In this document: piece after piece, positions 1 through 64,000 of the stretch
Numbering within the stretch: position 1 is the stretch's first letter
How the letters are laid out: the number at the start of each line of letters is the position of its first letter
From: Nitrospirota bacterium
Lineage (GTDB): Bacteria; Nitrospirota; Thermodesulfovibrionia; Thermodesulfovibrionales; JdFR-88
Direction of reading: 5' to 3'
DNA length: 64,000 nt
Assembly: GCA_014874185.1 (NCBI GenBank)
Contig: JACWAF010000035.1
Location: 124,001-188,000 of the forward strand
Translations under genes and position numbers: made by a program
Notes under the pieces: generated by a model
The model's database searches: none
What the model was told of the DNA's origin: nothing
What the model saw: the letters and a program-made list of their open reading frames with translations, nothing else

Positions 1-2687
1 GTCACCACCTCGGCATAGACCTCTTCCCGCTCACCAGAGAAGGGGTTTGCCGTATGGATAACAAAGCTGTAGTCCGCCTGCACCACCTCCTGCACCAGGA
101 CGGACATCATGAGGTCCTCGTGCCTTATGCCGTTTGCAACCCGGCTAAGATACGCCCTTTCGTTCCACTTCGAGGCCCAGACGCGCTTTATGCACTGCCA
201 GGCCTTCTCCCAATCATCGGGCGAGGGGGGCCAGGAGGGCCCGACATCGCCCATTATTTTCTTGAGGGCGCGGACAAGCTCGTCCGGCGGCGCAAGGTCA
301 AGGAGAATTTCCCGTATGCGGGGAAGCAGTTCCAAGCCTTTTGACGGCCCGGCCCCGAGCCTTTGAAGAAGCCCCTCGTATCCCGAGGCGGCCTGTTTGT
401 TAGCGTCCCCCGAGAGCGCCTTTTCGAAGACCCCGAACGGAAGGGCCGCCGAGCGCGGCATCTTTATCCATGAAGGCAGTTTGTCGCGCACGAGTTTCAG
501 GTTATTCGACTTGTAGCCCACGTTCTGCGGGGTGAAATCCTGCATCGGCAGGGCGTAAACCGTAAAGCCATGCCTTGCCAGGGCGGCGCGCACGGGTTTT
601 ACGCGCATAGGCGCGGCGGTTTCTTCCTCTGCCGCTTCCCCGAAGGAGACATTGTTTGTCCCGAGAGCCTCGACCATGAGCAGCCGCCCCTTATAAGACT
701 TCAGCTCATCCAGTTTCGCTGGGTTGAAGCAGGTGGCAAAGGGCACGCCCGAGTTCCTTGCCCTTATGGCCAGGTGCGAAAGACTGTCCACCATGGCGGG
801 CGTTATAATGGCCGCAACCCCGCCCGGTATCTCTTCATCGCCCGCCACCGAGTTCGCAATAACGACCTCCGGCCGCGGCAGGTCCCTTCCCTGTATCGCC
901 CTGAGGGCGTCGATAACGATCACCTCTCCCACGCCCTTTCCCCTGCTTACGATCTGCCAGTCGCCAAGCTCCGCGTTTTTTCTGAGCACCGGGTCTATAG
1001 CGTGCAGAAGCATTGAGAGCGCAAACGCGGGACGCCCGCGGAGCACCTCTTCAGTGAAGAGGTCAACCGTCCACGGCGAGGCGTGAAACGCCCTGCCAAG
1101 GTATGCCGCCTTGGGCTGGAGCAACTCCTGATAATGCTGGGCGAACGAGCCAAGGGCGCGCAGCAGGCGGTCCACTGCGGCCTCTGCCCGCAGCGACCAC
1201 TCCCTTTCGAACTCCCGCGCGACATACGCGATGCCCCCGTGAGGCGCATCCTGAAGCAGCCGCCGCCAGAACCTGAGTGAAATGGAAAACTCTTCATCAG
1301 TCTGTGTCAGGCTGACATTCTCAAGGGAAAATCCTATCGCATCAACCATCTGCCCGGGGTTTAGCTGCCCCAGGCCCCTCTCAATGACTGAGCGGACGAA
1401 ATCCTCCAGGGCTATATCCAGAAACAGAAGGTCCCGGACTCTGTGTGCAGGCCCCGTAAGCTCTTTAAAAAGCCAGCGCCTGGCCTCCACCGCCTTCTCA
1501 AGCAGGATGAGCGCCTCGGGGCTGTTCTGGCGGGCCCAGATGGAATCCATCAGGGACTGCATCCCTGGACCCAGGAGGTGCCTTGCGTTCTGCATGGCTA
1601 TTCCCAGGTCAGCGCCCGCGTGGACCTCTTTCAGAATGCCCAGGAAGCGCTCGAAATCCCAGATAAGGGCGTCCTTCAGTTGCGGGATGAAATCAGGGTC
1701 GGACGTTATCGGCCTTTCATAGCTCCTCAAGCGCTCCCTCGTCACGCCGCCCTCTTCAAGCCTCCGGTAAAAGCGGTCCAGGTCTCCATTGGAGCGGAGA
1801 AATTCCAGGTAGGCCTCGCAGATTATTACGTCGTCGGGCGTCGTGTTGTTGTGCAGCTTCTGGTGCCACTCTTCCATGAAATGGCCCGACACCTCTTTTA
1901 TGTGATGGCGGTGCATGATACTGAGCACCTCGTCGCGGACGCGCTGGGCGTTGCCGCCCCGTCCGAGGGTGGTCATTATAAGCCTTATCAGCTCGCGCGC
2001 ATCAGGGACGGCCTCCGCGCCGGTCTCCGCATAGCGGGCGGCAAGCTTCTGTGTCAGCTGGTCCATGGCGTGCCCCAGCTCGCGGGGTTTGGTGTTATAG
2101 TTCCTCTGCCAATCGAGCTGCCTCAGGGCGGAAAAGCGAAGCCATACGTAGATCAGCGAAAGGCCTTCGATGTCGCCCCTTCCAACCCTGTCCAGCAATT
2201 GATAGCAGAGATTGAACCGGTGCATGAGGGTCCACGACTGCCTCCCCGTCTCTTTCTCTACGATCTCGCGCGCGATCGAGCCGGCGCCTGAAGCAAGCGG
2301 AGAGGCGGCAGCTTCCGGAGCGGGGACCTCGATGCGGTAATTGCGCCCCTGGTTGTTGTCCCAGCGCCCCTCGTCCGGAAAAAAGAGCGCGAAGTTCAGC
2401 CATCTGGCGCTCACCGGTTTCTCGAACCCTATGGTTATCCTTCGCCCGTTTTTTTCCTCAAAGGGGGTCTGCACGGCGGAAGAACCGTAAGCCCGGCTCC
2501 CCTCTGGCCAGCAGCCCCGGGGAGGCATCCGCCATGGTTCGTGTGGATGGTTGGCAACTCCCCAGTGAAGGACGCACCTCTTCGCGGCGTCCGTGCCGAG
2601 GGTGATCTCCACCCTGTTATCAAGCGCATGCACCAAAACCGATATGTGCACGCCTGTATCTGTCTGGATTTTTTCTTCCCTGGTCAT
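1..2687 (-). CDS. Alpha-glucan water dikinase (plant GWD type), 3' end outside window
   Basis: The minus-strand frame is open from an ATG at 2687 to the window edge, giving 895 visible codons. Residues about 18-110 look like one CBM45-type starch-binding domain (LHWGVAN, an Ala/Pro-rich turn, then WDNNQGRNYRIEV). The central part holds the GWD hallmark EEWHQKLHNNTTPDDV followed by VICEAYLEFL. The phosphohistidine domain has SHLAIRARNSGVPFATCFNP, with the likely catalytic His near residue 638. The nucleotide-binding domain begins with VGYKSNNLKLV, LPFGVFEKAL and SKWNERAYLS, then FVIHTANPFSGE, and runs off the window. GWD uses ATP and water to phosphorylate glucosyl C6 of starch or glycogen, releasing AMP and phosphate. 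Plant enzymes carry two CBM45 domains and a transit peptide; here I see one CBM and no signal. The start has only a weak AAGG upstream. No other glycogen gene is in view. The family call is firm; the physiological substrate is inferred. Confidence 0.9.
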   Translation of the reverse strand, partial: MTREEKIQTDTGVHISVLVHALDNRVEITLGTDAAKRCVLHWGVANHPHEPWRMPPRGCWPEGSRAYGSSAVQTPFEEKNGRRITIGFEKPVSARWLNFALFFPDEGRWDNNQGRNYRIEVPAPEAAASPLASGAGSIAREIVEKETGRQSWTLMHRFNLCYQLLDRVGRGDIEGLSLIYVWLRFSALRQLDWQRNYNTKPRELGHAMDQLTQKLAARYAETGAEAVPDARELIRLIMTTLGRGGNAQRVRDEVLSIMHRHHIKEVSGHFMEEWHQKLHNNTTPDDVIICEAYLEFLRSNGDLDRFYRRLEEGGVTRERLRSYERPITSDPDFIPQLKDALIWDFERFLGILKEVHAGADLGIAMQNARHLLGPGMQSLMDSIWARQNSPEALILLEKAVEARRWLFKELTGPAHRVRDLLFLDIALEDFVRSVIERGLGQLNPGQMVDAIGFSLENVSLTQTDEEFSISLRFWRRLLQDAPHGGIAYVAREFEREWSLRAEAAVDRLLRALGSFAQHYQELLQPKAAYLGRAFHASPWTVDLFTEEVLRGRPAFALSMLLHAIDPVLRKNAELGDWQIVSRGKGVGEVIVIDALRAIQGRDLPRPEVVIANSVAGDEEIPGGVAAIITPAMVDSLSHLAIRARNSGVPFATCFNPAKLDELKSYKGRLLMVEALGTNNVSFGEAAEEETAAPMRVKPVRAALARHGFTVYALPMQDFTPQNVGYKSNNLKLVRDKLPSWIKMPRSAALPFGVFEKALSGDANKQAASGYEGLLQRLGAGPSKGLELLPRIREILLDLAPPDELVRALKKIMGDVGPSWPPSPDDWEKAWQCIKRVWASKWNERAYLSRVANGIRHEDLMMSVLVQEVVQADYSFVIHTANPFSGEREEVYAEVV

Positions 2688-2932
2688 GGCTGACCTTGCC
2701 GCGAAGGCTTTTATTTATAGTTTACCCGAAAACCTTTATGAACGGGCTTGGAATGACCAATTATTGGAATGGCCAATTAATTGACTGCCCTGACCGCTAC
2801 GCTATACTCTGGTTAAGACCACGCAGGTGCAGATAAAGGGGCCTGGACGCCATCAAAAAAGGGCTTAAAAAACGGAAATACGGCCGGAGCCTCACCCCTG
2901 GTGAAATCCTGATATCTGACAAGGAGGGTAAG

Positions 2933-3316
2933 ATGCAGAAGGTGATTGCCTGTCTTTTGCTCGTTGCGGGCCTGGTGCTTACTGGCTGTGCCAGCGTCCA
3001 GAAGGAAACGCCCACCACGGGCGGGCCGGTGTACAACGCCCTCGGGGAACTGAAAAATACCTATAACAAGCCCATCCAGCAGGTCTATGCGGCAACGGTG
3101 GAGAGCATGAAAGACCTTGGGATAAATGTCACGCAAAGCAGGGCCGACCAGCTGACCGGCACCGTGGAAGGGAAGCTTGCCGATGGCAGGACGGTGAGCA
3201 TAGACCTGCGCTCGTTGAGCCAGAATTCCACAAACGTAATCATCAAGGTGGGCACATTGGGGGACGAGACCCTGTCACGGAGGATAATGGATTCGGTTTC
3301 GAGCAAACTTACGTAA
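2933..3316 (+). CDS. Small lipoprotein, DUF3568-like
   Basis: This 127-residue protein starts at ATG 2933 with a strong AAGGAGG upstream. It has a lipoprotein signal with lipobox LTGC (Cys near residue 19), then a short mature domain with alternating strands (QVYAATVESMKDLGINVTQ, GTVEGKLADGRTVSIDLRS). This pattern fits the DUF3568 family of small secreted or outer-membrane lipoproteins of unknown function. It is a single gene with its own upstream region, followed at once by a palindromic repeat that may end its transcript. I see no motif that would give a reaction or partner. Confidence 0.8.
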   Translation: MQKVIACLLLVAGLVLTGCASVQKETPTTGGPVYNALGELKNTYNKPIQQVYAATVESMKDLGINVTQSRADQLTGTVEGKLADGRTVSIDLRSLSQNSTNVIIKVGTLGDETLSRRIMDSVSSKLT

Positions 3317-3320
3317 GCCC

Positions 3321-3410
3321 TACTTTCTCTTTTTTGCAAAAAAGAGAAAGTAGCAAAGAGAAAAAACTCTTGCTTTGCGGGGTTTTAATCCCGCAAAAAA
3401 AGACCTCTCT
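3321..3410. repeat. Three-hairpin repeat family, copy A (partial)
   Basis: Positions 3321-3352 form a perfect palindrome with 15-nt AT-rich arms (TACTTTCTCTTTTTT) around a GC centre. It is followed by GCAAAGAGAAAAAACTCTTG and a second small hairpin (GCGGGG...CCCGC). The third hairpin seen in the full copies near 6.7, 35.7 and 41.2 kb is missing. The element lies directly downstream of a lipoprotein gene and could serve as its terminator. Confidence 0.8.
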
Positions 3411-3413
3411 TAG

Positions 3414-3508
3414 GCGGGTTCAGGTTTGCAACTTGAACCCGCTTTCGCGGGAATGACGACCAACCCCCCTTCATCCCCCCTTAATTTAAGGGGGGATGAA
3501 GGGGGGTT
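3414..3508. repeat. Palindromic repeats between convergent genes
   Basis: Two repeat types sit together. Positions 3414-3442 are a palindrome GCGGGTTCA...TTGAACCCGC, which looks like the two ends of the GGTTCAGG inverted-repeat element (36287-36441) joined directly. Then, after GCGGGAATGACG, positions 3462-3508 form a perfect 47-nt palindrome of C-run and G-run blocks (AACCCCCCTTCATCC and its reverse complement). It lies 1 nt from the stop codon of the convergent gene and probably ends transcription from both sides. Confidence 0.8.
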
Positions 3509-3509
3509 A

Positions 3510-4295
3510 CTACCCGGCGTGGACCTCAACCGGCGTGCCTTTCACAAGACGCAGGATGTCCTTTGCGCTCCCCAGATACGAGAATATCTCAAGCCAGCCG
3601 TTTGAGTTTATGATCGCCCCGGCCTTCATTTCCCCGGCCTGGGCGTAATAGGCCGCAATGGGCAGGGCCAGCCTCTTTATCTTCACTATCGGCCTTTTCC
3701 CCATTAGAAAAGAAAGGTCTTTATCACTGATATTTGTTATCGCGTTACCGAAGCGGTCGAACCTGACGACCTCGCCATAGAGCCTGCCTTTTTTGATTAA
3801 GGGCTCCGGCAGCGAAAGCGTGACCGGGTCTTTCACAGCCGGGCCGAAGGCGGAGGGCTTTTTCCCCTTGGAGAGCCACGCCGCAGCCGGTGCGAAGACA
3901 TCCCTTCCGTGGAATGTGGCACCCCTCTGGCTACCCCCCCTTAAATTAAGGGGGGACAAAAGGGGGGTTAGCCTCCTTATCTCTTTCGCTTCGGGAATGA
4001 TCTTCGTGAACACGCCGTTATCCGGGCCAATAAAGAACTGACCATGCGAGTTGATTATGATCGCCCGCCTTTCGGAACCCACCTCGGGGTCCACGACAAC
4101 CACATGCACCGAGCCGGAAGGGAAGTAGGGGAAGGAATCCCACAGGACGTAAGCGGCCTCTTTTATGTCCTGCGGGGGTATTTCGTGCGTGAGGTCCACA
4201 ATCCGCACCTGCGGGTTTATGGAGAGGACCACCCCTTTCATCACCCCGGCGAAGGGGTCTTTATGGCCGAAGTCGGTAGTGAGGGTGATTACCAT
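3510..4295 (-). CDS. SAM hydroxide adenosyltransferase (DUF62 family)
   Basis: This 261-residue protein matches the DUF62/SAM_adeno_trans family: N-terminal ITLTTDFGHKDPFAGVMKG, then VDLTHEIPPQDI, VHVVVVDPEVGSERR and FIGPDNGVF, and a C-terminal barrel with RFDRFGNAITNI. Known members hydrolyse S-adenosylmethionine to adenosine and methionine, and relatives make 5'-fluoro- or 5'-chloro-deoxyadenosine; this one lacks any halogenase context. It is oddly long just before FHGRDVFAP: residues encoded by 3933-3969 (SPLNLRGGSQRG) come from a C-run/G-run repeat read in frame. Homologues usually have only a short linker there. It stands alone, flanked by repeats on both sides. Confidence 0.88.
   Translation of the reverse strand: MVITLTTDFGHKDPFAGVMKGVVLSINPQVRIVDLTHEIPPQDIKEAAYVLWDSFPYFPSGSVHVVVVDPEVGSERRAIIINSHGQFFIGPDNGVFTKIIPEAKEIRRLTPLLSPLNLRGGSQRGATFHGRDVFAPAAAWLSKGKKPSAFGPAVKDPVTLSLPEPLIKKGRLYGEVVRFDRFGNAITNISDKDLSFLMGKRPIVKIKRLALPIAAYYAQAGEMKAGAIINSNGWLEIFSYLGSAKDILRLVKGTPVEVHAG
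3933..3969. repeat. C-run/G-run palindromic repeat inside a gene
   Basis: The stretch ACCCCCCCTTAAATTAAGG and its G-rich continuation repeats the intergenic element at 3462-3508, but lies inside the SAM hydroxide adenosyltransferase gene. It is read in frame without a stop and adds about 12 residues between conserved blocks. This looks like an insertion tolerated in a surface loop. Confidence 0.75.
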
Positions 4296-4298
4296 AAA

Positions 4299-4374
4299 AT
4301 CTCCCCTTCCCCCTCTTTTTCAAAGAGGGGGATAGATTTGCTCCCCCTTTGGAAAAGGGGGATGGAGGGGGATT
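4299..4374. repeat. C-run/G-run palindromic repeats, two units
   Basis: Two adjacent palindromes (CCCCCTCTTT/AAAGAGGGGG and CCCCCTTT/AAAAGGGGG) lie upstream of the SAM hydroxide adenosyltransferase gene and downstream of pyrD. They belong to the same family as the units at 3462-3508, 18189-18331, 23222-23268 and near 39.4 and 39.7 kb. Confidence 0.75.
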
Positions 4375-4413
4375 TTTCGAATTGACTTTCGGCCTTCTTG
4401 CTTATGTAAATGC

Positions 4414-5328
4414 CTATAATTGCAAACCGCCAATCAGGTCAGAGACCTTTTCCACATTGAATCTTTTCAGGTAATCCTCTATCCCCTCGATAACATTAAT
4501 AGGCGCCCGGGGATTCACGAAGATGGCCGTGCCAACGGCCACCGCCGTTGCCCCGGCCAGGAGGAATTTCACCGCGTCCTCGCCAGCTCTTATCCCGCCC
4601 ATGCCTATGACCGGTATCTTCACGGCCCGCGAGGCCTGGAAGACCATCCTCAAGGCGATAGGCATAATAGCCGGGCCTGAGAGCCCGCCTATAACATTTT
4701 TTATGGAGGGCTTCCTGCAGGAGATATCTATTTCCATGGCGGGGATGGTGTTTATCAGCGAGATGGCGTCCGCCCCCTCGTCCTCGGCCGCCCGCGAGAA
4801 CTCGCATATGTCCGGCGCGCCTGGCGAGAGCTTCACGATGAGGATCGCCTGCTTTACGCAACCCCTAACCTTTCTTATCAACTTGTAAAAGGCCTTTAAA
4901 TCCAGGCCGAAGGCTATCCCGCCCTTTTTCACGTTGGGGCAGGAGACGTTAAGCTCTATGCCGTCCACACCGGCCTCGTCCAGCCTGGAGGCCAGCTTGG
5001 CGTATTCTCCCACGGTGGTGCCAAGCACGTTAGCTATTACAGGCACATCGAATTTTTTTATGAACGGGAGCTTCTCGTCTATGAACGCCTTAAGTCCCAC
5101 GTTCTGAAGACCGATGGCGTTTATCATCCCGGACGGGGTCTCTATGATGCGCGGCGGCGGGTTGCCCGGCCAGGGCTTAAGCGATATGCCCTTCAGGACG
5201 ATTGCGCCAAGCCTTGAGAGGTCAAAGAACTCCGAAAGCTCCGCCCCGTACCCTGCCGTGCCCGATGCCGTCATCACCGGGTTTTTCAGCGTGAGCTTGC
5301 CGATCTTCACCTCAAGCCGCTTACTCAA
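4414..5328 (-). CDS. pyrD: Dihydroorotate dehydrogenase, catalytic subunit (class 1B)
   Basis: PyrD oxidises dihydroorotate to orotate in pyrimidine synthesis, passing electrons through FMN to the PyrK subunit. Visible motifs are NPVMTASGTAGYG, GLQNVGL, ELNVSCPNVKKGG, VKLSPGAPDI, LINTIPAM and IPVIGMGGI, with active-site Cys in the SCPN block, as in class 1B enzymes of about 300 residues. I place the start at TTG 5328: the codon overlaps the pyrK stop as TTGAGTAA and has AGGTGAGGTGG just upstream. An in-frame GTG at 5340 is the alternative. It is last in the greA-pyrK-pyrD operon, with translation probably coupled to pyrK. Confidence 0.95.
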   Translation of the reverse strand: MSKRLEVKIGKLTLKNPVMTASGTAGYGAELSEFFDLSRLGAIVLKGISLKPWPGNPPPRIIETPSGMINAIGLQNVGLKAFIDEKLPFIKKFDVPVIANVLGTTVGEYAKLASRLDEAGVDGIELNVSCPNVKKGGIAFGLDLKAFYKLIRKVRGCVKQAILIVKLSPGAPDICEFSRAAEDEGADAISLINTIPAMEIDISCRKPSIKNVIGGLSGPAIMPIALRMVFQASRAVKIPVIGMGGIRAGEDAVKFLLAGATAVAVGTAIFVNPRAPINVIEGIEDYLKRFNVEKVSDLIGGLQL

Positions 5329-6082
5329 AGACCACCTCACCTATGCGGAAGACCGGCCCCTCCTTGCAGGCGCGCTTATGCCCCGTTGAGGTCTTTACCG
5401 CGCAGCCCAGGCAGACGCCTATCCCGCAGGCCATCCGCTCTTCAACCGATACATAACCCTCCAGTCCCAGTTCCGAGACGGCCTTCAGCATACCCCTGGG
5501 GCCACAGGCATATACGACATGTCTATTTTTATTTTTCCCGGCCAGAAATTCTTTAAGCAGGTCTATGACCGTGCCTTTTACGCCCACGGAGCCGTCCTCC
5601 GTGGCAAGCCCCAGCACCCGGCAGATGCCCCTAAGCTCTTCCGTCAGCAGCAGTTCATCGGAGTTCCTTCCCCCGTACAGTATCAGTGCCTCCCCGCCAA
5701 ATGCATCGGCAAGCGGATAGAGAGAGGCTATCCCGGTGCCGCCCGCCACAAGCAAAGGCACCTTTTTGGGTTTCGGCAGGGGATACGGCTCGCCAAGGGG
5801 GCCGATTATCTCCACCTCGTCCCCGGCGTCAAGGACGCTCATGATGGCCGTGGCCTTCCCCCTCAGCCGGTACAGGAACTCCAGCGCGTCTTCCTTCACC
5901 CTGAAATATCCGAACGGCCTTTTAAGAAGCGGGTCCAGCCTGCCCGGAATCCCCAGCATGAAGAACTGCCCGGGCTGCGCGGCGGGCATTATGCCCTCCG
6001 GGCGCACGGAGAGGATGAAATGCTCCACGTTCAACCTGGCGTTTTTTATGACTTTCGCTTTGAAGAGTGAGGGGCTACTCAA
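5321..6082 (-). CDS. pyrK: Dihydroorotate dehydrogenase electron-transfer subunit
   Basis: PyrK carries FAD and a [2Fe-2S] cluster and links the class 1B PyrD to NAD+. The 253 residues show an FAD-binding barrel (PGQFFMLGIPG, LKRPFGYF), an NAD-binding part (LLVAGGTGIASLYPLA, YACGPRGMLKAV) and a C-terminal cluster motif CGIGVCLGC followed by a fourth Cys after 11 residues. The start is TTG 6082, overlapping the greA stop as TTGAGTAG. The gene overlaps pyrD by the same kind of 8-nt junction. This fits tight co-expression and a PyrDK complex in the cytoplasm. Confidence 0.94.
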   Translation of the reverse strand: MSSPSLFKAKVIKNARLNVEHFILSVRPEGIMPAAQPGQFFMLGIPGRLDPLLKRPFGYFRVKEDALEFLYRLRGKATAIMSVLDAGDEVEIIGPLGEPYPLPKPKKVPLLVAGGTGIASLYPLADAFGGEALILYGGRNSDELLLTEELRGICRVLGLATEDGSVGVKGTVIDLLKEFLAGKNKNRHVVYACGPRGMLKAVSELGLEGYVSVEERMACGIGVCLGCAVKTSTGHKRACKEGPVFRIGEVVFE

Positions 6083-6551
6083 AGGAGATGTCGAGGACCT
6101 CGTACTCCAGTGTCCTCGCGGGGGCCTTTACCGTCACGGTGTCGCCGGGCTCCTTGCCAAGAAGGGCCCTGCCCACCGGGGAGTTGATCGATATCTTTCC
6201 GGCCTTCACGTCTGCTTCCTCGGTGCTTACCAGATAAAAGATATACTCCTCGTCCGCGCCGATGTCCAGCACCTTCACCCTGGCGCCGAACGCCGCCCTG
6301 GACTGGTTTATCTTCGACGTGTCTATCACCTCGGCCACGGCCAGCTTCTGCTTCAGATCTATTATCCGGCCCTCCAGAAAGGACTGCTTCTCCTTGGCCG
6401 CCGTGTACTCGGCATTCTCGGACAGGTCGCCATGGGCCCTCGCCTCTTCGATGTCCCTGATGTTCTTTGGCCGCTCTACCTTCAGGAGGTGCTCCAGCTC
6501 TTCCTGCATCTTCCTGTAGCCGTCAGGCGTTATCGGAAATTTTTGAATCAT
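6075..6551 (-). CDS. greA: Transcription elongation factor GreA
   Basis: GreA rescues backtracked RNA polymerase by stimulating transcript cleavage. The 158-residue length is normal. The N-terminal coiled coil contains the acidic tip segment EARAHGDLSENAEYTAAKE, followed by the globular domain with INSPVGRALLGKEPGDTV. It is the first gene of a minus-strand operon with pyrK and pyrD. Pairing greA with the pyrimidine genes is unusual but the overlaps leave little doubt that they are co-transcribed. The upstream region towards hom holds a three-hairpin repeat. Confidence 0.96.
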   Translation of the reverse strand: MIQKFPITPDGYRKMQEELEHLLKVERPKNIRDIEEARAHGDLSENAEYTAAKEKQSFLEGRIIDLKQKLAVAEVIDTSKINQSRAAFGARVKVLDIGADEEYIFYLVSTEEADVKAGKISINSPVGRALLGKEPGDTVTVKAPARTLEYEVLDISFE

Positions 6552-6663
6552 ATCAATCCAGATTTTATCGGATTGGGGGCTGTTTTTTCAAATCGCCATT
6601 TTACCCGGCCTTTATTTTTATGATAATATGAATCCCGCTTACAAGAAAGAAAAGGCAACTGCT

Positions 6664-6786
6664 CTACTTTTCTTTTTTATAAAAAAGAAAAGTAGCAAAA
6701 GAAAGAATTTTTAGATTTTTTTGCCCCATTCGGGGCAAAAAAATGCAAAAATTCTCTTTGCTTCTTTCTCTTATAAGAGAAAGAAG
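6664..6786. repeat. Three-hairpin repeat family, copy B (complete)
   Basis: Hairpin 1 is 6664-6695 (CTACTTTTCTTTTTT arms). Hairpin 2 is GC-rich (TGCCCC...GGGGCA, 6722-6737). Hairpin 3 is 6761-6786 (CTTCTTTCTCTT/AAGAGAAAGAAG). The left and right flanks are also roughly complementary to each other, so the whole unit is one large imperfect inverted repeat. It ends 16 nt before the hom start codon, and the hom ribosome-binding site follows directly. Confidence 0.85.
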
Positions 6787-6801
6787 AATAAAGGAGTTTT
6801 T

Positions 6802-8103
6802 ATGAAAAAATCAGTTAATGTCGGCATTATAGGTTTCGGGACGGTGGGGAGCGGCACGGCGCGGGTGCTGGTGGAGAATGCCGGCCTTCTGAGGGACAGG
6901 CTTGGGTTCCCGGTAACCCTCAGGCGCATTGCCGATCTGGATATCAAGAGAGACAGGGGGATAAAGCTCCCAAAGGGCACGCTCACCACGAATGCCGATG
7001 ACATATTGAACGACCCGGAGATAGATATTGTAGTGGAGCTTATTGGCGGCATCAGGAAGGCCAAGGAACTGATACTTAAGGCGATTAAGAACAAAAAGAA
7101 TGTGGTCACGGCCAACAAGGCCCTGCTTGCCGAAGAAGGCGCGGAGATATTCAAGGAGGCCGAGCGGCAGGGGGTGACGCTTGGGTTTGAGGCCTCGGTG
7201 GCGGGGGCGATCCCGATAATAAAGGTGGTGAGCGAGAGCCTTATCGCAAACCGCATCAACGCGGCATACGGGATTGTGAACGGCACGTCCAATTTCATAC
7301 TCACAAAGATGACCAACGAGGGGGCGGACTTCGCCACGGTTTTGAAGGAGGCGCAGGCCCTGGGGTATGCCGAGGCGGACCCCACGCTGGACATCGAGGG
7401 GATAGACAGCGCGCACAAGCTCACGCTTCTGGCCTCGCTTTGCTATGGCATTCCGCTTTCGTTCAGGAAGGTCTATGTGGAGGGGATAACGAAGATAACG
7501 CCGCTGGACATCAGCTTTGCCTCGGAGCTTGGGTTCAAGATAAAGCTGCTGGCGATAGCGAAGGCTTCGGACGGGAAGGTTGAGTTGAGGGTTCATCCCA
7601 CGATGCTCCCGGCGGACACCCTGATATCGAAGGTGGACGGCGTGTTGAACGCGGTTTACGTGAACGGCGATATGACGGGCGACACGCTCTATTACGGCCG
7701 GGGCGCGGGCGACCTGCCCACGGGCTCCGCCGTGGTGAGCGACATAGCGGACATCGCGCGGATCGTGATGAGCGGCGGGCCGGCGAAGGTGCCGATGCGC
7801 CTTTCCGCGAAACCAATGAAGATAAAGCCCATCGAAGATATAGAGAGCATGTACTACTTCCGGTTCACGGCCATGGACAAGCCGGGCGTATTATCGAAGA
7901 TATCGGGGATCCTGGGGAAGAACAGGATCAGCATCGCCTCGGTTATCCAGAAGGGGCGGATGCTTGGCGGCGCGGTGCCATTGATTATCCTCACCCACAA
8001 GGCCAGGGAGAAGGACGTGCGCAAGTCTCTTGCGGAGATAGACCGCCTGCCGATAGTCTCTGAAAAAAGCCATCTGATAAGGGTGGAGGGGAAAGAAGGG
8101 TAG
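6802..8103 (+). CDS. hom: Homoserine dehydrogenase with C-terminal ACT domain
   Basis: It reduces aspartate semialdehyde to homoserine for threonine and methionine synthesis. I start at ATG 6802 behind AAAGGAG; the longer in-frame TTG start would read through the repeat. Motifs are GFGTVGSGTARVL (nucleotide binding, residues 8-20), VTANKALLA, NGTSNFILTKM and GYAEADPTLDIEGIDSAHKL. An ACT domain from about residue 350 (FTAMDKPGVLSKISGILG) probably senses threonine. The length of 433 residues is normal for the stand-alone form; no aspartokinase is fused. The upstream repeat may influence its mRNA, but no attenuator is evident. Confidence 0.95.
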   Translation: MKKSVNVGIIGFGTVGSGTARVLVENAGLLRDRLGFPVTLRRIADLDIKRDRGIKLPKGTLTTNADDILNDPEIDIVVELIGGIRKAKELILKAIKNKKNVVTANKALLAEEGAEIFKEAERQGVTLGFEASVAGAIPIIKVVSESLIANRINAAYGIVNGTSNFILTKMTNEGADFATVLKEAQALGYAEADPTLDIEGIDSAHKLTLLASLCYGIPLSFRKVYVEGITKITPLDISFASELGFKIKLLAIAKASDGKVELRVHPTMLPADTLISKVDGVLNAVYVNGDMTGDTLYYGRGAGDLPTGSAVVSDIADIARIVMSGGPAKVPMRLSAKPMKIKPIEDIESMYYFRFTAMDKPGVLSKISGILGKNRISIASVIQKGRMLGGAVPLIILTHKAREKDVRKSLAEIDRLPIVSEKSHLIRVEGKEG

Positions 8104-8138
8104 AGGGCTGATTTACGTCCGCGGCCCGCGGGGCGGCA

Positions 8139-9164
8139 TCACAGGGCCTGATTGGGCTTGATGCCCGTGCGCAGGCCCAGCACTTTGGCCGCCAGCTCGC
8201 TTCTGCGCCTTATATCAAGCTTCTCGAATATATTATGGAGATGGTCCTTGACGGTCTGCTCGCAGACGAAAAGCAGGTCCGCGATCTCCCGGTTGGAATG
8301 GCCCTGGATGGCAAGCACCGCGACCTCTGTCTCCCGCCTGCTCAGTTTGAAACCGGCAAATTTCGGGTTGAGCCTGTGCTCGGCCGGGTATGGCTCCAGA
8401 AGGATGAGCCTGTCTTCCCCGGAGCGGTCCAGCGGCACGGTGCGAATGCGGTAAGTGCGCGGCCCATTTTTAAAAAAGGCCGGTTCCGGGCCGAGGCCGG
8501 GGTCCGGGACCTGCCCTGGTGGAATTCTCTTTAGCGCCTGCTTCGCCGGGTCATTCATGTAAAAAGGCCTTCCGTCCCTTCCTACGGCTATTACCCCCCT
8601 CCGCTCTTTGCTCAGTTCCAGTCCGGGCATTAGATCGAGGTTACGGATGGCCTTGGCCACGTGGGGGAGAATGACATTCAATATCTTCTTGTCCCGGGCG
8701 CTAAAATCACCCTCGTGTTTCTGGCGGTGGAAGCCGCAAGTGCCCACCATGTCTCCCTGGGCGACCAGCGAGGCCGCCAGCACGTAGAATACGGAGGCCT
8801 TCGGCAGGAGGAAATCGCAGGCAAACTCGCTTTTTATCAGTGTCCGCTCCGGCACAAGCTCCGTATTCTGCGCAACGGTGTTTACATTTTCATACCACTT
8901 GCAGGTGATGAACGGGTCCTGTGCGTAGTAATAGTCAAGGTACAGAACCATCGCCCCTTCGCTATTGTTGAAGACCTCATAGCCGTTGAAGTAGTACTCT
9001 CCGGTATTGGGGTCGGTAGGGGCGAAGATTGCGCTGTAGATGCCGATGGATTTCCGCAGTTCTTCGCAGACCGCCCTGAACATCGCGTTTTTGTCCGGGA
9101 CGGAATAGACGATATCAAGGATTTTAAACACGTTTTTGTAGTCTCTTGTGGAAAGGACGGCCAT
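8139..9164 (-). CDS. LuxR-type transcriptional regulator
   Basis: This 341-residue protein has a GAF-like N-terminal sensory half (residues about 15-160) and a C-terminal LuxR helix-turn-helix (residues about 275-335: LSRRETEVAVLAIQGHSN, then TVKDHLHNIFEKLDIRRR). There is no receiver domain, so a ligand rather than phosphorylation probably controls it. It starts at ATG 9164 behind AGGGG. It is divergent from the fibronectin-III lipoprotein at 9550; the gap holds a 14-nt palindrome (9260-9273) of NarL/LuxR-site size that may be its own operator. Its target genes are not known. Confidence 0.85.
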   Translation of the reverse strand: MAVLSTRDYKNVFKILDIVYSVPDKNAMFRAVCEELRKSIGIYSAIFAPTDPNTGEYYFNGYEVFNNSEGAMVLYLDYYYAQDPFITCKWYENVNTVAQNTELVPERTLIKSEFACDFLLPKASVFYVLAASLVAQGDMVGTCGFHRQKHEGDFSARDKKILNVILPHVAKAIRNLDLMPGLELSKERRGVIAVGRDGRPFYMNDPAKQALKRIPPGQVPDPGLGPEPAFFKNGPRTYRIRTVPLDRSGEDRLILLEPYPAEHRLNPKFAGFKLSRRETEVAVLAIQGHSNREIADLLFVCEQTVKDHLHNIFEKLDIRRRSELAAKVLGLRTGIKPNQAL

Positions 9165-9259
9165 AAGAAACCCCTAATCCTTGATCAAGATGCCATCGCC
9201 CGCCAACTGCTTGCCCATATATAGTCACAAATCAAAAAGCCGCGTGTCAACTGAAAAAT

Positions 9260-9273
9260 CCTACTTTCGTAGG
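9260..9273. promoter_or_regulatory. Possible LuxR-type operator palindrome
   Basis: CCTAC-TTTC-GTAGG is a perfect 5+5 inverted repeat with a 4-nt spacer, about 95 nt upstream of the LuxR-type regulator start and within the divergent gap. Size and form suit a dimeric helix-turn-helix of the NarL/LuxR class. The link to this regulator is inferred from position only. Confidence 0.4.
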
Positions 9274-9398
9274 GCTGTATATATGAAGGCAAAAATGATT
9301 TTATAAAACATCAGCTTTAAAAAACGGAGAAAGGGAAAATGAAGCAAAATTTGATTCCGAGGGAGCTGTTTCAGGAAGCCCTCTTTAATAAAAAGCTA

Positions 9399-9426
9399 TT
9401 GACAATATGGCGGCTTCCCCTATAAA
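9399..9426 (+). promoter_or_regulatory. Sigma-70-type promoter of the FN3 lipoprotein gene
   Basis: A perfect TTGACA at 9399-9404 and TATAAA at 9421-9426 are separated by 16 nt. Transcription would start near 9433 and give a leader of about 115 nt before the ATG at 9550. Confidence 0.65.
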
Positions 9427-9433
9427 CTGGCTC

Positions 9434-9503
9434 GTGCGCATGTCGCGGGGCGCACAAGGGGAATGGCCTTATCAGCGGGTGAACCCCCTAATTGTTAGGG
9501 GTT
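9434..9503 (+). promoter_or_regulatory. Structured 5' leader, function unknown
   Basis: The leader downstream of the promoter can fold into two hairpins: GTGCGC/GCGCAC at 9434-9455 and a stem AACCCC(C)TAA/TTAGGGGTT at 9482-9503, with a purine-rich stretch between them. It has no T-run, so it is not a simple terminator. I compared it mentally with the cyclic-dinucleotide (GEMM) riboswitch and did not find the conserved core. The rest of 9165-9549 holds the promoter and operator described separately, a 28-codon ORF I do not trust, and the AGGGAGG ribosome-binding site. Confidence 0.3.
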
Positions 9504-9549
9504 TGGGTCGTGGAACCTTTAAATTTCCAATCGAGGGAGGCAAAATCTT

Positions 9550-11580
9550 ATGAAGAGCTTGAAGGTCGTACTATGCATCATTTTCTCTGTCGCGCTGCTT
9601 GCTGCCTGCGGCGGCAGCCACAACAGCCCCGCTCCTACTACGGCGCCCTCCGCGCCGCAGGGCGTGAGCGCCGTGGCGGGGGATGGCCAGGTGACTATTG
9701 CCTGGAATACGGTATCAGGCGCAACTGCCTACAATGTCTACCGGGATACCACTTCGGGAGTGACCAATACCCCCGGCGAACTGATAGGAAATGGTGTGGC
9801 CGGCAGTCCTTATATTGATAACACCGTAACCAACGATACAACCTATTACTACGTTGTTACAGCGCTAAACTCACTGGGCGAATCGGGCCCATCAGCCGTG
9901 GTGAACGCAACGCCCGCAGCGGGCGCGTCTTCGACCAAGCCCTATATCGCGGCCACGGTCCTTACCTGGACAGGAACTCCTGTTCCCGGGGCGCCGGCCT
10001 TGCAAGTGGCGGTATGCACCAACAGCACTTGCAGCACCCCAATAACGGACGCGCAGGTAATGGTAGGCGGGACAACGCTGGTATATAACGGGGCCAATTC
10101 CGATTATGAGGCATTGACCGGAGCGCCTGTCGCTAACGGCACGGTCAGCCTCAGCGTGGGCATTACAAACACCGGTGACGGCGTGGCTACCGGCACTTAC
10201 ACCGCGTCCGGTACCCAGTTTGCAACCTTCCCGACCGTAACTGTTCCCGTTTCGGGTGAAACAATGGACCCCACCAAGAATGAGACTTTCAAATGGAACG
10301 CGGGCGCACCGACATCAGGCGCGGATTATGTTGTCGGGATCATGAACGGCCCGACATTCTATCCGACAAATTCCAACAACAATCCTCTGGAGCTTCCGAC
10401 CTCTTCCACGCAGTATACGCTGCCCGCAAACAGCACCACTATAAACGGGGTTTATACGGTGTTTGTCGGGATAGCGACCAAGGGCATAGTGGGGCAGACC
10501 GGGGGCATCAGCATACCCAATACCGCAAGCGGCTCCGGCTTGTGGATTGGCGGGATTTCGGCCCAGGTACAGTTCACGATGCAGGCTGGCGGCAGCGGCG
10601 GTACTTCGTCCCTGGCCGGAAGCTGGAATCTTAACCGGTTGGTGGCCAACACCCCCTCCTGGGAAAGGACCAATGTGTCCACGGGCCCGCTCACTATAGA
10701 TTCAAGCGGAACTCTGAGCGGCACATCAGTTGACTGGACGGGCGTTACCAAGGCGGCAAGCGGCACACTGACCGTGAGTGGCGGCATTATAAACAGCAGC
10801 ACTGACCCGACCTTCCAGGGCGCAGTGGATTCCGGCGGTACTGTCGTAGCGGCCACCAGCACAAAGAGCAATAACGTGGACGTGAAGATGGGTATGCTGG
10901 TAAAACAGGGCGCAAGCTATTCCACCAGCGACATGGACGGCACGTGGCAGCTTTATGACTTTGAGTCGCCCGGCGCCTACTGGTTCAGAAACACAATGAC
11001 AATTACAAACGGCTCATGGGGCCTCCCCAGCAGCACCAACACATGGGACGGCAGTACATTCTCAGCGACGAACGGAACTATCTCCATTGCCGCCACCGGG
11101 ATCATGAATATGACCACTTCATCGGGGAAGGGGCCCGATCTGTCCATCCAGTGCGCCATGGACTCCGGAAAGACAGTTGCCGTGTGCACCGCTGGCACCC
11201 CTGGCACCCCTGCCGACAACGTGGACATTATTGTGCTTGTAAAGGCGCCTTCAAGCCTGTTATTGGCTGACATGGCCGGCACCTGGCAGATGAACCAGAT
11301 AAGGACCATGGGGCCTATATGGAACAGGGGCACGATGACGTTTGGTTCCACTGGCGGAATTAGCTCCATGTCGCTTAAAGCCTCAGACGGCAGTACCTAC
11401 ACAACGCCGCCAACCGGAAACGCCACGATAAACAATACAAGTGTCGATGTAATAACGGCGCCAACGGCATGGGATGAAAACCAGCAGTGCTCCGTTGACG
11501 CGGACAAGACCGTCATGGTATGCACCGCGGGCGGTCCCACAAATGGAGACAGCGCGATTACCGTTCTTTTAAAGCAATAG
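9550..11580 (+). CDS. Secreted FN3 lipoprotein with three tandem C-terminal repeats
   Basis: The 676-residue product has a lipoprotein signal (LLAACGGS, Cys near residue 20) and a proline/threonine-rich linker. A fibronectin type III domain follows at about 36-125 (APQGVSAVAGDGQVTIAWN through YYVVTALNSLGESGPSAV). After a beta-rich middle part come three related units of about 95 residues, each beginning with a variant of DMAGTWQ: LAGSWNLNRL near 355, DMDGTWQLYDF near 462 and DMAGTWQMNQI near 577. The two later units contain paired Cys residues (SIQCAMD...VAVCTAG, QQCSVD...MVCTAG) that may form disulfides. It is probably exposed on the outer membrane. Role unknown; adhesion or polysaccharide binding would be guesses. 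It is preceded by a good promoter and followed by a strong terminator, so it is monocistronic. Confidence 0.85.
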   Translation: MKSLKVVLCIIFSVALLAACGGSHNSPAPTTAPSAPQGVSAVAGDGQVTIAWNTVSGATAYNVYRDTTSGVTNTPGELIGNGVAGSPYIDNTVTNDTTYYYVVTALNSLGESGPSAVVNATPAAGASSTKPYIAATVLTWTGTPVPGAPALQVAVCTNSTCSTPITDAQVMVGGTTLVYNGANSDYEALTGAPVANGTVSLSVGITNTGDGVATGTYTASGTQFATFPTVTVPVSGETMDPTKNETFKWNAGAPTSGADYVVGIMNGPTFYPTNSNNNPLELPTSSTQYTLPANSTTINGVYTVFVGIATKGIVGQTGGISIPNTASGSGLWIGGISAQVQFTMQAGGSGGTSSLAGSWNLNRLVANTPSWERTNVSTGPLTIDSSGTLSGTSVDWTGVTKAASGTLTVSGGIINSSTDPTFQGAVDSGGTVVAATSTKSNNVDVKMGMLVKQGASYSTSDMDGTWQLYDFESPGAYWFRNTMTITNGSWGLPSSTNTWDGSTFSATNGTISIAATGIMNMTTSSGKGPDLSIQCAMDSGKTVAVCTAGTPGTPADNVDIIVLVKAPSSLLLADMAGTWQMNQIRTMGPIWNRGTMTFGSTGGISSMSLKASDGSTYTTPPTGNATINNTSVDVITAPTAWDENQQCSVDADKTVMVCTAGGPTNGDSAITVLLKQ

Positions 11581-11598
11581 CCGCACGGCCGTAAAGGG

Positions 11599-11636
11599 GG
11601 GGGCGGGCAGATTTAAACGGCCCGCCCCTTTTTTTT
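11599..11636 (+). terminator. Rho-independent terminator of the FN3 lipoprotein gene
   Basis: GGGGCGGGC pairs with GCCCGCCCC across a short AT-rich loop and is followed by eight Ts. It begins about 20 nt after the stop codon. Confidence 0.9.
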
Positions 11637-11717
11637 GTGCGCCCGGCGAGCGGGGATGCCCCCCGAAGAAGGCCCTTTCCCCCGGAACCGTATTTGCCGC
11701 TGTTGTTTTTTTTTGCG

Positions 11718-12126
11718 GGTTCAGGTTTGCAACCACACCTGTCCAAAAAAAATTTCTTGGACAGCATTTCAAATAAGAGAAAAAAGCGAAAATGGTTCGT
11801 CATTCCCGCAGGTCTTAAGCGGGAATCCAGTCTGTTGGCCTTTAAAAAGCATTTTTGGACCTGGATTCCCGCTGGAGTCTACCCCGTACCTGATACGGGG
11901 CGGGAATGACGAGGCCCGGCGTCTTTTGGACAGCATCTGGGGCCTGATTTCAGAGCGAGAGCAAAACCTGTCCAAAAGCCTGAAATTTCAGAAGGTTATT
12001 TCTCTTCAATGAGGCTTTTTAGAATATCTTGGACAGCAGTGGTTTTTCGTGGGAGTCACCCGCCCACGGGTGACCCGATCCGCTTTGGAACAGAAAGGTC
12101 CTTTTCAGATTATTTTGGACAGCTGT
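11718..12126. repeat. Nested copies of the GGTTCAGG inverted-repeat element
   Basis: The left end (GGTTCAGGTTTGCAACC, then CCTGTCCAA) and the next 100 bp match the complete element at 36287-36441 closely. It then continues with a second ATTCCCGC/GCGGGAAT hairpin and several copies of TTGGACAGC in both directions (near 11757, 11928, 11968, 12030 and 12114). A separate palindrome GTCACCCG/CGGGTGAC lies at 12055-12074. The last TTGGAC unit lies 15 nt before a TATAAA, so the repeat may supply part of the promoter for the next gene. No protein-coding signal is seen in 11640-12164. Confidence 0.75.
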
Positions 12127-12164
12127 GGGGTACACTATAAAAAACGGGCAAAAGAAGGGGGACT

Positions 12165-12647
12165 ATGAAAACCATCGTCGGACTGATCAGCGCGATATTG
12201 ATGTTTGGCATGGCCGCGCTTCCATCAATGGCGGATGAAAACCCGGCCGCGGGCGAAAAGAAATTATTCACAAAGCACTTCAACGAAACGCTGTTCGACA
12301 TAACCAGGCACGCCTTATACAGCGTGGAGGTCATCCTTAACAACAGGGAGTATGAAATCGGGAAAGGCGTCATCGGCATCGTGGTGCATAACGATAAAGA
12401 CCAGGACGTGAAAGGCGCACAGCTGACTATAGAAGATAAAAACCTTGAAACGGGCGAGATCGCGAAACCCACAGGCATAGAAGACAAGCATAACGGGCTT
12501 TATATCGTATCCGGCCTCAAACTTTTCATGGTGGGCCGCTGGGAGCTGAAAATTACCGTTGATAAAAAAGGGGTAAAGGACAGCGTGGCCTTCAAGCTTC
12601 CAGAAGCGATGGAAAAATTGTATCCCAAAGGCAGATACTATCCCTGA
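12165..12647 (+). CDS. Secreted YtkA-like protein
   Basis: This 160-residue protein has a signal peptide (cleavage likely after SMA near residue 23) and one immunoglobulin-like domain typical of the YtkA/FixH-like group: GKGVIGIVVHNDKDQDVKGAQLTIED, then LETGEIAKPTGIEDKHNGLYIVSGLKLFMVGRWELKITVDKKG. It should sit in the periplasm or cell envelope. Relatives are often found near metal-handling proteins, but the neighbours here give no hint. It ends 5 nt before the convergent M1/ChaN/PDZ gene ends, with no terminator between them. Confidence 0.75.
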   Translation: MKTIVGLISAILMFGMAALPSMADENPAAGEKKLFTKHFNETLFDITRHALYSVEVILNNREYEIGKGVIGIVVHNDKDQDVKGAQLTIEDKNLETGEIAKPTGIEDKHNGLYIVSGLKLFMVGRWELKITVDKKGVKDSVAFKLPEAMEKLYPKGRYYP

Positions 12648-12652
12648 TCATG

Positions 12653-15600
12653 CTACTGGATGGTGACGGGCAGCTGAAGGGTGGTCTCGCCAAATAAGAA
12701 CCGTTCTCTCATGACCTTCACGTTGAAAGTATCTCCCGTCTTCTTGTCCACAAGGGCTATTTTGGCATCGAAGATGGAGTTTACCGGCCAGTTGTCCACA
12801 TCCAGGATGACGTCGCCTTTCTTCAGCCCCGCCCTGGCCGCGTTGCTGCCGGGCTGTACGTCCTCTATTTCCACCCTGCCTTCCTTCTTCGTCAGGACAA
12901 CGCCCAGCATCGGGGCGGCAGGGGCCTTTTCATAGGGCGCGAAGACCACGTAACTGCCGGTGTCGGGCTCAAAGTACTCCGCACCCAGTTTGTTTATTAT
13001 TGTCACGAATTTTTTTCCGGTAAGGCGGTATGCCCTGTTGGGGATGCCTTCGTTGAACATTACATGCTGGGCCCCCGCGAGGGCGACCATCTGGCGGGCG
13101 GGGTGCGCCTTCAGGTAATCCGCAATCGAGTGGGCCATGGTCTCGTCCCAGAGTATCTGGCTTTGGTAGAAGTTCTCGAAATTGATATGTTTGTGCCCTT
13201 TATGCTGCTCGAAGACCTCCTTGATCTTTTCCCGGTACTTGTAATCGGACATGTCCATGCCGGCGGGGACCTCTTTTCTTTCCTGCGGGGTCAGAGAGTC
13301 AAGCCCGCCCTTCACCACCTTCCGCACGATCCCCTGCCGGATATTCAAGGCGATTACCGGGATCTTCCGGGCCCTGGCGAAGTTTATTATGTCCCGGTAG
13401 AGGAGGTAATCCATCCCCCATCGCTTGAAGTATTCGGATTCTTTCAGGAATTCCCGCTCGCCTATCTGGCCGTTTATGTACTTGTCCAGCGCGGGCTGTG
13501 ACGGCCTCTGGAACATCTCCATCCCGATGGCGAATTTTCTGCCCGCCCGAGCGAGGTCGGCTATTACCTCAAGCTCAACCATGTGGTCCGCATAGCTGTC
13601 ATGCTGTTCGCCGACGTAGATGATAGGCTCTGCAATGTTTTTTGCCACGATCCGGTCCAGGGTGAGCGAGTCCCCGGGCTCCACCCCGAAGACGGGACGC
13701 GACAGGGTCTCTACCATGCCCCGGTCCGTTTTTTCGGTCTCCTTCCGAACGTTTCGCCCGTCCTCGAACCGAAGGAGCGAGTAATTGCCGTAATGAAAGA
13801 GCTTGGGGGCCACAAGGGCGGCCTCCTGGGCCGAGCCTGCGTTGGCAAAGGCCACAACCTTATCCGGAGACAGGGGGTTCCGCCTCACAACCAGCGTGAA
13901 ACCGGGCCCCGCCGGGTTTACCCTGCCGAACAGCCGCTTCAATACCGGGCTGTCGAAGCCCAGAACCAGCAGCGAGGAGCTTTCAATATCCGCGTCTTTT
14001 ATCGTCTTTTCTTCCCTCGGGGTGAACCCGGCGGACTCGAACGTCTTGATGAGGCCGCGGTATTTCTCTTTTCCGGCCTCCGGGTAGACGATGAGCTTCT
14101 TTTCGGCCCCGATCAGGCGGGCTATAACCGGGGGGAACTCCTTATCAGAGATCTCCCGCATGATGTCGTAATTTCCGTCCACAACCAGGCCCAAAGGCTT
14201 GTCGTTTTCCGGCAATGTGATCTTTATGTCCTGCTTGGCGGCGGTTATCTCGATTGTCTTGTTAATCCTGCCCTTATCGGTGGCCACCGTAACGGGCAGA
14301 TAAAGGCGGTAAGGAGGGGTCTTCTGGACGACCTCAAAGGTTACAGTCGGGGTGCCGTTCACAAAACCGGCATCGGGGCTGTTGATGACCAGTGAGGGCA
14401 CGTCCTTGCGGTCAAGCCACTGGTCGAAGAACCAGTTCAGGCCCTCGCCCTTCGCGTTTTCAAACGACTTTTCGAGGTCCGCCCACGACGCCTCCTTGAA
14501 CTTCTTTTCCTCTATGAAATTCCTCAGCGCCTTGTAATAGGTCTTCTCACCCAGCATCTTCTTCAGCATGTGAAAGACCATCGAGCCTTTTCCGTAGCCG
14601 ATAGACATCGATGCCAGGTCCACCCGCCCCCTGAAATCCTTCAAGGGGAACTCTTTTGACGGGGTGACGTAAGCGCGGTAGTCCGTGAGCACGTTTTTCC
14701 TGTACTCCCATCCCTTGCCTGTTTCGGCCTGATAGAACTGGTCCGCCATGTATGTGGTGATCGCCTCAAGCCAGTTGCCCGATGCGGGATCGCCATAGAC
14801 GTAATTGCCGAACCACTGGTGGAGTATCTCGTGCCCCAGCGAGGTCTTTGTTATGAACGGCAGCCGCACGACCACCTGCCCCAGCAGCGTGAACGTGGGC
14901 ATCGAGTACCCGGTGGGCAGGATGTTCTCCACTATCGAGAAGCGCTTGTACGGGTACGGGACCAGAAGCCCGTCGTAAAGGGCGAAATATTGCCTGGCAT
15001 GGGCGAGATAGTCTTCAGCCAGGTCCTTGTCCGCGGGCAGGAAGTATGCGTATATATCCATGTCTCCGTATTTTTCCACGCTCACGTCGTAAGGGGCGGC
15101 CACCAGGTCCAGGCCTTCCAGCGGATGGGGAAAACTGAACGAGAACGCGTCCCCTTCGGGCGTTTTTTGCTCCGTTATCTCATCGGCCTCCGATACGGCC
15201 TTGAAGCCAGCGGGGACAACGGCCTTCAAATGATAATAGGCAAGCTCCTCCATGCGGGGATACCAGGCCGAGGTAAGAGATATCCCCTGTTTGCCGAGCA
15301 GGTTTTGAGAGACCACCCCGGCGTTTTCAAGGTTCTGCGCCGCTTCAGGCCGGGTGGGAAAGAGCGCCTGGTATGCGATCCGGAGCGTCCCCTTGCCCTT
15401 AAGAAGGACGACGCGCTCGTTGTCTTTTTTCGTGACCGCAGGAGGCGGAAGGGGGTTCCCGTTAAAAGAGGCGGAAAGGATCCTGAGGCCCCCAACCGAG
15501 ACGGCCCTTTCCGCACCATCCGGAAAAGAGATAACTGCCGAGCCGTTCAGGAGGCCCTTCCCCGTATCGCAGGTGACGGAGAGGCTGTAGTCAGGCAACG

Positions 15601-15679
15601 CGCTTTTCTGCCCGGCTTCCGCCTTCGCCAATCCCGCAAACAGCATTGCTATGACCATGGATGAGAAAAGGAATTTCAT
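12653..15679 (-). CDS. Fusion of M1-family metallopeptidase, ChaN-like and PDZ domains
   Basis: The product has 1008 residues and a signal peptide (cleavage near AKAEA). Residues about 30-480 form an M1 aminopeptidase with the zinc motif HEILH near 282 and the third ligand in NWLEAITTY. The usual exopeptidase GAMEN block is replaced by TGYSMPTF. Residues about 660-870 form a ChaN/DUF399 domain (IIYVGEQHDSYADHMVELEV, IGMEMFQRPSQ, VALAGAQHVMFNEG), related to iron- or haem-binding lipoproteins. Residues about 895-1000 form a PDZ domain (LGVVLTKKEGRVEIEDVQPG, then KKGDVILDV). ChaN plus PDZ is a known pairing; adding an M1 peptidase suggests a periplasmic or surface peptide-processing enzyme tethered to haem or iron binding. 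There is no lipobox. It is a single gene with an AT-rich upstream region. Confidence 0.85.
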   Translation of the reverse strand: MKFLFSSMVIAMLFAGLAKAEAGQKSALPDYSLSVTCDTGKGLLNGSAVISFPDGAERAVSVGGLRILSASFNGNPLPPPAVTKKDNERVVLLKGKGTLRIAYQALFPTRPEAAQNLENAGVVSQNLLGKQGISLTSAWYPRMEELAYYHLKAVVPAGFKAVSEADEITEQKTPEGDAFSFSFPHPLEGLDLVAAPYDVSVEKYGDMDIYAYFLPADKDLAEDYLAHARQYFALYDGLLVPYPYKRFSIVENILPTGYSMPTFTLLGQVVVRLPFITKTSLGHEILHQWFGNYVYGDPASGNWLEAITTYMADQFYQAETGKGWEYRKNVLTDYRAYVTPSKEFPLKDFRGRVDLASMSIGYGKGSMVFHMLKKMLGEKTYYKALRNFIEEKKFKEASWADLEKSFENAKGEGLNWFFDQWLDRKDVPSLVINSPDAGFVNGTPTVTFEVVQKTPPYRLYLPVTVATDKGRINKTIEITAAKQDIKITLPENDKPLGLVVDGNYDIMREISDKEFPPVIARLIGAEKKLIVYPEAGKEKYRGLIKTFESAGFTPREEKTIKDADIESSSLLVLGFDSPVLKRLFGRVNPAGPGFTLVVRRNPLSPDKVVAFANAGSAQEAALVAPKLFHYGNYSLLRFEDGRNVRKETEKTDRGMVETLSRPVFGVEPGDSLTLDRIVAKNIAEPIIYVGEQHDSYADHMVELEVIADLARAGRKFAIGMEMFQRPSQPALDKYINGQIGEREFLKESEYFKRWGMDYLLYRDIINFARARKIPVIALNIRQGIVRKVVKGGLDSLTPQERKEVPAGMDMSDYKYREKIKEVFEQHKGHKHINFENFYQSQILWDETMAHSIADYLKAHPARQMVALAGAQHVMFNEGIPNRAYRLTGKKFVTIINKLGAEYFEPDTGSYVVFAPYEKAPAAPMLGVVLTKKEGRVEIEDVQPGSNAARAGLKKGDVILDVDNWPVNSIFDAKIALVDKKTGDTFNVKVMRERFLFGETTLQLPVTIQ

Positions 15680-15811
15680 TTTGACAGCTTTAATTTTATA
15701 TTTTTTTCACGGGTATGTACAGAAGGTGGACAAAACAGTTTGCTTCATTGATTAATTCCCATGCCTTGTCTTAAGATATTAGGATAATTTTCTTTCAGGG
15801 GAGGCAAATCG

Positions 15812-16063
15812 GTGCGGGAAGAAGAGATAAAGCCCGACAAGAAGATAGACATACGGGGCCTGGTCTGCCCGTATACCTTCGTCAAGGCCAAACTCGCCAT
15901 CGAGGACATGGAAATCGGGCAGGTGCTGGAGATCCTGGTCGATTACCCGGAGGCCATCAAGAATATCCCCAAATCCATGCAGGACCACGGCCAGACCGTC
16001 CTGGAGATCTCAAAAAAGGATGACCGGAACTGGGTCATCCTGGTCCGCAAGGAAAAGGAATAA
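15812..16063 (+). CDS. TusA-like sulfurtransferase
   Basis: This 83-residue protein starts at GTG 15812 behind GGGGAGG. It has the TusA fold pattern IDIRGLVCPYTFVKAKLAIEDM, a beta strand with VLEILVDYPEAIKNIP, and an amphipathic C-terminal strand. The Cys in GLVCP would carry the persulfide. The common CPxP motif reads CPYT here, so the second Pro is missing; this is also seen in divergent family members. Its stop codon overlaps the start of the E1-like enzyme (TAATG), so the two are translated together and probably work in one sulfur-transfer route, for example to a thiocarboxylated carrier or a tRNA/cofactor. Confidence 0.85.
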   Translation: MREEEIKPDKKIDIRGLVCPYTFVKAKLAIEDMEIGQVLEILVDYPEAIKNIPKSMQDHGQTVLEISKKDDRNWVILVRKEKE

Positions 16064-16869
16064 TGGAATTCACGGACGAGCAGGTACAGAGATACTCACG
16101 GCACATAATCCTCCCGGAGGTGGGCGGAAAGGGCCAGAAGAAGCTCCTCGCCTCGAAGGTCTTCCTGGTTGGCGCGGGCGGGCTTGGCTGCCCTGTAGGC
16201 TATTACCTCACCGCCGCGGGAGTGGGCACCATAGGCATCGTGGACAACGATGAGGTGGAACTCTCAAACCTCCAGAGGCAGATAGCCCACGGCACCGACC
16301 GCCTTGGCATGCCCAAGGTGGAGAGCGCAAAAAAGACATTCCAGAACCTGAACCCCGACGTGAACATAATCGCCCTGCGCGGAAGGCTCACAAAGGACAA
16401 TATCCTTGACATCATAAACGACTACGACGTGGTGGTGGACGGAAGCGACAACTTCCCCACCCGCTACCTGGTAAACGACGCCTGCGTCATGCTGAAAAAA
16501 CCCCTGGTAAGCGGCGCGATACTCCGTTTCGAGGGCCAGGTCACAACCGTCCTGCCCGGCGAGGGGCATTGTTACCGCTGCCTCTTCGAAGCCCCGCCCC
16601 CGCCCGGCCTTGTGCCCTCATGCCAGGAGGCGGGCGTCCTTGGCGTGCTGCCCGGCGTTATTGGGGCGCTGCAGGCCACAGAGGTGCTGAAAATCCTCCT
16701 CGGGAAAGGCCAGCCGCTTAAGAATTCGCTTTTAATTTACAACGCGCTTTCGGTCAGCTTCCGAAAGGTCAAGGTCCCCCGCAACCCCGATTGCCCCATC
16801 TGCGGCGCCCACCCGACTATAACCGCCCTCCAGGACTACGACCAGGGCTATTGCCAATTGGGGGGATAA
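16063..16869 (+). CDS. E1-like adenylyltransferase, MoeB/ThiF family
   Basis: These enzymes adenylate the C-terminal Gly of a ubiquitin-like sulfur carrier. The 268 residues show the ATP-binding GAGGLGCPVGYYLTAAGVG, the DNDEVELSNLQRQIAH segment, the catalytic Asp region VVVDGSDNFPTRYLVND and two Cys pairs for zinc (CYRC near 170; CPIC near 245). The Cys in SCQEAGVLG could form the thioester or persulfide. No rhodanese domain is fused. It overlaps the TusA-like gene by 1 nt. The sulfur carrier (MoaD/ThiS) is not in view, so the choice between molybdopterin, thiamine or another product is open. Confidence 0.88.
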   Translation: MEFTDEQVQRYSRHIILPEVGGKGQKKLLASKVFLVGAGGLGCPVGYYLTAAGVGTIGIVDNDEVELSNLQRQIAHGTDRLGMPKVESAKKTFQNLNPDVNIIALRGRLTKDNILDIINDYDVVVDGSDNFPTRYLVNDACVMLKKPLVSGAILRFEGQVTTVLPGEGHCYRCLFEAPPPPGLVPSCQEAGVLGVLPGVIGALQATEVLKILLGKGQPLKNSLLIYNALSVSFRKVKVPRNPDCPICGAHPTITALQDYDQGYCQLGG

Positions 16870-16888
16870 AAACAAGACCATTCTTGTT

Positions 16889-16970
16889 CTTTCTCTTGTA
16901 AGAGAAAGCACTAAATACGGCGGATTTCATCCGCCTTGGGCAAAGAGAATTTTTGGATTTTCCCCCCCCT
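16889..16970. repeat. Three-hairpin repeat family, copy F (partial, inverted)
   Basis: It has the CTTTCTCTT/AAGAGAAAG hairpin (16889-16908), a middle hairpin GGCGGAT/ATCCGCC and the flank GGGCAAAGAGAATTTTTGG. The CTACTTTTC hairpin is missing. It lies between two convergent genes. Confidence 0.7.
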
Positions 16971-16994
16971 CGAATTTCCGGCAGCTGCCCGTAT

Positions 16995-17225
16995 TTATTC
17001 CAGTGCAACAAAGGTCTCGGTCCTTGTGAGCCCGCGCAGCTTTCGCACCCTCTTTAATATCTTATTGAATATCTCATTGGTGTCCTTGGCCTCAAGGGTG
17101 ACCACCAGGTCGAACTGCCCGGTTATCACATCGGCCTGCTCCACGCCGGTTATCCCGCGCAGGCTGTCCCGGATGGACCTCTCTTTCCCCGGAATCACAT
17201 TCGCCAGAAGATACACTCTCGCCAT
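16995..17225 (-). CDS. Stand-alone Lrp/AsnC ligand-binding domain protein
   Basis: The 76 residues match only the RAM (Lrp/AsnC C-terminal) domain: VYLLANVIPGKERSIRDSLRGITGV, then ADVITGQFDLVVTLEAKDTNEIFNKILKRVRKLRGL. The DNA-binding helix-turn-helix is absent. Such proteins form octameric rings that bind amino acids and may modulate full-length Lrp proteins. It starts at ATG 17225 behind AAGGGAGG, 30 nt after the ku stop on the same strand, so the two are probably co-transcribed. Why it travels with ku is not clear. Confidence 0.82.
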   Translation of the reverse strand: MARVYLLANVIPGKERSIRDSLRGITGVEQADVITGQFDLVVTLEAKDTNEIFNKILKRVRKLRGLTRTETFVALE

Positions 17226-17255
17226 GGCTCCTCCCTTTCAGGTTTTGCGCTTGCC

Positions 17256-18110
17256 CTAGTGGACTTTCACCCCGCCTTTGGCGGGGCTTCGCTTCCTCTC
17301 CGCACGCTCGGCCTTTTTTATCTTCTCTCCGGCAGGGACCCCTGCTTTGGGGGCCCGCTCCAGGCTCTTCCTGAGGGCGTCCATCAGGTTCACAACTTTG
17401 GCGGGCTGCGGGGGCGGAGGGATCGTGACCTCCCTGCCCTGCACCTTCGCGTCTATAAGCTCCAGAAGCGACTTGGTATAGGTGTCCTGAAAGTCCTCCG
17501 GCTTGAATTCCTCCGTGAACTTGCTTATAAGCTCCGTGGCAAGGGACAACTCGGTCTTGCTCAGCTCCACCTGCCTGGGGATATCAAGGGTCTCCGGAGA
17601 GGCGATCTCGTCCGCATAGTGCAGGGTATCAAGGAGGAGCACGTCCCCGTATAGCCTGATTATCGCAAGGTGCTCCCTGTCCTTCAGTGTAAATTTGGCC
17701 AGCGCCACCTTGCCGGTCTCGCGCATCGCCTCCCTTAAAAGGGCGTATGGCCGGGCGCTTGCCTCTTCGGGCTCCAGGTAATAGGGTTTTTGCATGTAGA
17801 TGGGCTCTATCTCGCCGGCATCTATAAAGCCCTGTATGTTTATGCTCTTCGATGCCTTCTGGGGCAGTTTTTCCAGTTCCTCGTCGGTCAGGGTCACATA
17901 TTTCTTTTTCTGGTACTCGTAACCCCTTACAATGTCCGTCCAGGGGACCTCAACCTTGTCGTTCGGGCACCAGCGGAGGTATTCCAGCGGGGTGTAGTCA
18001 GATTTATGCAGTAGATGGAAAGGGAGCGCTTTTTTCTTTGTGGCCGTGTATACCTTTACCTGAATGCTTATCAGGGCAAAGCTGATGCTCCCCTTCCAGA
18101 TGGCCCTCAT
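17256..18110 (-). CDS. ku: Ku protein, non-homologous end joining
   Basis: Ku homodimers ring DNA ends and recruit ligase D. The 284 residues show the bacterial Ku core: IWKGSISFALISIQVKVY, HLLHKSDYTPLEYLRWCPN, VPWTDIVRGYEYQKKKYVTLTDEEL, PYYLEPEE and LIDAKVQGREV. A basic C-terminal tail (EKIKKAERAERKRSP) may bind DNA. No ligD is in the window. It has no Shine-Dalgarno sequence; a good promoter ends 6 nt before the ATG, suggesting a leaderless mRNA. The Lrp-like small gene follows. Confidence 0.95.
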   Translation of the reverse strand: MRAIWKGSISFALISIQVKVYTATKKKALPFHLLHKSDYTPLEYLRWCPNDKVEVPWTDIVRGYEYQKKKYVTLTDEELEKLPQKASKSINIQGFIDAGEIEPIYMQKPYYLEPEEASARPYALLREAMRETGKVALAKFTLKDREHLAIIRLYGDVLLLDTLHYADEIASPETLDIPRQVELSKTELSLATELISKFTEEFKPEDFQDTYTKSLLELIDAKVQGREVTIPPPPQPAKVVNLMDALRKSLERAPKAGVPAGEKIKKAERAERKRSPAKGGVKVH

Positions 18111-18116
18111 AAATAA

Positions 18117-18145
18117 AAGATAGCACCAAGCCGGAGGGGGGTCAA
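18117..18145 (-). promoter_or_regulatory. Promoter of ku, predicts a leaderless transcript
   Basis: On the minus strand, TTGACC (18145-18140) and TATCTT (18122-18117) are 17 nt apart. Only 6 nt lie between the -10 hexamer and the ATG at 18110, so the first transcribed base should be at or next to the start codon. Confidence 0.6.
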
Positions 18146-18188
18146 ACGGAGGGGAACTCCATTTAAAATGAAATAACTGCTCATTAAA

Positions 18189-18331
18189 ATCCCTCCTAAC
18201 CTCCCTTTTCCAAAGGGAGGGATTTGCCCCTTTTTAAAACTCCGACTGCTCTGCATAAGGATGCACTCCTAACCTCCCTTTTCCAAAGGGAGGGATTTGC
18301 CCCTCTTTGGAAAAGAGGGGATGGGGGAGAT
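18189..18331. repeat. C-run/G-run palindromic repeats
   Basis: Two copies of CCTAACCTCCCTTTTCCAAA followed by GGGAGGGATTTGCCCC occur at about 18195 and 18269. The second is followed by a further CCCCTCTTT/AAAGAGGGG unit. The rest of 18111-18485 holds the ku promoter and AT-rich sequence with no gene. Confidence 0.75.
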
Positions 18332-18485
18332 TTCCCGGTCAAAAAATGCCGGATCGGGAGATGGGCTGAGCCATAAGTCATATATTTTACAGCTAATCTT
18401 ATAGATATATAAATCTTCCAAATTGGACAGGGTTGTTTCCATCCTCTACAGTGATAAAACCTATTCTTATCGCGGGAGAGGACTT

Positions 18486-18845
18486 ATGCCTTACAGCCTG
18501 AAGCTCAATTGCTGGGAATTCATCAAGTGCGGGCGGGAGCCGGGGGGCGGCAGGGAGCGTGAGTGCGGGGTTTGCCCCGCCTCCGTGGAGGAGAAGCTGG
18601 ATGGGATTCACGACGGGCTTAAGGCTGGCAGGGCCTGCTGGGTGGTCTCCGGCACCCTCCGTGTTGGTTGTGCGCAGGGGACCAGGGCCAAACAGGTGCC
18701 AAGCTGTGAGCTGTGCGACTTCTATCAATACGTCAAGGGACAGGAGGACAGCCATTTCAAGCTCTCATCAACTCTTATTTCCATCCTTATGGAAGAGGAG
18801 GACCCGGTCGAAGGGGACGAAGTCGAGGATGAGGAGCAGGATTAG
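18486..18845 (+). CDS. Two-CW domain protein
   Basis: I start at ATG 18486 behind GGGAGAGG (119 residues); an in-frame ATG at 18423 is possible but has no ribosome-binding site. The N-terminal half carries the Cys/Trp-rich pattern of two-CW proteins: LNCWEFIKCGREPGG, CGVCPAS, GRACWVVSGTLRVGCAQG and SCELCDFYQYV. The Cys pairs suggest a metal or redox site. The C-terminus is very acidic (EEEDPVEGDEVEDEEQD). These modules often sit next to signalling proteins, but here the gene precedes dsrAB by about 200 bp; whether it has a part in sulfite reduction is unknown. Confidence 0.75.
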   Translation: MPYSLKLNCWEFIKCGREPGGGRERECGVCPASVEEKLDGIHDGLKAGRACWVVSGTLRVGCAQGTRAKQVPSCELCDFYQYVKGQEDSHFKLSSTLISILMEEEDPVEGDEVEDEEQD

Positions 18846-19052
18846 CGGACTGGAAAAAGGCAATTTGATTTATAATAATCTCCGGTTTATAGGATTTATG
18901 TTGAAGAAATAAGCAAATCTTTTTATAATCAGAACTTTAAAAGATAAGTATTGATGATTTTTTGATAAGTTTTTTTAATTTGATTCAAAACTTAGGCATA
19001 TATTAGGCTTATATACTTTTCGCTCGAAACCATCGCAAGAAGGAGGATACAC

Positions 19053-20240
19053 ATGAAGAAGTACGAAACGCCGCTTCTTAACGAGCTTGAGAAAGGCCCA
19101 TGGCCGAGTTTCGTTAAAGAGCTAAAAAAGGCGGCAAAGACCAGTGAGATGGCCAATGATGAAGTCGGCCAGCTCGAGAAGTCTTTCAGAGACAAGCGCG
19201 GGTACTGGAAGCACGGCGGCATCGTGGGCGTTCTGGGTTATGGCGGCGGCGTTATCGGAAGGTACTCCTCTCTTCCCAACGAGTTTCCCGGCGTCGCTCA
19301 TTTCCATACCGTCCGTATAAACCAGCCGAGCGGCATGTTTTACAAGACCGACAGCCTGAGGACGATCCTGGACCTCTGGGACGAATACGGCAGCGGGCTC
19401 ACCAACATGCACGGGTCCACCGGCGATATGGTCCTGCTGGGCTGCAGGACTGAAGCCCTCGAGCCCTTGTTCGCCGAGGTCACATCCAGGGGCTGGGACC
19501 TGGGCGGTTCCGGTTCAGCTCTCAGGACGCCCGCCTGCTGCGTGGGCAAGGCCAGATGCGAATGGGCCAATATAGACGCCATGGACATCTGCAACGACCT
19601 CACCCAGACCTACCAGGACTACGTCCACAGGCCGGCCTGGCCCTATAAATTCAAATTCAAGATTGCCGGTTGCGCCGTGGACTGCGTGGCCTCGATTGCC
19701 AGGGCCGACTGCTCGATAATCGGCACATGGAAGGGCAACATCGCCGTCGATCAGGATGTCGTGAAAGACTATGCGAAGGCCGGCATGAACATCAACGCCG
19801 AAATAGTCGGTATGTGCCCCACCGGCTGCATGAGCTATGACGGCAAGACCCTGACCATAGATGACGAGAACTGCAGCCGCTGCATGCACTGCATCTCGAA
19901 GATGACCAAGGCCCTCAGGCCCACCGGTGAGCGGGGAGCAAGCATTCTCATCGGCTCCAAGGCCCCGATCGTTGTGGGCTCGCTCCTTTCCTGGGTCATC
20001 GTGCCGTTCATGAAGATGGAGCCCCCCTACACCGAGCTCAAGGAGCTGGCGGAGAAGATATGGGAGTGGTGGGATGACAACGCCAAGCCCAGGGAGCGCA
20101 TAGGCGAGGTCATCGAGTTGAAGGGCATGAGGAGCTTCCTTGAGGCCATCGGCGTCCCGCCTCAGCCGCAGCAGGTGCTGGCGCCCAGGAAAGACCCGTT
20201 CTTCTTCTGGAAGGACGAGGACCTGAACGGCAAGAAATAA
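19053..20240 (+). CDS. dsrA: Dissimilatory sulfite reductase alpha subunit
   Basis: DsrA and DsrB form the heterotetramer that reduces sulfite in the cytoplasm. The 395 residues are full length. The paired sirohaem/[4Fe-4S] ligands appear as CCVGKARC and GCAVDC, and an inserted ferredoxin cluster as CPTGCMSYDG with CSRCMHC. KHGGIVGVLGYGGGVIGRYS and HFHTVRINQPSGMFY are typical of the reductive type. The sirohaem site of DsrA is generally regarded as structural rather than catalytic. It starts at ATG 19053 behind AAGGAGG. The 200 bp upstream are AT-rich and must hold the promoter, but I cannot choose one hexamer pair. Confidence 0.97.
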   Translation: MKKYETPLLNELEKGPWPSFVKELKKAAKTSEMANDEVGQLEKSFRDKRGYWKHGGIVGVLGYGGGVIGRYSSLPNEFPGVAHFHTVRINQPSGMFYKTDSLRTILDLWDEYGSGLTNMHGSTGDMVLLGCRTEALEPLFAEVTSRGWDLGGSGSALRTPACCVGKARCEWANIDAMDICNDLTQTYQDYVHRPAWPYKFKFKIAGCAVDCVASIARADCSIIGTWKGNIAVDQDVVKDYAKAGMNINAEIVGMCPTGCMSYDGKTLTIDDENCSRCMHCISKMTKALRPTGERGASILIGSKAPIVVGSLLSWVIVPFMKMEPPYTELKELAEKIWEWWDDNAKPRERIGEVIELKGMRSFLEAIGVPPQPQQVLAPRKDPFFFWKDEDLNGKK

Positions 20241-20274
20241 ATTTTAAGATAAACCGTAAAGGAGGAATCGAACA

Positions 20275-21366
20275 ATGGCTTGGCTAACCGAGCAAGAGGC
20301 AAAAGCAAAGAGGAAGACCGATATAGGCCCGCCTCATTATTCGAAGATGCTCCCGCCCGTTATCTCGAAAAATTACGGGAAATGGAAATACCATGAGGTC
20401 TTTACCCCCGGCACCATGGTCCATGTGGCCGAATCCGGCGACAAGGTTTATACCGTCAGGGTGGCCTCGCCGAGAATCCTTGCCACGGAATCCATTCGCG
20501 CCATGCTCGACATCGCGGATAAGTACTGCGATGGCTATATCCGCTGGACCACACGCAATAACGTCGAGTTCATGACCACCAGGGAAGAGAATGTCCCTCT
20601 GATAAAGAAGGCCGCCGAGGACGCCGGCTATCCGGCGGGCGGCATCGGGTCAGGGCTTTCCAATATGGTGCACACGCAGGGCTGGGTGCACTGCCATAGC
20701 GCGGCAGCCGACGCCTCCGGCCTTGTCAAGGCCATCATGGACGAGGTCTATCCCTATTTTACCGAGAAGAAGCTTCCGGCAAAGACCAGGCTGGCACTCG
20801 CCTGCTGCGTCAACATGTGCGGCGCGGTGCATTGCTCCGACCTGGCCGTCGTGGCCATCCACAGGAAGGTCCCCGAGATAAACCACGACCTCGTAAAGAA
20901 CATGTGCGAGATCCCGACCACGATCGGCGCCTGCCCCACAAGGGCCATCAGCCCCGATCCGGCCAAGAAGTCCGTCAAGATCAACCCGGACAAGTGCATG
21001 TACTGCGGCAACTGCTTCACAGTATGCCCGCCGATAGACATCCACAGGCCGGAAGAGGACGGCGTGGCCATAGTGGTGGGCGGCAAAGTCGGCTCGCTCA
21101 GGAAGGGCCCGATGTTCTCCAAGCTGGCGATACCGTACATAAAGAACAACCCGCCCAGGTGGCCCGAGGTTGTCAGCGCGGTGAAGAACATCCTCGAAAC
21201 CTATGCCAATGACGCCAGGAAGCACGAGAGAATAGGCGAGTGGATAGACAGGATCGGCTGGGAGTCCTTCTTCAAGAAGACCGGCATCGAGTTCACATAT
21301 CAGCACATCGACGACTTCACGTTCGCAAGGGACACGTTCAGGACATCGGCCGCGTTCAAATGGTAA
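20275..21366 (+). CDS. dsrB: Dissimilatory sulfite reductase beta subunit
   Basis: DsrB carries the catalytic sirohaem of the sulfite reductase. The 363 residues contain the ligand block [16 protein letters not shown], the motif [16 protein letters not shown] and a ferredoxin cluster [33 protein letters not shown] and [14 protein letters not shown] complete the family pattern. It follows dsrA after 34 nt with AAGGAGG, and the two are one transcript that ends at a strong hairpin. The DsrC substrate carrier and DsrMKJOP complex are not in this window. Confidence 0.97.
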
Positions 21367-21374
21367 TATAAATG

Positions 21375-21404
21375 AAAGGCAGGCCCTCGGGCCTGCCTTT
21401 TTTA
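21375..21404 (+). terminator. Strong terminator after dsrB
   Basis: AAAGGCAGGCCC pairs with GGGCCTGCCTTT around a CTC loop, followed by a T-run. It begins 8 nt after the dsrB stop and separates dsrAB from dsrD, so dsrD must depend on readthrough or RNA processing, or its own promoter. Confidence 0.92.
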
Positions 21405-21438
21405 TTAAAAATTCTCCGAAGCCGCAAGGAGGGCTTAA

Positions 21439-21687
21439 ATGGAAAAGGACGAGCTTAAAGACAAGATATTCGAGTTCGTGCAGGCCGCCAAGGGCAAGAA
21501 GAAACTCAAGGAGAAAGACATAATAAAGGGCATGGCCGAGAAGACCGGCGAGACCCCGGACAATGTCAAAAAGGCCATGCGCGAGATGATCGACATAGGC
21601 AGGCTCATGTACTCTTACGGCGGCGGTTCCAGTTCAGTCGAGATACCCTCTGAAGAGTACCTGAGGGAAAAAGGCCTCATCAAGTAG
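21439..21687 (+). CDS. dsrD: DsrD, allosteric activator of DsrAB
   Basis: The 82-residue protein has the winged-helix pattern of DsrD: DELKDKIFEFVQ, KLKEKDIIKGMAEKTGETPD, VKKAMREMIDIGRLMYSYGGGSSSVEIP. DsrD is found with the reductive sulfite reductase and has been shown in sulfate reducers to stimulate DsrAB. Its presence marks the direction of the pathway as reduction. It starts at ATG 21439 behind AGGAGG, just after the dsrB terminator, and 20 nt before dsrN. Confidence 0.95.
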   Translation: MEKDELKDKIFEFVQAAKGKKKLKEKDIIKGMAEKTGETPDNVKKAMREMIDIGRLMYSYGGGSSSVEIPSEEYLREKGLIK

Positions 21688-21707
21688 CAAAGGCCTCTTA
21701 AAAAGCA

Positions 21708-23099
21708 TTGAATACAATCGCAAGGGTAGTCGTGGCGGGGCTCCGTGGGGGCTCCGGCAAGACTACCCTTTCTTTAGGCCTTCTGGCCTCTTTCAGGGAG
21801 ATGGGCCTCGCCCCGCTGGCCTTCAAGAAAGGACCGGACTATATAGACGCGGGCTGGCTCTCCCGCGCGGCCGGCGGCCCCTGCTACAACCTTGACCCTT
21901 TTTTAATCGGCGAGGAGAACATCCTGCCCTCCTTCATCTGCCGCCAGGGCGCGTCCCAAATATCAGTCATCGAAGGCAACCGCGGCATCTTCGACGGCAT
22001 GGACCTGGAGGGCTCACAGTCCACCGCCCGGCTGGCAAAGCTCCTCAAAGCCCCTGTAATCCTCATAATGGACTGCACTAAGATGACGCGCACGGCGGCG
22101 GCCCTGGTACTGGGAGTAAAGAAATTCGACCCCTCGATGCGGCTTGCCGGGGTGGTCTTGAACCAGGTGGCGGGCAGGAGGCACGAGGCCATGCTAAGGG
22201 GCTCGATAGAGCGGTTCGCGGGCGTTCCTGTTATTGGGGCAATACCGCGAATGCGGAAGCAAAAACTCTCCGAGCGGCATATGGGCCTGGTGCCGTACCA
22301 GGAGCACCCGGAGATCGATGAGGCCCTCCTTGCGGCGAAAGAGCTGGTTGCAGGCCATGTGGACGTTGAAAAAGTAATTCAGATAGCCCGCTCCGCACCG
22401 GCCCTGAAACTTAAAGGTAAAAAAGCCATCCCGCTCAGGGACTACGAAAGGGTGCGGATAGGGGTGATCAGGGACCAGGCCTTCCAGTTCTATTACCCGG
22501 AGAACATAGAGGCCCTGAAAGAGCGCGGGGCGGATGTGATCGAGCTAAGCTCGCTTCTTCCCGGCCTATTGCCCGATGTGGACGCCCTTTATATAGGCGG
22601 CGGCTTCCCCGAAACCCATGCCATCGCGCTCACGAAGAACAAAAAGTTCCTTAAAGACCTGAAGGCGCGGATCGAGGCCGGGCTTCCCGTCTATGCCGAG
22701 TGCGGCGGCCTCATGTATCTGGGCGAAAATCTCCTCTTAAAGGGGAAAAAGTACAAGATGGCGGGCATCTTCCCCTACGATTTCCAGCTTGAGGAGAGGC
22801 CGGTCGCGCACGGGTATTCGATCGCGAAGATTACCGGCAAGAACGCCTTTTACAAGAGGGGGACCGTTCTTCACGGGCACGAGTTCCATTATTCAAGGCC
22901 TGTAAGGGATGCCTCCCGCCCGGCGCAATTCGCCCTTAAAATGGAGCGCGGCACCGGCGTGGAGGACGGGATGGATGGGCTTGTCTATAAAAATGTCTTC
23001 GCCACTTACACCCATACCCACGCGCTCGGCACGCCCGAGTGGGTGGAGGGGATATTGAAGGCGGGGAGGGGGGTTGGGAGAGGAAGGAGTTCCGATTAA
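21708..23099 (+). CDS. dsrN: Cobyrinate a,c-diamide synthase homologue, DsrN (sirohaem amidase)
   Basis: The 463 residues match the CobB/CbiA family: an ATP-grasping P-loop GLRGGSGKTTLSLG near 13-26, KGPDYIDAGW, GNRGIFDG, and a class I glutamine amidotransferase part with YAECGGLMYLG and HEFHYS. In dsr loci the homologue (DsrN) is thought to amidate sirohaem for the sulfite reductase, giving sirohaem amide. It follows dsrD by 20 nt. The start is TTG 21708, since no ATG fits the conserved N-terminus. A low-complexity tail (GRGVGRGRSS) ends the protein. A true role in cobalamin synthesis cannot be excluded, but no other cob gene is near. Confidence 0.9.
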   Translation: MNTIARVVVAGLRGGSGKTTLSLGLLASFREMGLAPLAFKKGPDYIDAGWLSRAAGGPCYNLDPFLIGEENILPSFICRQGASQISVIEGNRGIFDGMDLEGSQSTARLAKLLKAPVILIMDCTKMTRTAAALVLGVKKFDPSMRLAGVVLNQVAGRRHEAMLRGSIERFAGVPVIGAIPRMRKQKLSERHMGLVPYQEHPEIDEALLAAKELVAGHVDVEKVIQIARSAPALKLKGKKAIPLRDYERVRIGVIRDQAFQFYYPENIEALKERGADVIELSSLLPGLLPDVDALYIGGGFPETHAIALTKNKKFLKDLKARIEAGLPVYAECGGLMYLGENLLLKGKKYKMAGIFPYDFQLEERPVAHGYSIAKITGKNAFYKRGTVLHGHEFHYSRPVRDASRPAQFALKMERGTGVEDGMDGLVYKNVFATYTHTHALGTPEWVEGILKAGRGVGRGRSSD

Positions 23100-23165
23100 G
23101 AGCGGTTAAGCGAGTTGCTCTATTCCGCGAGTGATTTGCTCATTTATGGCGAGGCCATTCGGAAC

Positions 23166-23475
23166 CAATCCCGCATTCCCGCTTTCGCGGGAATGACAAT
23201 CTTTTTTAATCGGAATGAGTTCATCCATTAATCCCCCCGCGCCCCCCTTTAAAAGGGGGGATTAACTGAATCTTGCTCCCGGCAGTACCGTCTTGACAGA
23301 AGGTTCTCTCTCCCATTTCGGTTAACTGAACGTACCTATTTTGATAGCCTTTAATGGGTACTTGGAAATCGTATTTACCTATCGGGTTCAGGTTGCAACT
23401 GGCACTTGGACAGTTCGGATTTAAAAGAAATTTATCGGATCTGGATTCCCGCTTAAGGACTGCGGGAATGAAACA
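23166..23475. repeat. Intergenic repeat cluster downstream of dsrN
   Basis: Three repeat types lie in a row: ATTCCCGC/GCGGGAATGAC at 23173-23197, a C-run/G-run palindrome at 23222-23268 (TTAATCCCCCC...GGGGGGATTAA) and, at about 23385-23475, a degraded GGTTCAGG element with GCACTTGGACAG and a split ATTCCCGC/GCGGGAAT pair. No gene is visible in 23100-23490. Confidence 0.7.
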
Positions 23476-23490
23476 AAAAAGGCGGGGGAA

Positions 23491-23775
23491 ATGAAAGACC
23501 GGATTGCCATAAGAGTCCTGGTTATTCTGTTTGCTATTTCGATACTTACCGCATGCGGTGGAGGTGGAGGCGGCGCAATTCATCTAATCTCACAACGGAG
23601 TCCGTCCCCGGGCCAGCGTCCGCCGTGGTCTCCGCCATACCATTTGCGAACGCCACGGGAGTGCCGCTGGCCGCAATGATAAGCGCGGTCTTCTCACAGC
23701 CGATGGACCCGTCCACCATAAACGCGAATACCTTTCCTCTCCCATTAAGGGCCGTCCGGAAGGACGGCCCTTTTA
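23491..23775 (+). pseudogene. Broken lipoprotein gene with Big_5-like domain
   Basis: An ATG at 23491 behind GGGGGAAA encodes a perfect lipoprotein signal ending in LTACGGGGGG. Right after the GGN-rich tract the sense continues in another frame (offset by 2): SNLTTESVPGPASAVVSAIP, then FANATGVPLAAMISAVFSQP and MDPSTINANTF. This is the start of a bacterial immunoglobulin-like Big_5 (SbsA-type) domain. The domain is cut off after about 50 residues by a terminator hairpin. So the gene has both a frameshift and a 3' truncation. The intact form was probably a surface protein like the one at 9550. Confidence 0.75.
23747..23775 (+). terminator. Rho-independent terminator
   Basis: AAGGGCCGTCC pairs with GGACGGCCCTT around a 5-nt loop, followed by TTTT. 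It cuts the Big_5 remnant and separates it from the SWIB gene. Confidence 0.85.
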
Positions 23776-23863
23776 TGGTATTGATTTCATTTTATTTATT
23801 AGATAATATTCCTTAACTCGTTTAGAATTAATAGAGGAATACGCCTGAATACAGGAGGGAAAA

Positions 23864-24148
23864 ATGGCAACTGAAAAAAAAGGGGAGAAGGGGAAAGTGG
23901 CGGCCGGCAAGGCCTTCATGAAAGAGATGAAGCCCAGTCCGGAATTGGCAAAGATAGTGGGGGACAAGCCCCTCCCCAGGACAGAGGTAACCAAGAAGCT
24001 GTGGGAGTACATCAAGAAGAACAAGCTTCAGGATGAAAAGAACAAGAGGAACATCAACGCGGACGCCAACCTGCTGGCTGTATTCGGCGGCAGGAAACAG
24101 GTCTCGATGTTCGAGATGACCAAACTAATAAATCAGCATTTGAGCTGA
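23864..24148 (+). CDS. SWIB/MDM2-domain protein
   Basis: This 94-residue basic protein starts at ATG 23864 behind GGAGGGA. Residues about 20-92 match the SWIB/MDM2 fold: MKPSPELAKIVGDKPLPRTE, VTKKLWEYIKKNKLQD, then FEMTKLINQHL. The domain is best known from eukaryotic chromatin remodelling subunits, but small bacterial forms exist (for instance fused to topoisomerase in chlamydiae). A basic N-terminus (EKKGEKGKVAAGK) suggests nucleic-acid binding. It is monocistronic, with terminators on both sides. Confidence 0.9.
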   Translation: MATEKKGEKGKVAAGKAFMKEMKPSPELAKIVGDKPLPRTEVTKKLWEYIKKNKLQDEKNKRNINADANLLAVFGGRKQVSMFEMTKLINQHLS

Positions 24149-24155
24149 ACGGCAG

Positions 24156-24184
24156 GGGGCCGCTGGTTCCAGCGGCCCCACTTT
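24156..24184 (+). terminator. Terminator after the SWIB gene, possibly bidirectional
   Basis: GGGGCCGCT pairs with AGCGGCCCC around GGTTCC and is followed by ACTTTTAAAA. It lies between two convergent genes and touches the stop codon of the DUF3467 gene. Confidence 0.8.
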
Positions 24185-24474
24185 TAAAACCCGATCCTCC
24201 CTTTTGGGGGCTCGGATTTTTCTATCATGCCGAAGGCCTGTTCGTATTTCCTGATATTGTCTTCCAGGGCGGCAAGCACCCTCTTCATGTGGCCGGGGCT
24301 GAGGATGACGCGTGCGGTGACGGTGCCCGCCGGGGGGGAGACCATGAGGAAGTCCATGACGAACTCCTCTTTCGTGTGGGTTACCACCATGTTGTTCGAG
24401 TACACGCCGCCTTTCAGGTGCTCCGGGAAGCTTACCTGCACGTCCATCCCTTTTTCTTTCTCTTTCGATTCCAT
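24184..24474 (-). CDS. DUF3467 protein
   Basis: The 96 residues match the DUF3467 family: VSFPEHLKGGVYSNNMVVTH, TKEEFVMDFLMVSPPAGTVT, ARVILSPGHMKRVLAALEDN. The function is unknown; members are small cytoplasmic proteins with a beta-sheet core. It starts at ATG 24474 behind AAAGGAGG and lies 11 nt downstream of the LysE-type exporter stop, so the two are probably one transcript. Confidence 0.85.
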   Translation of the reverse strand: MESKEKEKGMDVQVSFPEHLKGGVYSNNMVVTHTKEEFVMDFLMVSPPAGTVTARVILSPGHMKRVLAALEDNIRKYEQAFGMIEKSEPPKGRIGF

Positions 24475-24485
24475 TGCTGCCTCCT

Positions 24486-25103
24486 TTATAAAAGCAATCT
24501 GAGCGCGCCCATTATGAATATGCCGCTATAAAGCACCATTGCTGCTCCGCAGAGGAAGCTCACTTTTCGGAAGAAGCCGGCCCCCAAAACCTCCCTTCCT
24601 CTCGCGGACACCGCCGAAAGAAATCCGTACCACGTGAGGTCGCAAAGCCAATGGGTCGTGGCTAGCGCCAGGACGCCGAATATGCCGAACCTTAAGGCGC
24701 TTATAACGAGCCCGAGCCCGATCGTGGCCCACCAGAGGGGGAAGTAAGGGTTTGTGAGGCTTATAAACATCCCGGACGAAAAAGAGGATTTCCGGTCTTT
24801 TTCACTTTTAGCCTCTCTGGCCGGGAAGAGGAGCCCTTTGGCCACAAAGAGCAGGTATGTGCCGCCCAGGAGCCCGGTGGCTATCCGCACCCAGCTTATC
24901 TGGAGGAACCTGCCCGCACCCAGGGCCAGGAGGAATATTAATGGGAACTCTATGGCCCCATGCCCCAGGGCGATGTATATCCCGGCCCTGCGAGAGCTTG
25001 CGCCCTGCTCTATGGCGGCCGCGGTCATCGGCCCCGGCGAAAGCACCCCCGAAAGCGATATAAGCATGGCCGAGAGGAGAAACAGGACCAGGTTTTGATG
25101 CAT
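24486..25103 (-). CDS. LysE/RhtB-family exporter
   Basis: The 205-residue integral membrane protein has about six hydrophobic segments. The N-terminal LSPGPMTAAAIEQGASSRRAG is the family signature and is followed by ALGHGAIEFPLIFLLALGAG; later segments include SLTNPYFPLWWATIGLGLV. Members export amino acids or other small solutes using the proton gradient. The substrate cannot be told from sequence. It is upstream of DUF3467 on the same strand. Confidence 0.88.
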   Translation of the reverse strand: MHQNLVLFLLSAMLISLSGVLSPGPMTAAAIEQGASSRRAGIYIALGHGAIEFPLIFLLALGAGRFLQISWVRIATGLLGGTYLLFVAKGLLFPAREAKSEKDRKSSFSSGMFISLTNPYFPLWWATIGLGLVISALRFGIFGVLALATTHWLCDLTWYGFLSAVSARGREVLGAGFFRKVSFLCGAAMVLYSGIFIMGALRLLL

Positions 25104-25143
25104 CCACCTATTTTAAAAGGCGGGAGCTTTTTATTACAAACGC

Positions 25144-25171
25144 AAGGCAGGGGGCTTGCGCCCCCTGCCTT
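25144..25171. terminator. Hairpin between the LysE gene and the outer-membrane protein gene
   Basis: AAGGCAGGGGG pairs with CCCCCTGCCTT around a short loop, touching the stop codon of the outer-membrane protein gene. On the minus strand it is followed by only a weak T-run, so its strength is uncertain. Confidence 0.6.
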
Positions 25172-26196
25172 CAAAAACCGTAAGTGGCTGAAAAGAGAAG
25201 CCTGTAGCTTGCCACAAGCTGCACGCCGTTCACCCGCTCCCAGACTGGCACCTGCACCTTCGCCCCGAGGACGGTGTTTTTAAGCGGGAGAATCTCCAGA
25301 CCGGGCGATAGCCAGAGACTGTCGCCGCCCGTATTGGCCGGGTCGTCTATCAGGCTTGCAGGATTGGTATACCTGCCCTTGCTGTCGCTCGATCTGCTCT
25401 GATGCAGGAAAACCACCCCGCCCACAAGGTTTAAAAGCTCGCCCGCCGAGTACTTGCCGGTGAGGTCCGCCGTGATGGAGCTTCCGAAGGCATAGCCTTC
25501 AGAGTTCCTGGTTGCTATCTCGTAGCTTGCGTCTCCCTGGAGCAGGAACTTTCTTGATAATTTCGTATAGGACAGGGCCAGTATCGGGTCCCACGAGCCC
25601 GTGCCCGGCTGCATATGGGCATGTATGAACCGCCCGTTTGAACCCCGCTGCCTGTATTCCCCGGTTGTGGTCTTGAGGCCCGCTCCCGCGGCCAGTATGC
25701 CCGTGGGTCTAATATCGCTGTCCTGATATACGCGGTAGAGGGCAAGGACGGTTATGTCTCCAAGCCCGTCCAGGGGGTCCATATGGTGCTCCATCCACTG
25801 CGGGCCCATCCCCATGTCCATGAACATCTGCATGTCCATGGTGTTTCTCACATAAGGAATCGAGACGAAGAGCTTCAGCCTCGGGGTTACGCCGTATCCG
25901 GCGGTCAGCGTATATCTTGTCATCCCCATGCGGGTTGGGATGATCGTGTACTTGCCCTGGCTCTCTATCCCGGCTAAAGAGCGGCTGGCCTCACCCTCTT
26001 TAAACTTGTCCATTAAAGTGTAGCTGTAGCTGAGCTGAAGCGAAACCCTGCCGCCCCCGGGGGCCTGGGTCCCAAGCAGGCTCTCCTGTGCGCCGCTTGA
26101 AAGCTGACAGCAAAAACCCGTGGCGTAGGCCCTTGAGGCGGTGCTTGAGACGCCAATGACAAAAAGCAATCCAATAAGGAAAAAACACCTCTTCAT
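25171..26196 (-). CDS. Outer-membrane beta-barrel protein (phenol-degradation MetA/transporter-like)
   Basis: The 341-residue protein has a signal peptide (cleavage near SRAYA) and repeated amphipathic strands, and ends in an aromatic residue (SATYGF), typical of outer-membrane barrels. An early CC pair (GFCCQLSSGAQESLLG) and a Met/His-rich loop near residues 120-140 (MDMQMFMDMGMG, then WMEHHMDP) stand out, plus FIHAHMQPG. This could bind copper or a similar soft metal. It resembles proteins annotated as PF13557-type transporters. A small secreted protein gene lies 48 nt upstream on the same strand, so they likely form a two-gene operon. Confidence 0.7.
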   Translation of the reverse strand: MKRCFFLIGLLFVIGVSSTASRAYATGFCCQLSSGAQESLLGTQAPGGGRVSLQLSYSYTLMDKFKEGEASRSLAGIESQGKYTIIPTRMGMTRYTLTAGYGVTPRLKLFVSIPYVRNTMDMQMFMDMGMGPQWMEHHMDPLDGLGDITVLALYRVYQDSDIRPTGILAAGAGLKTTTGEYRQRGSNGRFIHAHMQPGTGSWDPILALSYTKLSRKFLLQGDASYEIATRNSEGYAFGSSITADLTGKYSAGELLNLVGGVVFLHQSRSSDSKGRYTNPASLIDDPANTGGDSLWLSPGLEILPLKNTVLGAKVQVPVWERVNGVQLVASYRLLFSATYGF

Positions 26197-26244
26197 TTTG
26201 AATCTCCCCTCTCTTATTTTTGGAAAATAATATTTCCGGTCCCT

Positions 26245-26532
26245 TCAGACCGGTTCGGGAGGGAGTTCCTTTTCGAAGGCCATAATAAAAGAGGCTGGAA
26301 GAGGCTCCACCGGGAACGTCGTTGAAAACCCCGGAATGTGGTTAACCGCGGCCCCTTCGGCAAGCGCCGGCATAAGCGGGCCTGAGTGGACGAAATTGGC
26401 GGAGCTGCTGCATACGTCAAGAGTAAATATGGAAGTCCTCTCCTTAGCGCCGCCGGGCGCAGGGCCCATCTGAAGAGGGGCGGCAAAAGAAAGGGTCAAG
26501 AGAAAAATGACGGTGAGCCCTGTCGCTCTCAA
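26245..26532 (-). CDS. Small secreted protein of unknown function
   Basis: The 95-residue product starts at TTG 26532 and has a hydrophobic signal segment (LTVIFLLTLSFAAPL). The mature part contains DVCSSSANFVHSGPLMP and a proline-rich C-terminus (FEKELPPEPV). The signal needs this upstream start, yet there is no Shine-Dalgarno sequence: a promoter with TTGACA and TAGAAT ends 9 nt before the TTG, so the mRNA is probably leaderless. It precedes the Met-rich outer-membrane protein and may work with it. I do not recognise the family. Confidence 0.6.
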   Translation of the reverse strand: MRATGLTVIFLLTLSFAAPLQMGPAPGGAKERTSIFTLDVCSSSANFVHSGPLMPALAEGAAVNHIPGFSTTFPVEPLPASFIMAFEKELPPEPV

Positions 26533-26541
26533 TTCAGGCTG

Positions 26542-26571
26542 ATTCTAAGGGCGCACACCATGGGCTGTCAA
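26542..26571 (-). promoter_or_regulatory. Promoter of the small secreted protein/outer-membrane protein operon
   Basis: On the minus strand, perfect TTGACA (26571-26566) and TAGAAT (26547-26542) are 18 nt apart. The start codon TTG at 26532 is only 9 nt further. Confidence 0.65.
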
Positions 26572-26631
26572 TATCAAATTATAATTATAAACAACTCTCA
26601 CTTCATGGAATTTATATTTAGGCAAGCGCTT

Positions 26632-27069
26632 ATGATAAACTCAATGATGAAGTTCGTCCTGCTCCTTATCCTTCTATTAGGGATAGCGGCCTGCAATTCG
26701 AGGCCGCAGGGCCTGGAGGTGCCCCTGGACGGCAGTCGCGCCATAGTGGATGTTGCCGCTCTCAAAGAGGGCACTCCCGGATTCTACTGGGTGGAAATCG
26801 AAGGCAAGAGGATCGGCTTTTTTATCATAAAGGTAGATGGGAAGGTCTCGTCCTATTTCAATGCCTGCGCGAAATGCTATCCCAGGAAGCTCGGCTACCG
26901 CTTCGAAAATGGTTCGCTCGTCTGCAGGGCCTGCTCGGTCAGGTACGACGTGCATGAACTGAACAACGGCATCGGCGGGTGCTATCCGCTGCCTCTGAAG
27001 GGGGAAATGGCCGGGCGAAAGTACGTGATAGAGGAGGGCGCTCTATTGAATGGAGTAAGGTATTTCTGA
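26632..27069 (+). CDS. DUF2318-type Cys-rich lipoprotein (FtrD-like)
   Basis: I start at ATG 26632 (145 residues); ATGs at 26644 and 26647 are alternatives. A lipoprotein signal (LLLGIAACNS) precedes a soluble domain. WVEIEGKRIGFFIIKVDGKV leads to the metal-binding block ACAKCYPRKLGYRFENG, LVCRACSVRYDVHELN and GIGGCYPLPLKGE. Two CxxC pairs plus a fifth Cys match DUF2318, the soluble domain linked to iron uptake (FtrD) and membrane Fe-S proteins. It is divergent from the small secreted protein/outer-membrane protein pair, so the three genes may form a metal-handling set. Confidence 0.78.
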   Translation: MINSMMKFVLLLILLLGIAACNSRPQGLEVPLDGSRAIVDVAALKEGTPGFYWVEIEGKRIGFFIIKVDGKVSSYFNACAKCYPRKLGYRFENGSLVCRACSVRYDVHELNNGIGGCYPLPLKGEMAGRKYVIEEGALLNGVRYF

Positions 27070-27104
27070 TGCGTAAAAACCGTCCTTTGCGGGCTTTGAA
27101 ATAA

Positions 27105-27131
27105 AAAAGGGCGCCTTCCGCGCCCCCTTTT
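27105..27131. terminator. Bidirectional terminator
   Basis: AAAAAAGGGCG and CGCGCCCCCTTTT form a hairpin between two convergent genes, with an A-run on one side and a T-run on the other. Confidence 0.8.
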
Positions 27132-27148
27132 CCTCAGTTCTTGTCCTC

Positions 27149-27466
27149 CTATTTGGTCTCAATCTCCTCCGCGGCCTCTTTCGGCTTGGGCGTCAAGGCA
27201 TCCACAACGAACCCAAGCAGGGTGCCCGTGACCGCGCCCAGCACTATGCTGACCGATGCCGTGCAGAAGAGCCCCAGCAGGGTGCCCACCACCACCATCA
27301 TCCGCACCAGGATGGTGGACTCTACCGCGTGGCCTACCAGGTGCTGTATTACCACCAGTGTGCCGAAGCTGCCAAAATAAAATCCGGGGACGATTCCGAA
27401 TATCAGGAAAAAGATCCCACCCATGACCGCCCCTATCTTCCTTCCTATCCTTGGCCCAGTGTCCAT
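27149..27466 (-). CDS. Small membrane protein, paralogue 1
   Basis: The 105-residue protein has three or four hydrophobic segments rich in Gly (GAVMGGIFFLIFGIVPGFYF, LVVVGTLLGLFCTASVSI style) and an acidic C-terminal tail (KPKEAAEEIETK). It starts at ATG 27466 behind AAAGGAGG. It shares layout and short motifs with its upstream neighbour at 27490: R..GA..G near the start, FG..PG, RM..V, and DAL..PK..AEE at the end. The pair looks like a tandem duplication. Function unknown. Confidence 0.72.
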   Translation of the reverse strand: MDTGPRIGRKIGAVMGGIFFLIFGIVPGFYFGSFGTLVVIQHLVGHAVESTILVRMMVVVGTLLGLFCTASVSIVLGAVTGTLLGFVVDALTPKPKEAAEEIETK

Positions 27467-27489
27467 CTTTATTCCTCCTTTTACTGGAT

Positions 27490-27804
27490 TTAAGCCCTTT
27501 CTTTTTCTTCGGCTTTCTTCGGAGCGCGGAGGGCGTCCACCAAAATACCCAGAAGCCAGCCTGCAAAACTGGCGCCCAATACAAAGACCAGCCCGGATAC
27601 CATTACCCCGATGAGCATCGAGGCGGCCACTATCATCCTGGGCAGGATCCCAGGCCCTACCGGATAGCCAAAGAGCGTGCCAGCCAGGTTCAGGCCCATG
27701 ACCCCGCCAAGAAAGGAACCGGGCAGAAGCCCGAACACGGCAAAGAGGACAAGCCCAGCCCCCGCGCCTATCAGGGTCATCCTGGTTGAGAACCTCTTGT
27801 TCAT
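27490..27804 (-). CDS. Small membrane protein, paralogue 2
   Basis: I start at ATG 27804 behind AAAGGAGG (104 residues); the longer in-frame start at 27867 has no support. Hydrophobic segments include IGAGAGLVLFAVFGLLPGSF, VAASMLIGVMVSGLVFVLG and a final GWLLGILVDAL followed by RAPKKAEEKERA. It resembles the gene 23 nt downstream over its full length. The Gly-rich hydrophobic pattern may form helical hairpins in the inner membrane. Function unknown. Confidence 0.72.
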   Translation of the reverse strand: MNKRFSTRMTLIGAGAGLVLFAVFGLLPGSFLGGVMGLNLAGTLFGYPVGPGILPRMIVAASMLIGVMVSGLVFVLGASFAGWLLGILVDALRAPKKAEEKERA

Positions 27805-28016
27805 CTTAAGCCTCCTTTCTACCGACTCCGCATAAAGATATGCATCGGATATGCCAGCCGGAAGCATTCGATTTTAAAAGAAACCCGCTAAGAAGATTTT
27901 TGCAGTTCGGCAAACCGGTTTGCAAAACCGCAAAAACCGCTTTATTCCAATGGAACTGCAGCTTCAAGTTGACATCCCCGGCCCATGGGGCCGATAATTA
28001 ACTGAAGGATTTTCCA

Positions 28017-28967
28017 ATGGACATGAGGCGCTATAATTCCTTTTCATCTTTTGCAAGAAGCTATTTCGGCGGGGAAAAGATCCATAAGGTAAACATAGAC
28101 GCGGGTTTTACCTGTCCCAACCGCGACGGCACCGTGGGCGTGGGCGGCTGCATCTACTGCAACAACTCAAGTTTCAGGCCATCTTCGTGCAAGCCCTCGC
28201 TGTCCGTGAAGGAGCAGGTTGAAAACGGCATCGCTTACCTCCGGAAACGCTACCGGGCGGAACGCTTCATCGCCTATTTTCAGCCCTATACAAATACCTA
28301 TGCACCCGTTGAGGAACTCCGGCGCCTTTACCTCGAAGCGCTGGAAAACCCTTTGGTCGCGGGGCTTGCCATAGGCACGAGGCCCGACTGCGTGGACGAG
28401 GAGAAAATGTCCCTCCTGGCCGGCATCGCCAAGACCCGTTTCGTGCTGATAGAGTACGGGCTGCAATCCATTTACGATAAAAGCCTCCGGTATATAAACC
28501 GCGGACACGATTATAACAAGTTCCTGCAAGCGCTCCGGCTCACCTCCGGCAGGGGCATACATACAGGCGCGCACCTGATCGCGGGTTTGCCGACGGAAAG
28601 CCGTGAAGAGACCCTGCACATGGCGGACGTGGTCTCCGGTCTGGACATAGGGTTTCTCAAGATACATCAGCTGCAGGTAGTGAAGGGCACCAGGCTTGAG
28701 GCGGATTACCGGAGGGAGCCCTTTCACGTATTCGGCTATGATGAATACCTCGAGTTCCTGGCCGGCTTTCTCGAACGGCTAAACCCCGGCATAGTCCTCC
28801 AGCGCCTGTTCGCCACCGCCCCGGATGACATCCTTGTAGCCCCGCAATGGGGGGCGGACAGGCACCGGATTCACAGGGACATAGAGCTGAAGCTGGCCGA
28901 AATGGACACCTTCCAGGGTAAAAGGTTCCATGACCCTGTCAATCGGACGGGGGCGGTCAGGAATTAG
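28017..28967 (+). CDS. Radical SAM protein, TIGR01212 (YhcC) family
   Basis: The 316 residues begin RYNSFSSFARSYFGGEKIHK and carry the radical SAM cluster as CPNRDGTVGVGGCIYC, the spacing typical of the YhcC/TIGR01212 group. YFQPYTNTYAPVEELRRLY, IGTRPDCVDEEK and LIEYGLQSIYDKSLRYINRGHDY complete the signature. The substrate of this group is not established. It is a single gene. Its 3' end overlaps the convergent hybrid kinase gene by 11 nt. Confidence 0.9.
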   Translation: MDMRRYNSFSSFARSYFGGEKIHKVNIDAGFTCPNRDGTVGVGGCIYCNNSSFRPSSCKPSLSVKEQVENGIAYLRKRYRAERFIAYFQPYTNTYAPVEELRRLYLEALENPLVAGLAIGTRPDCVDEEKMSLLAGIAKTRFVLIEYGLQSIYDKSLRYINRGHDYNKFLQALRLTSGRGIHTGAHLIAGLPTESREETLHMADVVSGLDIGFLKIHQLQVVKGTRLEADYRREPFHVFGYDEYLEFLAGFLERLNPGIVLQRLFATAPDDILVAPQWGADRHRIHRDIELKLAEMDTFQGKRFHDPVNRTGAVRN

Positions 28968-31032
28968 AGATGCTGCCGTTTCGGATTACCCGGTGCACCT
29001 CGCGGCTCAGTGTCCTTATCATGTAAGGCTTCGCCACCACTCCCGCAAAGCCGTATTCCATGTAGTTGGCCATTATAGGGTCATTCGAGTACCCGCTTGA
29101 AACGATGACCTTCACTGCGGGGTCTACCTCAAGCAGCTTCTGTATCGCCTCTTTGCCGCCCATCCCCCCTGGGACTGTCAGGTCCATGATTATGGCGTCG
29201 AAAGCCTTGCCGGTCTCCTTCGCCTCCTTGAAAAGGGTTATCGCGTCCTTTCCGTCCGGGACGCCGACCACCTCGTAGCCGGACCTGTTCAGCATCTCCC
29301 CGGCCACTTCGCGCACAAGCTCCTCGTCGTCCATGACCAGTATCCTTCCCGATCCCATGAACGGAAGCTCGTCGTCATGGTTCCGTCCCGCTATCTGGCC
29401 GCCGGAGGCTGGCAGGTAGACGTGGAACCTGGTCCCCTTGCCGGATTCCGATTCCACGGTTATATTGCCCCCGTGCTTTTTCACGATGGAGTAGCAGGTC
29501 GCAAGCCCCAGCCCGCTGCCCTTCTGCTTGGTTGTGAAGTAAGGGTCGAAGATGTTGTGCAGATGTTCCTTCGGGATGCCTATCCCGTGGTCCTCGATGG
29601 TGATGCGGATGAACATGGTCCCGGCGCCCGGGTCCTCCTTTGAAACCACCGTGCAGTTTTCGCAGCTTACCCGGACAATGCCGCCTTTCGGCATGGCCTG
29701 CTGCGCGTTCAGGATCAGGTTGTGGACCACCTGGCTTATCTGCCCCTCATCGGCCTCCACGGGCCAGAGGTCCTCGGGTATCCGGAATTCGCACCTCACG
29801 TTTGAGCCCCGCAGGGCGAAACCGGTAGACTCCCGTATCAGGCCGCCAATCGGGAGCACCTTTTTAACCGGCATGCCGCCCTTGGAGAATGTTAAAAGCT
29901 GCTGCGTGAGGTCCCTGGCGCGCAGGGAGGCCCTTTCGGCTGTTTCCAGCCTCGGAGTCAGCTTGTCTTCCGGCTTCGAATATACCTTTGCCAGGGAGAT
30001 GTTGCCCAGGATGGCCGTAAGCAGGTTGTTGAAGTCATGCGCGATCCCGCCCGCCAGGATCCCAAGGGATTCCAGTTTCCTGGCGCGCAGGAGTTCGTCT
30101 TCCATCCGCTCGCGCTCTATGATCTGGTGCTGAAGCTCGTCATTGGTGTTTTTCAGCTGGGCAGTGCGCTCCTCGACCAGTTTCTCAAGGTCCTCCCGAT
30201 AGCGCTGAAGCTGCTCCTCGGCCTTTTTGCGCTCCGAGAGCTCGGCCTCCAGCTTGCGGTTGGCCTCCTCCCACTGCGATGTGCGCATGGCTATAAGCTC
30301 CTCCAGCCCGCGCCTGTGCAGGGTGAGTTCATGGTCCCATTTTTTTATCTGTTCGAGCATCTGGTTGAAGCCCTCGGCCAGCGTGGCTATCTCTTCGATA
30401 TTGCCGGCGGGGATCTTTATGGAATAATCCTTGTGGTCCGAGACCCGCTGCATCGCCTCGGCAAGATCGAATACCGGGCCGGTTATCGACTTCTGAAGAC
30501 GCGAGAAGAGATAAGAGGCTATTGCTATCGAGACGACGCCCATGAACAGGAGCAGGGTTAAAAAGGCGAGTATCCTGAGATAAAGCTCTTTTATATCCGA
30601 GCGGAGATAGATTGTCCCTATCGTCTCCCCTGACATGAGTATGGGTTCCGAGAAGGACATGTACATCCCCTCGAAATGGTTCCCGTATACAAAGGGCATT
30701 TGGGGGTTCACTACGGCATGGCCCTTGCGGGAGTACCTGGCGAACAGCTCGCCGTCCTTCGTGTAGATGTCCGCCTGCACCACGGTGGGCACGTCCTCCA
30801 GGGAGGAGAGTATCTCCTCGGCCGTCCTCTGGTCCGAAAATACGATAGACGCCGTATTGTTGGTGCCAAGGATCTTGGCCTCGGTGGCCAGGCTGTCTAC
30901 TATGTGTTTTTTGTACTCATATACTTCGCTGACTACGAGCACGGCGGCTATCAGGGCGAAGGCGGCCCCGATAGACAGGAGGTTCATCCTCACCAGCCTC
31001 TTCTTTATGCTCTGTCTACCGGGAATTCTCAC
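28957..31032 (-). CDS. Membrane hybrid histidine kinase with CHASE8-like sensor, HAMP and receiver
   Basis: The product has 691 residues. A membrane segment (about 14-36) is followed by a periplasmic domain (37-150) of the CHASE8 type as in YfiN: SLATEAKILGTNNTASIVFSD, then EEILSSLEDVPTVVQADIYT and DGELFARYS. After a second membrane segment (about 152-176) come HAMP, a long coiled coil (about 240-310), a HisKA domain with phospho-acceptor in GGIAHDFNNLL (His near 332), a HATPase domain (DHGIGIPKEHL, GSGLGLATCYSIVKKHGG) and a C-terminal receiver with Asp in MDLTVPG near 616. It overlaps the YfiR-like gene by 4 nt (ATGA). In YfiBNR, YfiR represses YfiN, a diguanylate cyclase; here the same kind of sensor controls a kinase. 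Confidence 0.9.
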   Translation of the reverse strand: MRIPGRQSIKKRLVRMNLLSIGAAFALIAAVLVVSEVYEYKKHIVDSLATEAKILGTNNTASIVFSDQRTAEEILSSLEDVPTVVQADIYTKDGELFARYSRKGHAVVNPQMPFVYGNHFEGMYMSFSEPILMSGETIGTIYLRSDIKELYLRILAFLTLLLFMGVVSIAIASYLFSRLQKSITGPVFDLAEAMQRVSDHKDYSIKIPAGNIEEIATLAEGFNQMLEQIKKWDHELTLHRRGLEELIAMRTSQWEEANRKLEAELSERKKAEEQLQRYREDLEKLVEERTAQLKNTNDELQHQIIERERMEDELLRARKLESLGILAGGIAHDFNNLLTAILGNISLAKVYSKPEDKLTPRLETAERASLRARDLTQQLLTFSKGGMPVKKVLPIGGLIRESTGFALRGSNVRCEFRIPEDLWPVEADEGQISQVVHNLILNAQQAMPKGGIVRVSCENCTVVSKEDPGAGTMFIRITIEDHGIGIPKEHLHNIFDPYFTTKQKGSGLGLATCYSIVKKHGGNITVESESGKGTRFHVYLPASGGQIAGRNHDDELPFMGSGRILVMDDEELVREVAGEMLNRSGYEVVGVPDGKDAITLFKEAKETGKAFDAIIMDLTVPGGMGGKEAIQKLLEVDPAVKVIVSSGYSNDPIMANYMEYGFAGVVAKPYMIRTLSREVHRVIRNGSISNS

Positions 31033-31604
31033 TTTGAGCTGACGATCCTGGCCAGTTTCAAAAGCCGGGAATCTATCCTCAATCCCGCCCGCCTGGCGGC
31101 CTCCAGGTTTACCTCGAACCTGATCTTTCCCTCATAAAGGAACATGTTTATGATCACCCCGCGGGCCGCAAACCCATCGGTATCGCCAATGGTGAGCACA
31201 TGGGCCCCCTTCAGCGCATCCAATATCTGCTCAAGCCGGCCCTTCTGGGAACCGGGGATGAAAAGCACATCGCAGTTTTTCAGGTGCTTAACGCAGTTCA
31301 CATTTTTTACAATTATTTTCCTGCCGCCAACCGCCCTGTCTTTAATCATGGCCAGGCTTTCCCCGAAGGGGTCCGATCCGATTATGTAAAAAAGGAGGTT
31401 GGGCCCGGCATTAGGCTCTGCAGGCCACTCTACGAAATTGATGAAATTATAAATGAACGCCGCCTTAACCTTGTACCCTTCGGCTTCGTTAAGGGCGTAA
31501 GCCGGCTGATGAACGAGGGCGGCCGCAATTACCATTGCCATAAGGACCCCCACCTTCAACCTGAACAGCCCAGTCCCCCTGCGGGCAGTCTCTTCAGAAC
31601 GCAT
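31029..31604 (-). CDS. YfiR-like periplasmic protein (DUF4154)
   Basis: The 191-residue protein has a signal peptide (cleavage near QPAYA) and the DUF4154 pattern: YKVKAAFIYNFINFVEWP, YIIGSDPFGESLAMI, GRKIIVKNVNCVKHLKNCDVLF, and VLTIGDTDGFAARGVIINMF. YfiR proteins bind and inhibit the periplasmic CHASE8 domain of a partner in the inner membrane. The Cys pair in VNCVKHLKNC could form a disulfide as in Pseudomonas YfiR. The gene is directly upstream of, and overlaps, the CHASE8 hybrid kinase, which is its likely partner. Confidence 0.87.
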   Translation of the reverse strand: MRSEETARRGTGLFRLKVGVLMAMVIAAALVHQPAYALNEAEGYKVKAAFIYNFINFVEWPAEPNAGPNLLFYIIGSDPFGESLAMIKDRAVGGRKIIVKNVNCVKHLKNCDVLFIPGSQKGRLEQILDALKGAHVLTIGDTDGFAARGVIINMFLYEGKIRFEVNLEAARRAGLRIDSRLLKLARIVSSK

Positions 31605-31823
31605 TATTCACCATTTTTCGGCGGCACGGGAAGCTATCCGGAAAGATGAAAAAGCCAAATACATGGATCCAGCAGCCAATGCCAGTTTTTTCCAAGCCCA
31701 CCCAGCCCCAAAACCGGTCTAAAAAAACAACTCTTTTTCAAGCTTGTTATAAATTACCGGTACAAGTAAAGTCAAGTTGAAAGAGGCACGGCTCCGGGAG
31801 ATGATTTTTAGAAGGTCTGAAAA

Positions 31824-31852
31824 GAAAGGCCCCGCGCGGCGCGGGGCCTTTC
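31824..31852 (-). terminator. Terminator of the DUF2155 lipoprotein gene
   Basis: GAAAGGCCCCGC and GCGGGGCCTTTC form a perfect 12-bp stem with a 5-nt loop, 28 nt downstream of the lipoprotein stop. The stem itself supplies the T-run on each strand. Confidence 0.8.
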
Positions 31853-31879
31853 GAAACTGCTGATCGACGCGGGCGCCTT

Positions 31880-32401
31880 CTAGCTCTTTTTGCCTTCCTT
31901 GAGAGTTATGGCGTATTTCTCGTGCTGGAAGGGGTGTATCTGAGGGAACTTGGCATAAAGCCAGCTGTTGAATATCTCTTTGCCGCCCTCGGTCACCTTC
32001 ACCTTCACGGCGGGGTTGTTGGGCTCGTTGGAAACGGAGGTAATGTTGCTTCCTTCCATCTTGAAGTCGGGAAGGAACTGGCTTGGTTCAACCGTGATAT
32101 CGGAGCCAGGTATCTTATAACTTCCGCCAAGCTTTACGTTCACGTCCTGGCTCTTGCCGGTGGTTTTGTCCTGGACGTCAAGGACAACGCTCTTCCAGCC
32201 CTTTACTATGTCGGGCACTGTTACATTGGTCTCGGTAGGGGGCACAATTGCCTGCCCAGGGCCCACGCCGGGGTGCCCGGGCGGCATCTCCTGCTGGGGC
32301 ATCGTCTGCGGAGCAGGCGGCGTAGTCTCCTTCTTCTTGCAGGCCGCAAAGGGCACGAGGAGCGCCAGGGCAAAGATTACGATTACCGACCTCTTTAACA
32401 T
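31880..32401 (-). CDS. DUF2155 lipoprotein
   Basis: I start at ATG 32401 behind AAGGAGG (173 residues); an upstream in-frame start at 32434 has no such site. The lipobox is VPFAACKKK. A Pro/Met/Gln-rich linker (PPAPQTMPQQEMPPGHPG) leads to a single domain with VQDKTTGKSQDVNVKLGGSY, NPAVKVKVTEGGKEIFNSWL and FPQIHPFQHEKYAITL, the DUF2155 pattern. Function unknown; it should be anchored in the envelope. It lies between its terminator and the tRNA-Ser gene. Confidence 0.82.
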   Translation of the reverse strand: MLKRSVIVIFALALLVPFAACKKKETTPPAPQTMPQQEMPPGHPGVGPGQAIVPPTETNVTVPDIVKGWKSVVLDVQDKTTGKSQDVNVKLGGSYKIPGSDITVEPSQFLPDFKMEGSNITSVSNEPNNPAVKVKVTEGGKEIFNSWLYAKFPQIHPFQHEKYAITLKEGKKS

Positions 32402-32439
32402 TAATATCCTCCTTGGAAAAATAGTTTCCCGCATTAATA

Positions 32440-32529
32440 CGGAGAGGCAGGGATTCGAACCCTGGGTGAGGTGTTACCCCCACAACCGCTTAGCAGGCGG
32501 CTGCCTTCGACCGACTCGGCCACCTCTCC
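32440..32529 (-). tRNA. tRNA-Ser (anticodon GCU)
   Basis: Read on the minus strand, the acceptor stem GGAGAGG pairs with CCTCTCC. The gene has a D-arm (GGCCGAGTCGGTC), an anticodon loop CTGCTAA with anticodon GCT (32494-32492), a long variable arm typical of class II tRNAs, and the T-loop GGTTCGAATCC. The discriminator base is G at 32440, as expected for serine. The 3' CCA is not encoded. It reads AGC and AGU codons. Confidence 0.96.
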
Positions 32530-32635
32530 AAACATATCATGATAACAAGTTGGGCGGCTTCAAGTAAAGCGCGGGTAATTAAGGGAAAAAGCCGCGCATC
32601 TGAGATTATAGCAGGTTCTGATGTATATTAAACGT

Positions 32636-33055
32636 ATGGGAATCTTTGGCGTAAGTGCCGAAAAAGAAAGGGAACTGAGGGAGAAGATGGCCGCCCTTGG
32701 AATCAGGGAGGAGGACCTGGAGGAGTCCTTCATCCGCTCCGGGGGCCATGGGGGCCAGAACGTGAACAAGGTGGCAACCTGCGTGCAATTGAGGCATCTG
32801 CCCACCGGCCTGGAGGTGAAGTGCCAGAGGGAGCGCACTCAGGCCCTTAACCGCTACTTCGCCCGGAAGATACTCGCCGCGAAGATAGAGGCGCTTATGA
32901 AAGGGGAGGAAAGCGAGGAGCGGAAGCGCATAGAGAAGATCCGCAGGCAGAAGAGGAAGCGCTCCAAACGCGCCAAGGAGAAGATGCTGGCCGAAAAGAA
33001 GGCGGTCGGGGAGAAGAAAAAAATGCGCGAGGCGGTCAGGCCCGGAGAGGAATAG
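32636..33055 (+). CDS. Release-factor-like protein with GGQ motif
   Basis: This 139-residue protein (from ATG 32636; an in-frame ATG at 32621 is possible) contains only the peptidyl-tRNA hydrolysis domain of class I release factors: EESFIRSGGHGGQNVNKVAT, then VQLRHLPTGLEVKCQRERTQ, and a long basic C-terminal tail (RKRSKRAKEKML). This layout is like ArfB/YaeJ and related proteins that free stalled ribosomes. The tail would insert into the mRNA channel. It has no clear Shine-Dalgarno sequence; a TATATT lies 6 nt before ATG 32636, so it may be leaderless. Confidence 0.88.
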   Translation: MGIFGVSAEKERELREKMAALGIREEDLEESFIRSGGHGGQNVNKVATCVQLRHLPTGLEVKCQRERTQALNRYFARKILAAKIEALMKGEESEERKRIEKIRRQKRKRSKRAKEKMLAEKKAVGEKKKMREAVRPGEE

Positions 33056-33155
33056 GCTGAAAAACGGAACCGGGGCTTTCTTTTTTAAGATTAAATAAGT
33101 TTTTCTTTTGGTTCCAGAGCCGGGGTATGGGCGGAGCCCCATAAAAACCAAATGC

Positions 33156-34514
33156 CTATAAAAATCTCCTTGCCACCTCTCTCTGTACCAGCTCCGAATC
33201 CGAATACGCCAGGATTTTATTCTTCTCCTTATAAATTAGATAAGGATTTCCAAACGAGATCCACTGCGGGTCTCTCTCCGCCACGCGGCGGATATTCTCT
33301 TTTAATTGCTCCGAAGGCGGGCGCCATGCGCGCGGAGTGGAGTATGTGACCGCGAGAATATCTCCCGGCGGAAGGTCGCCTTCGGGATTTATCTTATAAG
33401 GGATTCTTTTTTCTTTGATCTCTTCCAGAAGCGGTGCGAGCGCATCCGGCTCATCCGACAATATTATTAAAGCAGGGTTTTCAATTTTCTTCAGATCGCC
33501 TTCTATGCTTATCGCCTTCAGGGCTATTTCATCAGCAAGCTTCCTGTGCCCCTCAAAGTAAGGCGTTCCCCTTTCGGGAAGCATCTTCATCCTGTTCCTC
33601 ACCGCAAACAGCCGCTCGGAATCCGATTTCACTCCGCTTTTTGCCAGGTGGCGGGCAATCCCGTCCGGCTCCGAGGGGTGCAGGATGATGTTCACACCGG
33701 CCCGGAGGGCAAGCTCCGACGCGCGCTCCTCGGGCATGGAGAGCCCGGCCATGTTCATTGCGTCCGTGATGATCAGCCCCTTGAACCCAATTCCGTTTCT
33801 AAGAAACTCCACCGCCCTGGCCGATACCGTCATGGGCAGGCCGGAAGGCTCTATCGCGGGCACCTTCAGATGTCCAAGCATCATCGCCCGTGCGCCCGCC
33901 TGCGCCGCCGCACGGAATGGTACAAGCTCGCAGTCCTCAAGCTCTTTAATCCCCTTGTTTATCTCCGGCATCGCCAGATGAGAATCAACCGCCGTGTCCC
34001 CATGGCCCGGAAAGTGCTTCCCGCAGGCTGAGACCCCTTTCCTCTGGAACTCCTCAATCATGGCCGCCCCCAGTTTCGCCACAATCCCCGGCCCTTCCCC
34101 AAATGCCCTGGTCGCAATGATGGGGTTATCCGGATTGGAATTCACGTCCAGGACCGGCGCGAAGATCATGTTAATGCCCGCATGCCTGGCCTCCGTGGCA
34201 ATGGCCGAAAACGCCCGTTTTAAAACCTTCTGGCTCATCCCGTTCAGAAGCGCCTTCCCAAATGCCATGGCGGATGGGAAAACAGTCCCGCCCTCCACCT
34301 GCTGCCCCAGCCCGCGCTCCAGGTCGGAGGCGATTACAAGCGGCATCACCGCATGCCTTTGAAGCTCGGCTATGCCCTCCTTTACGGCCTCCAGCCTTCC
34401 CCCAAACAGGATAAATCCGGCAACTCCCTTTTTTACAAGCTCCACGTACGGGGCGGGGTTATTTTCGAGGTCCCTCCCCTCAAGCCTCGGCATCATGAAT
34501 TCGTATGGGTTCAT
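33156..34514 (-). CDS. nagZ: Beta-N-acetylhexosaminidase NagZ (GH3)
   Basis: NagZ removes N-acetylglucosamine from muropeptide breakdown products in cell-wall recycling. The 452 residues include IASDLERGLGQQVEGGT, the NagZ-specific loop KHFPGHGDTAVDSH and the nucleophile Asp in IITDAMNMAGL. A C-terminal extension of about 100 residues follows, so it is longer than the roughly 340-residue enterobacterial form. It has no signal peptide, so it acts in the cytoplasm. A TATAAT lies 5 nt before the ATG and no Shine-Dalgarno sequence is visible, which may mean a leaderless mRNA; the matching -35 is poor. Confidence 0.92.
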   Translation of the reverse strand: MNPYEFMMPRLEGRDLENNPAPYVELVKKGVAGFILFGGRLEAVKEGIAELQRHAVMPLVIASDLERGLGQQVEGGTVFPSAMAFGKALLNGMSQKVLKRAFSAIATEARHAGINMIFAPVLDVNSNPDNPIIATRAFGEGPGIVAKLGAAMIEEFQRKGVSACGKHFPGHGDTAVDSHLAMPEINKGIKELEDCELVPFRAAAQAGARAMMLGHLKVPAIEPSGLPMTVSARAVEFLRNGIGFKGLIITDAMNMAGLSMPEERASELALRAGVNIILHPSEPDGIARHLAKSGVKSDSERLFAVRNRMKMLPERGTPYFEGHRKLADEIALKAISIEGDLKKIENPALIILSDEPDALAPLLEEIKEKRIPYKINPEGDLPPGDILAVTYSTPRAWRPPSEQLKENIRRVAERDPQWISFGNPYLIYKEKNKILAYSDSELVQREVARRFL

Positions 34515-34548
34515 AAGGTATTATATACTTTACTTCATAGGCAACGGA

Positions 34549-34686
34549 CTTCTTTCTCTTGTAAGAGAAAGCCCACGGACCTTGGGGCAGCAAAGAGAAT
34601 TTTTATATTTTCTCCCGCTCGCGAGGGGAGAAAATCCAAGGATTTTTTCTCTTGCTACTTCTCTTTTTTGCAAAAAAGAGAAGTAG
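34549..34686. repeat. Three-hairpin repeat family, copy C (complete, inverted)
   Basis: In reverse order relative to the other full copies, it has ACTTCTTTCTCTT/AAGAGAAAG, a middle hairpin CTCCCGCTCGCGAGGGGAG and the CTACTTCTCTTTTTT/AAAAAAGAGAAGTAG hairpin (34655-34686). It lies between the divergent nagZ and ftsY genes and ends 22 nt before ftsY. Confidence 0.85.
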
Positions 34687-34707
34687 ATTATCTTTCGAGG
34701 TCGTTTA

Positions 34708-35613
34708 ATGGGATTTTTAGACAGATTAAAAGGCGGTTTGGAGAAGACGCGGAAGGCTTTCGTGGGGCGCATAGACGCGGTCTTCTCCGGGCAGAAGCCT
34801 TTAAATGAAGAGACCCTTGAAGAGCTTGAAGAGATACTCATCTCCTCGGACATCGGCGTGAGCACGGCCGTGGAGATAGTGGAGTACTTGAAGAGCAAAG
34901 AGGGCGAGATAAGGAAGGCGGGCTCCCCGCGGGAGTTTCTGAAGGCGCACATGAAGGACCTTCTTGGCCGGCCGCAGCCGCTGGTCATCTTCGGCGAGAA
35001 GCCTTTTGTCATCCTCACCCTGGGCGTGAACGGCACAGGCAAGACGACCACCATCGGGAAGCTGGCATCCAGGTTCGTATCCGAGGGGCATTCGGTGATC
35101 ATTGCCGCAGGCGACACCTTCAGGGCGGCGGCCATAGAGCAGCTTGAGATATGGGCCGGGCGCTCCGGCGCGCAGATAGTAAAACAGAAGGCTGGCGGAG
35201 ACCCGGCCGCGGTCGCATTCGACGCGGTGGAGGCCGCCAAATCCAGGGGCACCGACGTGGTCATAATCGATACCGCGGGCAGGCTGCATACCAAAAGCCC
35301 CCTGATGGAAGAGCTTAAAAAGATAAAGCGCGTGGTGGGTCGCGCCATGCCTGACGCACCACAGGAGACCCTCCTGGTGGTGGACGCCACTACCGGCCAG
35401 AACGCCCTGAACCAGGCGAAGCTCTTCAATGAGGCCGTAGGCGTCACCGGCATAGCCCTCACCAAGCTGGACGGCACCTCCAAGGGCGGCATAGTCTTCA
35501 CGGTAAAACGAGAGCTTGATATCCCGATTAAACTTATCGGGATCGGCGAGGGCGTGGACGACCTCCGGGACTTCAACCCCTCGGAGTTTATAGAAGCACT
35601 GTTCGAGCCTTAA
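34708..35613 (+). CDS. ftsY: Signal recognition particle receptor FtsY
   Basis: FtsY docks the signal recognition particle and its ribosome at the membrane. The 301 residues lack the long acidic N-terminal domain of E. coli FtsY and start MGFLDRLKGGLEKTRKAFVG. The NG domain contains LGVNGTGKTTTIGKLA (P-loop, about 108-122), AAGDTFRAAAIEQL, VIIDTAGRLHTK, VVDATTGQNAL and TKLDGTSKGGIVF. The start is ATG 34708 with a modest GAGG. It is flanked by three-hairpin repeats on both sides. Confidence 0.97.
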   Translation: MGFLDRLKGGLEKTRKAFVGRIDAVFSGQKPLNEETLEELEEILISSDIGVSTAVEIVEYLKSKEGEIRKAGSPREFLKAHMKDLLGRPQPLVIFGEKPFVILTLGVNGTGKTTTIGKLASRFVSEGHSVIIAAGDTFRAAAIEQLEIWAGRSGAQIVKQKAGGDPAAVAFDAVEAAKSRGTDVVIIDTAGRLHTKSPLMEELKKIKRVVGRAMPDAPQETLLVVDATTGQNALNQAKLFNEAVGVTGIALTKLDGTSKGGIVFTVKRELDIPIKLIGIGEGVDDLRDFNPSEFIEALFEP

Positions 35614-35622
35614 AGACAAGGA

Positions 35623-35747
35623 CTACTTTTCTTTTTTGCAAAAAAGAAAAGTAGCAAAAGAAAAAACTCTTAATATTTTTCCCCGCTCAGACGAGCGGGA
35701 AAAAACTAAAAGTTCTTTTTGCTTCTTTTTCTTACAAGAAAAAGAAG
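35623..35747. repeat. Three-hairpin repeat family, copy D (complete)
   Basis: Hairpin 1 is 35623-35654 (CTACTTTTCTTTTTT arms around GC). Hairpin 2 is CCCGCTC/GAGCGGG with an AGAC loop. Hairpin 3 is 35722-35747 (CTTCTTTTTCTT/AAGAAAAAGAAG). It lies between ftsY and leuD, 10 nt after the ftsY stop. Confidence 0.88.
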
Positions 35748-35773
35748 GAATTTAGATTTTCAGGAGGCATTTT

Positions 35774-36268
35774 ATGGTTTTTAAAGGACGGGTTTGGAAG
35801 TTTGGGGATGATGTGGACACGGACGCGATAATACCGGCGAGGTATTTGAACACATCGGATCCGGCGGAGCTGGCGAGGCATGTTATGGAGGATGCGGACA
35901 GCGAGTTCCCGAAGAAGGTAAAGGCCGGGGACATGATAGTGGCCGGGAAGAATTTCGGCTGCGGGTCTTCGAGGGAGCATGCGCCTATTGCGATAAAGGC
36001 GGCGGGGATCCAGACGGTAATCGCGAAGAGCTTCGCGCGGATTTTTTACAGGAATGCCTTCAACATAGGGCTTCCGATATTCGAGTGCCCGGACCTGGCG
36101 GAGAACGTAAAAGAAGGTGATGTTATAGAAGTGGACGGGGACAGGGGGGTTATCCATGCAGGCGGAAAGGAGTTCCAGGTGAAGCCGATACCGCCATTTA
36201 TGAACGAGCTTGTGGCCGCTGGCGGGCTTATAGAGTGGACGAAGAAAAGGCTGGCCGGGAGAAAATAG
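35774..36268 (+). CDS. leuD: 3-isopropylmalate dehydratase small subunit
   Basis: LeuD, with LeuC, isomerises 2- and 3-isopropylmalate in leucine synthesis. The 164 residues are normal length for the short LeuD class: [20 protein letters not shown], then [39 protein letters not shown], and C-terminal [17 protein letters not shown]. It starts at ATG 35774 behind AGGAGG. leuC is not adjacent here. A repeat precedes it and a MITE-like element follows it. Confidence 0.95.
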
Positions 36269-36286
36269 ATACTCAATTCAATCGCT

Positions 36287-36441
36287 GGTTCAGGTTTATA
36301 ACCACACTTGTCCAAGATAAATTTTTTGGATAGCGTTTCAATTAAGAGAAAAAGCGAAAATAGTTTGTCATTCCCGCAGGTGGTAAGCGGGAATGACGAG
36401 ACCTCATCTGTTTTGGACAGCAGTGGTTGCAAACTTGAACC
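36287..36441. mobile_element. MITE-like element with GGTTCAGG terminal inverted repeats
   Basis: The 155-bp unit begins GGTTCAGGTTTATAACCAC followed by ACTTGTCCAA. It ends with the near reverse complement TTTTGGACAGCAGTGGTTGC followed by AAACTTGAACC, giving inverted ends of about 30 bp with a few mismatches. The interior holds a hairpin CATTCCCGC...GCGGGAATGACG. There is no ORF. The left half matches 11718-11825 closely. I cannot identify a target-site duplication. A further ATTCC/GGAAT and ATTCCCG/CGGGAAT repeat lies at 36476-36550; the rest of 36269-36578 holds nothing else. Confidence 0.7.
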
Positions 36442-36578
36442 GCAGCATTTTTTACTGAAGAGCCCCGGACGCTCTGTCATTCCGGCTCGTCCGGAATCCT
36501 TCCTATCAGTTCGCTTCCTTAAAAAAGATTCCCGACAAGCGGGAATGACAAATGGAAAACCTTCTTGAAAGTAGCTTC

Positions 36579-37379
36579 TTACTTCGCGTTGGGGAAGAAA
36601 AGCACGTTGCCGTGGCGGTCCTTATATTTGGCGATTGTGGCCTGTCCATCCAGCGAGATCATCCACTTTACAAAGGTCTCGGCCGCTTTGAACCGCACGA
36701 AATTATGTTTTTGAGGGTTCACGGCCATCACGCCGTACTGGTTGAAGAGGGCCGGGTCTCCCTGGTACAGGATCTTGAGGTCCAGCTTGTCCTGCATGGA
36801 GAGAAATGTGCCCCTGTCCGTAAGCGTGTAGGCGCGTTTTTCGCTGGCTATGCGGAGGGTGCCGCCCATGCCCTGGCTCGCCTCCATGTAAGCCGCCCCT
36901 TTGGGCATAAGGCCCAGCTGTTTCCACAGGCTCTTTTCTTTTATATCGGTGCCGGAGTGGTCGCCCCTGCTTACGAATAGCTGGCCGGATTGCGCTATCC
37001 GCTTCATGGCTTCCAATGCGGAGGACGCCTGTGCTATACGGGCCGGGTCATTGGGCGGGCCTACCACGATGAAGTCGTTGTACATCACGTCGTGCCGGTC
37101 TACGAAGTAGCCTTCCTTCACGGCCTGAAGCTCAAGGCTTTTCGCGTGGCAGAGGACGGCGTCAACGTCGCCCCTCTTGCCAAGCTCTATTGCGGCCCCG
37201 GTGCCCACGGCTATTACATGCACGGTGATCCCCGTCTGCTGTTTGAATATGGGCAGGAGGTAATCGAAGAGGCCGGAGTTTTCCGTGCTTGTGGTGGAGC
37301 CCAGCTTGAGGACTGGTCCCGCAAAAGCCTGAACACCTGACAAGGCAATGATCACAATAATCAGGAGCAATTTTTTCAT
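36579..37379 (-). CDS. tupA: Tungstate-binding protein of an ABC transporter (TupA type)
   Basis: The 266-residue protein has a signal peptide (cleavage near QAFAG). Its TupA-type pattern includes LGSTTSTENSGLFDYLLPIF, HVIAVGTGAAIELGKRGDVDA, VDRHDVMYNDFIVVGPPND, FVSRGDHSGTDIKEKSLWKQ and ASQGMGGTLRIASEKRAYTL. It binds tungstate (or molybdate) in the periplasm. I start at ATG 37379; a longer in-frame ORF upstream is only the antisense of nadE. No permease or ATPase gene (tupBC) adjoins it, so it is an orphan here. The mRNA is probably leaderless. Confidence 0.9.
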   Translation of the reverse strand: MKKLLLIIVIIALSGVQAFAGPVLKLGSTTSTENSGLFDYLLPIFKQQTGITVHVIAVGTGAAIELGKRGDVDAVLCHAKSLELQAVKEGYFVDRHDVMYNDFIVVGPPNDPARIAQASSALEAMKRIAQSGQLFVSRGDHSGTDIKEKSLWKQLGLMPKGAAYMEASQGMGGTLRIASEKRAYTLTDRGTFLSMQDKLDLKILYQGDPALFNQYGVMAVNPQKHNFVRFKAAETFVKWMISLDGQATIAKYKDRHGNVLFFPNAK

Positions 37380-37387
37380 ATGCAAAA

Positions 37388-37417
37388 AGTATATACCGAG
37401 GCAAAAAAAAATGTAAA
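37388..37417 (-). promoter_or_regulatory. tupA promoter, predicts leaderless mRNA
   Basis: On the minus strand, TTTACA (37417-37412) and TATACT (37393-37388) are 18 nt apart and the ATG follows after 8 nt. No Shine-Dalgarno sequence could fit. Confidence 0.6.
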
Positions 37418-37502
37418 GAGCGGCCGAATTTTTTGCAACCCCTAAGAGCATAAATACCCGCACGGAGCGGTGTTGTTCCGGATGCGGCCGGACGTGAAAA
37501 AC

Positions 37503-37532
37503 TTTACACTGACAAGGGTTTCGGGATATTAT
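37503..37532 (+). promoter_or_regulatory. nadE promoter, predicts leaderless mRNA
   Basis: TTTACA (37503-37508) and TATTAT (37527-37532) are 18 nt apart, and the nadE ATG at 37540 follows after 7 nt. The arrangement mirrors the divergent tupA promoter in the same gap. Confidence 0.6.
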
Positions 37533-37539
37533 TAAGCTT

Positions 37540-39267
37540 ATGAAAACCCTGCGGGTTGCCCTTGCGCAGACAAATCCCACGGTAGGGGACCTGAAGGGCA
37601 ACAGTGAAAAAATAATAGCCTGTATCGAAGAGGCGAAAAAGGAAGGGGCGGCGATAATCGCCTTCCCCGAGCTTTCGGTCACCGGATACCCGCCTGAAGA
37701 CCTGCTCCTGAAGCCGCAGTTCATAGATGACAACATGAAGGCCCTGGAGGCGATAAGCCGCGAGGCGCGGGACATTATCGCCGTGGTGGGCTTCGTGGAC
37801 AAGCGCAAGGACATCTACAATGCCGCCGCGGTGCTTGGGGACGGGCGTCTGCTGGATGCCTATCACAAGATGTATCTCCCCAATTACGGTGTATTCGACG
37901 AGTTCCGCTATTTCAAGGCGGGCGAGCGCTGCCCGGTCTACCAGCTTGGCGACGCGAGATTCGGCATCTCGGTCTGTGAGGACATCTGGTACCCGGGCGG
38001 GCCAATAAGGGCGCAGACGATAAGCGGCGCGGAGTTCATCGTGAACATAAACGCCTCGCCCTACACGATGGGCAAGAGCGAATTCAGGGAGCGGATGCTG
38101 GCCACCAGGGCGACGGATTATGCCGCCTCCATCATTTACGTGAACGCCGTGGGCGGGCAGGACGAACTGGTATTCGACGGCGGCAGTTTCGCCGTGAACG
38201 AGCGTGGCGAGCTTATCGCGAGGGCACGCTTTTTTGAGGAAGAGATGGTCTATATAGACCTGGACCTTGAGGCCGTCTTTATGCGCAGGCTGCACGACCC
38301 CAGGGCGAGACAGGAAAAACTGGCGCCCGGCGAGAGCGTGGAATCTGTCATACTGCCCCCGCCGAAGCTGGTGCCGCACAAGGTATCACGGAAAAGGCCG
38401 GTTGCGGAATGCCTTTCTCTGGAAGAGGAGGTCTACAAGGCGCTCACACTGGGCGTAAAGGACTATGCAGGGAAGAACCTCTTCGGGAAGGTGATAATAG
38501 GGCTTTCGGGCGGCGTGGACTCGGCGCTTGTGGCCGCCATAGCCGTGGACGCCCTGGGCAGTGAGAACGTGCGGGTCCTCTTCATGCCCTCAAGGTTCTC
38601 ATCCAATGAGAGCAGGGAGGATTCGTTCCAGCTAAGTGAAAATCTTGGGATCGAATGCACTGAGATATCGATTGAGCCGGTATTCGAGGCATATCTGAAA
38701 ATGCTGGGACCCCATTTCGAAGGGCTTGCCCCCGATATAACGGAAGAGAACATCCAGGCCCGGATAAGGGGCAATATACTGATGGCTTTTTCCAACAAGC
38801 TCCGCCGGCTGGTGCTTACCACCGGCAACAAGTCCGAGATGAGCGTGGGATACGCCACTCTTTACGGCGACATGGCTGGCGGCTTCGCCGTGATAAAGGA
38901 CGTGTCAAAGACGCTTGTCTACGCTATCGCCAGGTGGCGGAACGAAAAGGCGGGCTGCGCCCTGATACCGGAGAGGATACTCACCAAGGAGCCCACGGCG
39001 GAGCTTCGGCCGAACCAGAAGGACACGGACTCGCTTCCGCCCTATCCCATCCTTGATCCGATACTTGAGGCCTATGTGGAAAATGATATGAGCTTCGATG
39101 AGATATTGAACCTGGACAGCAATCCCGAGAACGTTAAGCGGGTAATCAGGATGATAGACCTCAGCGAGTACAAGCGCAGGCAGGCCCCGCCGGGGATAAA
39201 GATCACCCCCCGCGCCTTCGGCCGGGACAGACGGTTCCCGATTACGAACAGGTACAGGAGCTATTAA
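37540..39267 (+). CDS. nadE: Glutamine-dependent NAD+ synthetase
   Basis: NadE converts deamido-NAD to NAD using ammonia released from glutamine. The 575 residues hold an N-terminal nitrilase-type glutaminase (FPELSVTGYPPEDLLLK; Cys nucleophile in SVCEDIWYPGGP; about 1-260) and a C-terminal synthetase with the pyrophosphatase loop IGLSGGVDSALVAAIAVDAL, then LTTGNKSEMSVGYATLYGDM and LPPYPILDPILEAYVE. Full length. The start at ATG 37540 has no Shine-Dalgarno sequence and sits 7 nt after a -10 hexamer. Confidence 0.96.
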   Translation: MKTLRVALAQTNPTVGDLKGNSEKIIACIEEAKKEGAAIIAFPELSVTGYPPEDLLLKPQFIDDNMKALEAISREARDIIAVVGFVDKRKDIYNAAAVLGDGRLLDAYHKMYLPNYGVFDEFRYFKAGERCPVYQLGDARFGISVCEDIWYPGGPIRAQTISGAEFIVNINASPYTMGKSEFRERMLATRATDYAASIIYVNAVGGQDELVFDGGSFAVNERGELIARARFFEEEMVYIDLDLEAVFMRRLHDPRARQEKLAPGESVESVILPPPKLVPHKVSRKRPVAECLSLEEEVYKALTLGVKDYAGKNLFGKVIIGLSGGVDSALVAAIAVDALGSENVRVLFMPSRFSSNESREDSFQLSENLGIECTEISIEPVFEAYLKMLGPHFEGLAPDITEENIQARIRGNILMAFSNKLRRLVLTTGNKSEMSVGYATLYGDMAGGFAVIKDVSKTLVYAIARWRNEKAGCALIPERILTKEPTAELRPNQKDTDSLPPYPILDPILEAYVENDMSFDEILNLDSNPENVKRVIRMIDLSEYKRRQAPPGIKITPRAFGRDRRFPITNRYRSY

Positions 39268-39295
39268 AACCCATTTAAGAGAACTTTTTAAAAAC

Positions 39296-39437
39296 CTGTC
39301 ATACCGGCGAAAGCCGGTATCCAGCGACTTTATTAGTGCTCTTTTGCTGGTTCAGGTTTGTAACCTGAACCAGCATAAGAATATTAAGAGATTTGATATA
39401 TTCCCCCCTTTTCTAAAGGGGGGTGAGGGGGGATTGC
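39296..39437. repeat. Intergenic repeat cluster
   Basis: Three units occur: TACCGGC/GCCGGTA near 39301-39320, a GGTTCAGG/CCTGAACC palindrome near 39350-39375 (GCTGGTTCAGGTTTG, then TAACCTGAACCAGC) and a C-run/G-run unit at 39401-39437. They lead straight into the truncated DUF559 gene. Confidence 0.7.
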
Positions 39438-39444
39438 CGGATAA

Positions 39445-39711
39445 ATGCTCCTGGACTATATAGTTGATTTTTGCTGCCCGAAGGCAAACCTGATAATCGA
39501 ACTGGATGGCGGTCAACATTTCTCTCCAAAAGGAATTGAAAAGGATAAACTCAGAGATAAAGAATTAACCAAACAGGGTTATAAAATCCTAAGATTTTCA
39601 GACAGACAAATTTTTGAAAATATTGACGGTATAATAGGAAAAATTTATGATTCTGTAATCCCCCTCCGTCCCCCTTTAGGAAAGGGGGATCGAAAGAAGG
39701 ATAAAGAATGA
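39445..39711 (+). pseudogene. N-terminally truncated DUF559 nuclease-like protein
   Basis: The 88-residue frame begins MLLDYIVDFCCPKANLIIEL, then DGGQHFSPKG, YKILRFSDRQIFENIDGIIG. This is the C-terminal two thirds of the DUF559 (Vsr-like endonuclease fold) family. The usual first 40 residues (with the RxxxTxxExxLWxxLR helix) are missing, and a stop codon lies directly before the ATG, at the edge of a C-run/G-run repeat. The protein also ends in the same repeat read in frame (PLRPPLGKGDRKK, about 39659-39692). It overlaps the next gene by 4 nt (ATGA), so it may still be translated. It is likely inactive. Confidence 0.75.
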
Positions 39712-39968
39712 GCTATAGCCCGCTTAAAATCATTTTGCCTTTCATCTTAATTGCCTCTCTCTCTTTTCCCGCATACGCGATGGATTTCAAGAAGGACGCT
39801 AAAATAGCGAAGGCCTTGCCCCCGAAGCCGGTGAAAATCAAACTGAAGCGGGACGGCAAGGGCGAGTACTCATGGGAGCTTTCGGGCGACGGTCTGCGCG
39901 AGATAATCAGGCTGGACAAGAGATTGAAGGCCTATGTGAACGCCGGGCATAAAAAAGAGGGCAAATGA
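39708..39968 (+). CDS. Small secreted protein of unknown function
   Basis: The 86-residue protein has a signal peptide (IILPFILIASLSFPAYA) and a short basic mature part (KKDAKIAKALPPKPVKIKLK, then GEYSWELSGDGLREIIRLDKRL). It overlaps rsmI by 4 nt (ATGA) and the truncated DUF559 gene by 4 nt. Translation is therefore probably coupled in the order DUF559 remnant, this gene, rsmI, VanZ-like. I do not recognise a family. Confidence 0.65.
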   Translation: MSYSPLKIILPFILIASLSFPAYAMDFKKDAKIAKALPPKPVKIKLKRDGKGEYSWELSGDGLREIIRLDKRLKAYVNAGHKKEGK

Positions 39969-40786
39969 GCGGCACGCTCTACGTGGTCTCCACCCCGATA
40001 GGGAACCTGGAGGACATCACCCTCCGGGCGCTCCGCATACTTAAAGAGGCGGACGTGATAGCCGCCGAGGACACAAGGCACTCCCTTAAGCTCCTGAACC
40101 ATTACGGCATAAAAAAGCCGCTTATCAGCTATTGGTCGGAGCGTGAGAAGCTCCGGGCAGAGGAGCTTGTCAGCAAGCTGAAAGACGGCCTCTCCGTCGC
40201 CCTCATATCGGACGCGGGCACGCCCGGCATCTCGGACCCCGGCTATCAGCTTGTAAAAAGGGCCATCGAGGAGAACATGGACGTGGTCTCCATTCCGGGG
40301 CCAAGCGCGTTGATAGCCGCCCTTTCCATCTCCGGCCTGCCCACGGACGAGTTTATCTTCACTGGCTTCCTGTCCCCCAAAAAAGGCGAGAGGCTTCGCG
40401 CCTTGAAAGAGCTTTCTTTCCAGCCTCGCACGGTGGTCCTTTATGAGGCCCCGCACCGGATACTTGAAGCCCTTCTGGATATAAAAGAGGTCTTCGGGGC
40501 GGAAAGGAAGGCCGCCGTTGTAAAAGAGATAACAAAAATGCACGAGGAGGCGATAAGAGGGAATATCGGGGAAATCTTGCAAACGCTGGAAGAAAAGACC
40601 ATCGCGGGCGAATACGTTATAATCCTTGAAGGCAGACCCAAAGGGGCGCAGGCCGGCATCGAGGAGGCCCTTCGCGAGGTGCAGGCCCTTATGAAAAGGG
40701 GAATGGGAAGGAAAGAGGCCGTGAAGACGGTATCGGAGGCATACGGGATAGGGAAAAAAGAACTCTACGCGAGGAGCCTTGAATGA
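39965..40786 (+). CDS. rsmI: 16S rRNA 2'-O-ribose C1402 methyltransferase RsmI
   Basis: RsmI methylates the ribose of C1402 in the decoding centre of 16S rRNA, using SAM. The 273 residues show the family motifs TLYVVSTPIGNLEDITLRAL, ADVIAAEDTRHSLKLLNHYG, SDAGTPGISDPGYQLV, IPGPSALIAALSISGLPTDE and VLYEAPHRILEAL. It overlaps its upstream and downstream neighbours by 4 nt each, so it is part of one tight operon with the VanZ-like gene. Confidence 0.95.
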   Translation: MSGTLYVVSTPIGNLEDITLRALRILKEADVIAAEDTRHSLKLLNHYGIKKPLISYWSEREKLRAEELVSKLKDGLSVALISDAGTPGISDPGYQLVKRAIEENMDVVSIPGPSALIAALSISGLPTDEFIFTGFLSPKKGERLRALKELSFQPRTVVLYEAPHRILEALLDIKEVFGAERKAAVVKEITKMHEEAIRGNIGEILQTLEEKTIAGEYVIILEGRPKGAQAGIEEALREVQALMKRGMGRKEAVKTVSEAYGIGKKELYARSLE

Positions 40787-41103
40787 TTGTTATCGTCTGG
40801 CTCTTCTTCGTGGCCGCTTTTTCCTTTATCCCCTTTAAGACGCGGGTCCCCCATGCCGATAAGCTTGTGCACTTTATCCTGTACGCGATCACGGGGCTTC
40901 TCTTTTTCACTTACTTGATAAAAAAGACCAGTTTCAAGAATGCGCTTGCGCTCTCGATAATCCTGCCGGTGGCCTATGGTGTGATCATAGAGGTGGCCCA
41001 GAGGTATACGGGACGGACCCCCTCGTTTGCGGACGCCCTTGCAAATGCCGCCGGTGCCGCAGCGGCGGGTCTCTTCATTGGGATGAAGAGAAAATGGCGA
41101 TAA
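40783..41103 (+). CDS. VanZ-like membrane protein
   Basis: The 106-residue protein has four hydrophobic segments. The family motifs are a C-terminal-to-helix HADKLVHFILYAITGLLFF and a later VIIEVAQRYTGRTPSFADAL followed by ANAAGAAAAGL. VanZ-like proteins are small and poorly understood; some give low-level resistance to teicoplanin, but this form has no resistance context. It overlaps rsmI by 4 nt and is last in that operon. Confidence 0.85.
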   Translation: MIVIVWLFFVAAFSFIPFKTRVPHADKLVHFILYAITGLLFFTYLIKKTSFKNALALSIILPVAYGVIIEVAQRYTGRTPSFADALANAAGAAAAGLFIGMKRKWR

Positions 41104-41110
41104 GACTATT

Positions 41111-41236
41111 CTACTTTTCCTTTTTGCAAAAAAGAAAAGTAGCAAAAGAAAAAACTCTTAATATTTTTTCCCGCTCAGATGAGCGGGAAAAAATCTAAAA
41201 GTTCTCTTTGCTTCTTTCTCTTACAAGAGAAAGAAG
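41111..41236. repeat. Three-hairpin repeat family, copy E (complete)
   Basis: Hairpin 1 is 41111-41142 (CTACTTTTCC side against GGAAAAGTAG-like arm). Hairpin 2 is CCCGCTC/GAGCGGG with an AGAT loop. Hairpin 3 is 41211-41236 (CTTCTTTCTCTT/AAGAGAAAGAAG). It is nearly identical to copy D and lies between the VanZ-like and DUF362 genes. Confidence 0.88.
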
Positions 41237-41261
41237 ATAATTTCTTTATCTGGAGAAGTTG

Positions 41262-42392
41262 ATGAATAAGGCCAAGGTCTTTTACGCGAGCGCCAGGGTG
41301 CACAAATGGAAACAAGAGGACAGCCTTCCAGGCAAGCTGGAGAGGCTGCTCTCGATAGCCGAACTGGACAAGAGGTTCGAAAAGGACGAGTGGGTGGCGG
41401 TGAAGACCCATTACGGTTCGCACGGGGCGCACAGGATAGTGCGGCCCGTGTTTTTGAGAAAAGTGACCAACGCGCTTAAATCGGCAGGGGCCAAACCCAT
41501 CGTAGTGGACACCGTGCGGCTTAACGGCTATGACTATCTTGAAGTGGCAAACCAGAACGGCATAAACCCGCTCTCTGTGGGTGCGCCCGTCATCCTGGCG
41601 GACGGCCTTTTCGGCAGGGACAATATCCTGGTGAAGGCCGGCAGGATACTGGGCGAGGTGGCCGTGGCCTCCTTTATCCATGATGTGCCCGCGATGGTGG
41701 TCTGCAGCCATATAAAGGGCCATATAAACGCGGGCTATGCCGGGGCGATAAAGAACCTGGCGATGGGCGGGGTGAGCGCCCAGCACCGCACCTGCGGCTG
41801 GAAGTGCGGCAGGGGCGCGATGCACTCGATTGGCGAAGGCAAGCTCTTCTGGGACGAGGAGAAGTGCCAGCTTTGCTATCAGTGCGAGGAGGTCTGCCCG
41901 CTGGAGTGCATAAGCTTCGAGGAGGGGAAAAAATTCGTCTACGCCGACGAGCGCTGCTGGAGATGCGGCAGGTGCACCCGCGTCTGCCCGGGCGAGGCCA
42001 TCATGCACGAGCAGGCCGACCCGGAAGAGTTCCTGCGCTCTTTGACTGAGGCCGCGGCCGCCGTGCTCTCGACATTCAAGCCCGGCAAAGTCCTCTACAT
42101 AAACTTTCTCACGGAGATCCAGCCCGAGTGCGACTGCATGCCCGGCGCGGATGTGCCCATGGTGCAGGACCAGGGCATCCTCATCGCAGATGACCTTGCC
42201 GCAATAGAGCAGGCCAGCATGGACATGATAAAAGCCGCCGGGCCGCTGCCCGGCTCCGCCGCAAGCGATAAGGGGATGAAAAAGGGAGATGATATTTTAA
42301 AGGAACTCCACAAGCGGGATTACGAGATCCAGGTGCAGGCCGCCGTGGAACTCGGCCTGGGCACAAGGGAGTATGAGATTGTAAATGTTTAG
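41262..42392 (+). CDS. DUF362 protein with two [4Fe-4S] clusters
   Basis: I start at ATG 41262 behind GGAGA (376 residues). The N-terminal DUF362 domain (AKVFYASARVHKWKQEDSL, VAVKTHYGSHGAHRIVRPVF, VVCSHIKGHINAGYAGAIKN) is followed by a bacterial ferredoxin part with CQLCYQCEEVCPLECISF and CWRCGRCTRVCPGEAI. Late in the chain there is a further Cys cluster (PECDCMPGADVP). The protein should be a cytoplasmic redox protein of unknown substrate. It is common in anaerobes. It is a single gene behind a repeat. Confidence 0.88.
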   Translation: MNKAKVFYASARVHKWKQEDSLPGKLERLLSIAELDKRFEKDEWVAVKTHYGSHGAHRIVRPVFLRKVTNALKSAGAKPIVVDTVRLNGYDYLEVANQNGINPLSVGAPVILADGLFGRDNILVKAGRILGEVAVASFIHDVPAMVVCSHIKGHINAGYAGAIKNLAMGGVSAQHRTCGWKCGRGAMHSIGEGKLFWDEEKCQLCYQCEEVCPLECISFEEGKKFVYADERCWRCGRCTRVCPGEAIMHEQADPEEFLRSLTEAAAAVLSTFKPGKVLYINFLTEIQPECDCMPGADVPMVQDQGILIADDLAAIEQASMDMIKAAGPLPGSAASDKGMKKGDDILKELHKRDYEIQVQAAVELGLGTREYEIVNV

Positions 42393-42464
42393 GCATTCGG
42401 GGGGTAGGACTTATTCCCATATGCCCATTTAATTTTTCCACCTGAAACTTGTTAAAATATTCAG

Positions 42465-45191
42465 ATGTCTTATGACGAGCTGATCATTGAAGGCGCCAAG
42501 CAGAACAACCTGAAGAATATCTCCCTCACTCTGCCGCATGACAAGGTGATTGTGATAACAGGTGTTTCCGGCTCCGGTAAATCCTCTCTGGCCTTCGACA
42601 CGGTATTTGCCGAGGGGCAGTGGAGGTTCATAGAATCGCTCTCCACCTATGCGCGGCTCTTCCTGGAAAAGATGGACCGCCCCTCCGTGGACGCGATAAG
42701 AAACATCCGTCCGGCCATAGCCCTGGAACAGCGGAACCCGGTGCGCGGCTCCCGCTCCACCGTGGGCACCACAACGGAGATATACGACTATTTCAGGCTC
42801 CTTTACGCGAAGGCCGCAACCCCCTTCTGCCCCGAGTGCGGGGCGGAGGTGAGGAAGTGGTCGCCAGCTCAGATTGTGGCCGAACTATTGGCTAAATATC
42901 CGGACCGGCGCGCCTATATGGTTTTTGAAAGCCCCCTGCCCAAAGAGGAGCTTAAAAGGCAGGGCTTCCAGAGACTTCTGGAAGGCGGGCAGGCCGTGGA
43001 CATGGATGAGGCCGCGGGCGGGCCGCCCTGTCAGGTCGTGCTGGACAGGCTTCAGATAAGGGACGAGCCCCGGCTTTCGGACTCCGTGGAGATGGCCTTC
43101 TCCAACGGGGGCGGCAGGATGCGGGTGGTCTTCCCAAAGGGCGAGGCGCTCGAGGCGCTTGAGGCGCTTTCGTTCAGCTCCGGCAACGCCTGTGACAACT
43201 GCGGGAAGCAGATACCCGAGGCAAGCCCGATACTCTTCTCCTTCAACCATCCCGTGGGGGCCTGCCCCGTCTGCAAAGGGTTCGGCAACGTTCTGCGCTA
43301 TGCCGAAGAGTTCATAGTGCCGGACCCGTATCTCTCCCTCGCCGAGGGTGCTGTCGAACCATGGCAAAAACCCGCATATAAGTGGTGGATGAAACAGATG
43401 CTGAAGGGGGCGAAAGAGGCGGGAATCCCGCTGAACAAGCCCTGGAACGAGCTTTCCGCAGACCACCGGAAGGCCATTTACAAGGGCGGCAAGGGCTTTT
43501 ACGGGATTGACGACTTCTTCGAGGAGCTTGAGACTAAGAGGTACAAGCTGCACGTGCGCGTATTCCTGTCCCGATACAGGAAGGGCGAGATATGCCCCTC
43601 CTGCAATGGGAAACGCCTCAAGCCCGAAGCCCTGGCCTACAAGATAGAGAAAAAGGACATAGCCGAACTGGGAGAGATACCCGTATCGGAGCTGACCGCG
43701 TTCTTCGAAGGGCTTCACCTTTCGCCGGAAAAGGCACAAATTGTAAAAGAGCCGCTAAGGCAGATAAAGCTGAAACTCAAGTTCCTTGACCGCGTGGGGC
43801 TGGATTACCTCACGCTGAACCGCGAGGCCCGCACGCTCTCTGGCGGCGAGTACCAGAGGGTGAACCTGTCAAACCAGCTCGCCTCCAGGCTCACAGGCAC
43901 GCTTTACGTCTTGGATGAGCCCACTGTGGGCCTCCATCCAAGGGACACGGACAGGATTGCGGCCATTATGAGCGAGCTTTCGGCCCTGGGCAATACCCTT
44001 CTGGTAGTGGAGCACGAAAAGAACATAATAAGTGCCGCGGACTGGATAGTGGAGCTTGGCCCCGGCGGCGGCCATCTGGGCGGAGGCTTGGTCTTCTCCG
44101 GCACGATGGACGAATTCCTTAAAATGGATACCGCCACCTCCAATTTTATAAAGAGCAAGGCCGCATTTCAAAGGTTTGATGGGCGGAAGGGCCCAACCGG
44201 CTGGCTCATCCTTTATGGGGCGAAGGGGAACAACCTGAAAAAGGTGGATTTAAAAGTCCCCCTGGGCGCCTTCAGCGTGGTGACCGGGGTATCCGGCTCC
44301 GGAAAGAGCAGCCTGGTCGTGGAGACCCTCTATCGCGCCCTGGCCCGCAATCTGCGCGTGGAGCCCGAAACCCCGCTCCCTTATGCCGCTCTGGAAGGAG
44401 TAGAGAATATCCGGGGCGTGAAGCTCATAGACCAGAGCCCGATAGGGCGCACCCCGCGCTCCAATCCTGTCACATATCTGAAAATATTCGACCAGATAAG
44501 AAAACTCTACGCCGCCCAGGCGGAGGCGAAGGCGCACGGCTACGGGCCGGGGTTCTTCTCGTTCAATGTCCCCGGCGGCAGGTGCCCCGCCTGCGATGGA
44601 GAGGGCTATCAGAAGCTTGAGATGTACTTCTTCGAGGACCTCTACGTGAAATGCGAGCAGTGCGGCGGAAAACGGTACGCCCCCGAGGCCCTGAACGTGC
44701 TTTACAGGGAAAAGAGCGTCTACGACGTGCTGGAGATGACCGTGGAGGAGGCGAAGGACTTCTTCAGGGGCGAGACGCAGATAAGGGCGAAGCTCTCCCA
44801 GATGGAAGAGATAGGGCTTGGCTACCTGCGGCTGGGCCAGCCCGCAACGACGCTCTCCGGAGGGGAGGCCCAGAGGCTGAAGATATGTTCTGAGCTGGGG
44901 ATTGCCAATAAGGCCGGGTTCCTGTACATAATGGACGAGCCCACTGTTGGGCTGCACCACGTGGACGTGGCCGCGCTCTTGAAAATGCTCCGCAAGCTCG
45001 TTCAGATGGGCAACACCGTGCTGGTCATAGAGCATAACCTGGACGTGGTGGCCGCGGCGGACAGGGTGATAGACCTGGGGCCGGAGGGCGGCAAGGGCGG
45101 TGGAAAGTTGATATTCGAGGGCACGCCCGAAGAGCTTCTGAAATCAAAGCGTTCCTACACGGCCAAATATCTGAAAAAGTACCTGGGGTAA
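42465..45191 (+). CDS. UvrA-family excinuclease ATPase, possibly a paralogue
   Basis: The 908 residues contain two ABC ATPase halves. The first has the Walker A GVSGSGKSSLAFDTV, zinc-finger Cys pairs (CDNCGKQ, GACPVCKGFG, CPSCNGKRL) and the signature TLSGGEYQRVNLSNQL. The second has GVSGSGKSSLVVETLYRAL, GRCPACDGEGYQKLEMYF, KCEQCGGKRYAPEAL and TLSGGEAQRLKICSEL. A UvrB-interaction-like region follows the first finger. The first signature (EYQRVNLSNQ rather than EAQRIRLASQ) and the length suggest a divergent UvrA, perhaps not the only one in the genome. It damages nothing itself; it scans DNA and loads UvrB. No Shine-Dalgarno sequence is present and TAAAAT lies 6 nt before the ATG. Confidence 0.88.
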   Translation: MSYDELIIEGAKQNNLKNISLTLPHDKVIVITGVSGSGKSSLAFDTVFAEGQWRFIESLSTYARLFLEKMDRPSVDAIRNIRPAIALEQRNPVRGSRSTVGTTTEIYDYFRLLYAKAATPFCPECGAEVRKWSPAQIVAELLAKYPDRRAYMVFESPLPKEELKRQGFQRLLEGGQAVDMDEAAGGPPCQVVLDRLQIRDEPRLSDSVEMAFSNGGGRMRVVFPKGEALEALEALSFSSGNACDNCGKQIPEASPILFSFNHPVGACPVCKGFGNVLRYAEEFIVPDPYLSLAEGAVEPWQKPAYKWWMKQMLKGAKEAGIPLNKPWNELSADHRKAIYKGGKGFYGIDDFFEELETKRYKLHVRVFLSRYRKGEICPSCNGKRLKPEALAYKIEKKDIAELGEIPVSELTAFFEGLHLSPEKAQIVKEPLRQIKLKLKFLDRVGLDYLTLNREARTLSGGEYQRVNLSNQLASRLTGTLYVLDEPTVGLHPRDTDRIAAIMSELSALGNTLLVVEHEKNIISAADWIVELGPGGGHLGGGLVFSGTMDEFLKMDTATSNFIKSKAAFQRFDGRKGPTGWLILYGAKGNNLKKVDLKVPLGAFSVVTGVSGSGKSSLVVETLYRALARNLRVEPETPLPYAALEGVENIRGVKLIDQSPIGRTPRSNPVTYLKIFDQIRKLYAAQAEAKAHGYGPGFFSFNVPGGRCPACDGEGYQKLEMYFFEDLYVKCEQCGGKRYAPEALNVLYREKSVYDVLEMTVEEAKDFFRGETQIRAKLSQMEEIGLGYLRLGQPATTLSGGEAQRLKICSELGIANKAGFLYIMDEPTVGLHHVDVAALLKMLRKLVQMGNTVLVIEHNLDVVAAADRVIDLGPEGGKGGGKLIFEGTPEELLKSKRSYTAKYLKKYLG

Positions 45192-45222
45192 TTAGCGGGG
45201 CGGCGGGGGGTTTAGATAATCC

Positions 45223-45251
45223 CTGAAAAAAATCCCCTCATCTGTTATAAA
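45223..45251 (+). promoter_or_regulatory. Promoter of the FmdE-like gene, predicts leaderless mRNA
   Basis: CTGAAA (45223-45228) and TATAAA (45246-45251) are 17 nt apart. The ATG at 45259 follows after 7 nt and no Shine-Dalgarno sequence is present. Confidence 0.6.
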
Positions 45252-45258
45252 ATGCTAT

Positions 45259-45861
45259 ATGGTTGAAAATTTATTAAAGAAAGCGGCCGGTTTCCACGGC
45301 CACGTATGCCCCGGCCTGGCTTTGGGCGTGCGCGTGGCGGGGCTTGCCCTTCGGGAGTTCGCCGGGCGCGCGGAGGACGAAGAGCTTTTAGCCATCGTGG
45401 AGAACGATTCCTGCGCGGTGGACGCCGTGCAGGCCCTCACCGCCTGCACATTCGGGAAAGGCAATCTCATATTCCACGATTACGGAAAGCAGGTTTACAC
45501 CTTCGTTAAAAGGCCGTCCGGCGATGCCCTGCGCGTATCTGTAAATTGGGTGGCACCCGAAGAGACCGAAAAGGAAAAAACCCTTTGGAAGAGGTACATG
45601 GAAGGGGACCGCTCCGGCGAGGTCTTGCGCGCCGTCCACCAGAGGAAATCGAAGAAGGTAAAACTGATTATGAATGCCCCGGAGGACGAACTTTTCAAGG
45701 TGAAAAAATTCAGGATGAGGCCCCCGTGTGAGGCGCGGATATACCAGAGCGTTATCTGCGCGCGCTGCGGAGAGAAGACGATGGAGACTCGGACAACCAT
45801 GCTGCGGGGCAGGCTGCTTTGCAGGCCGTGCTTCGGGAAGGAGACCGGATGCAGGCGCTGA
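45259..45861 (+). CDS. FmdE-family protein
   Basis: The 200 residues match the FmdE/Tungsten formylmethanofuran dehydrogenase subunit E family: AAGFHGHVCPGLALGVRVAG, IVENDSCAVDAVQALTACTF, GKGNLIFHDYGKQVYTF, and a C-terminal zinc ribbon ICARCGEK...LLCRPC. His and Cys of the first two blocks probably bind a metal. In bacteria such proteins occur near molybdo- or tungsto-enzymes, but the role is not established. It precedes and overlaps argB by 13 nt; co-transcription with argB looks like convenience rather than shared function. Confidence 0.87.
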   Translation: MVENLLKKAAGFHGHVCPGLALGVRVAGLALREFAGRAEDEELLAIVENDSCAVDAVQALTACTFGKGNLIFHDYGKQVYTFVKRPSGDALRVSVNWVAPEETEKEKTLWKRYMEGDRSGEVLRAVHQRKSKKVKLIMNAPEDELFKVKKFRMRPPCEARIYQSVICARCGEKTMETRTTMLRGRLLCRPCFGKETGCRR

Positions 45862-46730
45862 TAGAGAAGGCAAATACCCTGATAGAGGCGCTCCCTTATA
45901 TAAAGAACTTCTTCGGGAAAATTTTTGTCATAAAGTACGGCGGGGCCGCGCAGGTGGACGCCGCCCTGAAGGACGCCTTCGCCCAGGATATCGTTCTCCT
46001 GAATTTCATAGGCATCCACCCGGTTGTAGTGCACGGCGGAGGACCCAGGATATCCGAGATGATGAAGAAGCTTGGCAAAGAGCCATCCTTTGTGCACGGC
46101 CAGCGGGTGACCGACGCGGAGACGATGGACATCGTGGAGATGGTGCTTGGCGGGCTTATAAACAAAGAGATAGTGGCGCTCATAAACTCTCATGGCGGGA
46201 TGGCCGTGGGACTTAGCGGAAAGGACGGCTCCCTTATCCGGGCGGAGAAGAAGGTTGTAAAACGGCGCTCCCCGGAGACGGGCGAGGACGAGATAATAGA
46301 CCTGGGCCTGGTGGGCAGGGTGAAAGAGGTGGACACCACCATCCTCAATAATTTGCAGGAGAAAAATTTCATCACCGTTGTCTCGCCCATCGGCATAGGC
46401 TTGCACGGAGAGACGCTGAACATAAACGCCGATTACGTGGCCGCCGCGCTCGCCGGGGCCCTGAAGGCCGAAAAGCTCATCCTGCTTACGGACGTCCCGG
46501 GCATACTGAAAAAGGACGGAAAAGTGCTCTCCACATTGAGGGGCAGGAAGGCCGGGGGCATGATAGAGGACGGGAGCGTTTCGGGCGGGATGATACCCAA
46601 GGTGCAGGCGTGTCTTCAGGCCCTCAAAGCCGGGGTTGGGAAGACCCATATCCTTGACGGCCGGCTGTCCCATTGCCTTTTGCTGGAGATATTCACCAAA
46701 GAAGGCGTCGGGACGGAAATAACCCAGTAA
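45849..46730 (+). CDS. argB: Acetylglutamate kinase
   Basis: ArgB phosphorylates N-acetylglutamate in arginine synthesis. The 293 residues (ATG 45849, behind GGGAAGGAG) start with the helix MQALIEKANTLIEALPYIKN typical of arginine-sensitive forms, then FVIKYGGAA, PVVVHGGGPRISEMMKKLG, VGLSGKDGSLIRA, NINADYVAAALAGAL, LLTDVPGIL and MIPKVQACLQAL. The N-terminal helix suggests a hexamer with feedback inhibition by arginine. A longer in-frame start at 45819 lies inside the FmdE-like gene and is not favoured. Confidence 0.96.
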   Translation: MQALIEKANTLIEALPYIKNFFGKIFVIKYGGAAQVDAALKDAFAQDIVLLNFIGIHPVVVHGGGPRISEMMKKLGKEPSFVHGQRVTDAETMDIVEMVLGGLINKEIVALINSHGGMAVGLSGKDGSLIRAEKKVVKRRSPETGEDEIIDLGLVGRVKEVDTTILNNLQEKNFITVVSPIGIGLHGETLNINADYVAAALAGALKAEKLILLTDVPGILKKDGKVLSTLRGRKAGGMIEDGSVSGGMIPKVQACLQALKAGVGKTHILDGRLSHCLLLEIFTKEGVGTEITQ

Positions 46731-46774
46731 CCCGCGCCGGTTCAGAGCCCTGCAGGAAGAAAGATATCAACCGG

Positions 46775-46805
46775 GAGTAAGGCGGCCCCCCACGGGGGCT
46801 TACTC
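46775..46805. terminator. Hairpin between argB and convergent lipoprotein gene
   Basis: GAGTAAG...GCCCCC pairs with GGGGGC...TTACTC with a small bulge. It sits between convergent genes but lacks a T-run, so it may be a weak or Rho-assisted terminator. Confidence 0.5.
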
Positions 46806-46811
46806 GCCTCC

Positions 46812-47147
46812 TCAAGCACAGGGGAAATAATTGATCGCGTATCCCTGGCTCTGGAAGCCCTTGCGGAGGCTCTTCCTCTGGTCCACGGTCAGCGACACAT
46901 ACAGCTGCTGGACCTTCTCCGCCGAGGGCTCCACGCAGTTGTACTTGTAAAGGTCGTCCTTTTTGTCCTGAGGTATGCCCTTCGCGTTCGCCAGCACGCG
47001 CTTGAAGTCCCCGCTGGCGCAGAGCATCTTGTACAGCCCCTCCCGCTTTGAGGCGAAGTAATAGGCCTTGCCGTCCTTGTAGACCATGAACCTGTTGCAG
47101 GCGGCAAGGAGCAACAGCAGAAAGATTGGAAGGATTTTTTTAATCAT
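46812..47147 (-). CDS. Small lipoprotein of unknown function
   Basis: The 111-residue product has a lipobox (LLLLAACNRF) and a mature part FMVYKDGKAYYFASKREGLY, then CASGDFKRVLANAKGIPQDK and a C-terminal FPCA. Three Cys in the mature chain could bind metal or form disulfides. It overlaps the TlpA-like gene by 8 nt, so it is translated with it and may be a thiol-redox partner. Family not recognised. Confidence 0.72.
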   Translation of the reverse strand: MIKKILPIFLLLLLAACNRFMVYKDGKAYYFASKREGLYKMLCASGDFKRVLANAKGIPQDKKDDLYKYNCVEPSAEKVQQLYVSLTVDQRKSLRKGFQSQGYAINYFPCA

Positions 47148-47634
47148 TCTGTTTGAACAGCCTTTCTATCATTTTCGTGTTTTCATCCGAAGACCAGTCC
47201 CTGGGGCCGAAGAACGTGCCGACTATATAGCCATCCTTGTCTATAAGAAAATTCGCGGGAAGCCCCACCACGGCGTACAGGTCGAATCCCACCTTCTTTT
47301 CGGGGTCCTTAAGGACGGGGAAATACACGGGGTTTTTCCTCAGGAAGCGGGTGAGGGCCTTCTCCGAATCGTCCTCCGATATGGAAAGCACCGTAAAGCC
47401 CTTGGGCCCAAGCCTGTCCTGCAGCCTGTTCAGCGAGGGGATCTCCCCGGTGCATTCCCTGCACCAGGTGGCCCAGAAATTAAGGAGCACAACCTTGCCC
47501 CTGTAATCTGAGAAATGGTGCGCCTTCCCCCTGGTATCCTGGAGAGTAAAATCCTCGGCCTTTTTTTTCTCCGCCGCGGACGCGCCGGCAACGAAGCAAG
47601 AAAGAACAAGCAATATAATGAAAACCTTTTTCAT
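47140..47634 (-). CDS. TlpA/ResA-like thioredoxin-fold protein
   Basis: The 164 residues have a signal peptide (cleavage near GASAA) and a thioredoxin fold: EDFTLQDTRGKAHHFSDYRG, LLNFWATWCRECTGEIPSLN with the active site CREC, and YAVVGLPANFLIDKDGYIV. It acts in the periplasm, where such proteins reduce disulfides, for example in cytochrome c maturation. A promoter with a palindrome at its start site lies just upstream, and the lipoprotein gene follows. Confidence 0.9.
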   Translation of the reverse strand: MKKVFIILLVLSCFVAGASAAEKKKAEDFTLQDTRGKAHHFSDYRGKVVLLNFWATWCRECTGEIPSLNRLQDRLGPKGFTVLSISEDDSEKALTRFLRKNPVYFPVLKDPEKKVGFDLYAVVGLPANFLIDKDGYIVGTFFGPRDWSSDENTKMIERLFKQND

Positions 47635-47637
47635 ATC

Positions 47638-47680
47638 GGGTAATTACCCAATTATAGACCCTCTTCTTTGTTTTTTTCAA
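47638..47680 (-). promoter_or_regulatory. Promoter with operator-like palindrome upstream of the TlpA-like gene
   Basis: On the minus strand, TTGAAA (47680-47675) and TATAAT (47656-47651) are 18 nt apart. A perfect 12-bp palindrome GGGTAATTACCC (47649-47638) covers the expected transcription start. The ATG is at 47634, so the leader is about 10 nt with no Shine-Dalgarno sequence. A repressor site is the simplest reading. Confidence 0.55.
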
Positions 47681-47839
47681 TTTGGCCTCTGAAGACGGGC
47701 CTGCGTCATGAATGTGGGATTTTAGTTTCCCCTCCTTACTTACAAATAAATCTCGTCTTTGGCTTTAACCAGATAAAGCGCCGAACTATTACTCTGAATT
47801 TTTTCTTTGTCCTGCAATCCTTTCAATATGAGTTCCAAA

Positions 47840-49372
47840 TTAAAAATATCGGGAAATACCCAGGGTAAAAAGGTTTATATCCAGATCTCCCCGCGGGGTA
47901 TCGCTTATTTTTCCAAAAGTGTATTCCCCGTTCAAGCTGATATTCTTTTTGGTATATAGATAAATGCCCAATGTGGCTGCGTTTTGAATGGGTTGCGGAC
48001 TGCCGGATAGATTATGTTTCTCCCTGTCGTATGAGAGATAAATTCTGCCTTGAATCTCAGGGACCATGTAGTCGGCTTTCAGGAAAAGGTCGTTTGAATC
48101 CGTACCCATATGATGGCCTATTATTAATCCCTTATCAGCAGGATATGTATAACCGGTTAAAAAAATATGATGCGTGTACCAGGCATTCGGATATCCGGTA
48201 ACGTGATCGTTTGCATATTCGGCCCTGAAATCAATCCTATTAAAATTTAAAATTCTTGGCAGGTAAACACCTGTTAACCCGGCCCATTTGCACGGGTATA
48301 TGCCGCACTGATCTTCGCCATCCGCCTCAAGATACATTTGTACAGGCTGAAAGCTGAAAGGCAAGGTCACTTTAATATCCCCACCAGCCCTTTGGTCTCC
48401 GGCCTCTTCTCCGGCTACGTTTTCTCCCTGTCCGGTGAAACTGTTCCACCATGTCCCGAGGCTTTCCGAGCGGCCTTGGCCCCCCAAAATGGCGGTTCGC
48501 TCAAGCCCGATTTCCAAATACGAGACCGGTTTCAAATCGAAGCGCAGCCCCCATAAGTAAGGGTTCGGCGGGACGCTGTCACTCCCGAGCCGGGTGACAA
48601 AAAAAGTGAACTTGGAAAGCCCCAGATATTTAAATATCCAAGGGAGGATAGCGGGATGGTCGTTTGTGAGCTTTATCATCGTGAATGGTTCGGCATTATT
48701 TGAAAGAAGAATTGCCCCATTGTAACCCGGCCCCCACCATTGCGAGTCCTTGCCAATCTGGAGGTCAAGCCCTAGGGCGCTGAGTACCCCGTATATTCTT
48801 TTCAAAGTTAGCCGGGAACTGCCGGAGTATCTGTATTCGGGATTAATATAGAAGGAAAACCATCCCAGATCGGCTAAGGAAACTGACCCAAGGCGAAAAT
48901 TAGAGTTCTTCTTGTAAATGTCACCGTTATTGTTGTACACGAATCCATTTGGATTGGCCGCTCTGCTGTAATTTAACCCATTTTCACTCGGGTTGGCCGT
49001 AGCGTAAACAAAACGCGTATATACCTCATCCAGCGGTCTTATATATTTCACTTTCCCCTGTTGATCTTCAAAGCGTTCTTCTTTAAAGCGTTCTTTCAGC
49101 AATTGAATGTCCTGTTCGTCCTCCTTACTTAAATGACTCTCTCTTTTGGCATTCCATTCAGCTTCCCGGATCAGTCTCCTCATCTCTTCACGACTGATGG
49201 GGAGGGTGTCAAGCAGACCACTCTTGATAAGTCCCTCAGCTTCGAGGCGAAAAAGCAGGTTGTAAGCATCATCGCCTACAGGCACATAAGTTGAAGCGAC
49301 AACTTCGGAAGGGACAACGTAAATAAGGCAAATAATTACGATAATTAATCGAAATCTTCGAGCCAATACCAT
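47840..49372 (-). CDS. Wzi-family capsule assembly outer-membrane protein
   Basis: The 510-residue protein has a signal peptide (cleavage near EVVAS) and the Wzi pattern: VPVGDDAYNLLFRLEAEGLI, a helical region with ISREEMRRLIREAEWN, then barrel strands such as GLDLQIGKDSQWWGPGYNGA and ILLSNNAEPFTMIKLTND, ending with an aromatic residue (ISRYF). Wzi proteins help attach polysaccharide to the surface. It starts at ATG 49372 behind AGGA. It is divergent from the EPS gene cluster downstream and marks its edge. Confidence 0.85.
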   Translation of the reverse strand: MVLARRFRLIIVIICLIYVVPSEVVASTYVPVGDDAYNLLFRLEAEGLIKSGLLDTLPISREEMRRLIREAEWNAKRESHLSKEDEQDIQLLKERFKEERFEDQQGKVKYIRPLDEVYTRFVYATANPSENGLNYSRAANPNGFVYNNNGDIYKKNSNFRLGSVSLADLGWFSFYINPEYRYSGSSRLTLKRIYGVLSALGLDLQIGKDSQWWGPGYNGAILLSNNAEPFTMIKLTNDHPAILPWIFKYLGLSKFTFFVTRLGSDSVPPNPYLWGLRFDLKPVSYLEIGLERTAILGGQGRSESLGTWWNSFTGQGENVAGEEAGDQRAGGDIKVTLPFSFQPVQMYLEADGEDQCGIYPCKWAGLTGVYLPRILNFNRIDFRAEYANDHVTGYPNAWYTHHIFLTGYTYPADKGLIIGHHMGTDSNDLFLKADYMVPEIQGRIYLSYDREKHNLSGSPQPIQNAATLGIYLYTKKNISLNGEYTFGKISDTPRGDLDINLFTLGISRYF

Positions 49373-49734
49373 TTAAAAAATCCTAAATAAAAACATGCAT
49401 TTGTGCATGTTCTTAAATACCCTCCCAAGTGCTTTGATTTTCAGGCTAATATAACAATTCTTGATTTTTAAATCCAGCTTTCTTATTCACCCAATACTTC
49501 TGAATCCGTAGTCATGTGCTTGGAGAAGGCGAGGGGGACAATAATCAAAAAAATCAAAAACAAAGGGTCGCATTAAAGTTTTTTTGTGGTAAAATATCGT
49601 GATTTTTTAGAAAAGGAAAGTGGGTCTTGCTCACTCTTGTGGAAGCGGGTTTGAGCATGTCCCCTTGAGTTGTTGAAGTAGGAAGCGACCCCCGATTAGA
49701 ATTAATTGCCACAAATCAAAAGGAGGCCGTTTCT
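49373..49734. other. Divergent non-coding gap between Wzi and the EPS operon
   Basis: The 360 bp are AT-rich and hold a GCATTTGTGC-type small hairpin near 49396-49407. I see no convincing gene or clear sigma-70 promoter. The EPS operon promoter should lie here or just before the transposase remnant at 49735. Confidence 0.5.
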
Positions 49735-49871
49735 ATGGGGAAAAGTACCGTAAAAAGGGGGGGGGCCTGTTGGAGCTTCCGTTGCCGGTGGCCGAGGTCA
49801 TCGGTAACCTGCCTCAGCTGATAAGGGAGTTGGCGCAGGGGGCGGGGCTGTTGGTATATGTGACGACATGA
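49735..49871 (+). pseudogene. N-terminal remnant of an IS256/mutator-type transposase
   Basis: An ATG at 49735 behind AAAGGAGG begins MGKSTVKRGG. After a run of nine Gs the sense continues in another frame as LLELPLPVAEVIGNLPQLIR, then ELAQGAGLLVYVTT, and stops at 49871. Mutator-family transposases often start with this type of segment (ELPLPVAEVL...LIRELAQ.AGLL). So about 45 residues of an N-terminus remain, with a homopolymer frameshift and a 3' loss. It lies 16 nt before the first EPS gene. Confidence 0.6.
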
Positions 49872-49887
49872 AGAGGGTGTTAGGATA

Positions 49888-51087
49888 ATGTCAAAGAAAT
49901 GCACGGGTCTCATTATCATCTCAATTGCCTTGCTCTTGTTGTCTGGGTGCGCCACATATAGTGACCTGAAGCCCGGCACTGTCAGGGACATAAGGGGAAA
50001 GCAGGGCATGACCTCAGGGCCGGCAGTGAAAGAAGAGAAAAGCGTGGAATGGCGGGACTGGACCCTCTATTTCTTCAAAAAAAGAATCGTCACTCATGCA
50101 GCTCCGCAGGGCAACTCTTCCATTGTCGAGCGGCAAACGGTAACAGTGCCTTTTGCAAAGGAGCCGCCGCCATCTCCCGATTATATCGTCGGTCCGAATG
50201 ATGTCCTCTTCATCAATGTGAACGGCAATCCGCAGTTTTCGAGCGCATTCGGGGGGACCATAGGAAGTTATGTTGCCGGCGGCGCCTCTGCAGGTTACAG
50301 TTCGAAGTCGCTGCTCGGGAGCCGGGTGGACGGGAGCGGGAATATCCAGGTACCATTCATCGGGGTGGTGAAGGTGGGGGGCATGACCCTGACCGAGATC
50401 CAGAACCGCCTCGAGGGACTTTTCCGCAAGTACCTGAAAAAGCCGTGGGTCGTCGTGGAGATCGTGGACTATAAGAGCCATCCGCTCTACCTTTTGGGGG
50501 AGTTCAGAAATTCAGGAACCGTTTATATGGACCGGCCCATGGACCTTTTGCAGGGAATGGCCCTCGGAAACGGCTATGATTCCGCAGCCAACCTTGCCGG
50601 CGCGCGCCTCATCAGGGACAATAAAATCGTTCCCATAGACATCTATTCTCTGCTAACCGAAGGTGACCTGCGCCAGAACATCTGGCTGAAGCCGGGGGAC
50701 ACCATCTTCATACCGGACAATAAGAACCAGCAGGTCTTCGTATTCGGCGCCGTGAAAAAGCCGGGTCCTGTTCCGATACCCCCGGCCGGGCTCACCCTTG
50801 CGCAGGCGATCGGAAACTCCGATTTACGCGACACGGGTTACGATATCCATCATGTCCGCATCATCCGTTCGCTCTCGGCCACACACGGCGAGTTGATAGT
50901 CGTGGACTTCGACAAGATACTCCGGGGCGAGGCCCTTCCTCTTCCCCTTAAGGACGGGGATATCATCTATGTCCCAAAAAGCGGCATAGGGAACTGGGAC
51001 GATGCTATCGCCGAGATGTTACCTTCGCTTCAGGCGATCAGTGCGAGCCTGCAGCCCTTTGTCGATATAAAATTTTTGACGCGCTAA
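49888..51087 (+). CDS. Polysaccharide export lipoprotein, Wza-like
   Basis: Outer-membrane export channel of the OPX family. The 399 residues start with a lipoprotein signal (LLLLSGCATYSDL). The polysaccharide export domain (about 100-190: SPDYIVGPNDVLFINVNGNP, GNIQVPFIGVVKVGGMTLTE) is followed by SLBB domains (PLYLLGEFRNSGTVYMDRP; VFVFGAVKKPGPVPIPPAG). A glycine/serine-rich insertion interrupts the export domain (YVAGGASAGYSSK). The start is ATG 49888 behind AGAGGGTG. First intact gene of the EPS operon, 10 nt before the Wzc-like kinase. Confidence 0.92.
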   Translation: MSKKCTGLIIISIALLLLSGCATYSDLKPGTVRDIRGKQGMTSGPAVKEEKSVEWRDWTLYFFKKRIVTHAAPQGNSSIVERQTVTVPFAKEPPPSPDYIVGPNDVLFINVNGNPQFSSAFGGTIGSYVAGGASAGYSSKSLLGSRVDGSGNIQVPFIGVVKVGGMTLTEIQNRLEGLFRKYLKKPWVVVEIVDYKSHPLYLLGEFRNSGTVYMDRPMDLLQGMALGNGYDSAANLAGARLIRDNKIVPIDIYSLLTEGDLRQNIWLKPGDTIFIPDNKNQQVFVFGAVKKPGPVPIPPAGLTLAQAIGNSDLRDTGYDIHHVRIIRSLSATHGELIVVDFDKILRGEALPLPLKDGDIIYVPKSGIGNWDDAIAEMLPSLQAISASLQPFVDIKFLTR

Positions 51088-51097
51088 GGAAGAAGAG

Positions 51098-53485
51098 ATG
51101 GATAATTCGCAAGAGACGATCATTCACGAAGATGAAATTGATATACGGGAATACTTCAACGTCCTGGTGCGCCGCAGGAAGATATTTTTTATTGTGTTCG
51201 GAGTGGTTTTCCTGGGGGTTGCCCTTTATACCTTTCACATGAAGCCGGTCTACCAGGCCACGGCGAGCTTCCACGTTGAAAATGAAAAGGAGACCGGGGG
51301 TATTATCCAGGACCTCCTGCTCAGTCAGGAAGATCCGGTCGAGACAGAGATGGAGATCATTCAATCGCGCTCGAATGCCGAAAAGGTGGTCAGGAGAGTC
51401 CATCTGGACTGGGGGATCTCCAAGAAGTCCGACGGCCTCGATGTCAAGGTGCTCGACTTCTCGACTGAAAAGAAACCCGGCCGAAAACCTGTCTATAGTG
51501 TAGAGCTTGCCGGAAGCCAGGGCTACAAGGTGTTTGACGACAATGGAAACCTTGTCGGCCGGGGAAAGAGCGGCGAGCTTATGCAGGGCAAGGGAGTCAA
51601 TCTCCTCATTAATGTGATGCATGGCAAGCCGGGGGACAGCTTCCGCCTGACCTTACATAACTTCAGCGACACAGTCGAAAAATTCAGGAAGGACTTGAAC
51701 GTTAAGCAGGCCGGAAATAATTCGGACATCGTAGATGTCTCATATCCGAACACCAATCCCGAACTTGCGAGGGAGACGTTAAATGCACTGCTTGGGGTAT
51801 ACATTTCCCAGAACATCAGCTTCAAGAACGCCGAGGGGCTCAAGACCGTGGACTTTATCGATAACCAGCTGAACGGTGTGCGCAAGGAATTGGATAAAGC
51901 GGAAAAAAACCTCAAGGATTACAAGAGCTCGGTCCACCTTGTGGACCTCAGCGCCGAGGGCCAGCAGCTTGTCACCACGATCGCCGCGGCTGAGACACAG
52001 CGGGACGCTGCGGACCTCCGCAGGAAACAGCTGCAATTCGCCATAGCCGCCCTGAAGGACTCGATCCGGAGCGGAAAAGTCTATTCCCCGTCGGTGGCGC
52101 TGGATGACCCTGTGGTAGCGGAAATGGCCGGAAAACTCGCCGACCTTGAGACACAGAAACGCGGGCTCGCCACGGTATACACGGAAAACTATCCTGATGT
52201 GCGCGCTGTCGAGGAGCAGATCGGCGAGCTGCAGCAGAAGATCCTCAATACGTACGAAACAGCCCTGAATAATATCTCAAAGAACGAGGCGGGCGCCACG
52301 CAGCTCCTGAATACCTACCAGGGCAAAATGAGTCAACTGCCCGAGACGGAGCGGCAGCTGGCAAAGCTCATGCGCGATGACAACGCCGCGGCCAACACCT
52401 ATACATTCCTGCTTCAGCAGGGCGAGCAGGCCAGGATCGCGGCGGCCTCGACCCTTGGGAATATAAACATCATAGACCCTGCCAAGACAGCTGAAAAACC
52501 GATAAAACCGAAGAAGGCGCTTTACCTTCTGCTGGGATTCATACTTGCGTCAATGTGGGGTGCGATATTGGCCTTCACTGCCGAGTATATCGATGACACG
52601 ATTAAAGATGCTGATACCGCGAAAAGGATGTTCGGCACCCCTCTCCTTGCCATGATACCATACCTCTACGGCGACGACGGTAAGCGGGACAATGGGAGGA
52701 AGGCGCTTGAGCTTGCAAGGGAGCGATCGCTGGTCGTCCACCATGAGCCGAAATCACAGGCAGCGGAGACTTTCAGAAGCCTGAGGACCGCCGTCCACTT
52801 TGCCGCGATCAACCGCAAGCAGCAACAGCAGGTATTTACGATCACGAGCACCTTCTCGGGAGAGGGCAAGAGCACAGTCTCCTCGAACCTTGCAACGATA
52901 ATAGCACAGACCGGCAGCCGGACAGTCATCATAGACTGCGACCTGCGGCGGCCGTTTCTCCATGAGATATTCGGATGCGACAAGGTCCCGGGAATCAGCG
53001 ATGTGCTCGCAGGAGACAGGGATATCGACGGGGTAATCCGCAATACCGGTGTATCGGGGCTCGATTTCATCAGCGCCGGCACCATTCCCCCGAATCCGGC
53101 TGAACTCATCGGGTCGGAGCCCATGACCAGGCTTATCGACATCCTCAGGGAGAGGTATGACCATGTGATCATTGACACGCCTCCGGTGCTGGCTGTGACG
53201 GATGCCCCGCTGCTCACAGCGGCCTCGAATATGGTGATACTTGTTGCTGCTGTCGGCAAAGTGCCCGCCAAGGCTGCCCTGCGGGTGAGGGAAGTGCTTG
53301 ATAACGTCGGAGCGTTGGTCATAGGGGTGGTAATGAACAATAAAACAACGGCGAGCGGAAAAGGTTACGGCTACGGCTATGGCTACGGATATAATTATTA
53401 CAACTATTACGGAGAAAAAGACCAGACTGAAAAGGAAAGGCGGCCATGGTGGAAACGCATCCTGAATCGGTGGCGGAAGGGCTGA
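51098..53485 (+). CDS. Polysaccharide co-polymerase / BY-kinase, Wzc-like
   Basis: It sets chain length and couples export to tyrosine autophosphorylation. The 795 residues have a Wzz-type N-terminus with membrane segments near 28-48 and 472-495, periplasmic coiled coils between them (VRKELDKAEKNLKDYKSSVH), and a C-terminal kinase. The kinase shows Walker A in TFSGEGKSTVSSN (near 587), the second Walker motif VIIDCDLRRPFLHEIFG and Walker B HVIIDTPPVLAVTD. A Tyr-rich tail (GYGYGYGYGYNYYNYYG) near 750-770 is the phosphorylation cluster. The CpsB phosphatase gene follows 4 nt later. Confidence 0.94.
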   Translation: MDNSQETIIHEDEIDIREYFNVLVRRRKIFFIVFGVVFLGVALYTFHMKPVYQATASFHVENEKETGGIIQDLLLSQEDPVETEMEIIQSRSNAEKVVRRVHLDWGISKKSDGLDVKVLDFSTEKKPGRKPVYSVELAGSQGYKVFDDNGNLVGRGKSGELMQGKGVNLLINVMHGKPGDSFRLTLHNFSDTVEKFRKDLNVKQAGNNSDIVDVSYPNTNPELARETLNALLGVYISQNISFKNAEGLKTVDFIDNQLNGVRKELDKAEKNLKDYKSSVHLVDLSAEGQQLVTTIAAAETQRDAADLRRKQLQFAIAALKDSIRSGKVYSPSVALDDPVVAEMAGKLADLETQKRGLATVYTENYPDVRAVEEQIGELQQKILNTYETALNNISKNEAGATQLLNTYQGKMSQLPETERQLAKLMRDDNAAANTYTFLLQQGEQARIAAASTLGNINIIDPAKTAEKPIKPKKALYLLLGFILASMWGAILAFTAEYIDDTIKDADTAKRMFGTPLLAMIPYLYGDDGKRDNGRKALELARERSLVVHHEPKSQAAETFRSLRTAVHFAAINRKQQQQVFTITSTFSGEGKSTVSSNLATIIAQTGSRTVIIDCDLRRPFLHEIFGCDKVPGISDVLAGDRDIDGVIRNTGVSGLDFISAGTIPPNPAELIGSEPMTRLIDILRERYDHVIIDTPPVLAVTDAPLLTAASNMVILVAAVGKVPAKAALRVREVLDNVGALVIGVVMNNKTTASGKGYGYGYGYGYNYYNYYGEKDQTEKERRPWWKRILNRWRKG

Positions 53486-53489
53486 TAGC

Positions 53490-54383
53490 ATGATTGATTG
53501 TCACTGTCATCTGCTGCCCGGGCTGGATGACGGATCCAAGACGATTGCCGAGTCCGTGGAGATGGCGCGCATACTTGCCGGCACCGGATTCACGGAAGTG
53601 TACTGCACCCCTCACATGATAAAGGGCGCCTTCGACAACGGTGATGCCAAGCGGCTGAAGCTGGCTGTTCTTGCGCTGCAGAAGGAAATCGACAAGTTCT
53701 CTATTCCGTTGAGGCTGCACCCCGGACTGGAATATTACATGGACGAATTTCTTGCATCTTTGCTCGATGAACCGCTTACCTTTGCCGGGTCCGGACTCCT
53801 GATGATCGAGGCGCCTGCCCGCGCGACTTCGTCTCTGGTGAAGGAAGGCATTTATCAGGTGGTGCGCCGGGGATATACTCCTCTGCTGGTTCATGTCGAG
53901 AGGTATGAGTTTGTCGGTCCGCTTCCTGATAGAGAAGCCGTGAAACTGAAAAACAAGAGGGGTTTTATTAACGCCTTGCATTCCCGGTTTGCGCCCGGCT
54001 GGAAGACAGCGGCAATGGAACATATGTCGGCGGGCAGCGAACGGGAGGGATTGAATGTCGAACAACTGCGGGCCATGGGATGCCTTTTTCAGGGTAATCT
54101 CGGCAGCTTTGCCGGCATTTATGGCGATAGGATCAGGGAGAGAGCGGTTCGCTATCTCGAACGCGGACTATACAGTCGTGTGGCCTCCGATGCCCATCAT
54201 TCCGAAGGTCTTGCCGAGTGGCTTTACCGAGGACTGGAGACCGTCAGAAACATAGTGGGCGATGAGGGGCTGAAGACGTTGACCGGGAATTACCCGGTCG
54301 GCGAGTTCTCTCTTGTTTGCAAGCAGCTGCGATCCGCGGAGCTAACGGCGGTAGCGCGGCCGGGGCTTATTACCAAAGAATGA
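53490..54383 (+). CDS. Tyrosine-protein phosphatase CpsB/CapC type (PHP fold)
   Basis: It removes phosphate from the Wzc-like kinase tail. The 297 residues carry the metal-binding motifs of the PHP family: MIDCHCHLLPGLDDGSKTI, VYCTPHM, LRLHPGLEYYMDEF, LVHVERYEFVG and ASDAHHSEG. This manganese-dependent type is unrelated to low-molecular-weight phosphatases. It lies directly after the kinase gene, as in capsule loci of Gram-positive bacteria. Confidence 0.92.
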   Translation: MIDCHCHLLPGLDDGSKTIAESVEMARILAGTGFTEVYCTPHMIKGAFDNGDAKRLKLAVLALQKEIDKFSIPLRLHPGLEYYMDEFLASLLDEPLTFAGSGLLMIEAPARATSSLVKEGIYQVVRRGYTPLLVHVERYEFVGPLPDREAVKLKNKRGFINALHSRFAPGWKTAAMEHMSAGSEREGLNVEQLRAMGCLFQGNLGSFAGIYGDRIRERAVRYLERGLYSRVASDAHHSEGLAEWLYRGLETVRNIVGDEGLKTLTGNYPVGEFSLVCKQLRSAELTAVARPGLITKE

Positions 54384-54436
54384 TTCATCGCTGTTAATAT
54401 TTGCCAGTAAAAGGGAAGGGGGGGAGGCGACTTCTT

Positions 54437-56263
54437 ATGTGTGGAATCATAGGATACACTGGCAGGGGCGATGCCATTCCGTTGGTCTTGGAAGGGCTTA
54501 AGCGGCTGGAATACAGGGGATATGACTCCGCAGGGATTGCATTCTTCTACGAAGGGTCCATAAAGGTGAGAAGGTGCAAAGGAAAGGTAAATGACCTTGC
54601 CGGCCTTTTCGCGGATGAAAAACCCGTCAGCAGGGCGGCCATAGGGCATACCCGTTGGGCTACCCACGGCAAGCCGTCGGAGAAGAATTCGCATCCCCAC
54701 AGGTCCGGGGGCATCGTGGTCGTCCATAACGGCATAATCGAGAACCATGCGGAATTGAAAAGAAGTCTTGTCGCTGAGGGATACGTGTTTCTGTCGGATA
54801 CGGATACCGAAGTTCTTTGCCATCTTATTCACAAACATATTAACGGCGTCCCTCTGGAGGATTCGGTGAGAAAGGCGCTCGAGGGTGTGAGAGGCGCCTA
54901 TGCCATTGCGGTGATCGATGAAAGGGAAGAGGGCAAGATTGTAGGAGTGAAAAAGGACAGTCCTCTCTGTGTCGGCATTGGAGACGGTGAATATTTTATT
55001 GCCTCGGATGTGCCCGCGTTCCTGAATTATTCAAAAAAGGTGATCTTCCTCGACGACGGAGAGATGGTTGTTCTGACCGGGGATGGCGTTTCAGTGACCA
55101 CGATCGATGGCTCGCCTGTTGACAAACAGGTGACAAACATCGGCTGGAGTCCGGCAATGGCTGAAAAAGGCGGGTACAGGCACTTTATGCTGAAAGAAAT
55201 CCATGAACAGCCGGCTGCGCTCGCTGACACGCTGAGGGGAAGGTTCGACCTCGAAAGCGGGGCCGTAAATTTGAAGGAATTCGGCCTTGAAGAAGATGAT
55301 TTGAAGACCGTAGAAAAGGTGGTTATCGTTGCATGCGGCACTTCGTGGCATGCTGCGCTCGTGGGCAAGTACATAATAGAGGACATTGCAAGGGTGCCGG
55401 TCGAGGTCGATATCGCCTCCGAGTTCAGGTACAGAAATCCCATACTCCGAAAGGGCGATCTGTTTATCTCCATTTCCCAGTCGGGGGAGACTGCCGATAC
55501 CCTTGCCGCCCAGAGGGAGGCCAAACGACTGGCCGCGAAGGTTATGAGTATCTGCAATGTCGTCGGCAGTTCGGCGGCCAGGGAGGCTGATGCCCTGTTT
55601 TACACACGCTCCGGGCCCGAGATAGGCGTGGCATCGACAAAGGCATTCACCACCCAGCTTGTGGGGCTTTATCTGTTTGCTGTCGCACTGGGTTCGGCGA
55701 AGTCCGCTGTGAGTGCGGATAAGGCTCGTCAGCTGCTGCAGGATCTTCTTGAGATGCCTGATAAGGTTGAACAGCTCCTCTCAACAGCCGAGGTTGCGGA
55801 AAAAATCGCCCGGGAGCTGTATGAGGCCCCTGGGTTCCTTTACCTCGGAAGGGGTATCAATTACCCTATAGCGCTTGAAGGGGCCCTGAAATTGAAAGAG
55901 ATCAGCTATATCCATGCGGAGGGTTATCCGGCAGGGGAAATGAAGCACGGACCTATAGCGCTCGTCGACGAGAAGGTCCCGGCGGTCGTTCTGGCGCCCA
56001 AAGGCCCGATGCACTACAAGATTGCCTCGAACATACAGGAAGTAAAAAGCAGGGGGGGGACGATAGTGTCGTTGGTCCATGCGGATGACGATTTGGTCCC
56101 CGGTCTCTCGGATTATTGCTTTGCGGTCCCGGATTCGAATCCCTACCTCGCGCCGGTGCTGTTCGTGGTGCCGCTGCAGCTCATCGCATATCACATCGGT
56201 GTGTTGCGCGGTTGCGATGTCGATCAGCCGAGAAACCTGGCAAAGAGTGTTACCGTTGAATAA
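54437..56263 (+). CDS. glmS: Glutamine-fructose-6-phosphate aminotransferase
   Basis: GlmS makes glucosamine 6-phosphate, the entry to UDP-GlcNAc. I start at ATG 54437 (608 residues) behind GGGGAGG so that Cys follows the initiator Met, as required for the glutaminase (CGIIGYTGRGDAIPLVLEGL). The first half ends near 230; two SIS domains follow with ACGTSWHAALVGKYIIED, ISQSGETADTLAAQREAK and the C-terminal signature DQPRNLAKSVTVE. Being in an EPS operon, it may be a dedicated second copy; I cannot see the rest of the genome. Confidence 0.95.
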   Translation: MCGIIGYTGRGDAIPLVLEGLKRLEYRGYDSAGIAFFYEGSIKVRRCKGKVNDLAGLFADEKPVSRAAIGHTRWATHGKPSEKNSHPHRSGGIVVVHNGIIENHAELKRSLVAEGYVFLSDTDTEVLCHLIHKHINGVPLEDSVRKALEGVRGAYAIAVIDEREEGKIVGVKKDSPLCVGIGDGEYFIASDVPAFLNYSKKVIFLDDGEMVVLTGDGVSVTTIDGSPVDKQVTNIGWSPAMAEKGGYRHFMLKEIHEQPAALADTLRGRFDLESGAVNLKEFGLEEDDLKTVEKVVIVACGTSWHAALVGKYIIEDIARVPVEVDIASEFRYRNPILRKGDLFISISQSGETADTLAAQREAKRLAAKVMSICNVVGSSAAREADALFYTRSGPEIGVASTKAFTTQLVGLYLFAVALGSAKSAVSADKARQLLQDLLEMPDKVEQLLSTAEVAEKIARELYEAPGFLYLGRGINYPIALEGALKLKEISYIHAEGYPAGEMKHGPIALVDEKVPAVVLAPKGPMHYKIASNIQEVKSRGGTIVSLVHADDDLVPGLSDYCFAVPDSNPYLAPVLFVVPLQLIAYHIGVLRGCDVDQPRNLAKSVTVE

Positions 56264-56424
56264 TTACGCGGGTCAACTTTGTGGCATGTCGAAGGTAACG
56301 GTATCAGAGACCGCCCGCTTGTTATATGGAAACAAGTCGGAGTGCATATTCACTCACGTGGCCTTTCAACGATTTGGCGGGTCTCTTGCGTTTCTTATTT
56401 AACTTCAAATCGAAAGGACGGCTG

Positions 56425-57522
56425 ATGCATTTTTTCAAGAACAAACGAATACTTGTAACCGGCGCTTGCGGCACTATCGGGGCCGAATTGATTTTTCAGC
56501 TCCTTAGAAATGAGAGCGACCCCCCGGAAGAAGTCATCGGTCTGGACAACAACGAAAGCAGGCTTTTCTTCCTCGACGAACAGTACCTGTCGGATCCGCG
56601 TGCCCATTTTTACGTGGCCGACATTCAGGACAAGCAGGAGCTGCGGACCAAGATGAGGGGCATCGATATTGTCTTTCATGCGGCGGCCTTCAAACATGTC
56701 ATCCTCTGCGAGCGCTCGCCTGAGCAGGCGGTCAGTACGAATATCCGGGGTGTCCAGAACGTCATTACTGCCGCCAGTGAAAATGGTGTCGGGAGGGTCA
56801 TCTTCACCAGCTCCGACAAGGCAGTGAACCCCACTAATGTCATGGGCACTTCGAAACTCATGGGGGAAAGGCTTATGACCGCTGCCAACAGTAACAGGCG
56901 CGGCGACGGGACGATCTTCGCCTCCACCCGCTTCGGCAACGTCCTGGGGTCCCGCGGGTCTGTCATCCCTATTTTCCACAACCAGATAGCCAAAGGCGGA
57001 CCGGTCAGTCTCACGGACAGGGCGATGACCCGCTTCGTGATGAGCATCAGGGATGCCGTAAGACTGGTTATCGATTCCGTCAAACTCGCTCAAGGCGGCG
57101 AGGTGTTCATAACAAAAATGGCGGTCATTCGTATTGCCGACCTTGCCCGCGTCATGATCGAGGAACTCGCCCCCCGTTACGATCGCGACCCCGATAAGAT
57201 CGAGATCGTTGAAATCGGTACCAAACCCGGGGAAAAACTGTACGAAGAGCTGATGAGCCCGGAGGAGACCAGAAGGGCGGTGGAGCTTCAGGATTATTTC
57301 GCGGTCCTTCCCGCTTTCCGCGGTATTTACCATGACATCGATTACAGCTACCCCAGCCTCGTTTCATCCAAGGTGAGCAATCCTTATGTGTCGGCGGCTG
57401 AAAAGCCCCTGGCTATCGATGAATTGCGCGTGTTTCTCAAGGAGAGAAATCTGTTGGGAGATCCTGGAGAGGCAGTGGCCCATCGTTACTGGCCCGGCGA
57501 CAAGGAGGAGAAGTCGTCATGA
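56425..57522 (+). CDS. UDP-sugar 4,6-dehydratase/epimerase (CapD/FlaA1-PseB type)
   Basis: The 365 residues, from ATG 56425 behind AAAGGA, form a short-chain dehydrogenase fold: ILVTGACGTIGAELIFQLL, FHAAAFKHVILCERSPEQAV, SSDKAVNPTNVMGTSKLMGE, RFGNVLGSRGSVIPIFHNQI and LTDRAMTRFVMSIRDAVRLV. The block SDKAVNP...SK is typical of UDP-GlcNAc C4/C6 dehydratases and CapD. It has no membrane N-terminus, unlike the large CapD form. It probably makes a keto-deoxy sugar nucleotide from the GlmS-derived pool. It overlaps the next gene by 4 nt (ATGA). Confidence 0.88.
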   Translation: MHFFKNKRILVTGACGTIGAELIFQLLRNESDPPEEVIGLDNNESRLFFLDEQYLSDPRAHFYVADIQDKQELRTKMRGIDIVFHAAAFKHVILCERSPEQAVSTNIRGVQNVITAASENGVGRVIFTSSDKAVNPTNVMGTSKLMGERLMTAANSNRRGDGTIFASTRFGNVLGSRGSVIPIFHNQIAKGGPVSLTDRAMTRFVMSIRDAVRLVIDSVKLAQGGEVFITKMAVIRIADLARVMIEELAPRYDRDPDKIEIVEIGTKPGEKLYEELMSPEETRRAVELQDYFAVLPAFRGIYHDIDYSYPSLVSSKVSNPYVSAAEKPLAIDELRVFLKERNLLGDPGEAVAHRYWPGDKEEKSS

Positions 57523-58667
57523 GAATTTTGATATTGGGCGCGGACGGCTATCTCGGCTGGTCTACCTGCATGTACTTCTCCGGGAAGGGGCATGAGGTTG
57601 CCGGTATAGATAATTATTTCCGGAGAAACGCGGGCGTTGAGCTCGACTGCGAATCATTGATACCCGTTCCGAACCTTATTCAGCGCGCGAGGATATGGGA
57701 GGAGCTCAACGGAAAGAAGATCGGCGTACGTATCGGGGACATAACGGATTATGATTTTCTCCTTGAAGTATTCAGTGAATTCAGGCCGGATGCGGTCATA
57801 CACTATGCCGAGCAGCCTTCGGCGCCTTATTCCATGATAAGCAGAGACAAGGCAGCCTTTACAATCAGAAACAATCTCATGTCTACCCTCAATATCGTCT
57901 ATGCCGTAAGAGAGGTTAATCCGGACTGCCATATCGTAAAGCTCGGCACCATGGGAGAATACGGAACACCCAATATCGACATTGAGGAGGGATGGATCGA
58001 TATCGAGCATAAGGGCAGAAAGGACAGATTCCTCTTTCCCAGACAGGCAAGCTCCATCTATCACACCTCCAAGATACAGGACACGGACCTCCTATGGTTT
58101 TACGTCAGGACCTGGGGCATACGCGTGACAGACCTTATGCAGGGCCCTGTCTACGGGGTATCGACCAGTGAGTCCGACCTCGATCCGCGCCTCATGCCTA
58201 TCTTCAACTATGACGAGATATTCGGGACGGTGCTGAACAGGTTTATCGTGCAGGCGGTGGCCGGGTATCCCCTGACGGTCTACGGCAGAGGAGGACAGAT
58301 AAGGGGGTACCTCAATATAAGAGATACCATGCAGTGCGTGTATCTGGCGGCCGCAAATCCGGCTTCACGGGGGGAACTGCGCGTCTTCAACCAGGTGACG
58401 GAAACCTTTTCCGTAAACGAGCTTGCAGAGCGGGTGCAGCGGGCGGGAAAAGGGCTTGGTTATGACGTTAGGGTAAAAGAGATCGAAAATCCGAGGGTGG
58501 AAAAGGAAGATCACTATTATAATCCGAAATATACCGGACTTCTTGAACTCGGCCTTAAGCCCCATTACCTCACCGACGATGTCCTTCACGGCATGTTCAA
58601 GGTCGTCGAGCAGTACAAGGACGAGATAAACAGGGACGCGATTTTTAGAGGAGTGAGGTGGAAGTAA
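57519..58667 (+). CDS. UDP-sulfoquinovose synthase homologue (SQD1/Agl3 family)
   Basis: SQD1 makes UDP-sulfoquinovose from UDP-glucose and sulfite. The 382 residues match SQD1 over the whole length: ILILGADGYLGWSTCMYFSG, NYFRRNAGVELDCESLIPV, IHYAEQPSAPYSMISRDKA, IVKLGTMGEYGTPNIDIEEG, the catalytic Tyr/Lys in ASSIYHTSKIQDTDLL, TDLMQGPVYGVST, GGQIRGYLNIRDTMQCVYLA and VFNQVTETFSVNELA. The Thr of LGTMGEYG and the YxxxK pair are the family's catalytic residues. SQD1 normally serves sulfolipid synthesis in plastids and cyanobacteria, and Agl3 the S-layer glycans of Sulfolobus. Here it lies in an EPS operon, so the sulfonated sugar is probably placed in a surface polysaccharide. Confidence 0.88.
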   Translation: MRILILGADGYLGWSTCMYFSGKGHEVAGIDNYFRRNAGVELDCESLIPVPNLIQRARIWEELNGKKIGVRIGDITDYDFLLEVFSEFRPDAVIHYAEQPSAPYSMISRDKAAFTIRNNLMSTLNIVYAVREVNPDCHIVKLGTMGEYGTPNIDIEEGWIDIEHKGRKDRFLFPRQASSIYHTSKIQDTDLLWFYVRTWGIRVTDLMQGPVYGVSTSESDLDPRLMPIFNYDEIFGTVLNRFIVQAVAGYPLTVYGRGGQIRGYLNIRDTMQCVYLAAANPASRGELRVFNQVTETFSVNELAERVQRAGKGLGYDVRVKEIENPRVEKEDHYYNPKYTGLLELGLKPHYLTDDVLHGMFKVVEQYKDEINRDAIFRGVRWK

Positions 58668-58687
58668 ACGTGAAACGTGAGGCGAAA

Positions 58688-59779
58688 ATGGAACGCAATT
58701 ATTTGATCACCGGCGGTTGCGGCTTTATCGGCACGAGTTTGATAGCCCATCTGCTGAAGCAGAACCCTGACACAAGAATTCGCGTATTGGATAATTTGAC
58801 AGTCGGCACCCGCGAGGATTTAGCCGGAGTCTGCGACTTTATAGAGTTAGACGTAAAAGGTAAAACTTTAGACGATGCAAACCGTTTTAAAAACGACTCA
58901 AGTGATGCTGGTACCGACGTTTCGCATCTTACGTCTCACATCTCTCGCAGCGTTGAGCTAATCGCAGGCGATATCCGGGACTACGATATTTGCGCGAAAT
59001 GTTGCGAGGGAACAGACGTAGTAGTCCATCTTGCCGCAAACACCGGGGTAGGTCCTTCAGTCGAGAATCCCAGGGCGGATATGGAGTCGAATGTCATCGG
59101 CATATTCAATATGCTTGAGGCATCGAGACAGCAGGGCGTGGAGAGCTTCGTCTTTGCATCTTCAGGAGCGCCCATTGGCGAAGTTGAGCCCCCTATACAC
59201 GAGGAGAAGGCGCCAAGACCGGTTTCACCCTATGGGGCAAGCAAGCTGGCCGGAGAGGGATATTGCTCCGCCTATTACAGGACGTTCGGCCTGAAGACCG
59301 TCGCCCTCCGGTTTGGCAATGTCTACGGCCCGAGGTCAAAGCATAAAAGCAGCGTTGTCGCGAAGTTTTTCAAGCAGGCCCTTGCGGGAGAGACCCTTGA
59401 GATTTACGGCGACGGCAATCAAACAAGAGATTTTATTTACATTGATGACCTGATCCAGGCGATCTGCTTAGCAGTTAATCCTAAGCCGGCATCTCAGTCC
59501 TCAGCACTTGGCACTCAGTCCTCTTGTTATTACGGCGAGGTCTTTCAGATCGCCACTCATAAAGAGACGACCGTTAACGAGATTGCGACAATGATTAAGG
59601 ATATCCTAAGGAAAGAAGCAGGGCTGGATGTAAGGATTGCATATGGCGAATCGAGGCTTGGAGATGTTAAAAGGAATTATTCGGATATCTCGAAGGCCAA
59701 GAGGATGCTCGGTTATGAGCCAAACTATGATCTTAACAGAGGGCTAAGAGAGACATTTGAGTACTTTGGGGCTGCATAG
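58688..59779 (+). CDS. NAD-dependent sugar-nucleotide epimerase/dehydratase
   Basis: I start at ATG 58688 (363 residues). An in-frame GTG at 58658 would read through ACGTGAAACGTGAGG repeat sequence. The fold is GalE-like: NYLITGGCGFIGTSLIAHLL, VHLAANTGVGPSVENPRADM, FASSGAPIGEVEPP, the catalytic SPYGASKLAGEGYCSAY, ALRFGNVYGPRSKHKS and DGNQTRDFIYIDDLIQAICL. Two insertions are encoded by short repeats: one near residues 76-88 (58917-58952) and one near 269-279 (59493-59523). They sit in loops and do not break the frame. The exact sugar is unknown. The codon choice is less GC-rich than in the upstream EPS genes. Confidence 0.88.
   Translation: MERNYLITGGCGFIGTSLIAHLLKQNPDTRIRVLDNLTVGTREDLAGVCDFIELDVKGKTLDDANRFKNDSSDAGTDVSHLTSHISRSVELIAGDIRDYDICAKCCEGTDVVVHLAANTGVGPSVENPRADMESNVIGIFNMLEASRQQGVESFVFASSGAPIGEVEPPIHEEKAPRPVSPYGASKLAGEGYCSAYYRTFGLKTVALRFGNVYGPRSKHKSSVVAKFFKQALAGETLEIYGDGNQTRDFIYIDDLIQAICLAVNPKPASQSSALGTQSSCYYGEVFQIATHKETTVNEIATMIKDILRKEAGLDVRIAYGESRLGDVKRNYSDISKAKRMLGYEPNYDLNRGLRETFEYFGAA
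58917..58952. repeat. In-frame microrepeat inside the epimerase gene (1)
   Basis: ACGTTTCGCATCTTACGTC followed by TCACATCTCTCGCAG is a tandem-like string of a TCACGTTTCACGT-type unit. The same unit, reversed, lies at the gene's 5' end (58668-58686). It is translated in frame as about 12 residues. Confidence 0.6.
59493..59523. repeat. In-frame microrepeat inside the epimerase gene (2)
   Basis: CTCAGTCCTCAGCACTTGGC followed by ACTCAGTCCTC is a tandem of CTCAG/ACTCAG units translated in frame as SQSSALGTQSS. Confidence 0.6.
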
Positions 59780-59842
59780 TATGAATTTTGTTTTGCGGCA
59801 TAGTGAATTTTTGCTCTTGCTCCTCAAATGGGGGGGAGATAA

Positions 59843-59956
59843 ATGAATCATAACCACGTAATATGGCATATGGCAAAGAGATCTTATGAACTCCCATTTT
59901 GTAGTGAGGTGGAGCTAAGGAACGGGGAGAATGAAAAGCTTGCGAAACAATCATGA
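59843..59956 (+). CDS. Possible small protein, 37 residues
   Basis: An ATG at 59843 stands behind GGGGGGAGATAA, an unusually strong ribosome-binding site for this gap. The frame encodes MNHNHVIWHMAKRSYELPF, then CSEVELRNGENEKLAKQS, and its TGA overlaps the ATG of the next gene (ATGA at 59953). These signals suggest a real leader peptide or small gene coupled to the downstream protein. No family is recognisable and it could be a fragment of a lost gene. Confidence 0.4.
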   Translation: MNHNHVIWHMAKRSYELPFCSEVELRNGENEKLAKQS

Positions 59957-61701
59957 ATAGGCTAATTGCGATGTATTGCTTTGTGAAAAGGGACATTGCG
60001 CGCGTGGCGTATTCTTTTTTCCTGCTTGCCGGGATGATCTTGGCGATATTGTCTCCTCTCCCTGCAGAAGCATCGCAGATAACAGGCAGCAGCGATGGCC
60101 TGAAGGTGTACCATGTTGAGCCGTTCGATTTCGTTTACCCTACAACAGTATTCAAAGAATCGCCGATAAACGGCATATCCCTGGCGATGGCGAGGAATGA
60201 ATACGAGCCGGTGACCTTTGCTGTCATTTCGTCGCGGGACTATCATAATGTTACTTTGCAGGTCGAAGAGCCTGCTGATGCGAATGGTCATCATATCAGG
60301 AGAAACAATATCGACGTGAGAGTCGTCAAGGTATGGAGACAGTCAGGAACTTCGACGTTGCCGGGGAGGGAGGTCCTCGTTCCCGAGTTGCTCATGAAAG
60401 ACGATACTGTGCCGATAGTGGATTCATTTGAGAATGGCCGTTACGTACCTCCTTCGTTGCCATCGGCTTTCCGGACGGCTTTTCACGCCGGACAGGTCAA
60501 ACAGATCTGGATAACTGTTCACACGACGGTCTCCGAGAACCCTGCCGGTCTTTACAATGGAAAGATAAAGCTGCTTTCAGAAGGCAGGGTCATAAAGGCG
60601 ATAGGAATGGCCGTCAGGGTACTGCCGATTACGCTTCCGGGTCCTTCAAAGAGGTACTGCATATATTTTAGAGGAAGAATCGAGCCGAGTCATGAAGAGT
60701 ATCTGGACAAAGCCCTTTATATGAAGGAAGTGAAGGATATCAGAGAACATGGCTTCGATGGTATAACGATTTACGACGAGAAGTTTGACCAGATTGCCGA
60801 GGGCATCGATAGAGCGGCAGCTGCCGGGCTGAAATATGTTGTCGTCATCGGCTTCGGCCCCGCGAGGCCCGAAATAGTGAATCGGATTATTCAGCACGCA
60901 AGGGCGAAAGGGATGGGAATCTATTTCTACGGTGCGGACGAGCCTAATAATGACGAAAGGCTCATGTCTCATATCAGGAAATCGAAGATAATTCATGAGG
61001 GCGGCGGGAAGGTCGTCACTGCCATTACCAGGGCGCGCTATGTGGTGCTGATGGACAGGAGAAGTAGGATTTATGAAAAACTTCCAGGGACATACGAGCC
61101 GCTCGATTGGGCCAATTATCATTTGAAGGCATCCATCAATTATATCGACGGGTTGGTCAGAGGGGTGAATGCAAAAGGCAGCAACCTAGAGACATATTAT
61201 TGGCAGATAAGCCAGGAGAACCCGATCATGCACCGTCTGTATTCGGGCTATTATCTTTGGAGGACCGGTCTTGACGGCGTTTTCCCTTACTGCTATCAGT
61301 CGTATTCTCCGGTTTCACCTTATAACGGCGGCGACAAGTTTTGGCGGAAGAACAGGTATGCGAGGGTTTTGGACACCACCTACCCATCCATGGAAGGGCC
61401 TGTCCCCACATTGCAGTGGGAGGCGATTAGGGCTGGGATTAACGACGTCAGATATCTCACTCTGCTTGCCTCTCTTTCCCCGTCGGGAAGATTGCCCGGC
61501 TCGATTGAAAAGATCCTCACTGGATTCGGTTACATCGGCTTTGATAATGACGGGGCCGAGGCTTACAGGGGAAGTAAATTCAGTTTCGCCAGAGAGAGGA
61601 TAATCGATGCGATAATGCGGGCTCAAGAGAGTCGTGCAAAGTCCGGCAGCCCGGCCAAACACTTCGCCCCTCAAGCGAAAAGGCAGTTGCCGGTAAAATG
61701 A
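59953..61701 (+). CDS. Secreted DUF4091/GH123-like protein in the EPS locus
   Basis: The 582-residue protein begins with a membrane or signal segment (SFFLLAGMILAILSPLPAEA). A beta-rich N-terminal domain (GISLAMARNEYEPVTFAVIS; PAGLYNGKIKLLSEGRVI) precedes a barrel with FYGADEPNNDERLMSHIRKS, YYWQISQENPIMHRLYSGYY and TLQWEAIRAGINDVRYLTLL. This matches the DUF4091/glycoside hydrolase 123-like group; Asp-Glu in GADEP are candidates for catalysis. It probably trims or modifies the polysaccharide in the periplasm. The gene starts at ATG 59953, overlapping a possible 37-codon ORF. Confidence 0.72.
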   Translation: MNRLIAMYCFVKRDIARVAYSFFLLAGMILAILSPLPAEASQITGSSDGLKVYHVEPFDFVYPTTVFKESPINGISLAMARNEYEPVTFAVISSRDYHNVTLQVEEPADANGHHIRRNNIDVRVVKVWRQSGTSTLPGREVLVPELLMKDDTVPIVDSFENGRYVPPSLPSAFRTAFHAGQVKQIWITVHTTVSENPAGLYNGKIKLLSEGRVIKAIGMAVRVLPITLPGPSKRYCIYFRGRIEPSHEEYLDKALYMKEVKDIREHGFDGITIYDEKFDQIAEGIDRAAAAGLKYVVVIGFGPARPEIVNRIIQHARAKGMGIYFYGADEPNNDERLMSHIRKSKIIHEGGGKVVTAITRARYVVLMDRRSRIYEKLPGTYEPLDWANYHLKASINYIDGLVRGVNAKGSNLETYYWQISQENPIMHRLYSGYYLWRTGLDGVFPYCYQSYSPVSPYNGGDKFWRKNRYARVLDTTYPSMEGPVPTLQWEAIRAGINDVRYLTLLASLSPSGRLPGSIEKILTGFGYIGFDNDGAEAYRGSKFSFARERIIDAIMRAQESRAKSGSPAKHFAPQAKRQLPVK

Positions 61702-61728
61702 CTCCTCTTCAACTGAAGGAAAATTAAG

Positions 61729-63075
61729 ATGGAACAAAAGCTCTCGGTTACTCCGACAAAACATGACATTGCGAATAAGGGGCTGACGATGGTGGTCGGC
61801 ACAGTTTCAACCGCTGTTATGAGTATGCTTCAAGGTATCATAATATCGAGGGTCCTCGGTCCTGCTGGAACAGGTCAATACCAACTGTCGGTTACGCTGT
61901 CGATAACATTGATCACCTTTTTTTCCCTTGGGATGGGACTTGCGAATATCTATTTTTTAAATCACCATAAGATTAATCCGAAACAAATAGTAATGAACAG
62001 TCTCGCGGTAGGGCTCTTTCTCGGTCTTTTTTCCTCCTTAACAATATTCTATTTTTTTACCTTCAAGAAGAATTATGCAGGTGCGTTAGGTCCTTGGGCG
62101 AAGATAATCTTTTCATCCGGCCTGTGTTTCATGGTGTTGCAAGTCTTCATGACGCAGATATTGATCGCGAAAATGAAAGTCCGTCAATATATTGCCGTGG
62201 GAATCGTCTCGTCCTTCGTAAATCTCTTTCTTTGTGCCTTGTTGGGTGCGCTCGGGCTACTCAGTCCCGGGGCAGCGCTTATTATCTATTCTTTGTATCA
62301 AATTACCATGGCGACTCTGTCGTTATATTTTTTGAGAGAGGACATTTCCTTTGCGTATGCGCCGGATTTCAGATTGATATGGCGTACCTTTAAATACGGG
62401 CTCCAGCTTTATGTCGCAAATCTCCTCCTAACGCTGGATCAGAATATCAGCCTCCTCATGATTGGCTTTCTTATGCCCGGACAATTCGACGCCGCCGGAT
62501 ATTATTCGCGGGCCGTGACCCTATGCGGACTCATTCGTCTGCTGCCGACGGCCATGACGAACCTCCTTTATTCCCATTGGGCGGCTGTGCAAGGGCAGGA
62601 GCGGACAAGGCAGGTGGAAAGGGTAATCCGTATTTATCTACTGTTCGGCGTGGCCTTTGTCATCACGCTGATCCTGGCTGGGAAGTATTTGATGATAGTT
62701 ATGTACGGGCGGGCGTTTCTTCCTGCTGTCATCCCGCTCCAGATACTTGGGTTCCAACAGACAATGTGGATGATATCCAATGTTTTCCAGGCGCTTTTCG
62801 CAGGTTCCGGAAAACCTACGCTGACGACGGTCAATATCGGCGGCGGCAACATGGTAAGCTTGGCAGGATCCTTTGTTCTTATACCGGTGTTGGGAATTGT
62901 CGGGGCTGCTATAGCTCTGACCTGCGGACAGGCGGTTTACACGTTTCTTAACCTGCTCCAGGCAAGAAAGTACTTCGGCCTCAACTTCAGGAATTGCCTG
63001 GCGTTTAACCGACAGGACTTGACATATTTTCTAAGCGCCATGCGACGCAGAAAGAAATCGACGGTGCTCAGTTGA
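61729..63075 (+). CDS. Polysaccharide flippase, Wzx (MATE/MVF fold)
   Basis: The 448-residue membrane protein has about 12 hydrophobic segments. The N-terminus MLQGIIISRVLGPAGTGQYQ and the last half (AAGYYSRAVTLCGLIRLLPT, FQALFAGSGKPTLTTVNIG, GIVGAAIALTCGQAVY) match the polysaccharide transporter family. It would move undecaprenyl-linked repeat units across the inner membrane. Its stop codon overlaps the TTG start of the following ligase/polymerase gene by 3 nt. It has lower GC content than the genes upstream. Confidence 0.9.
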   Translation: MEQKLSVTPTKHDIANKGLTMVVGTVSTAVMSMLQGIIISRVLGPAGTGQYQLSVTLSITLITFFSLGMGLANIYFLNHHKINPKQIVMNSLAVGLFLGLFSSLTIFYFFTFKKNYAGALGPWAKIIFSSGLCFMVLQVFMTQILIAKMKVRQYIAVGIVSSFVNLFLCALLGALGLLSPGAALIIYSLYQITMATLSLYFLREDISFAYAPDFRLIWRTFKYGLQLYVANLLLTLDQNISLLMIGFLMPGQFDAAGYYSRAVTLCGLIRLLPTAMTNLLYSHWAAVQGQERTRQVERVIRIYLLFGVAFVITLILAGKYLMIVMYGRAFLPAVIPLQILGFQQTMWMISNVFQALFAGSGKPTLTTVNIGGGNMVSLAGSFVLIPVLGIVGAAIALTCGQAVYTFLNLLQARKYFGLNFRNCLAFNRQDLTYFLSAMRRRKKSTVLS

Positions 63076-64000
63076 GTAAGAGAGGTCTCCACAAGTTACT
63101 CGCAGCCGTTGTAACAGCCGCGGTTGGAGCCTTGCTCTGTTGGCTCAATATTTACATCTTTATTTTTTTCCTGTCAGCCGCGGCCCTTGTCGTTCTGACG
63201 AGGCGCCCGGATTATTGTGCTTATCTTCTTCTCCTTGCCATGCCGCTTGACAGCTCATCGGGCGCCGGCCAGAACAATCCTGTAGGATTTCCCATAACAA
63301 ACGCCGTTATTGTCTTTTCGCTGATACTCGTTTTAATGACATACCTGATGCGCCCATCATATTTCCCGATAAAATGGTCTCGTTCGACCAAGATAATGCT
63401 GGCAGCAATCTTTTTTCTCACGGCCGCTCAACTTGAGAGTGTATTCGGTGCCTTTGACTTCGATTCGACCATTCGCCTGACAATAACAATCGCAAGCATG
63501 GGGTTGCAAACCTTGCTTTTTTTCGTTCTTGTTAAGGATGAGACTGTCTTGAGACGTGTGTTTACTTTTTTTCTGATATTAGCCGTCGCTATCTCTATAT
63601 TGAATGTCCTGACCGCCTTCCAGATTATCCCGCCGATCCTGGAAAGGCTCTCGGCGAGCAGAGAGTTGGGGAACTACAAAGTGCCTTTCAAGGGTGCTGC
63701 CGTATTGTTCGGCGGAAGGGGAACTTACGGTATTTTCATGCACGGGATTTTACCTATGGCCCTGCTTGCTCTCATGAAGGGCCCCACGAGGTTTGCCAAC
63801 TGGAGAAGGATATACACGGTGCCGGCGGTTATCGCGATATTGGCGGGTCTTGTTGTTACCCAATCCCGCAGCGCGTGGCTGGGTACCTTATTTATTCTGT
63901 TTTTCATGTCCCTTTTCTACCTGAATAATATGAGGATATCGAGAAAGATCATCTTTGCTGTCGGTGTGGCTGCAACCCTTTTCCTCTATCTGCTGCTGGC
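63072..64000 (+). CDS. O-antigen ligase/Wzy-type polymerase, 3' end outside window
   Basis: The frame opens at TTG 63072 (overlapping the flippase stop, TTGAGTAAG) and stays open to the window end, giving 309 complete codons. Several hydrophobic segments are seen (LLAAVVTAAVGALLCWLNIY; IFIFFLSAAALVVL). The large extracellular loop region and the motif VVTQSRSAWLGTLFI near residue 260 are typical of the Wzy_C domain of ligases and polymerases. With the flippase it forms the assembly part of a Wzx/Wzy-type pathway. The product is cut off, so polymerase versus ligase cannot be decided. Confidence 0.82.
   Translation, partial: MSKRGLHKLLAAVVTAAVGALLCWLNIYIFIFFLSAAALVVLTRRPDYCAYLLLLAMPLDSSSGAGQNNPVGFPITNAVIVFSLILVLMTYLMRPSYFPIKWSRSTKIMLAAIFFLTAAQLESVFGAFDFDSTIRLTITIASMGLQTLLFFVLVKDETVLRRVFTFFLILAVAISILNVLTAFQIIPPILERLSASRELGNYKVPFKGAAVLFGGRGTYGIFMHGILPMALLALMKGPTRFANWRRIYTVPAVIAILAGLVVTQSRSAWLGTLFILFFMSLFYLNNMRISRKIIFAVGVAATLFLYLLL

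Follow-up and report, generated by a model that had tools for sequence, protein, structure and literature searches.

The main known occurrences of sulfoquinovose are in photosynthetic membranes and in some archaeal glycans. The described enzymes that serve here as references are SQD1 of Arabidopsis, the bacterial SqdB, and Agl3 of Sulfolobus acidocaldarius. All three keep an arginine at position 101 (the Agl3 residue being taken from the primers in PMC4388408); the R101A mutant of Agl3 is inactive, and Glu147 and Tyr148 of this enzyme have been proposed to act in dehydration (PMC4388408). With regard to nucleotide-sugar dehydratases, the chemistry of Pen is that of a 5,6-dehydratase, and PglF has a methionine at the position of Pen's tyrosine (PMC8987622).

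The DNA considered here (the window, a stretch of 64,000 nucleotides from a Nitrospirota bacterium) carries an SQD1-like short-chain dehydrogenase/reductase (SDR) gene, the single one of its genome (2.43 Mb, 42 contigs, 100% complete), within a polysaccharide locus (Table 1). The explanation that is favored, and that is held to be fairly likely, is that its product would act alongside a cassette-encoded PseB/Pen-like dehydratase, optionally joined by a 4-epimerase. It would add sulfite to C6 of a UDP-hexose, giving UDP-sulfoquinovose or a close sulfonated analogue, and the sulfonated sugar would enter an exopolysaccharide or capsule assembled by the Wzx/Wzy route.

Table 1. Features of the window, in order of position.
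Feature	Position	Strand	Basis or remark
dsrA	19053..20240	+	context only, outside operon
dsrB	20275..21366	+	context only, outside operon
Wzi, capsule assembly protein, divergent	47840..49372	-	domain match
Wza, polysaccharide export	49888..51087	+	family/domain matches
Wzc, chain-length determinant / tyrosine autokinase	51098..53485	+	family/domain matches
CpsB/CapC-type protein (phosphotyrosine phosphatase family)	53490..54383	+	family/domain matches
GlmS, glutamine-fructose-6-phosphate transaminase (UDP-GlcNAc supply)	54401..56263	+	above NCBIfam cut-off
PseB/Pen/CapE-like nucleotide-sugar dehydratase (Polysacc_synt_2), near-obligatory partner	56326..57522	+	Asp164-Lys165; Met173 for SDR tyrosine
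SQD1-like SDR, Pro-type (Pro100 for Arg101), putative UDP-hexose C6-sulfonate synthase	57519..58667	+	profile, PDB sequence, tree, fold-model matches
UDP-sugar 4-epimerase-like SDR (SSG...YGASK), partner common to Arg-type SqdB loci	58658..59779	+	family matches, tree
582-aa protein	59953..61701	+	sub-threshold GH123 N-domain match only
Wzx flippase	61729..63075	+	Polysacc_synt match
Wzy polymerase / O-antigen ligase family	63072..64000	+	runs past window end

The SQD1-like open reading frame is complete (382 aa); the dehydratase gene upstream runs 4 bases into it, and the epimerase gene starts before its end. Top PDB sequence matches are SQD1 structures (1qrr/1i24; 475 bits, residues 2-382), the second-ranked family reaching only 37 bits, and the AlphaFold model finds SQD1 as its top fold match (TM 0.97, 53% identity). 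The match to SQD1 over the entire length that an earlier note on this DNA had claimed is thus borne out, and full-length homology and the predicted fold identify the gene as a genuine SQD1-type relative. The NCBIfam profile UDPsulfquin_syn (NF041015) also aligns along the whole length, at 469.7 bits (E 7e-141), which falls under its curated equivalog cut-off of 575 bits. A phage homologue was looked for, and none was found.

The catalytic Thr, Tyr, and Lys, likewise named in the earlier note, are present as Thr144, Tyr181, and Lys185 (SQD1 Thr145, Tyr182, and Lys186). The GxxGxxG cofactor motif lies at G7-G10-G13, and His95, Met145, Glu147, and Tyr148, residues shown to matter in Agl3, are kept, whereas Arg101 of SQD1 and Agl3 is replaced by Pro100. 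In an alignment of 110 homologues, this position is proline in 104 and arginine in six, the six being SqdB-type sequences 60-63% identical to S. meliloti SqdB. Nine further positions separate the main Pro clade from the Arg-type enzymes, while HYYN, a C-terminal motif of SQD1, is retained. As the arginine essential in Agl3 is a proline across the whole clade, UDP-sulfoquinovose is a product that we infer. A plain reading as UDP-sulfoquinovose synthase is weakened by the loss of Arg101 and by the score under the equivalog cut-off, and on both counts this name is better withheld; judged by its context, the Pro-type enzyme probably works like such a synthase.

Relatives of the gene amount to at least 590 confirmed matches, and the best 80 of these, whose loci were studied, come from Nitrospirota, Thermodesulfobacteriota, Myxococcota, Pseudomonadota, Bacteroidota, Chloroflexota, Planctomycetota, Actinomycetota, and other phyla, many of the source genomes being metagenome-assembled, where binning may err. 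In a tree built without full-length Agl3 and cyanobacterial SqdB, the window protein falls within the Pro clade (support 100/98), whereas an Arg clade (98/87) holds SQD1, a Pseudonocardia enzyme, and SqdB. Two more Pro lineages were found, one represented by L025 and one by L026-L028 together with a haloarchaeal sequence. Loci of the latter lineage (L145 and L126; motifs ExPSAPYSM and QGVVFGT) lie beside NeuB-like genes, recognized by eye from EIGNNH-type motifs, and L145 also carries the same epimerase as the cassette. Beyond its own family, the nearest kin of the window protein include Candidatus Jettenia, which argues for horizontal spread. Cultured organisms that bear the cassette include Desulfatibacillum alkenivorans (L048) and Histidinibacterium aquaticum (L054). 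One polysaccharide region (L121, G144:C51:8001-28000) holds both an Arg-type SqdB (3745-5121) and, on the same strand at a distance of about 11 kb, a Pro-type cassette (15696-18965).

The surroundings of the gene are those of a Wzx/Wzy-dependent locus: from the divergent Wzi to Wzy, the genes follow one another as listed in Table 1, with, as previously noted, the SQD1-like gene preceded by that of a sugar dehydratase and followed by that of an epimerase. Past the window lie genes for glycosyltransferases, a methyltransferase, FnlA-like, RmlD-like, DegT, 2-epimerase, and PseG-like proteins, and a phosphoglycosyl transferase, up to the end of the locus at C30:200157, ahead of ROK and LepA. Wza, Wzc, Wzx, Wzy, glycosyltransferases, and the phosphoglycosyl transferase are thus all present. 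The PseG-like hydrolase (L002:10342-11505, that is, C30:196342-197505, outside the window) scores above its NCBIfam cut-off and has no evident NeuB/PseI gene alongside. A supposed 314-aa gene (L002:131-1075) turned out to be the C-terminal end of Wzx, which is truncated at the border of the locus. The 582-aa protein matches no family above threshold, and none of the 80 other loci has a homologue of it. Between the window and its nearest relative (G386, L132), the order of Wzi, Wza, Wzc, the dehydratase (81%), and the SQD-like gene (87%) is conserved; GlmS, CpsB, the epimerase, and later genes differ, a variation that resembles that of serotype-like variable loci.

This setting bears on the polymer for which the sugar would be made. 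Some SQD1 homologues serve sulfolipid synthesis (SqdB/SqdX type), and the genome has about 20 GT4-type gene matches; the SQD1-like gene, on the other hand, is embedded in a complete Wzx/Wzy locus, it has no second copy, and the genome gave no match to the S. meliloti SqdD-position gene, a weak test run with no positive control. A sulfolipid role is, therefore, unlikely, to the point of being very hard to credit, and the earlier proposal of an exopolysaccharide or capsule in place of a membrane sulfolipid is supported. Classical Arg-type SqdB genes of two other Nitrospirota loci (L136, L138) also belong to, or lie close to, Wza/Wzc/CpsB polysaccharide loci, and SqdB should, therefore, not be read as a sulfolipid marker in this phylum. 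In the literature searched, no bacterial polysaccharide with sulfoquinovose was found, a point against the favored explanation.

The dehydratase is a near-obligatory, not an incidental, neighbor of the Pro-type gene. Counting the 58 Pro-type loci that extend 3 kb or more to either side, and taking as a homologue any protein at least 45% identical to the window's, the dehydratase occurs within 5 kb in 53, and in 44 it is directly adjacent on the same strand, in a gene order that varies and includes the reverse; three loci have no dehydratase partner. The epimerase is present in 30 of the 58, and no glycosyltransferase or other gene is conserved to a comparable degree in these loci. Members of the dehydratase subfamily are encoded in 20 of the 396 genomes from the phylum; 19 of these 20 carry a Pro-type gene, adjacent in 17 (Fisher p 3e-29), whereas none of 12 control Arg-type SqdB loci from the same phylum, several of them in Wza/Wzc/CpsB settings, has such a dehydratase within 5 kb (53/58 versus 0/12, p 6e-10), both p-values being optimistic because the loci are related by descent. 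The conserved unit is best read as a cassette found across phyla, mobile or horizontally spread, and the favored explanation draws support from Pro-type genes keeping the same partners across phyla. One locus (L146, G232:C50:30001-48000) has a cassette-type dehydratase without an SQD-like gene, in surroundings unlike a polysaccharide locus.

The dehydratase has as its top solved relative 6bwc (264 bits; named CapD in the PDB), which we take to be Pen of Bacillus thuringiensis, a UDP-GlcNAc 5,6-dehydratase, followed by CapE and FlaA1. It keeps the Asp-Lys acid/base pair (D164-K165) and the Polysacc_synt_2 domain of the Pen/CapE type, with Met173 where Pen has Tyr, as in 70 of 73 dehydratase homologues and in PglF. 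A pseudaminic acid role was considered and rejected, since DegT homologues occur in just 13 of the 80 loci and DegT is, therefore, not part of the cassette. The epimerase is nearest to GalE and to the UDP-GlcNAc/GalNAc 4-epimerases WbpP/WbgU. In its tree, where deep branches are weakly supported and the node uniting L139 and L128 has 98/91, the epimerases beside Arg-type SqdB (L139, L140), which share 63% identity with the window's, nest within those of the Pro type, among which the epimerase beside the third Pro lineage (L145) is also found. As the epimerase is common to both SQD types, the same class of product is suggested.

More specific products can be proposed, two of which are sub-cases of the favored explanation, so that confidences overlap. 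In one, dehydratase and Pro-type enzyme would act on UDP-GlcNAc to give a UDP-N-acetyl-6-sulfoquinovosamine-like sugar, which the epimerase could turn into the galacto form. The pairing of the dehydratase with the Pro type and not with SqdB, its UDP-GlcNAc-using solved relatives, GlmS lying directly upstream in the window, and the affinities of the epimerase are all consistent with this amino sugar; the retained HYYN motif, an epimerase common to Arg-type SqdB, which is expected to use UDP-Glc, and the lack of conservation of GlmS in the cassette make it somewhat unlikely. In the other sub-case, the Pro-type enzyme would have lost dehydration along with Arg101, and the PseB-like enzyme would supply a 4-keto-5,6-ene to which sulfite is added. 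Loss of the arginine and presence of the dehydratase do go together, and a Pen-like 5,6-dehydratase would yield such an unsaturated intermediate, but this division of labor is doubtful: Glu147 and Tyr148 are retained, three of the 58 loci lack the partner, and the handing of a reactive intermediate from enzyme to enzyme is unusual. It is also conceivable that the two enzymes make separate sugars, UDP-sulfoquinovose and a 6-deoxy-amino sugar, that meet in one conserved disaccharide of the polymer, as each of the two enzyme types is frequent in polysaccharide loci and CapE/FnlA-like enzymes produce 6-deoxy-amino sugars. A shared disaccharide should, however, need a glycosyltransferase, aminotransferase, or reductase conserved comparably with the pair, and none is, which leaves this option rather unlikely.

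Whether sulfite is used at all can be approached from genes for its supply. Of the 80 Pro-type loci (the best 80 of at least 590), 8 include CysH or CysDN on the strand of the SQD-like gene, CysH in five (52 bp downstream in L054) and CysDN in four; these 8 come from Chloroflexota, Bacteroidota, and Alpha- and Gammaproteobacteria. By chance, about 0.3-0.6 CysH would be expected in the 1.28 Mb, at an assumed one CysH per 2-4 Mb. An Arg-type SqdB on a Pelagovum plasmid also adjoins CysH. Some CysDN may feed sulfotransferases instead, and 72 of the 80 loci have neither CysH nor CysDN in the stretch examined. Sulfite use by the Pro-type enzyme is likely on this gene context. The earlier idea of SQD1-type fixation of sulfite onto UDP-glucose, thus, keeps its enzyme type and gains from the CysH/CysDN loci, but it loses the complete active site, Arg101 being absent. 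Were the Pro clade a plain dehydratase or epimerase, giving an ordinary or unsaturated sugar without sulfite addition, the lost arginine and the score under the cut-off would be accounted for; sulfite-supply genes in the loci of distant relatives and an epimerase common to Arg-type SqdB speak against this, and it is rather improbable. The favored explanation, a C6-sulfonated UDP-hexose, finds in CysH/CysDN and in the epimerase swapped between SQD types its two lines for a sulfonated product, and it is weakened by the Arg101 replacement, the nine other separating positions, the missed equivalog cut-off, and the 72 loci without supply genes.

In the window's own cell, sulfite is expected as an intermediate, since dsrA and dsrB lie in the window, as had been reported, and aprA elsewhere on the same contig. 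Within the phylum, dsrA scores above its cut-off in 20 of the 21 genomes that carry a Pro-type gene of at least 54% identity, versus 173 of 396 overall, a correlation confounded by descent, the dsr-less half of the phylum being largely a separate lineage. The suggested tie between dsr-based sulfite metabolism and the surface polymer did not hold up as a specific one: dsrAB lies about 36 kb from the SQD1-like gene, and the cassette is scattered over numerous phyla, some of its bearers belonging to groups for which dissimilatory sulfur metabolism is not known. It is present, for instance, in Saprospiraceae, Halomonas, and Rubrobacter. Dependence on dsr was, therefore, rejected.

As several hundred genomes (at least 590 matches) hold relatives, and many of these have the same partners in loci of the polysaccharide type, a pool of organic sulfonate could have been overlooked in bacterial exopolysaccharides and capsules. 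The polymers of cassette bearers would carry permanently charged sulfonates, which sulfatases should not remove. In its boldest form, the proposal is tentative: a widespread, horizontally spread cassette of a Pen-like dehydratase and an SQD1-like enzyme lacking the arginine, in some cases accompanied by a 4-epimerase, may supply surface polysaccharides with an undescribed sulfonated sugar (e.g., a C6-sulfonated N-acetylhexosamine) or with UDP-sulfoquinovose made by two enzymes. The Pro clade, as it lacks a residue thought essential, offers a direct test of the mechanism of SQD1-type enzymes.

Compared with known systems, the window protein shares with Arabidopsis SQD1 about 53% identity over the full length, the fold, the Thr/Tyr/Lys residues, and the GTMGEYGTP loop; it differs by its proline and by a polysaccharide locus with dehydratase and epimerase in place of a lipid setting. 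SqdB of the rhizobia/Rhodobacterales type (S. meliloti SqdB, Nitrospirota L029-L034) can have the same epimerase partner, and some copies likewise lie in exopolysaccharide loci of Nitrospirota, but this type keeps the arginine, lacks the dehydratase partner, and shares only about 40% identity with the Pro type. Pen (6bwc) and CapE/FnlA are the closest solved relatives of the partner dehydratase and have the Asp-Lys pair in common with it; the dehydratase differs from Pen by its methionine, and from all of them by standing, in the cassette, outside any conserved pseudaminate or FucNAc gene set. Agl3, which serves the sulfoquinovose of the S. acidocaldarius N-glycan, has the same loop motifs (read from the primers in PMC4388408) and provides the proposed parallel for use in a surface glycan, although it requires the arginine that the window protein has lost.
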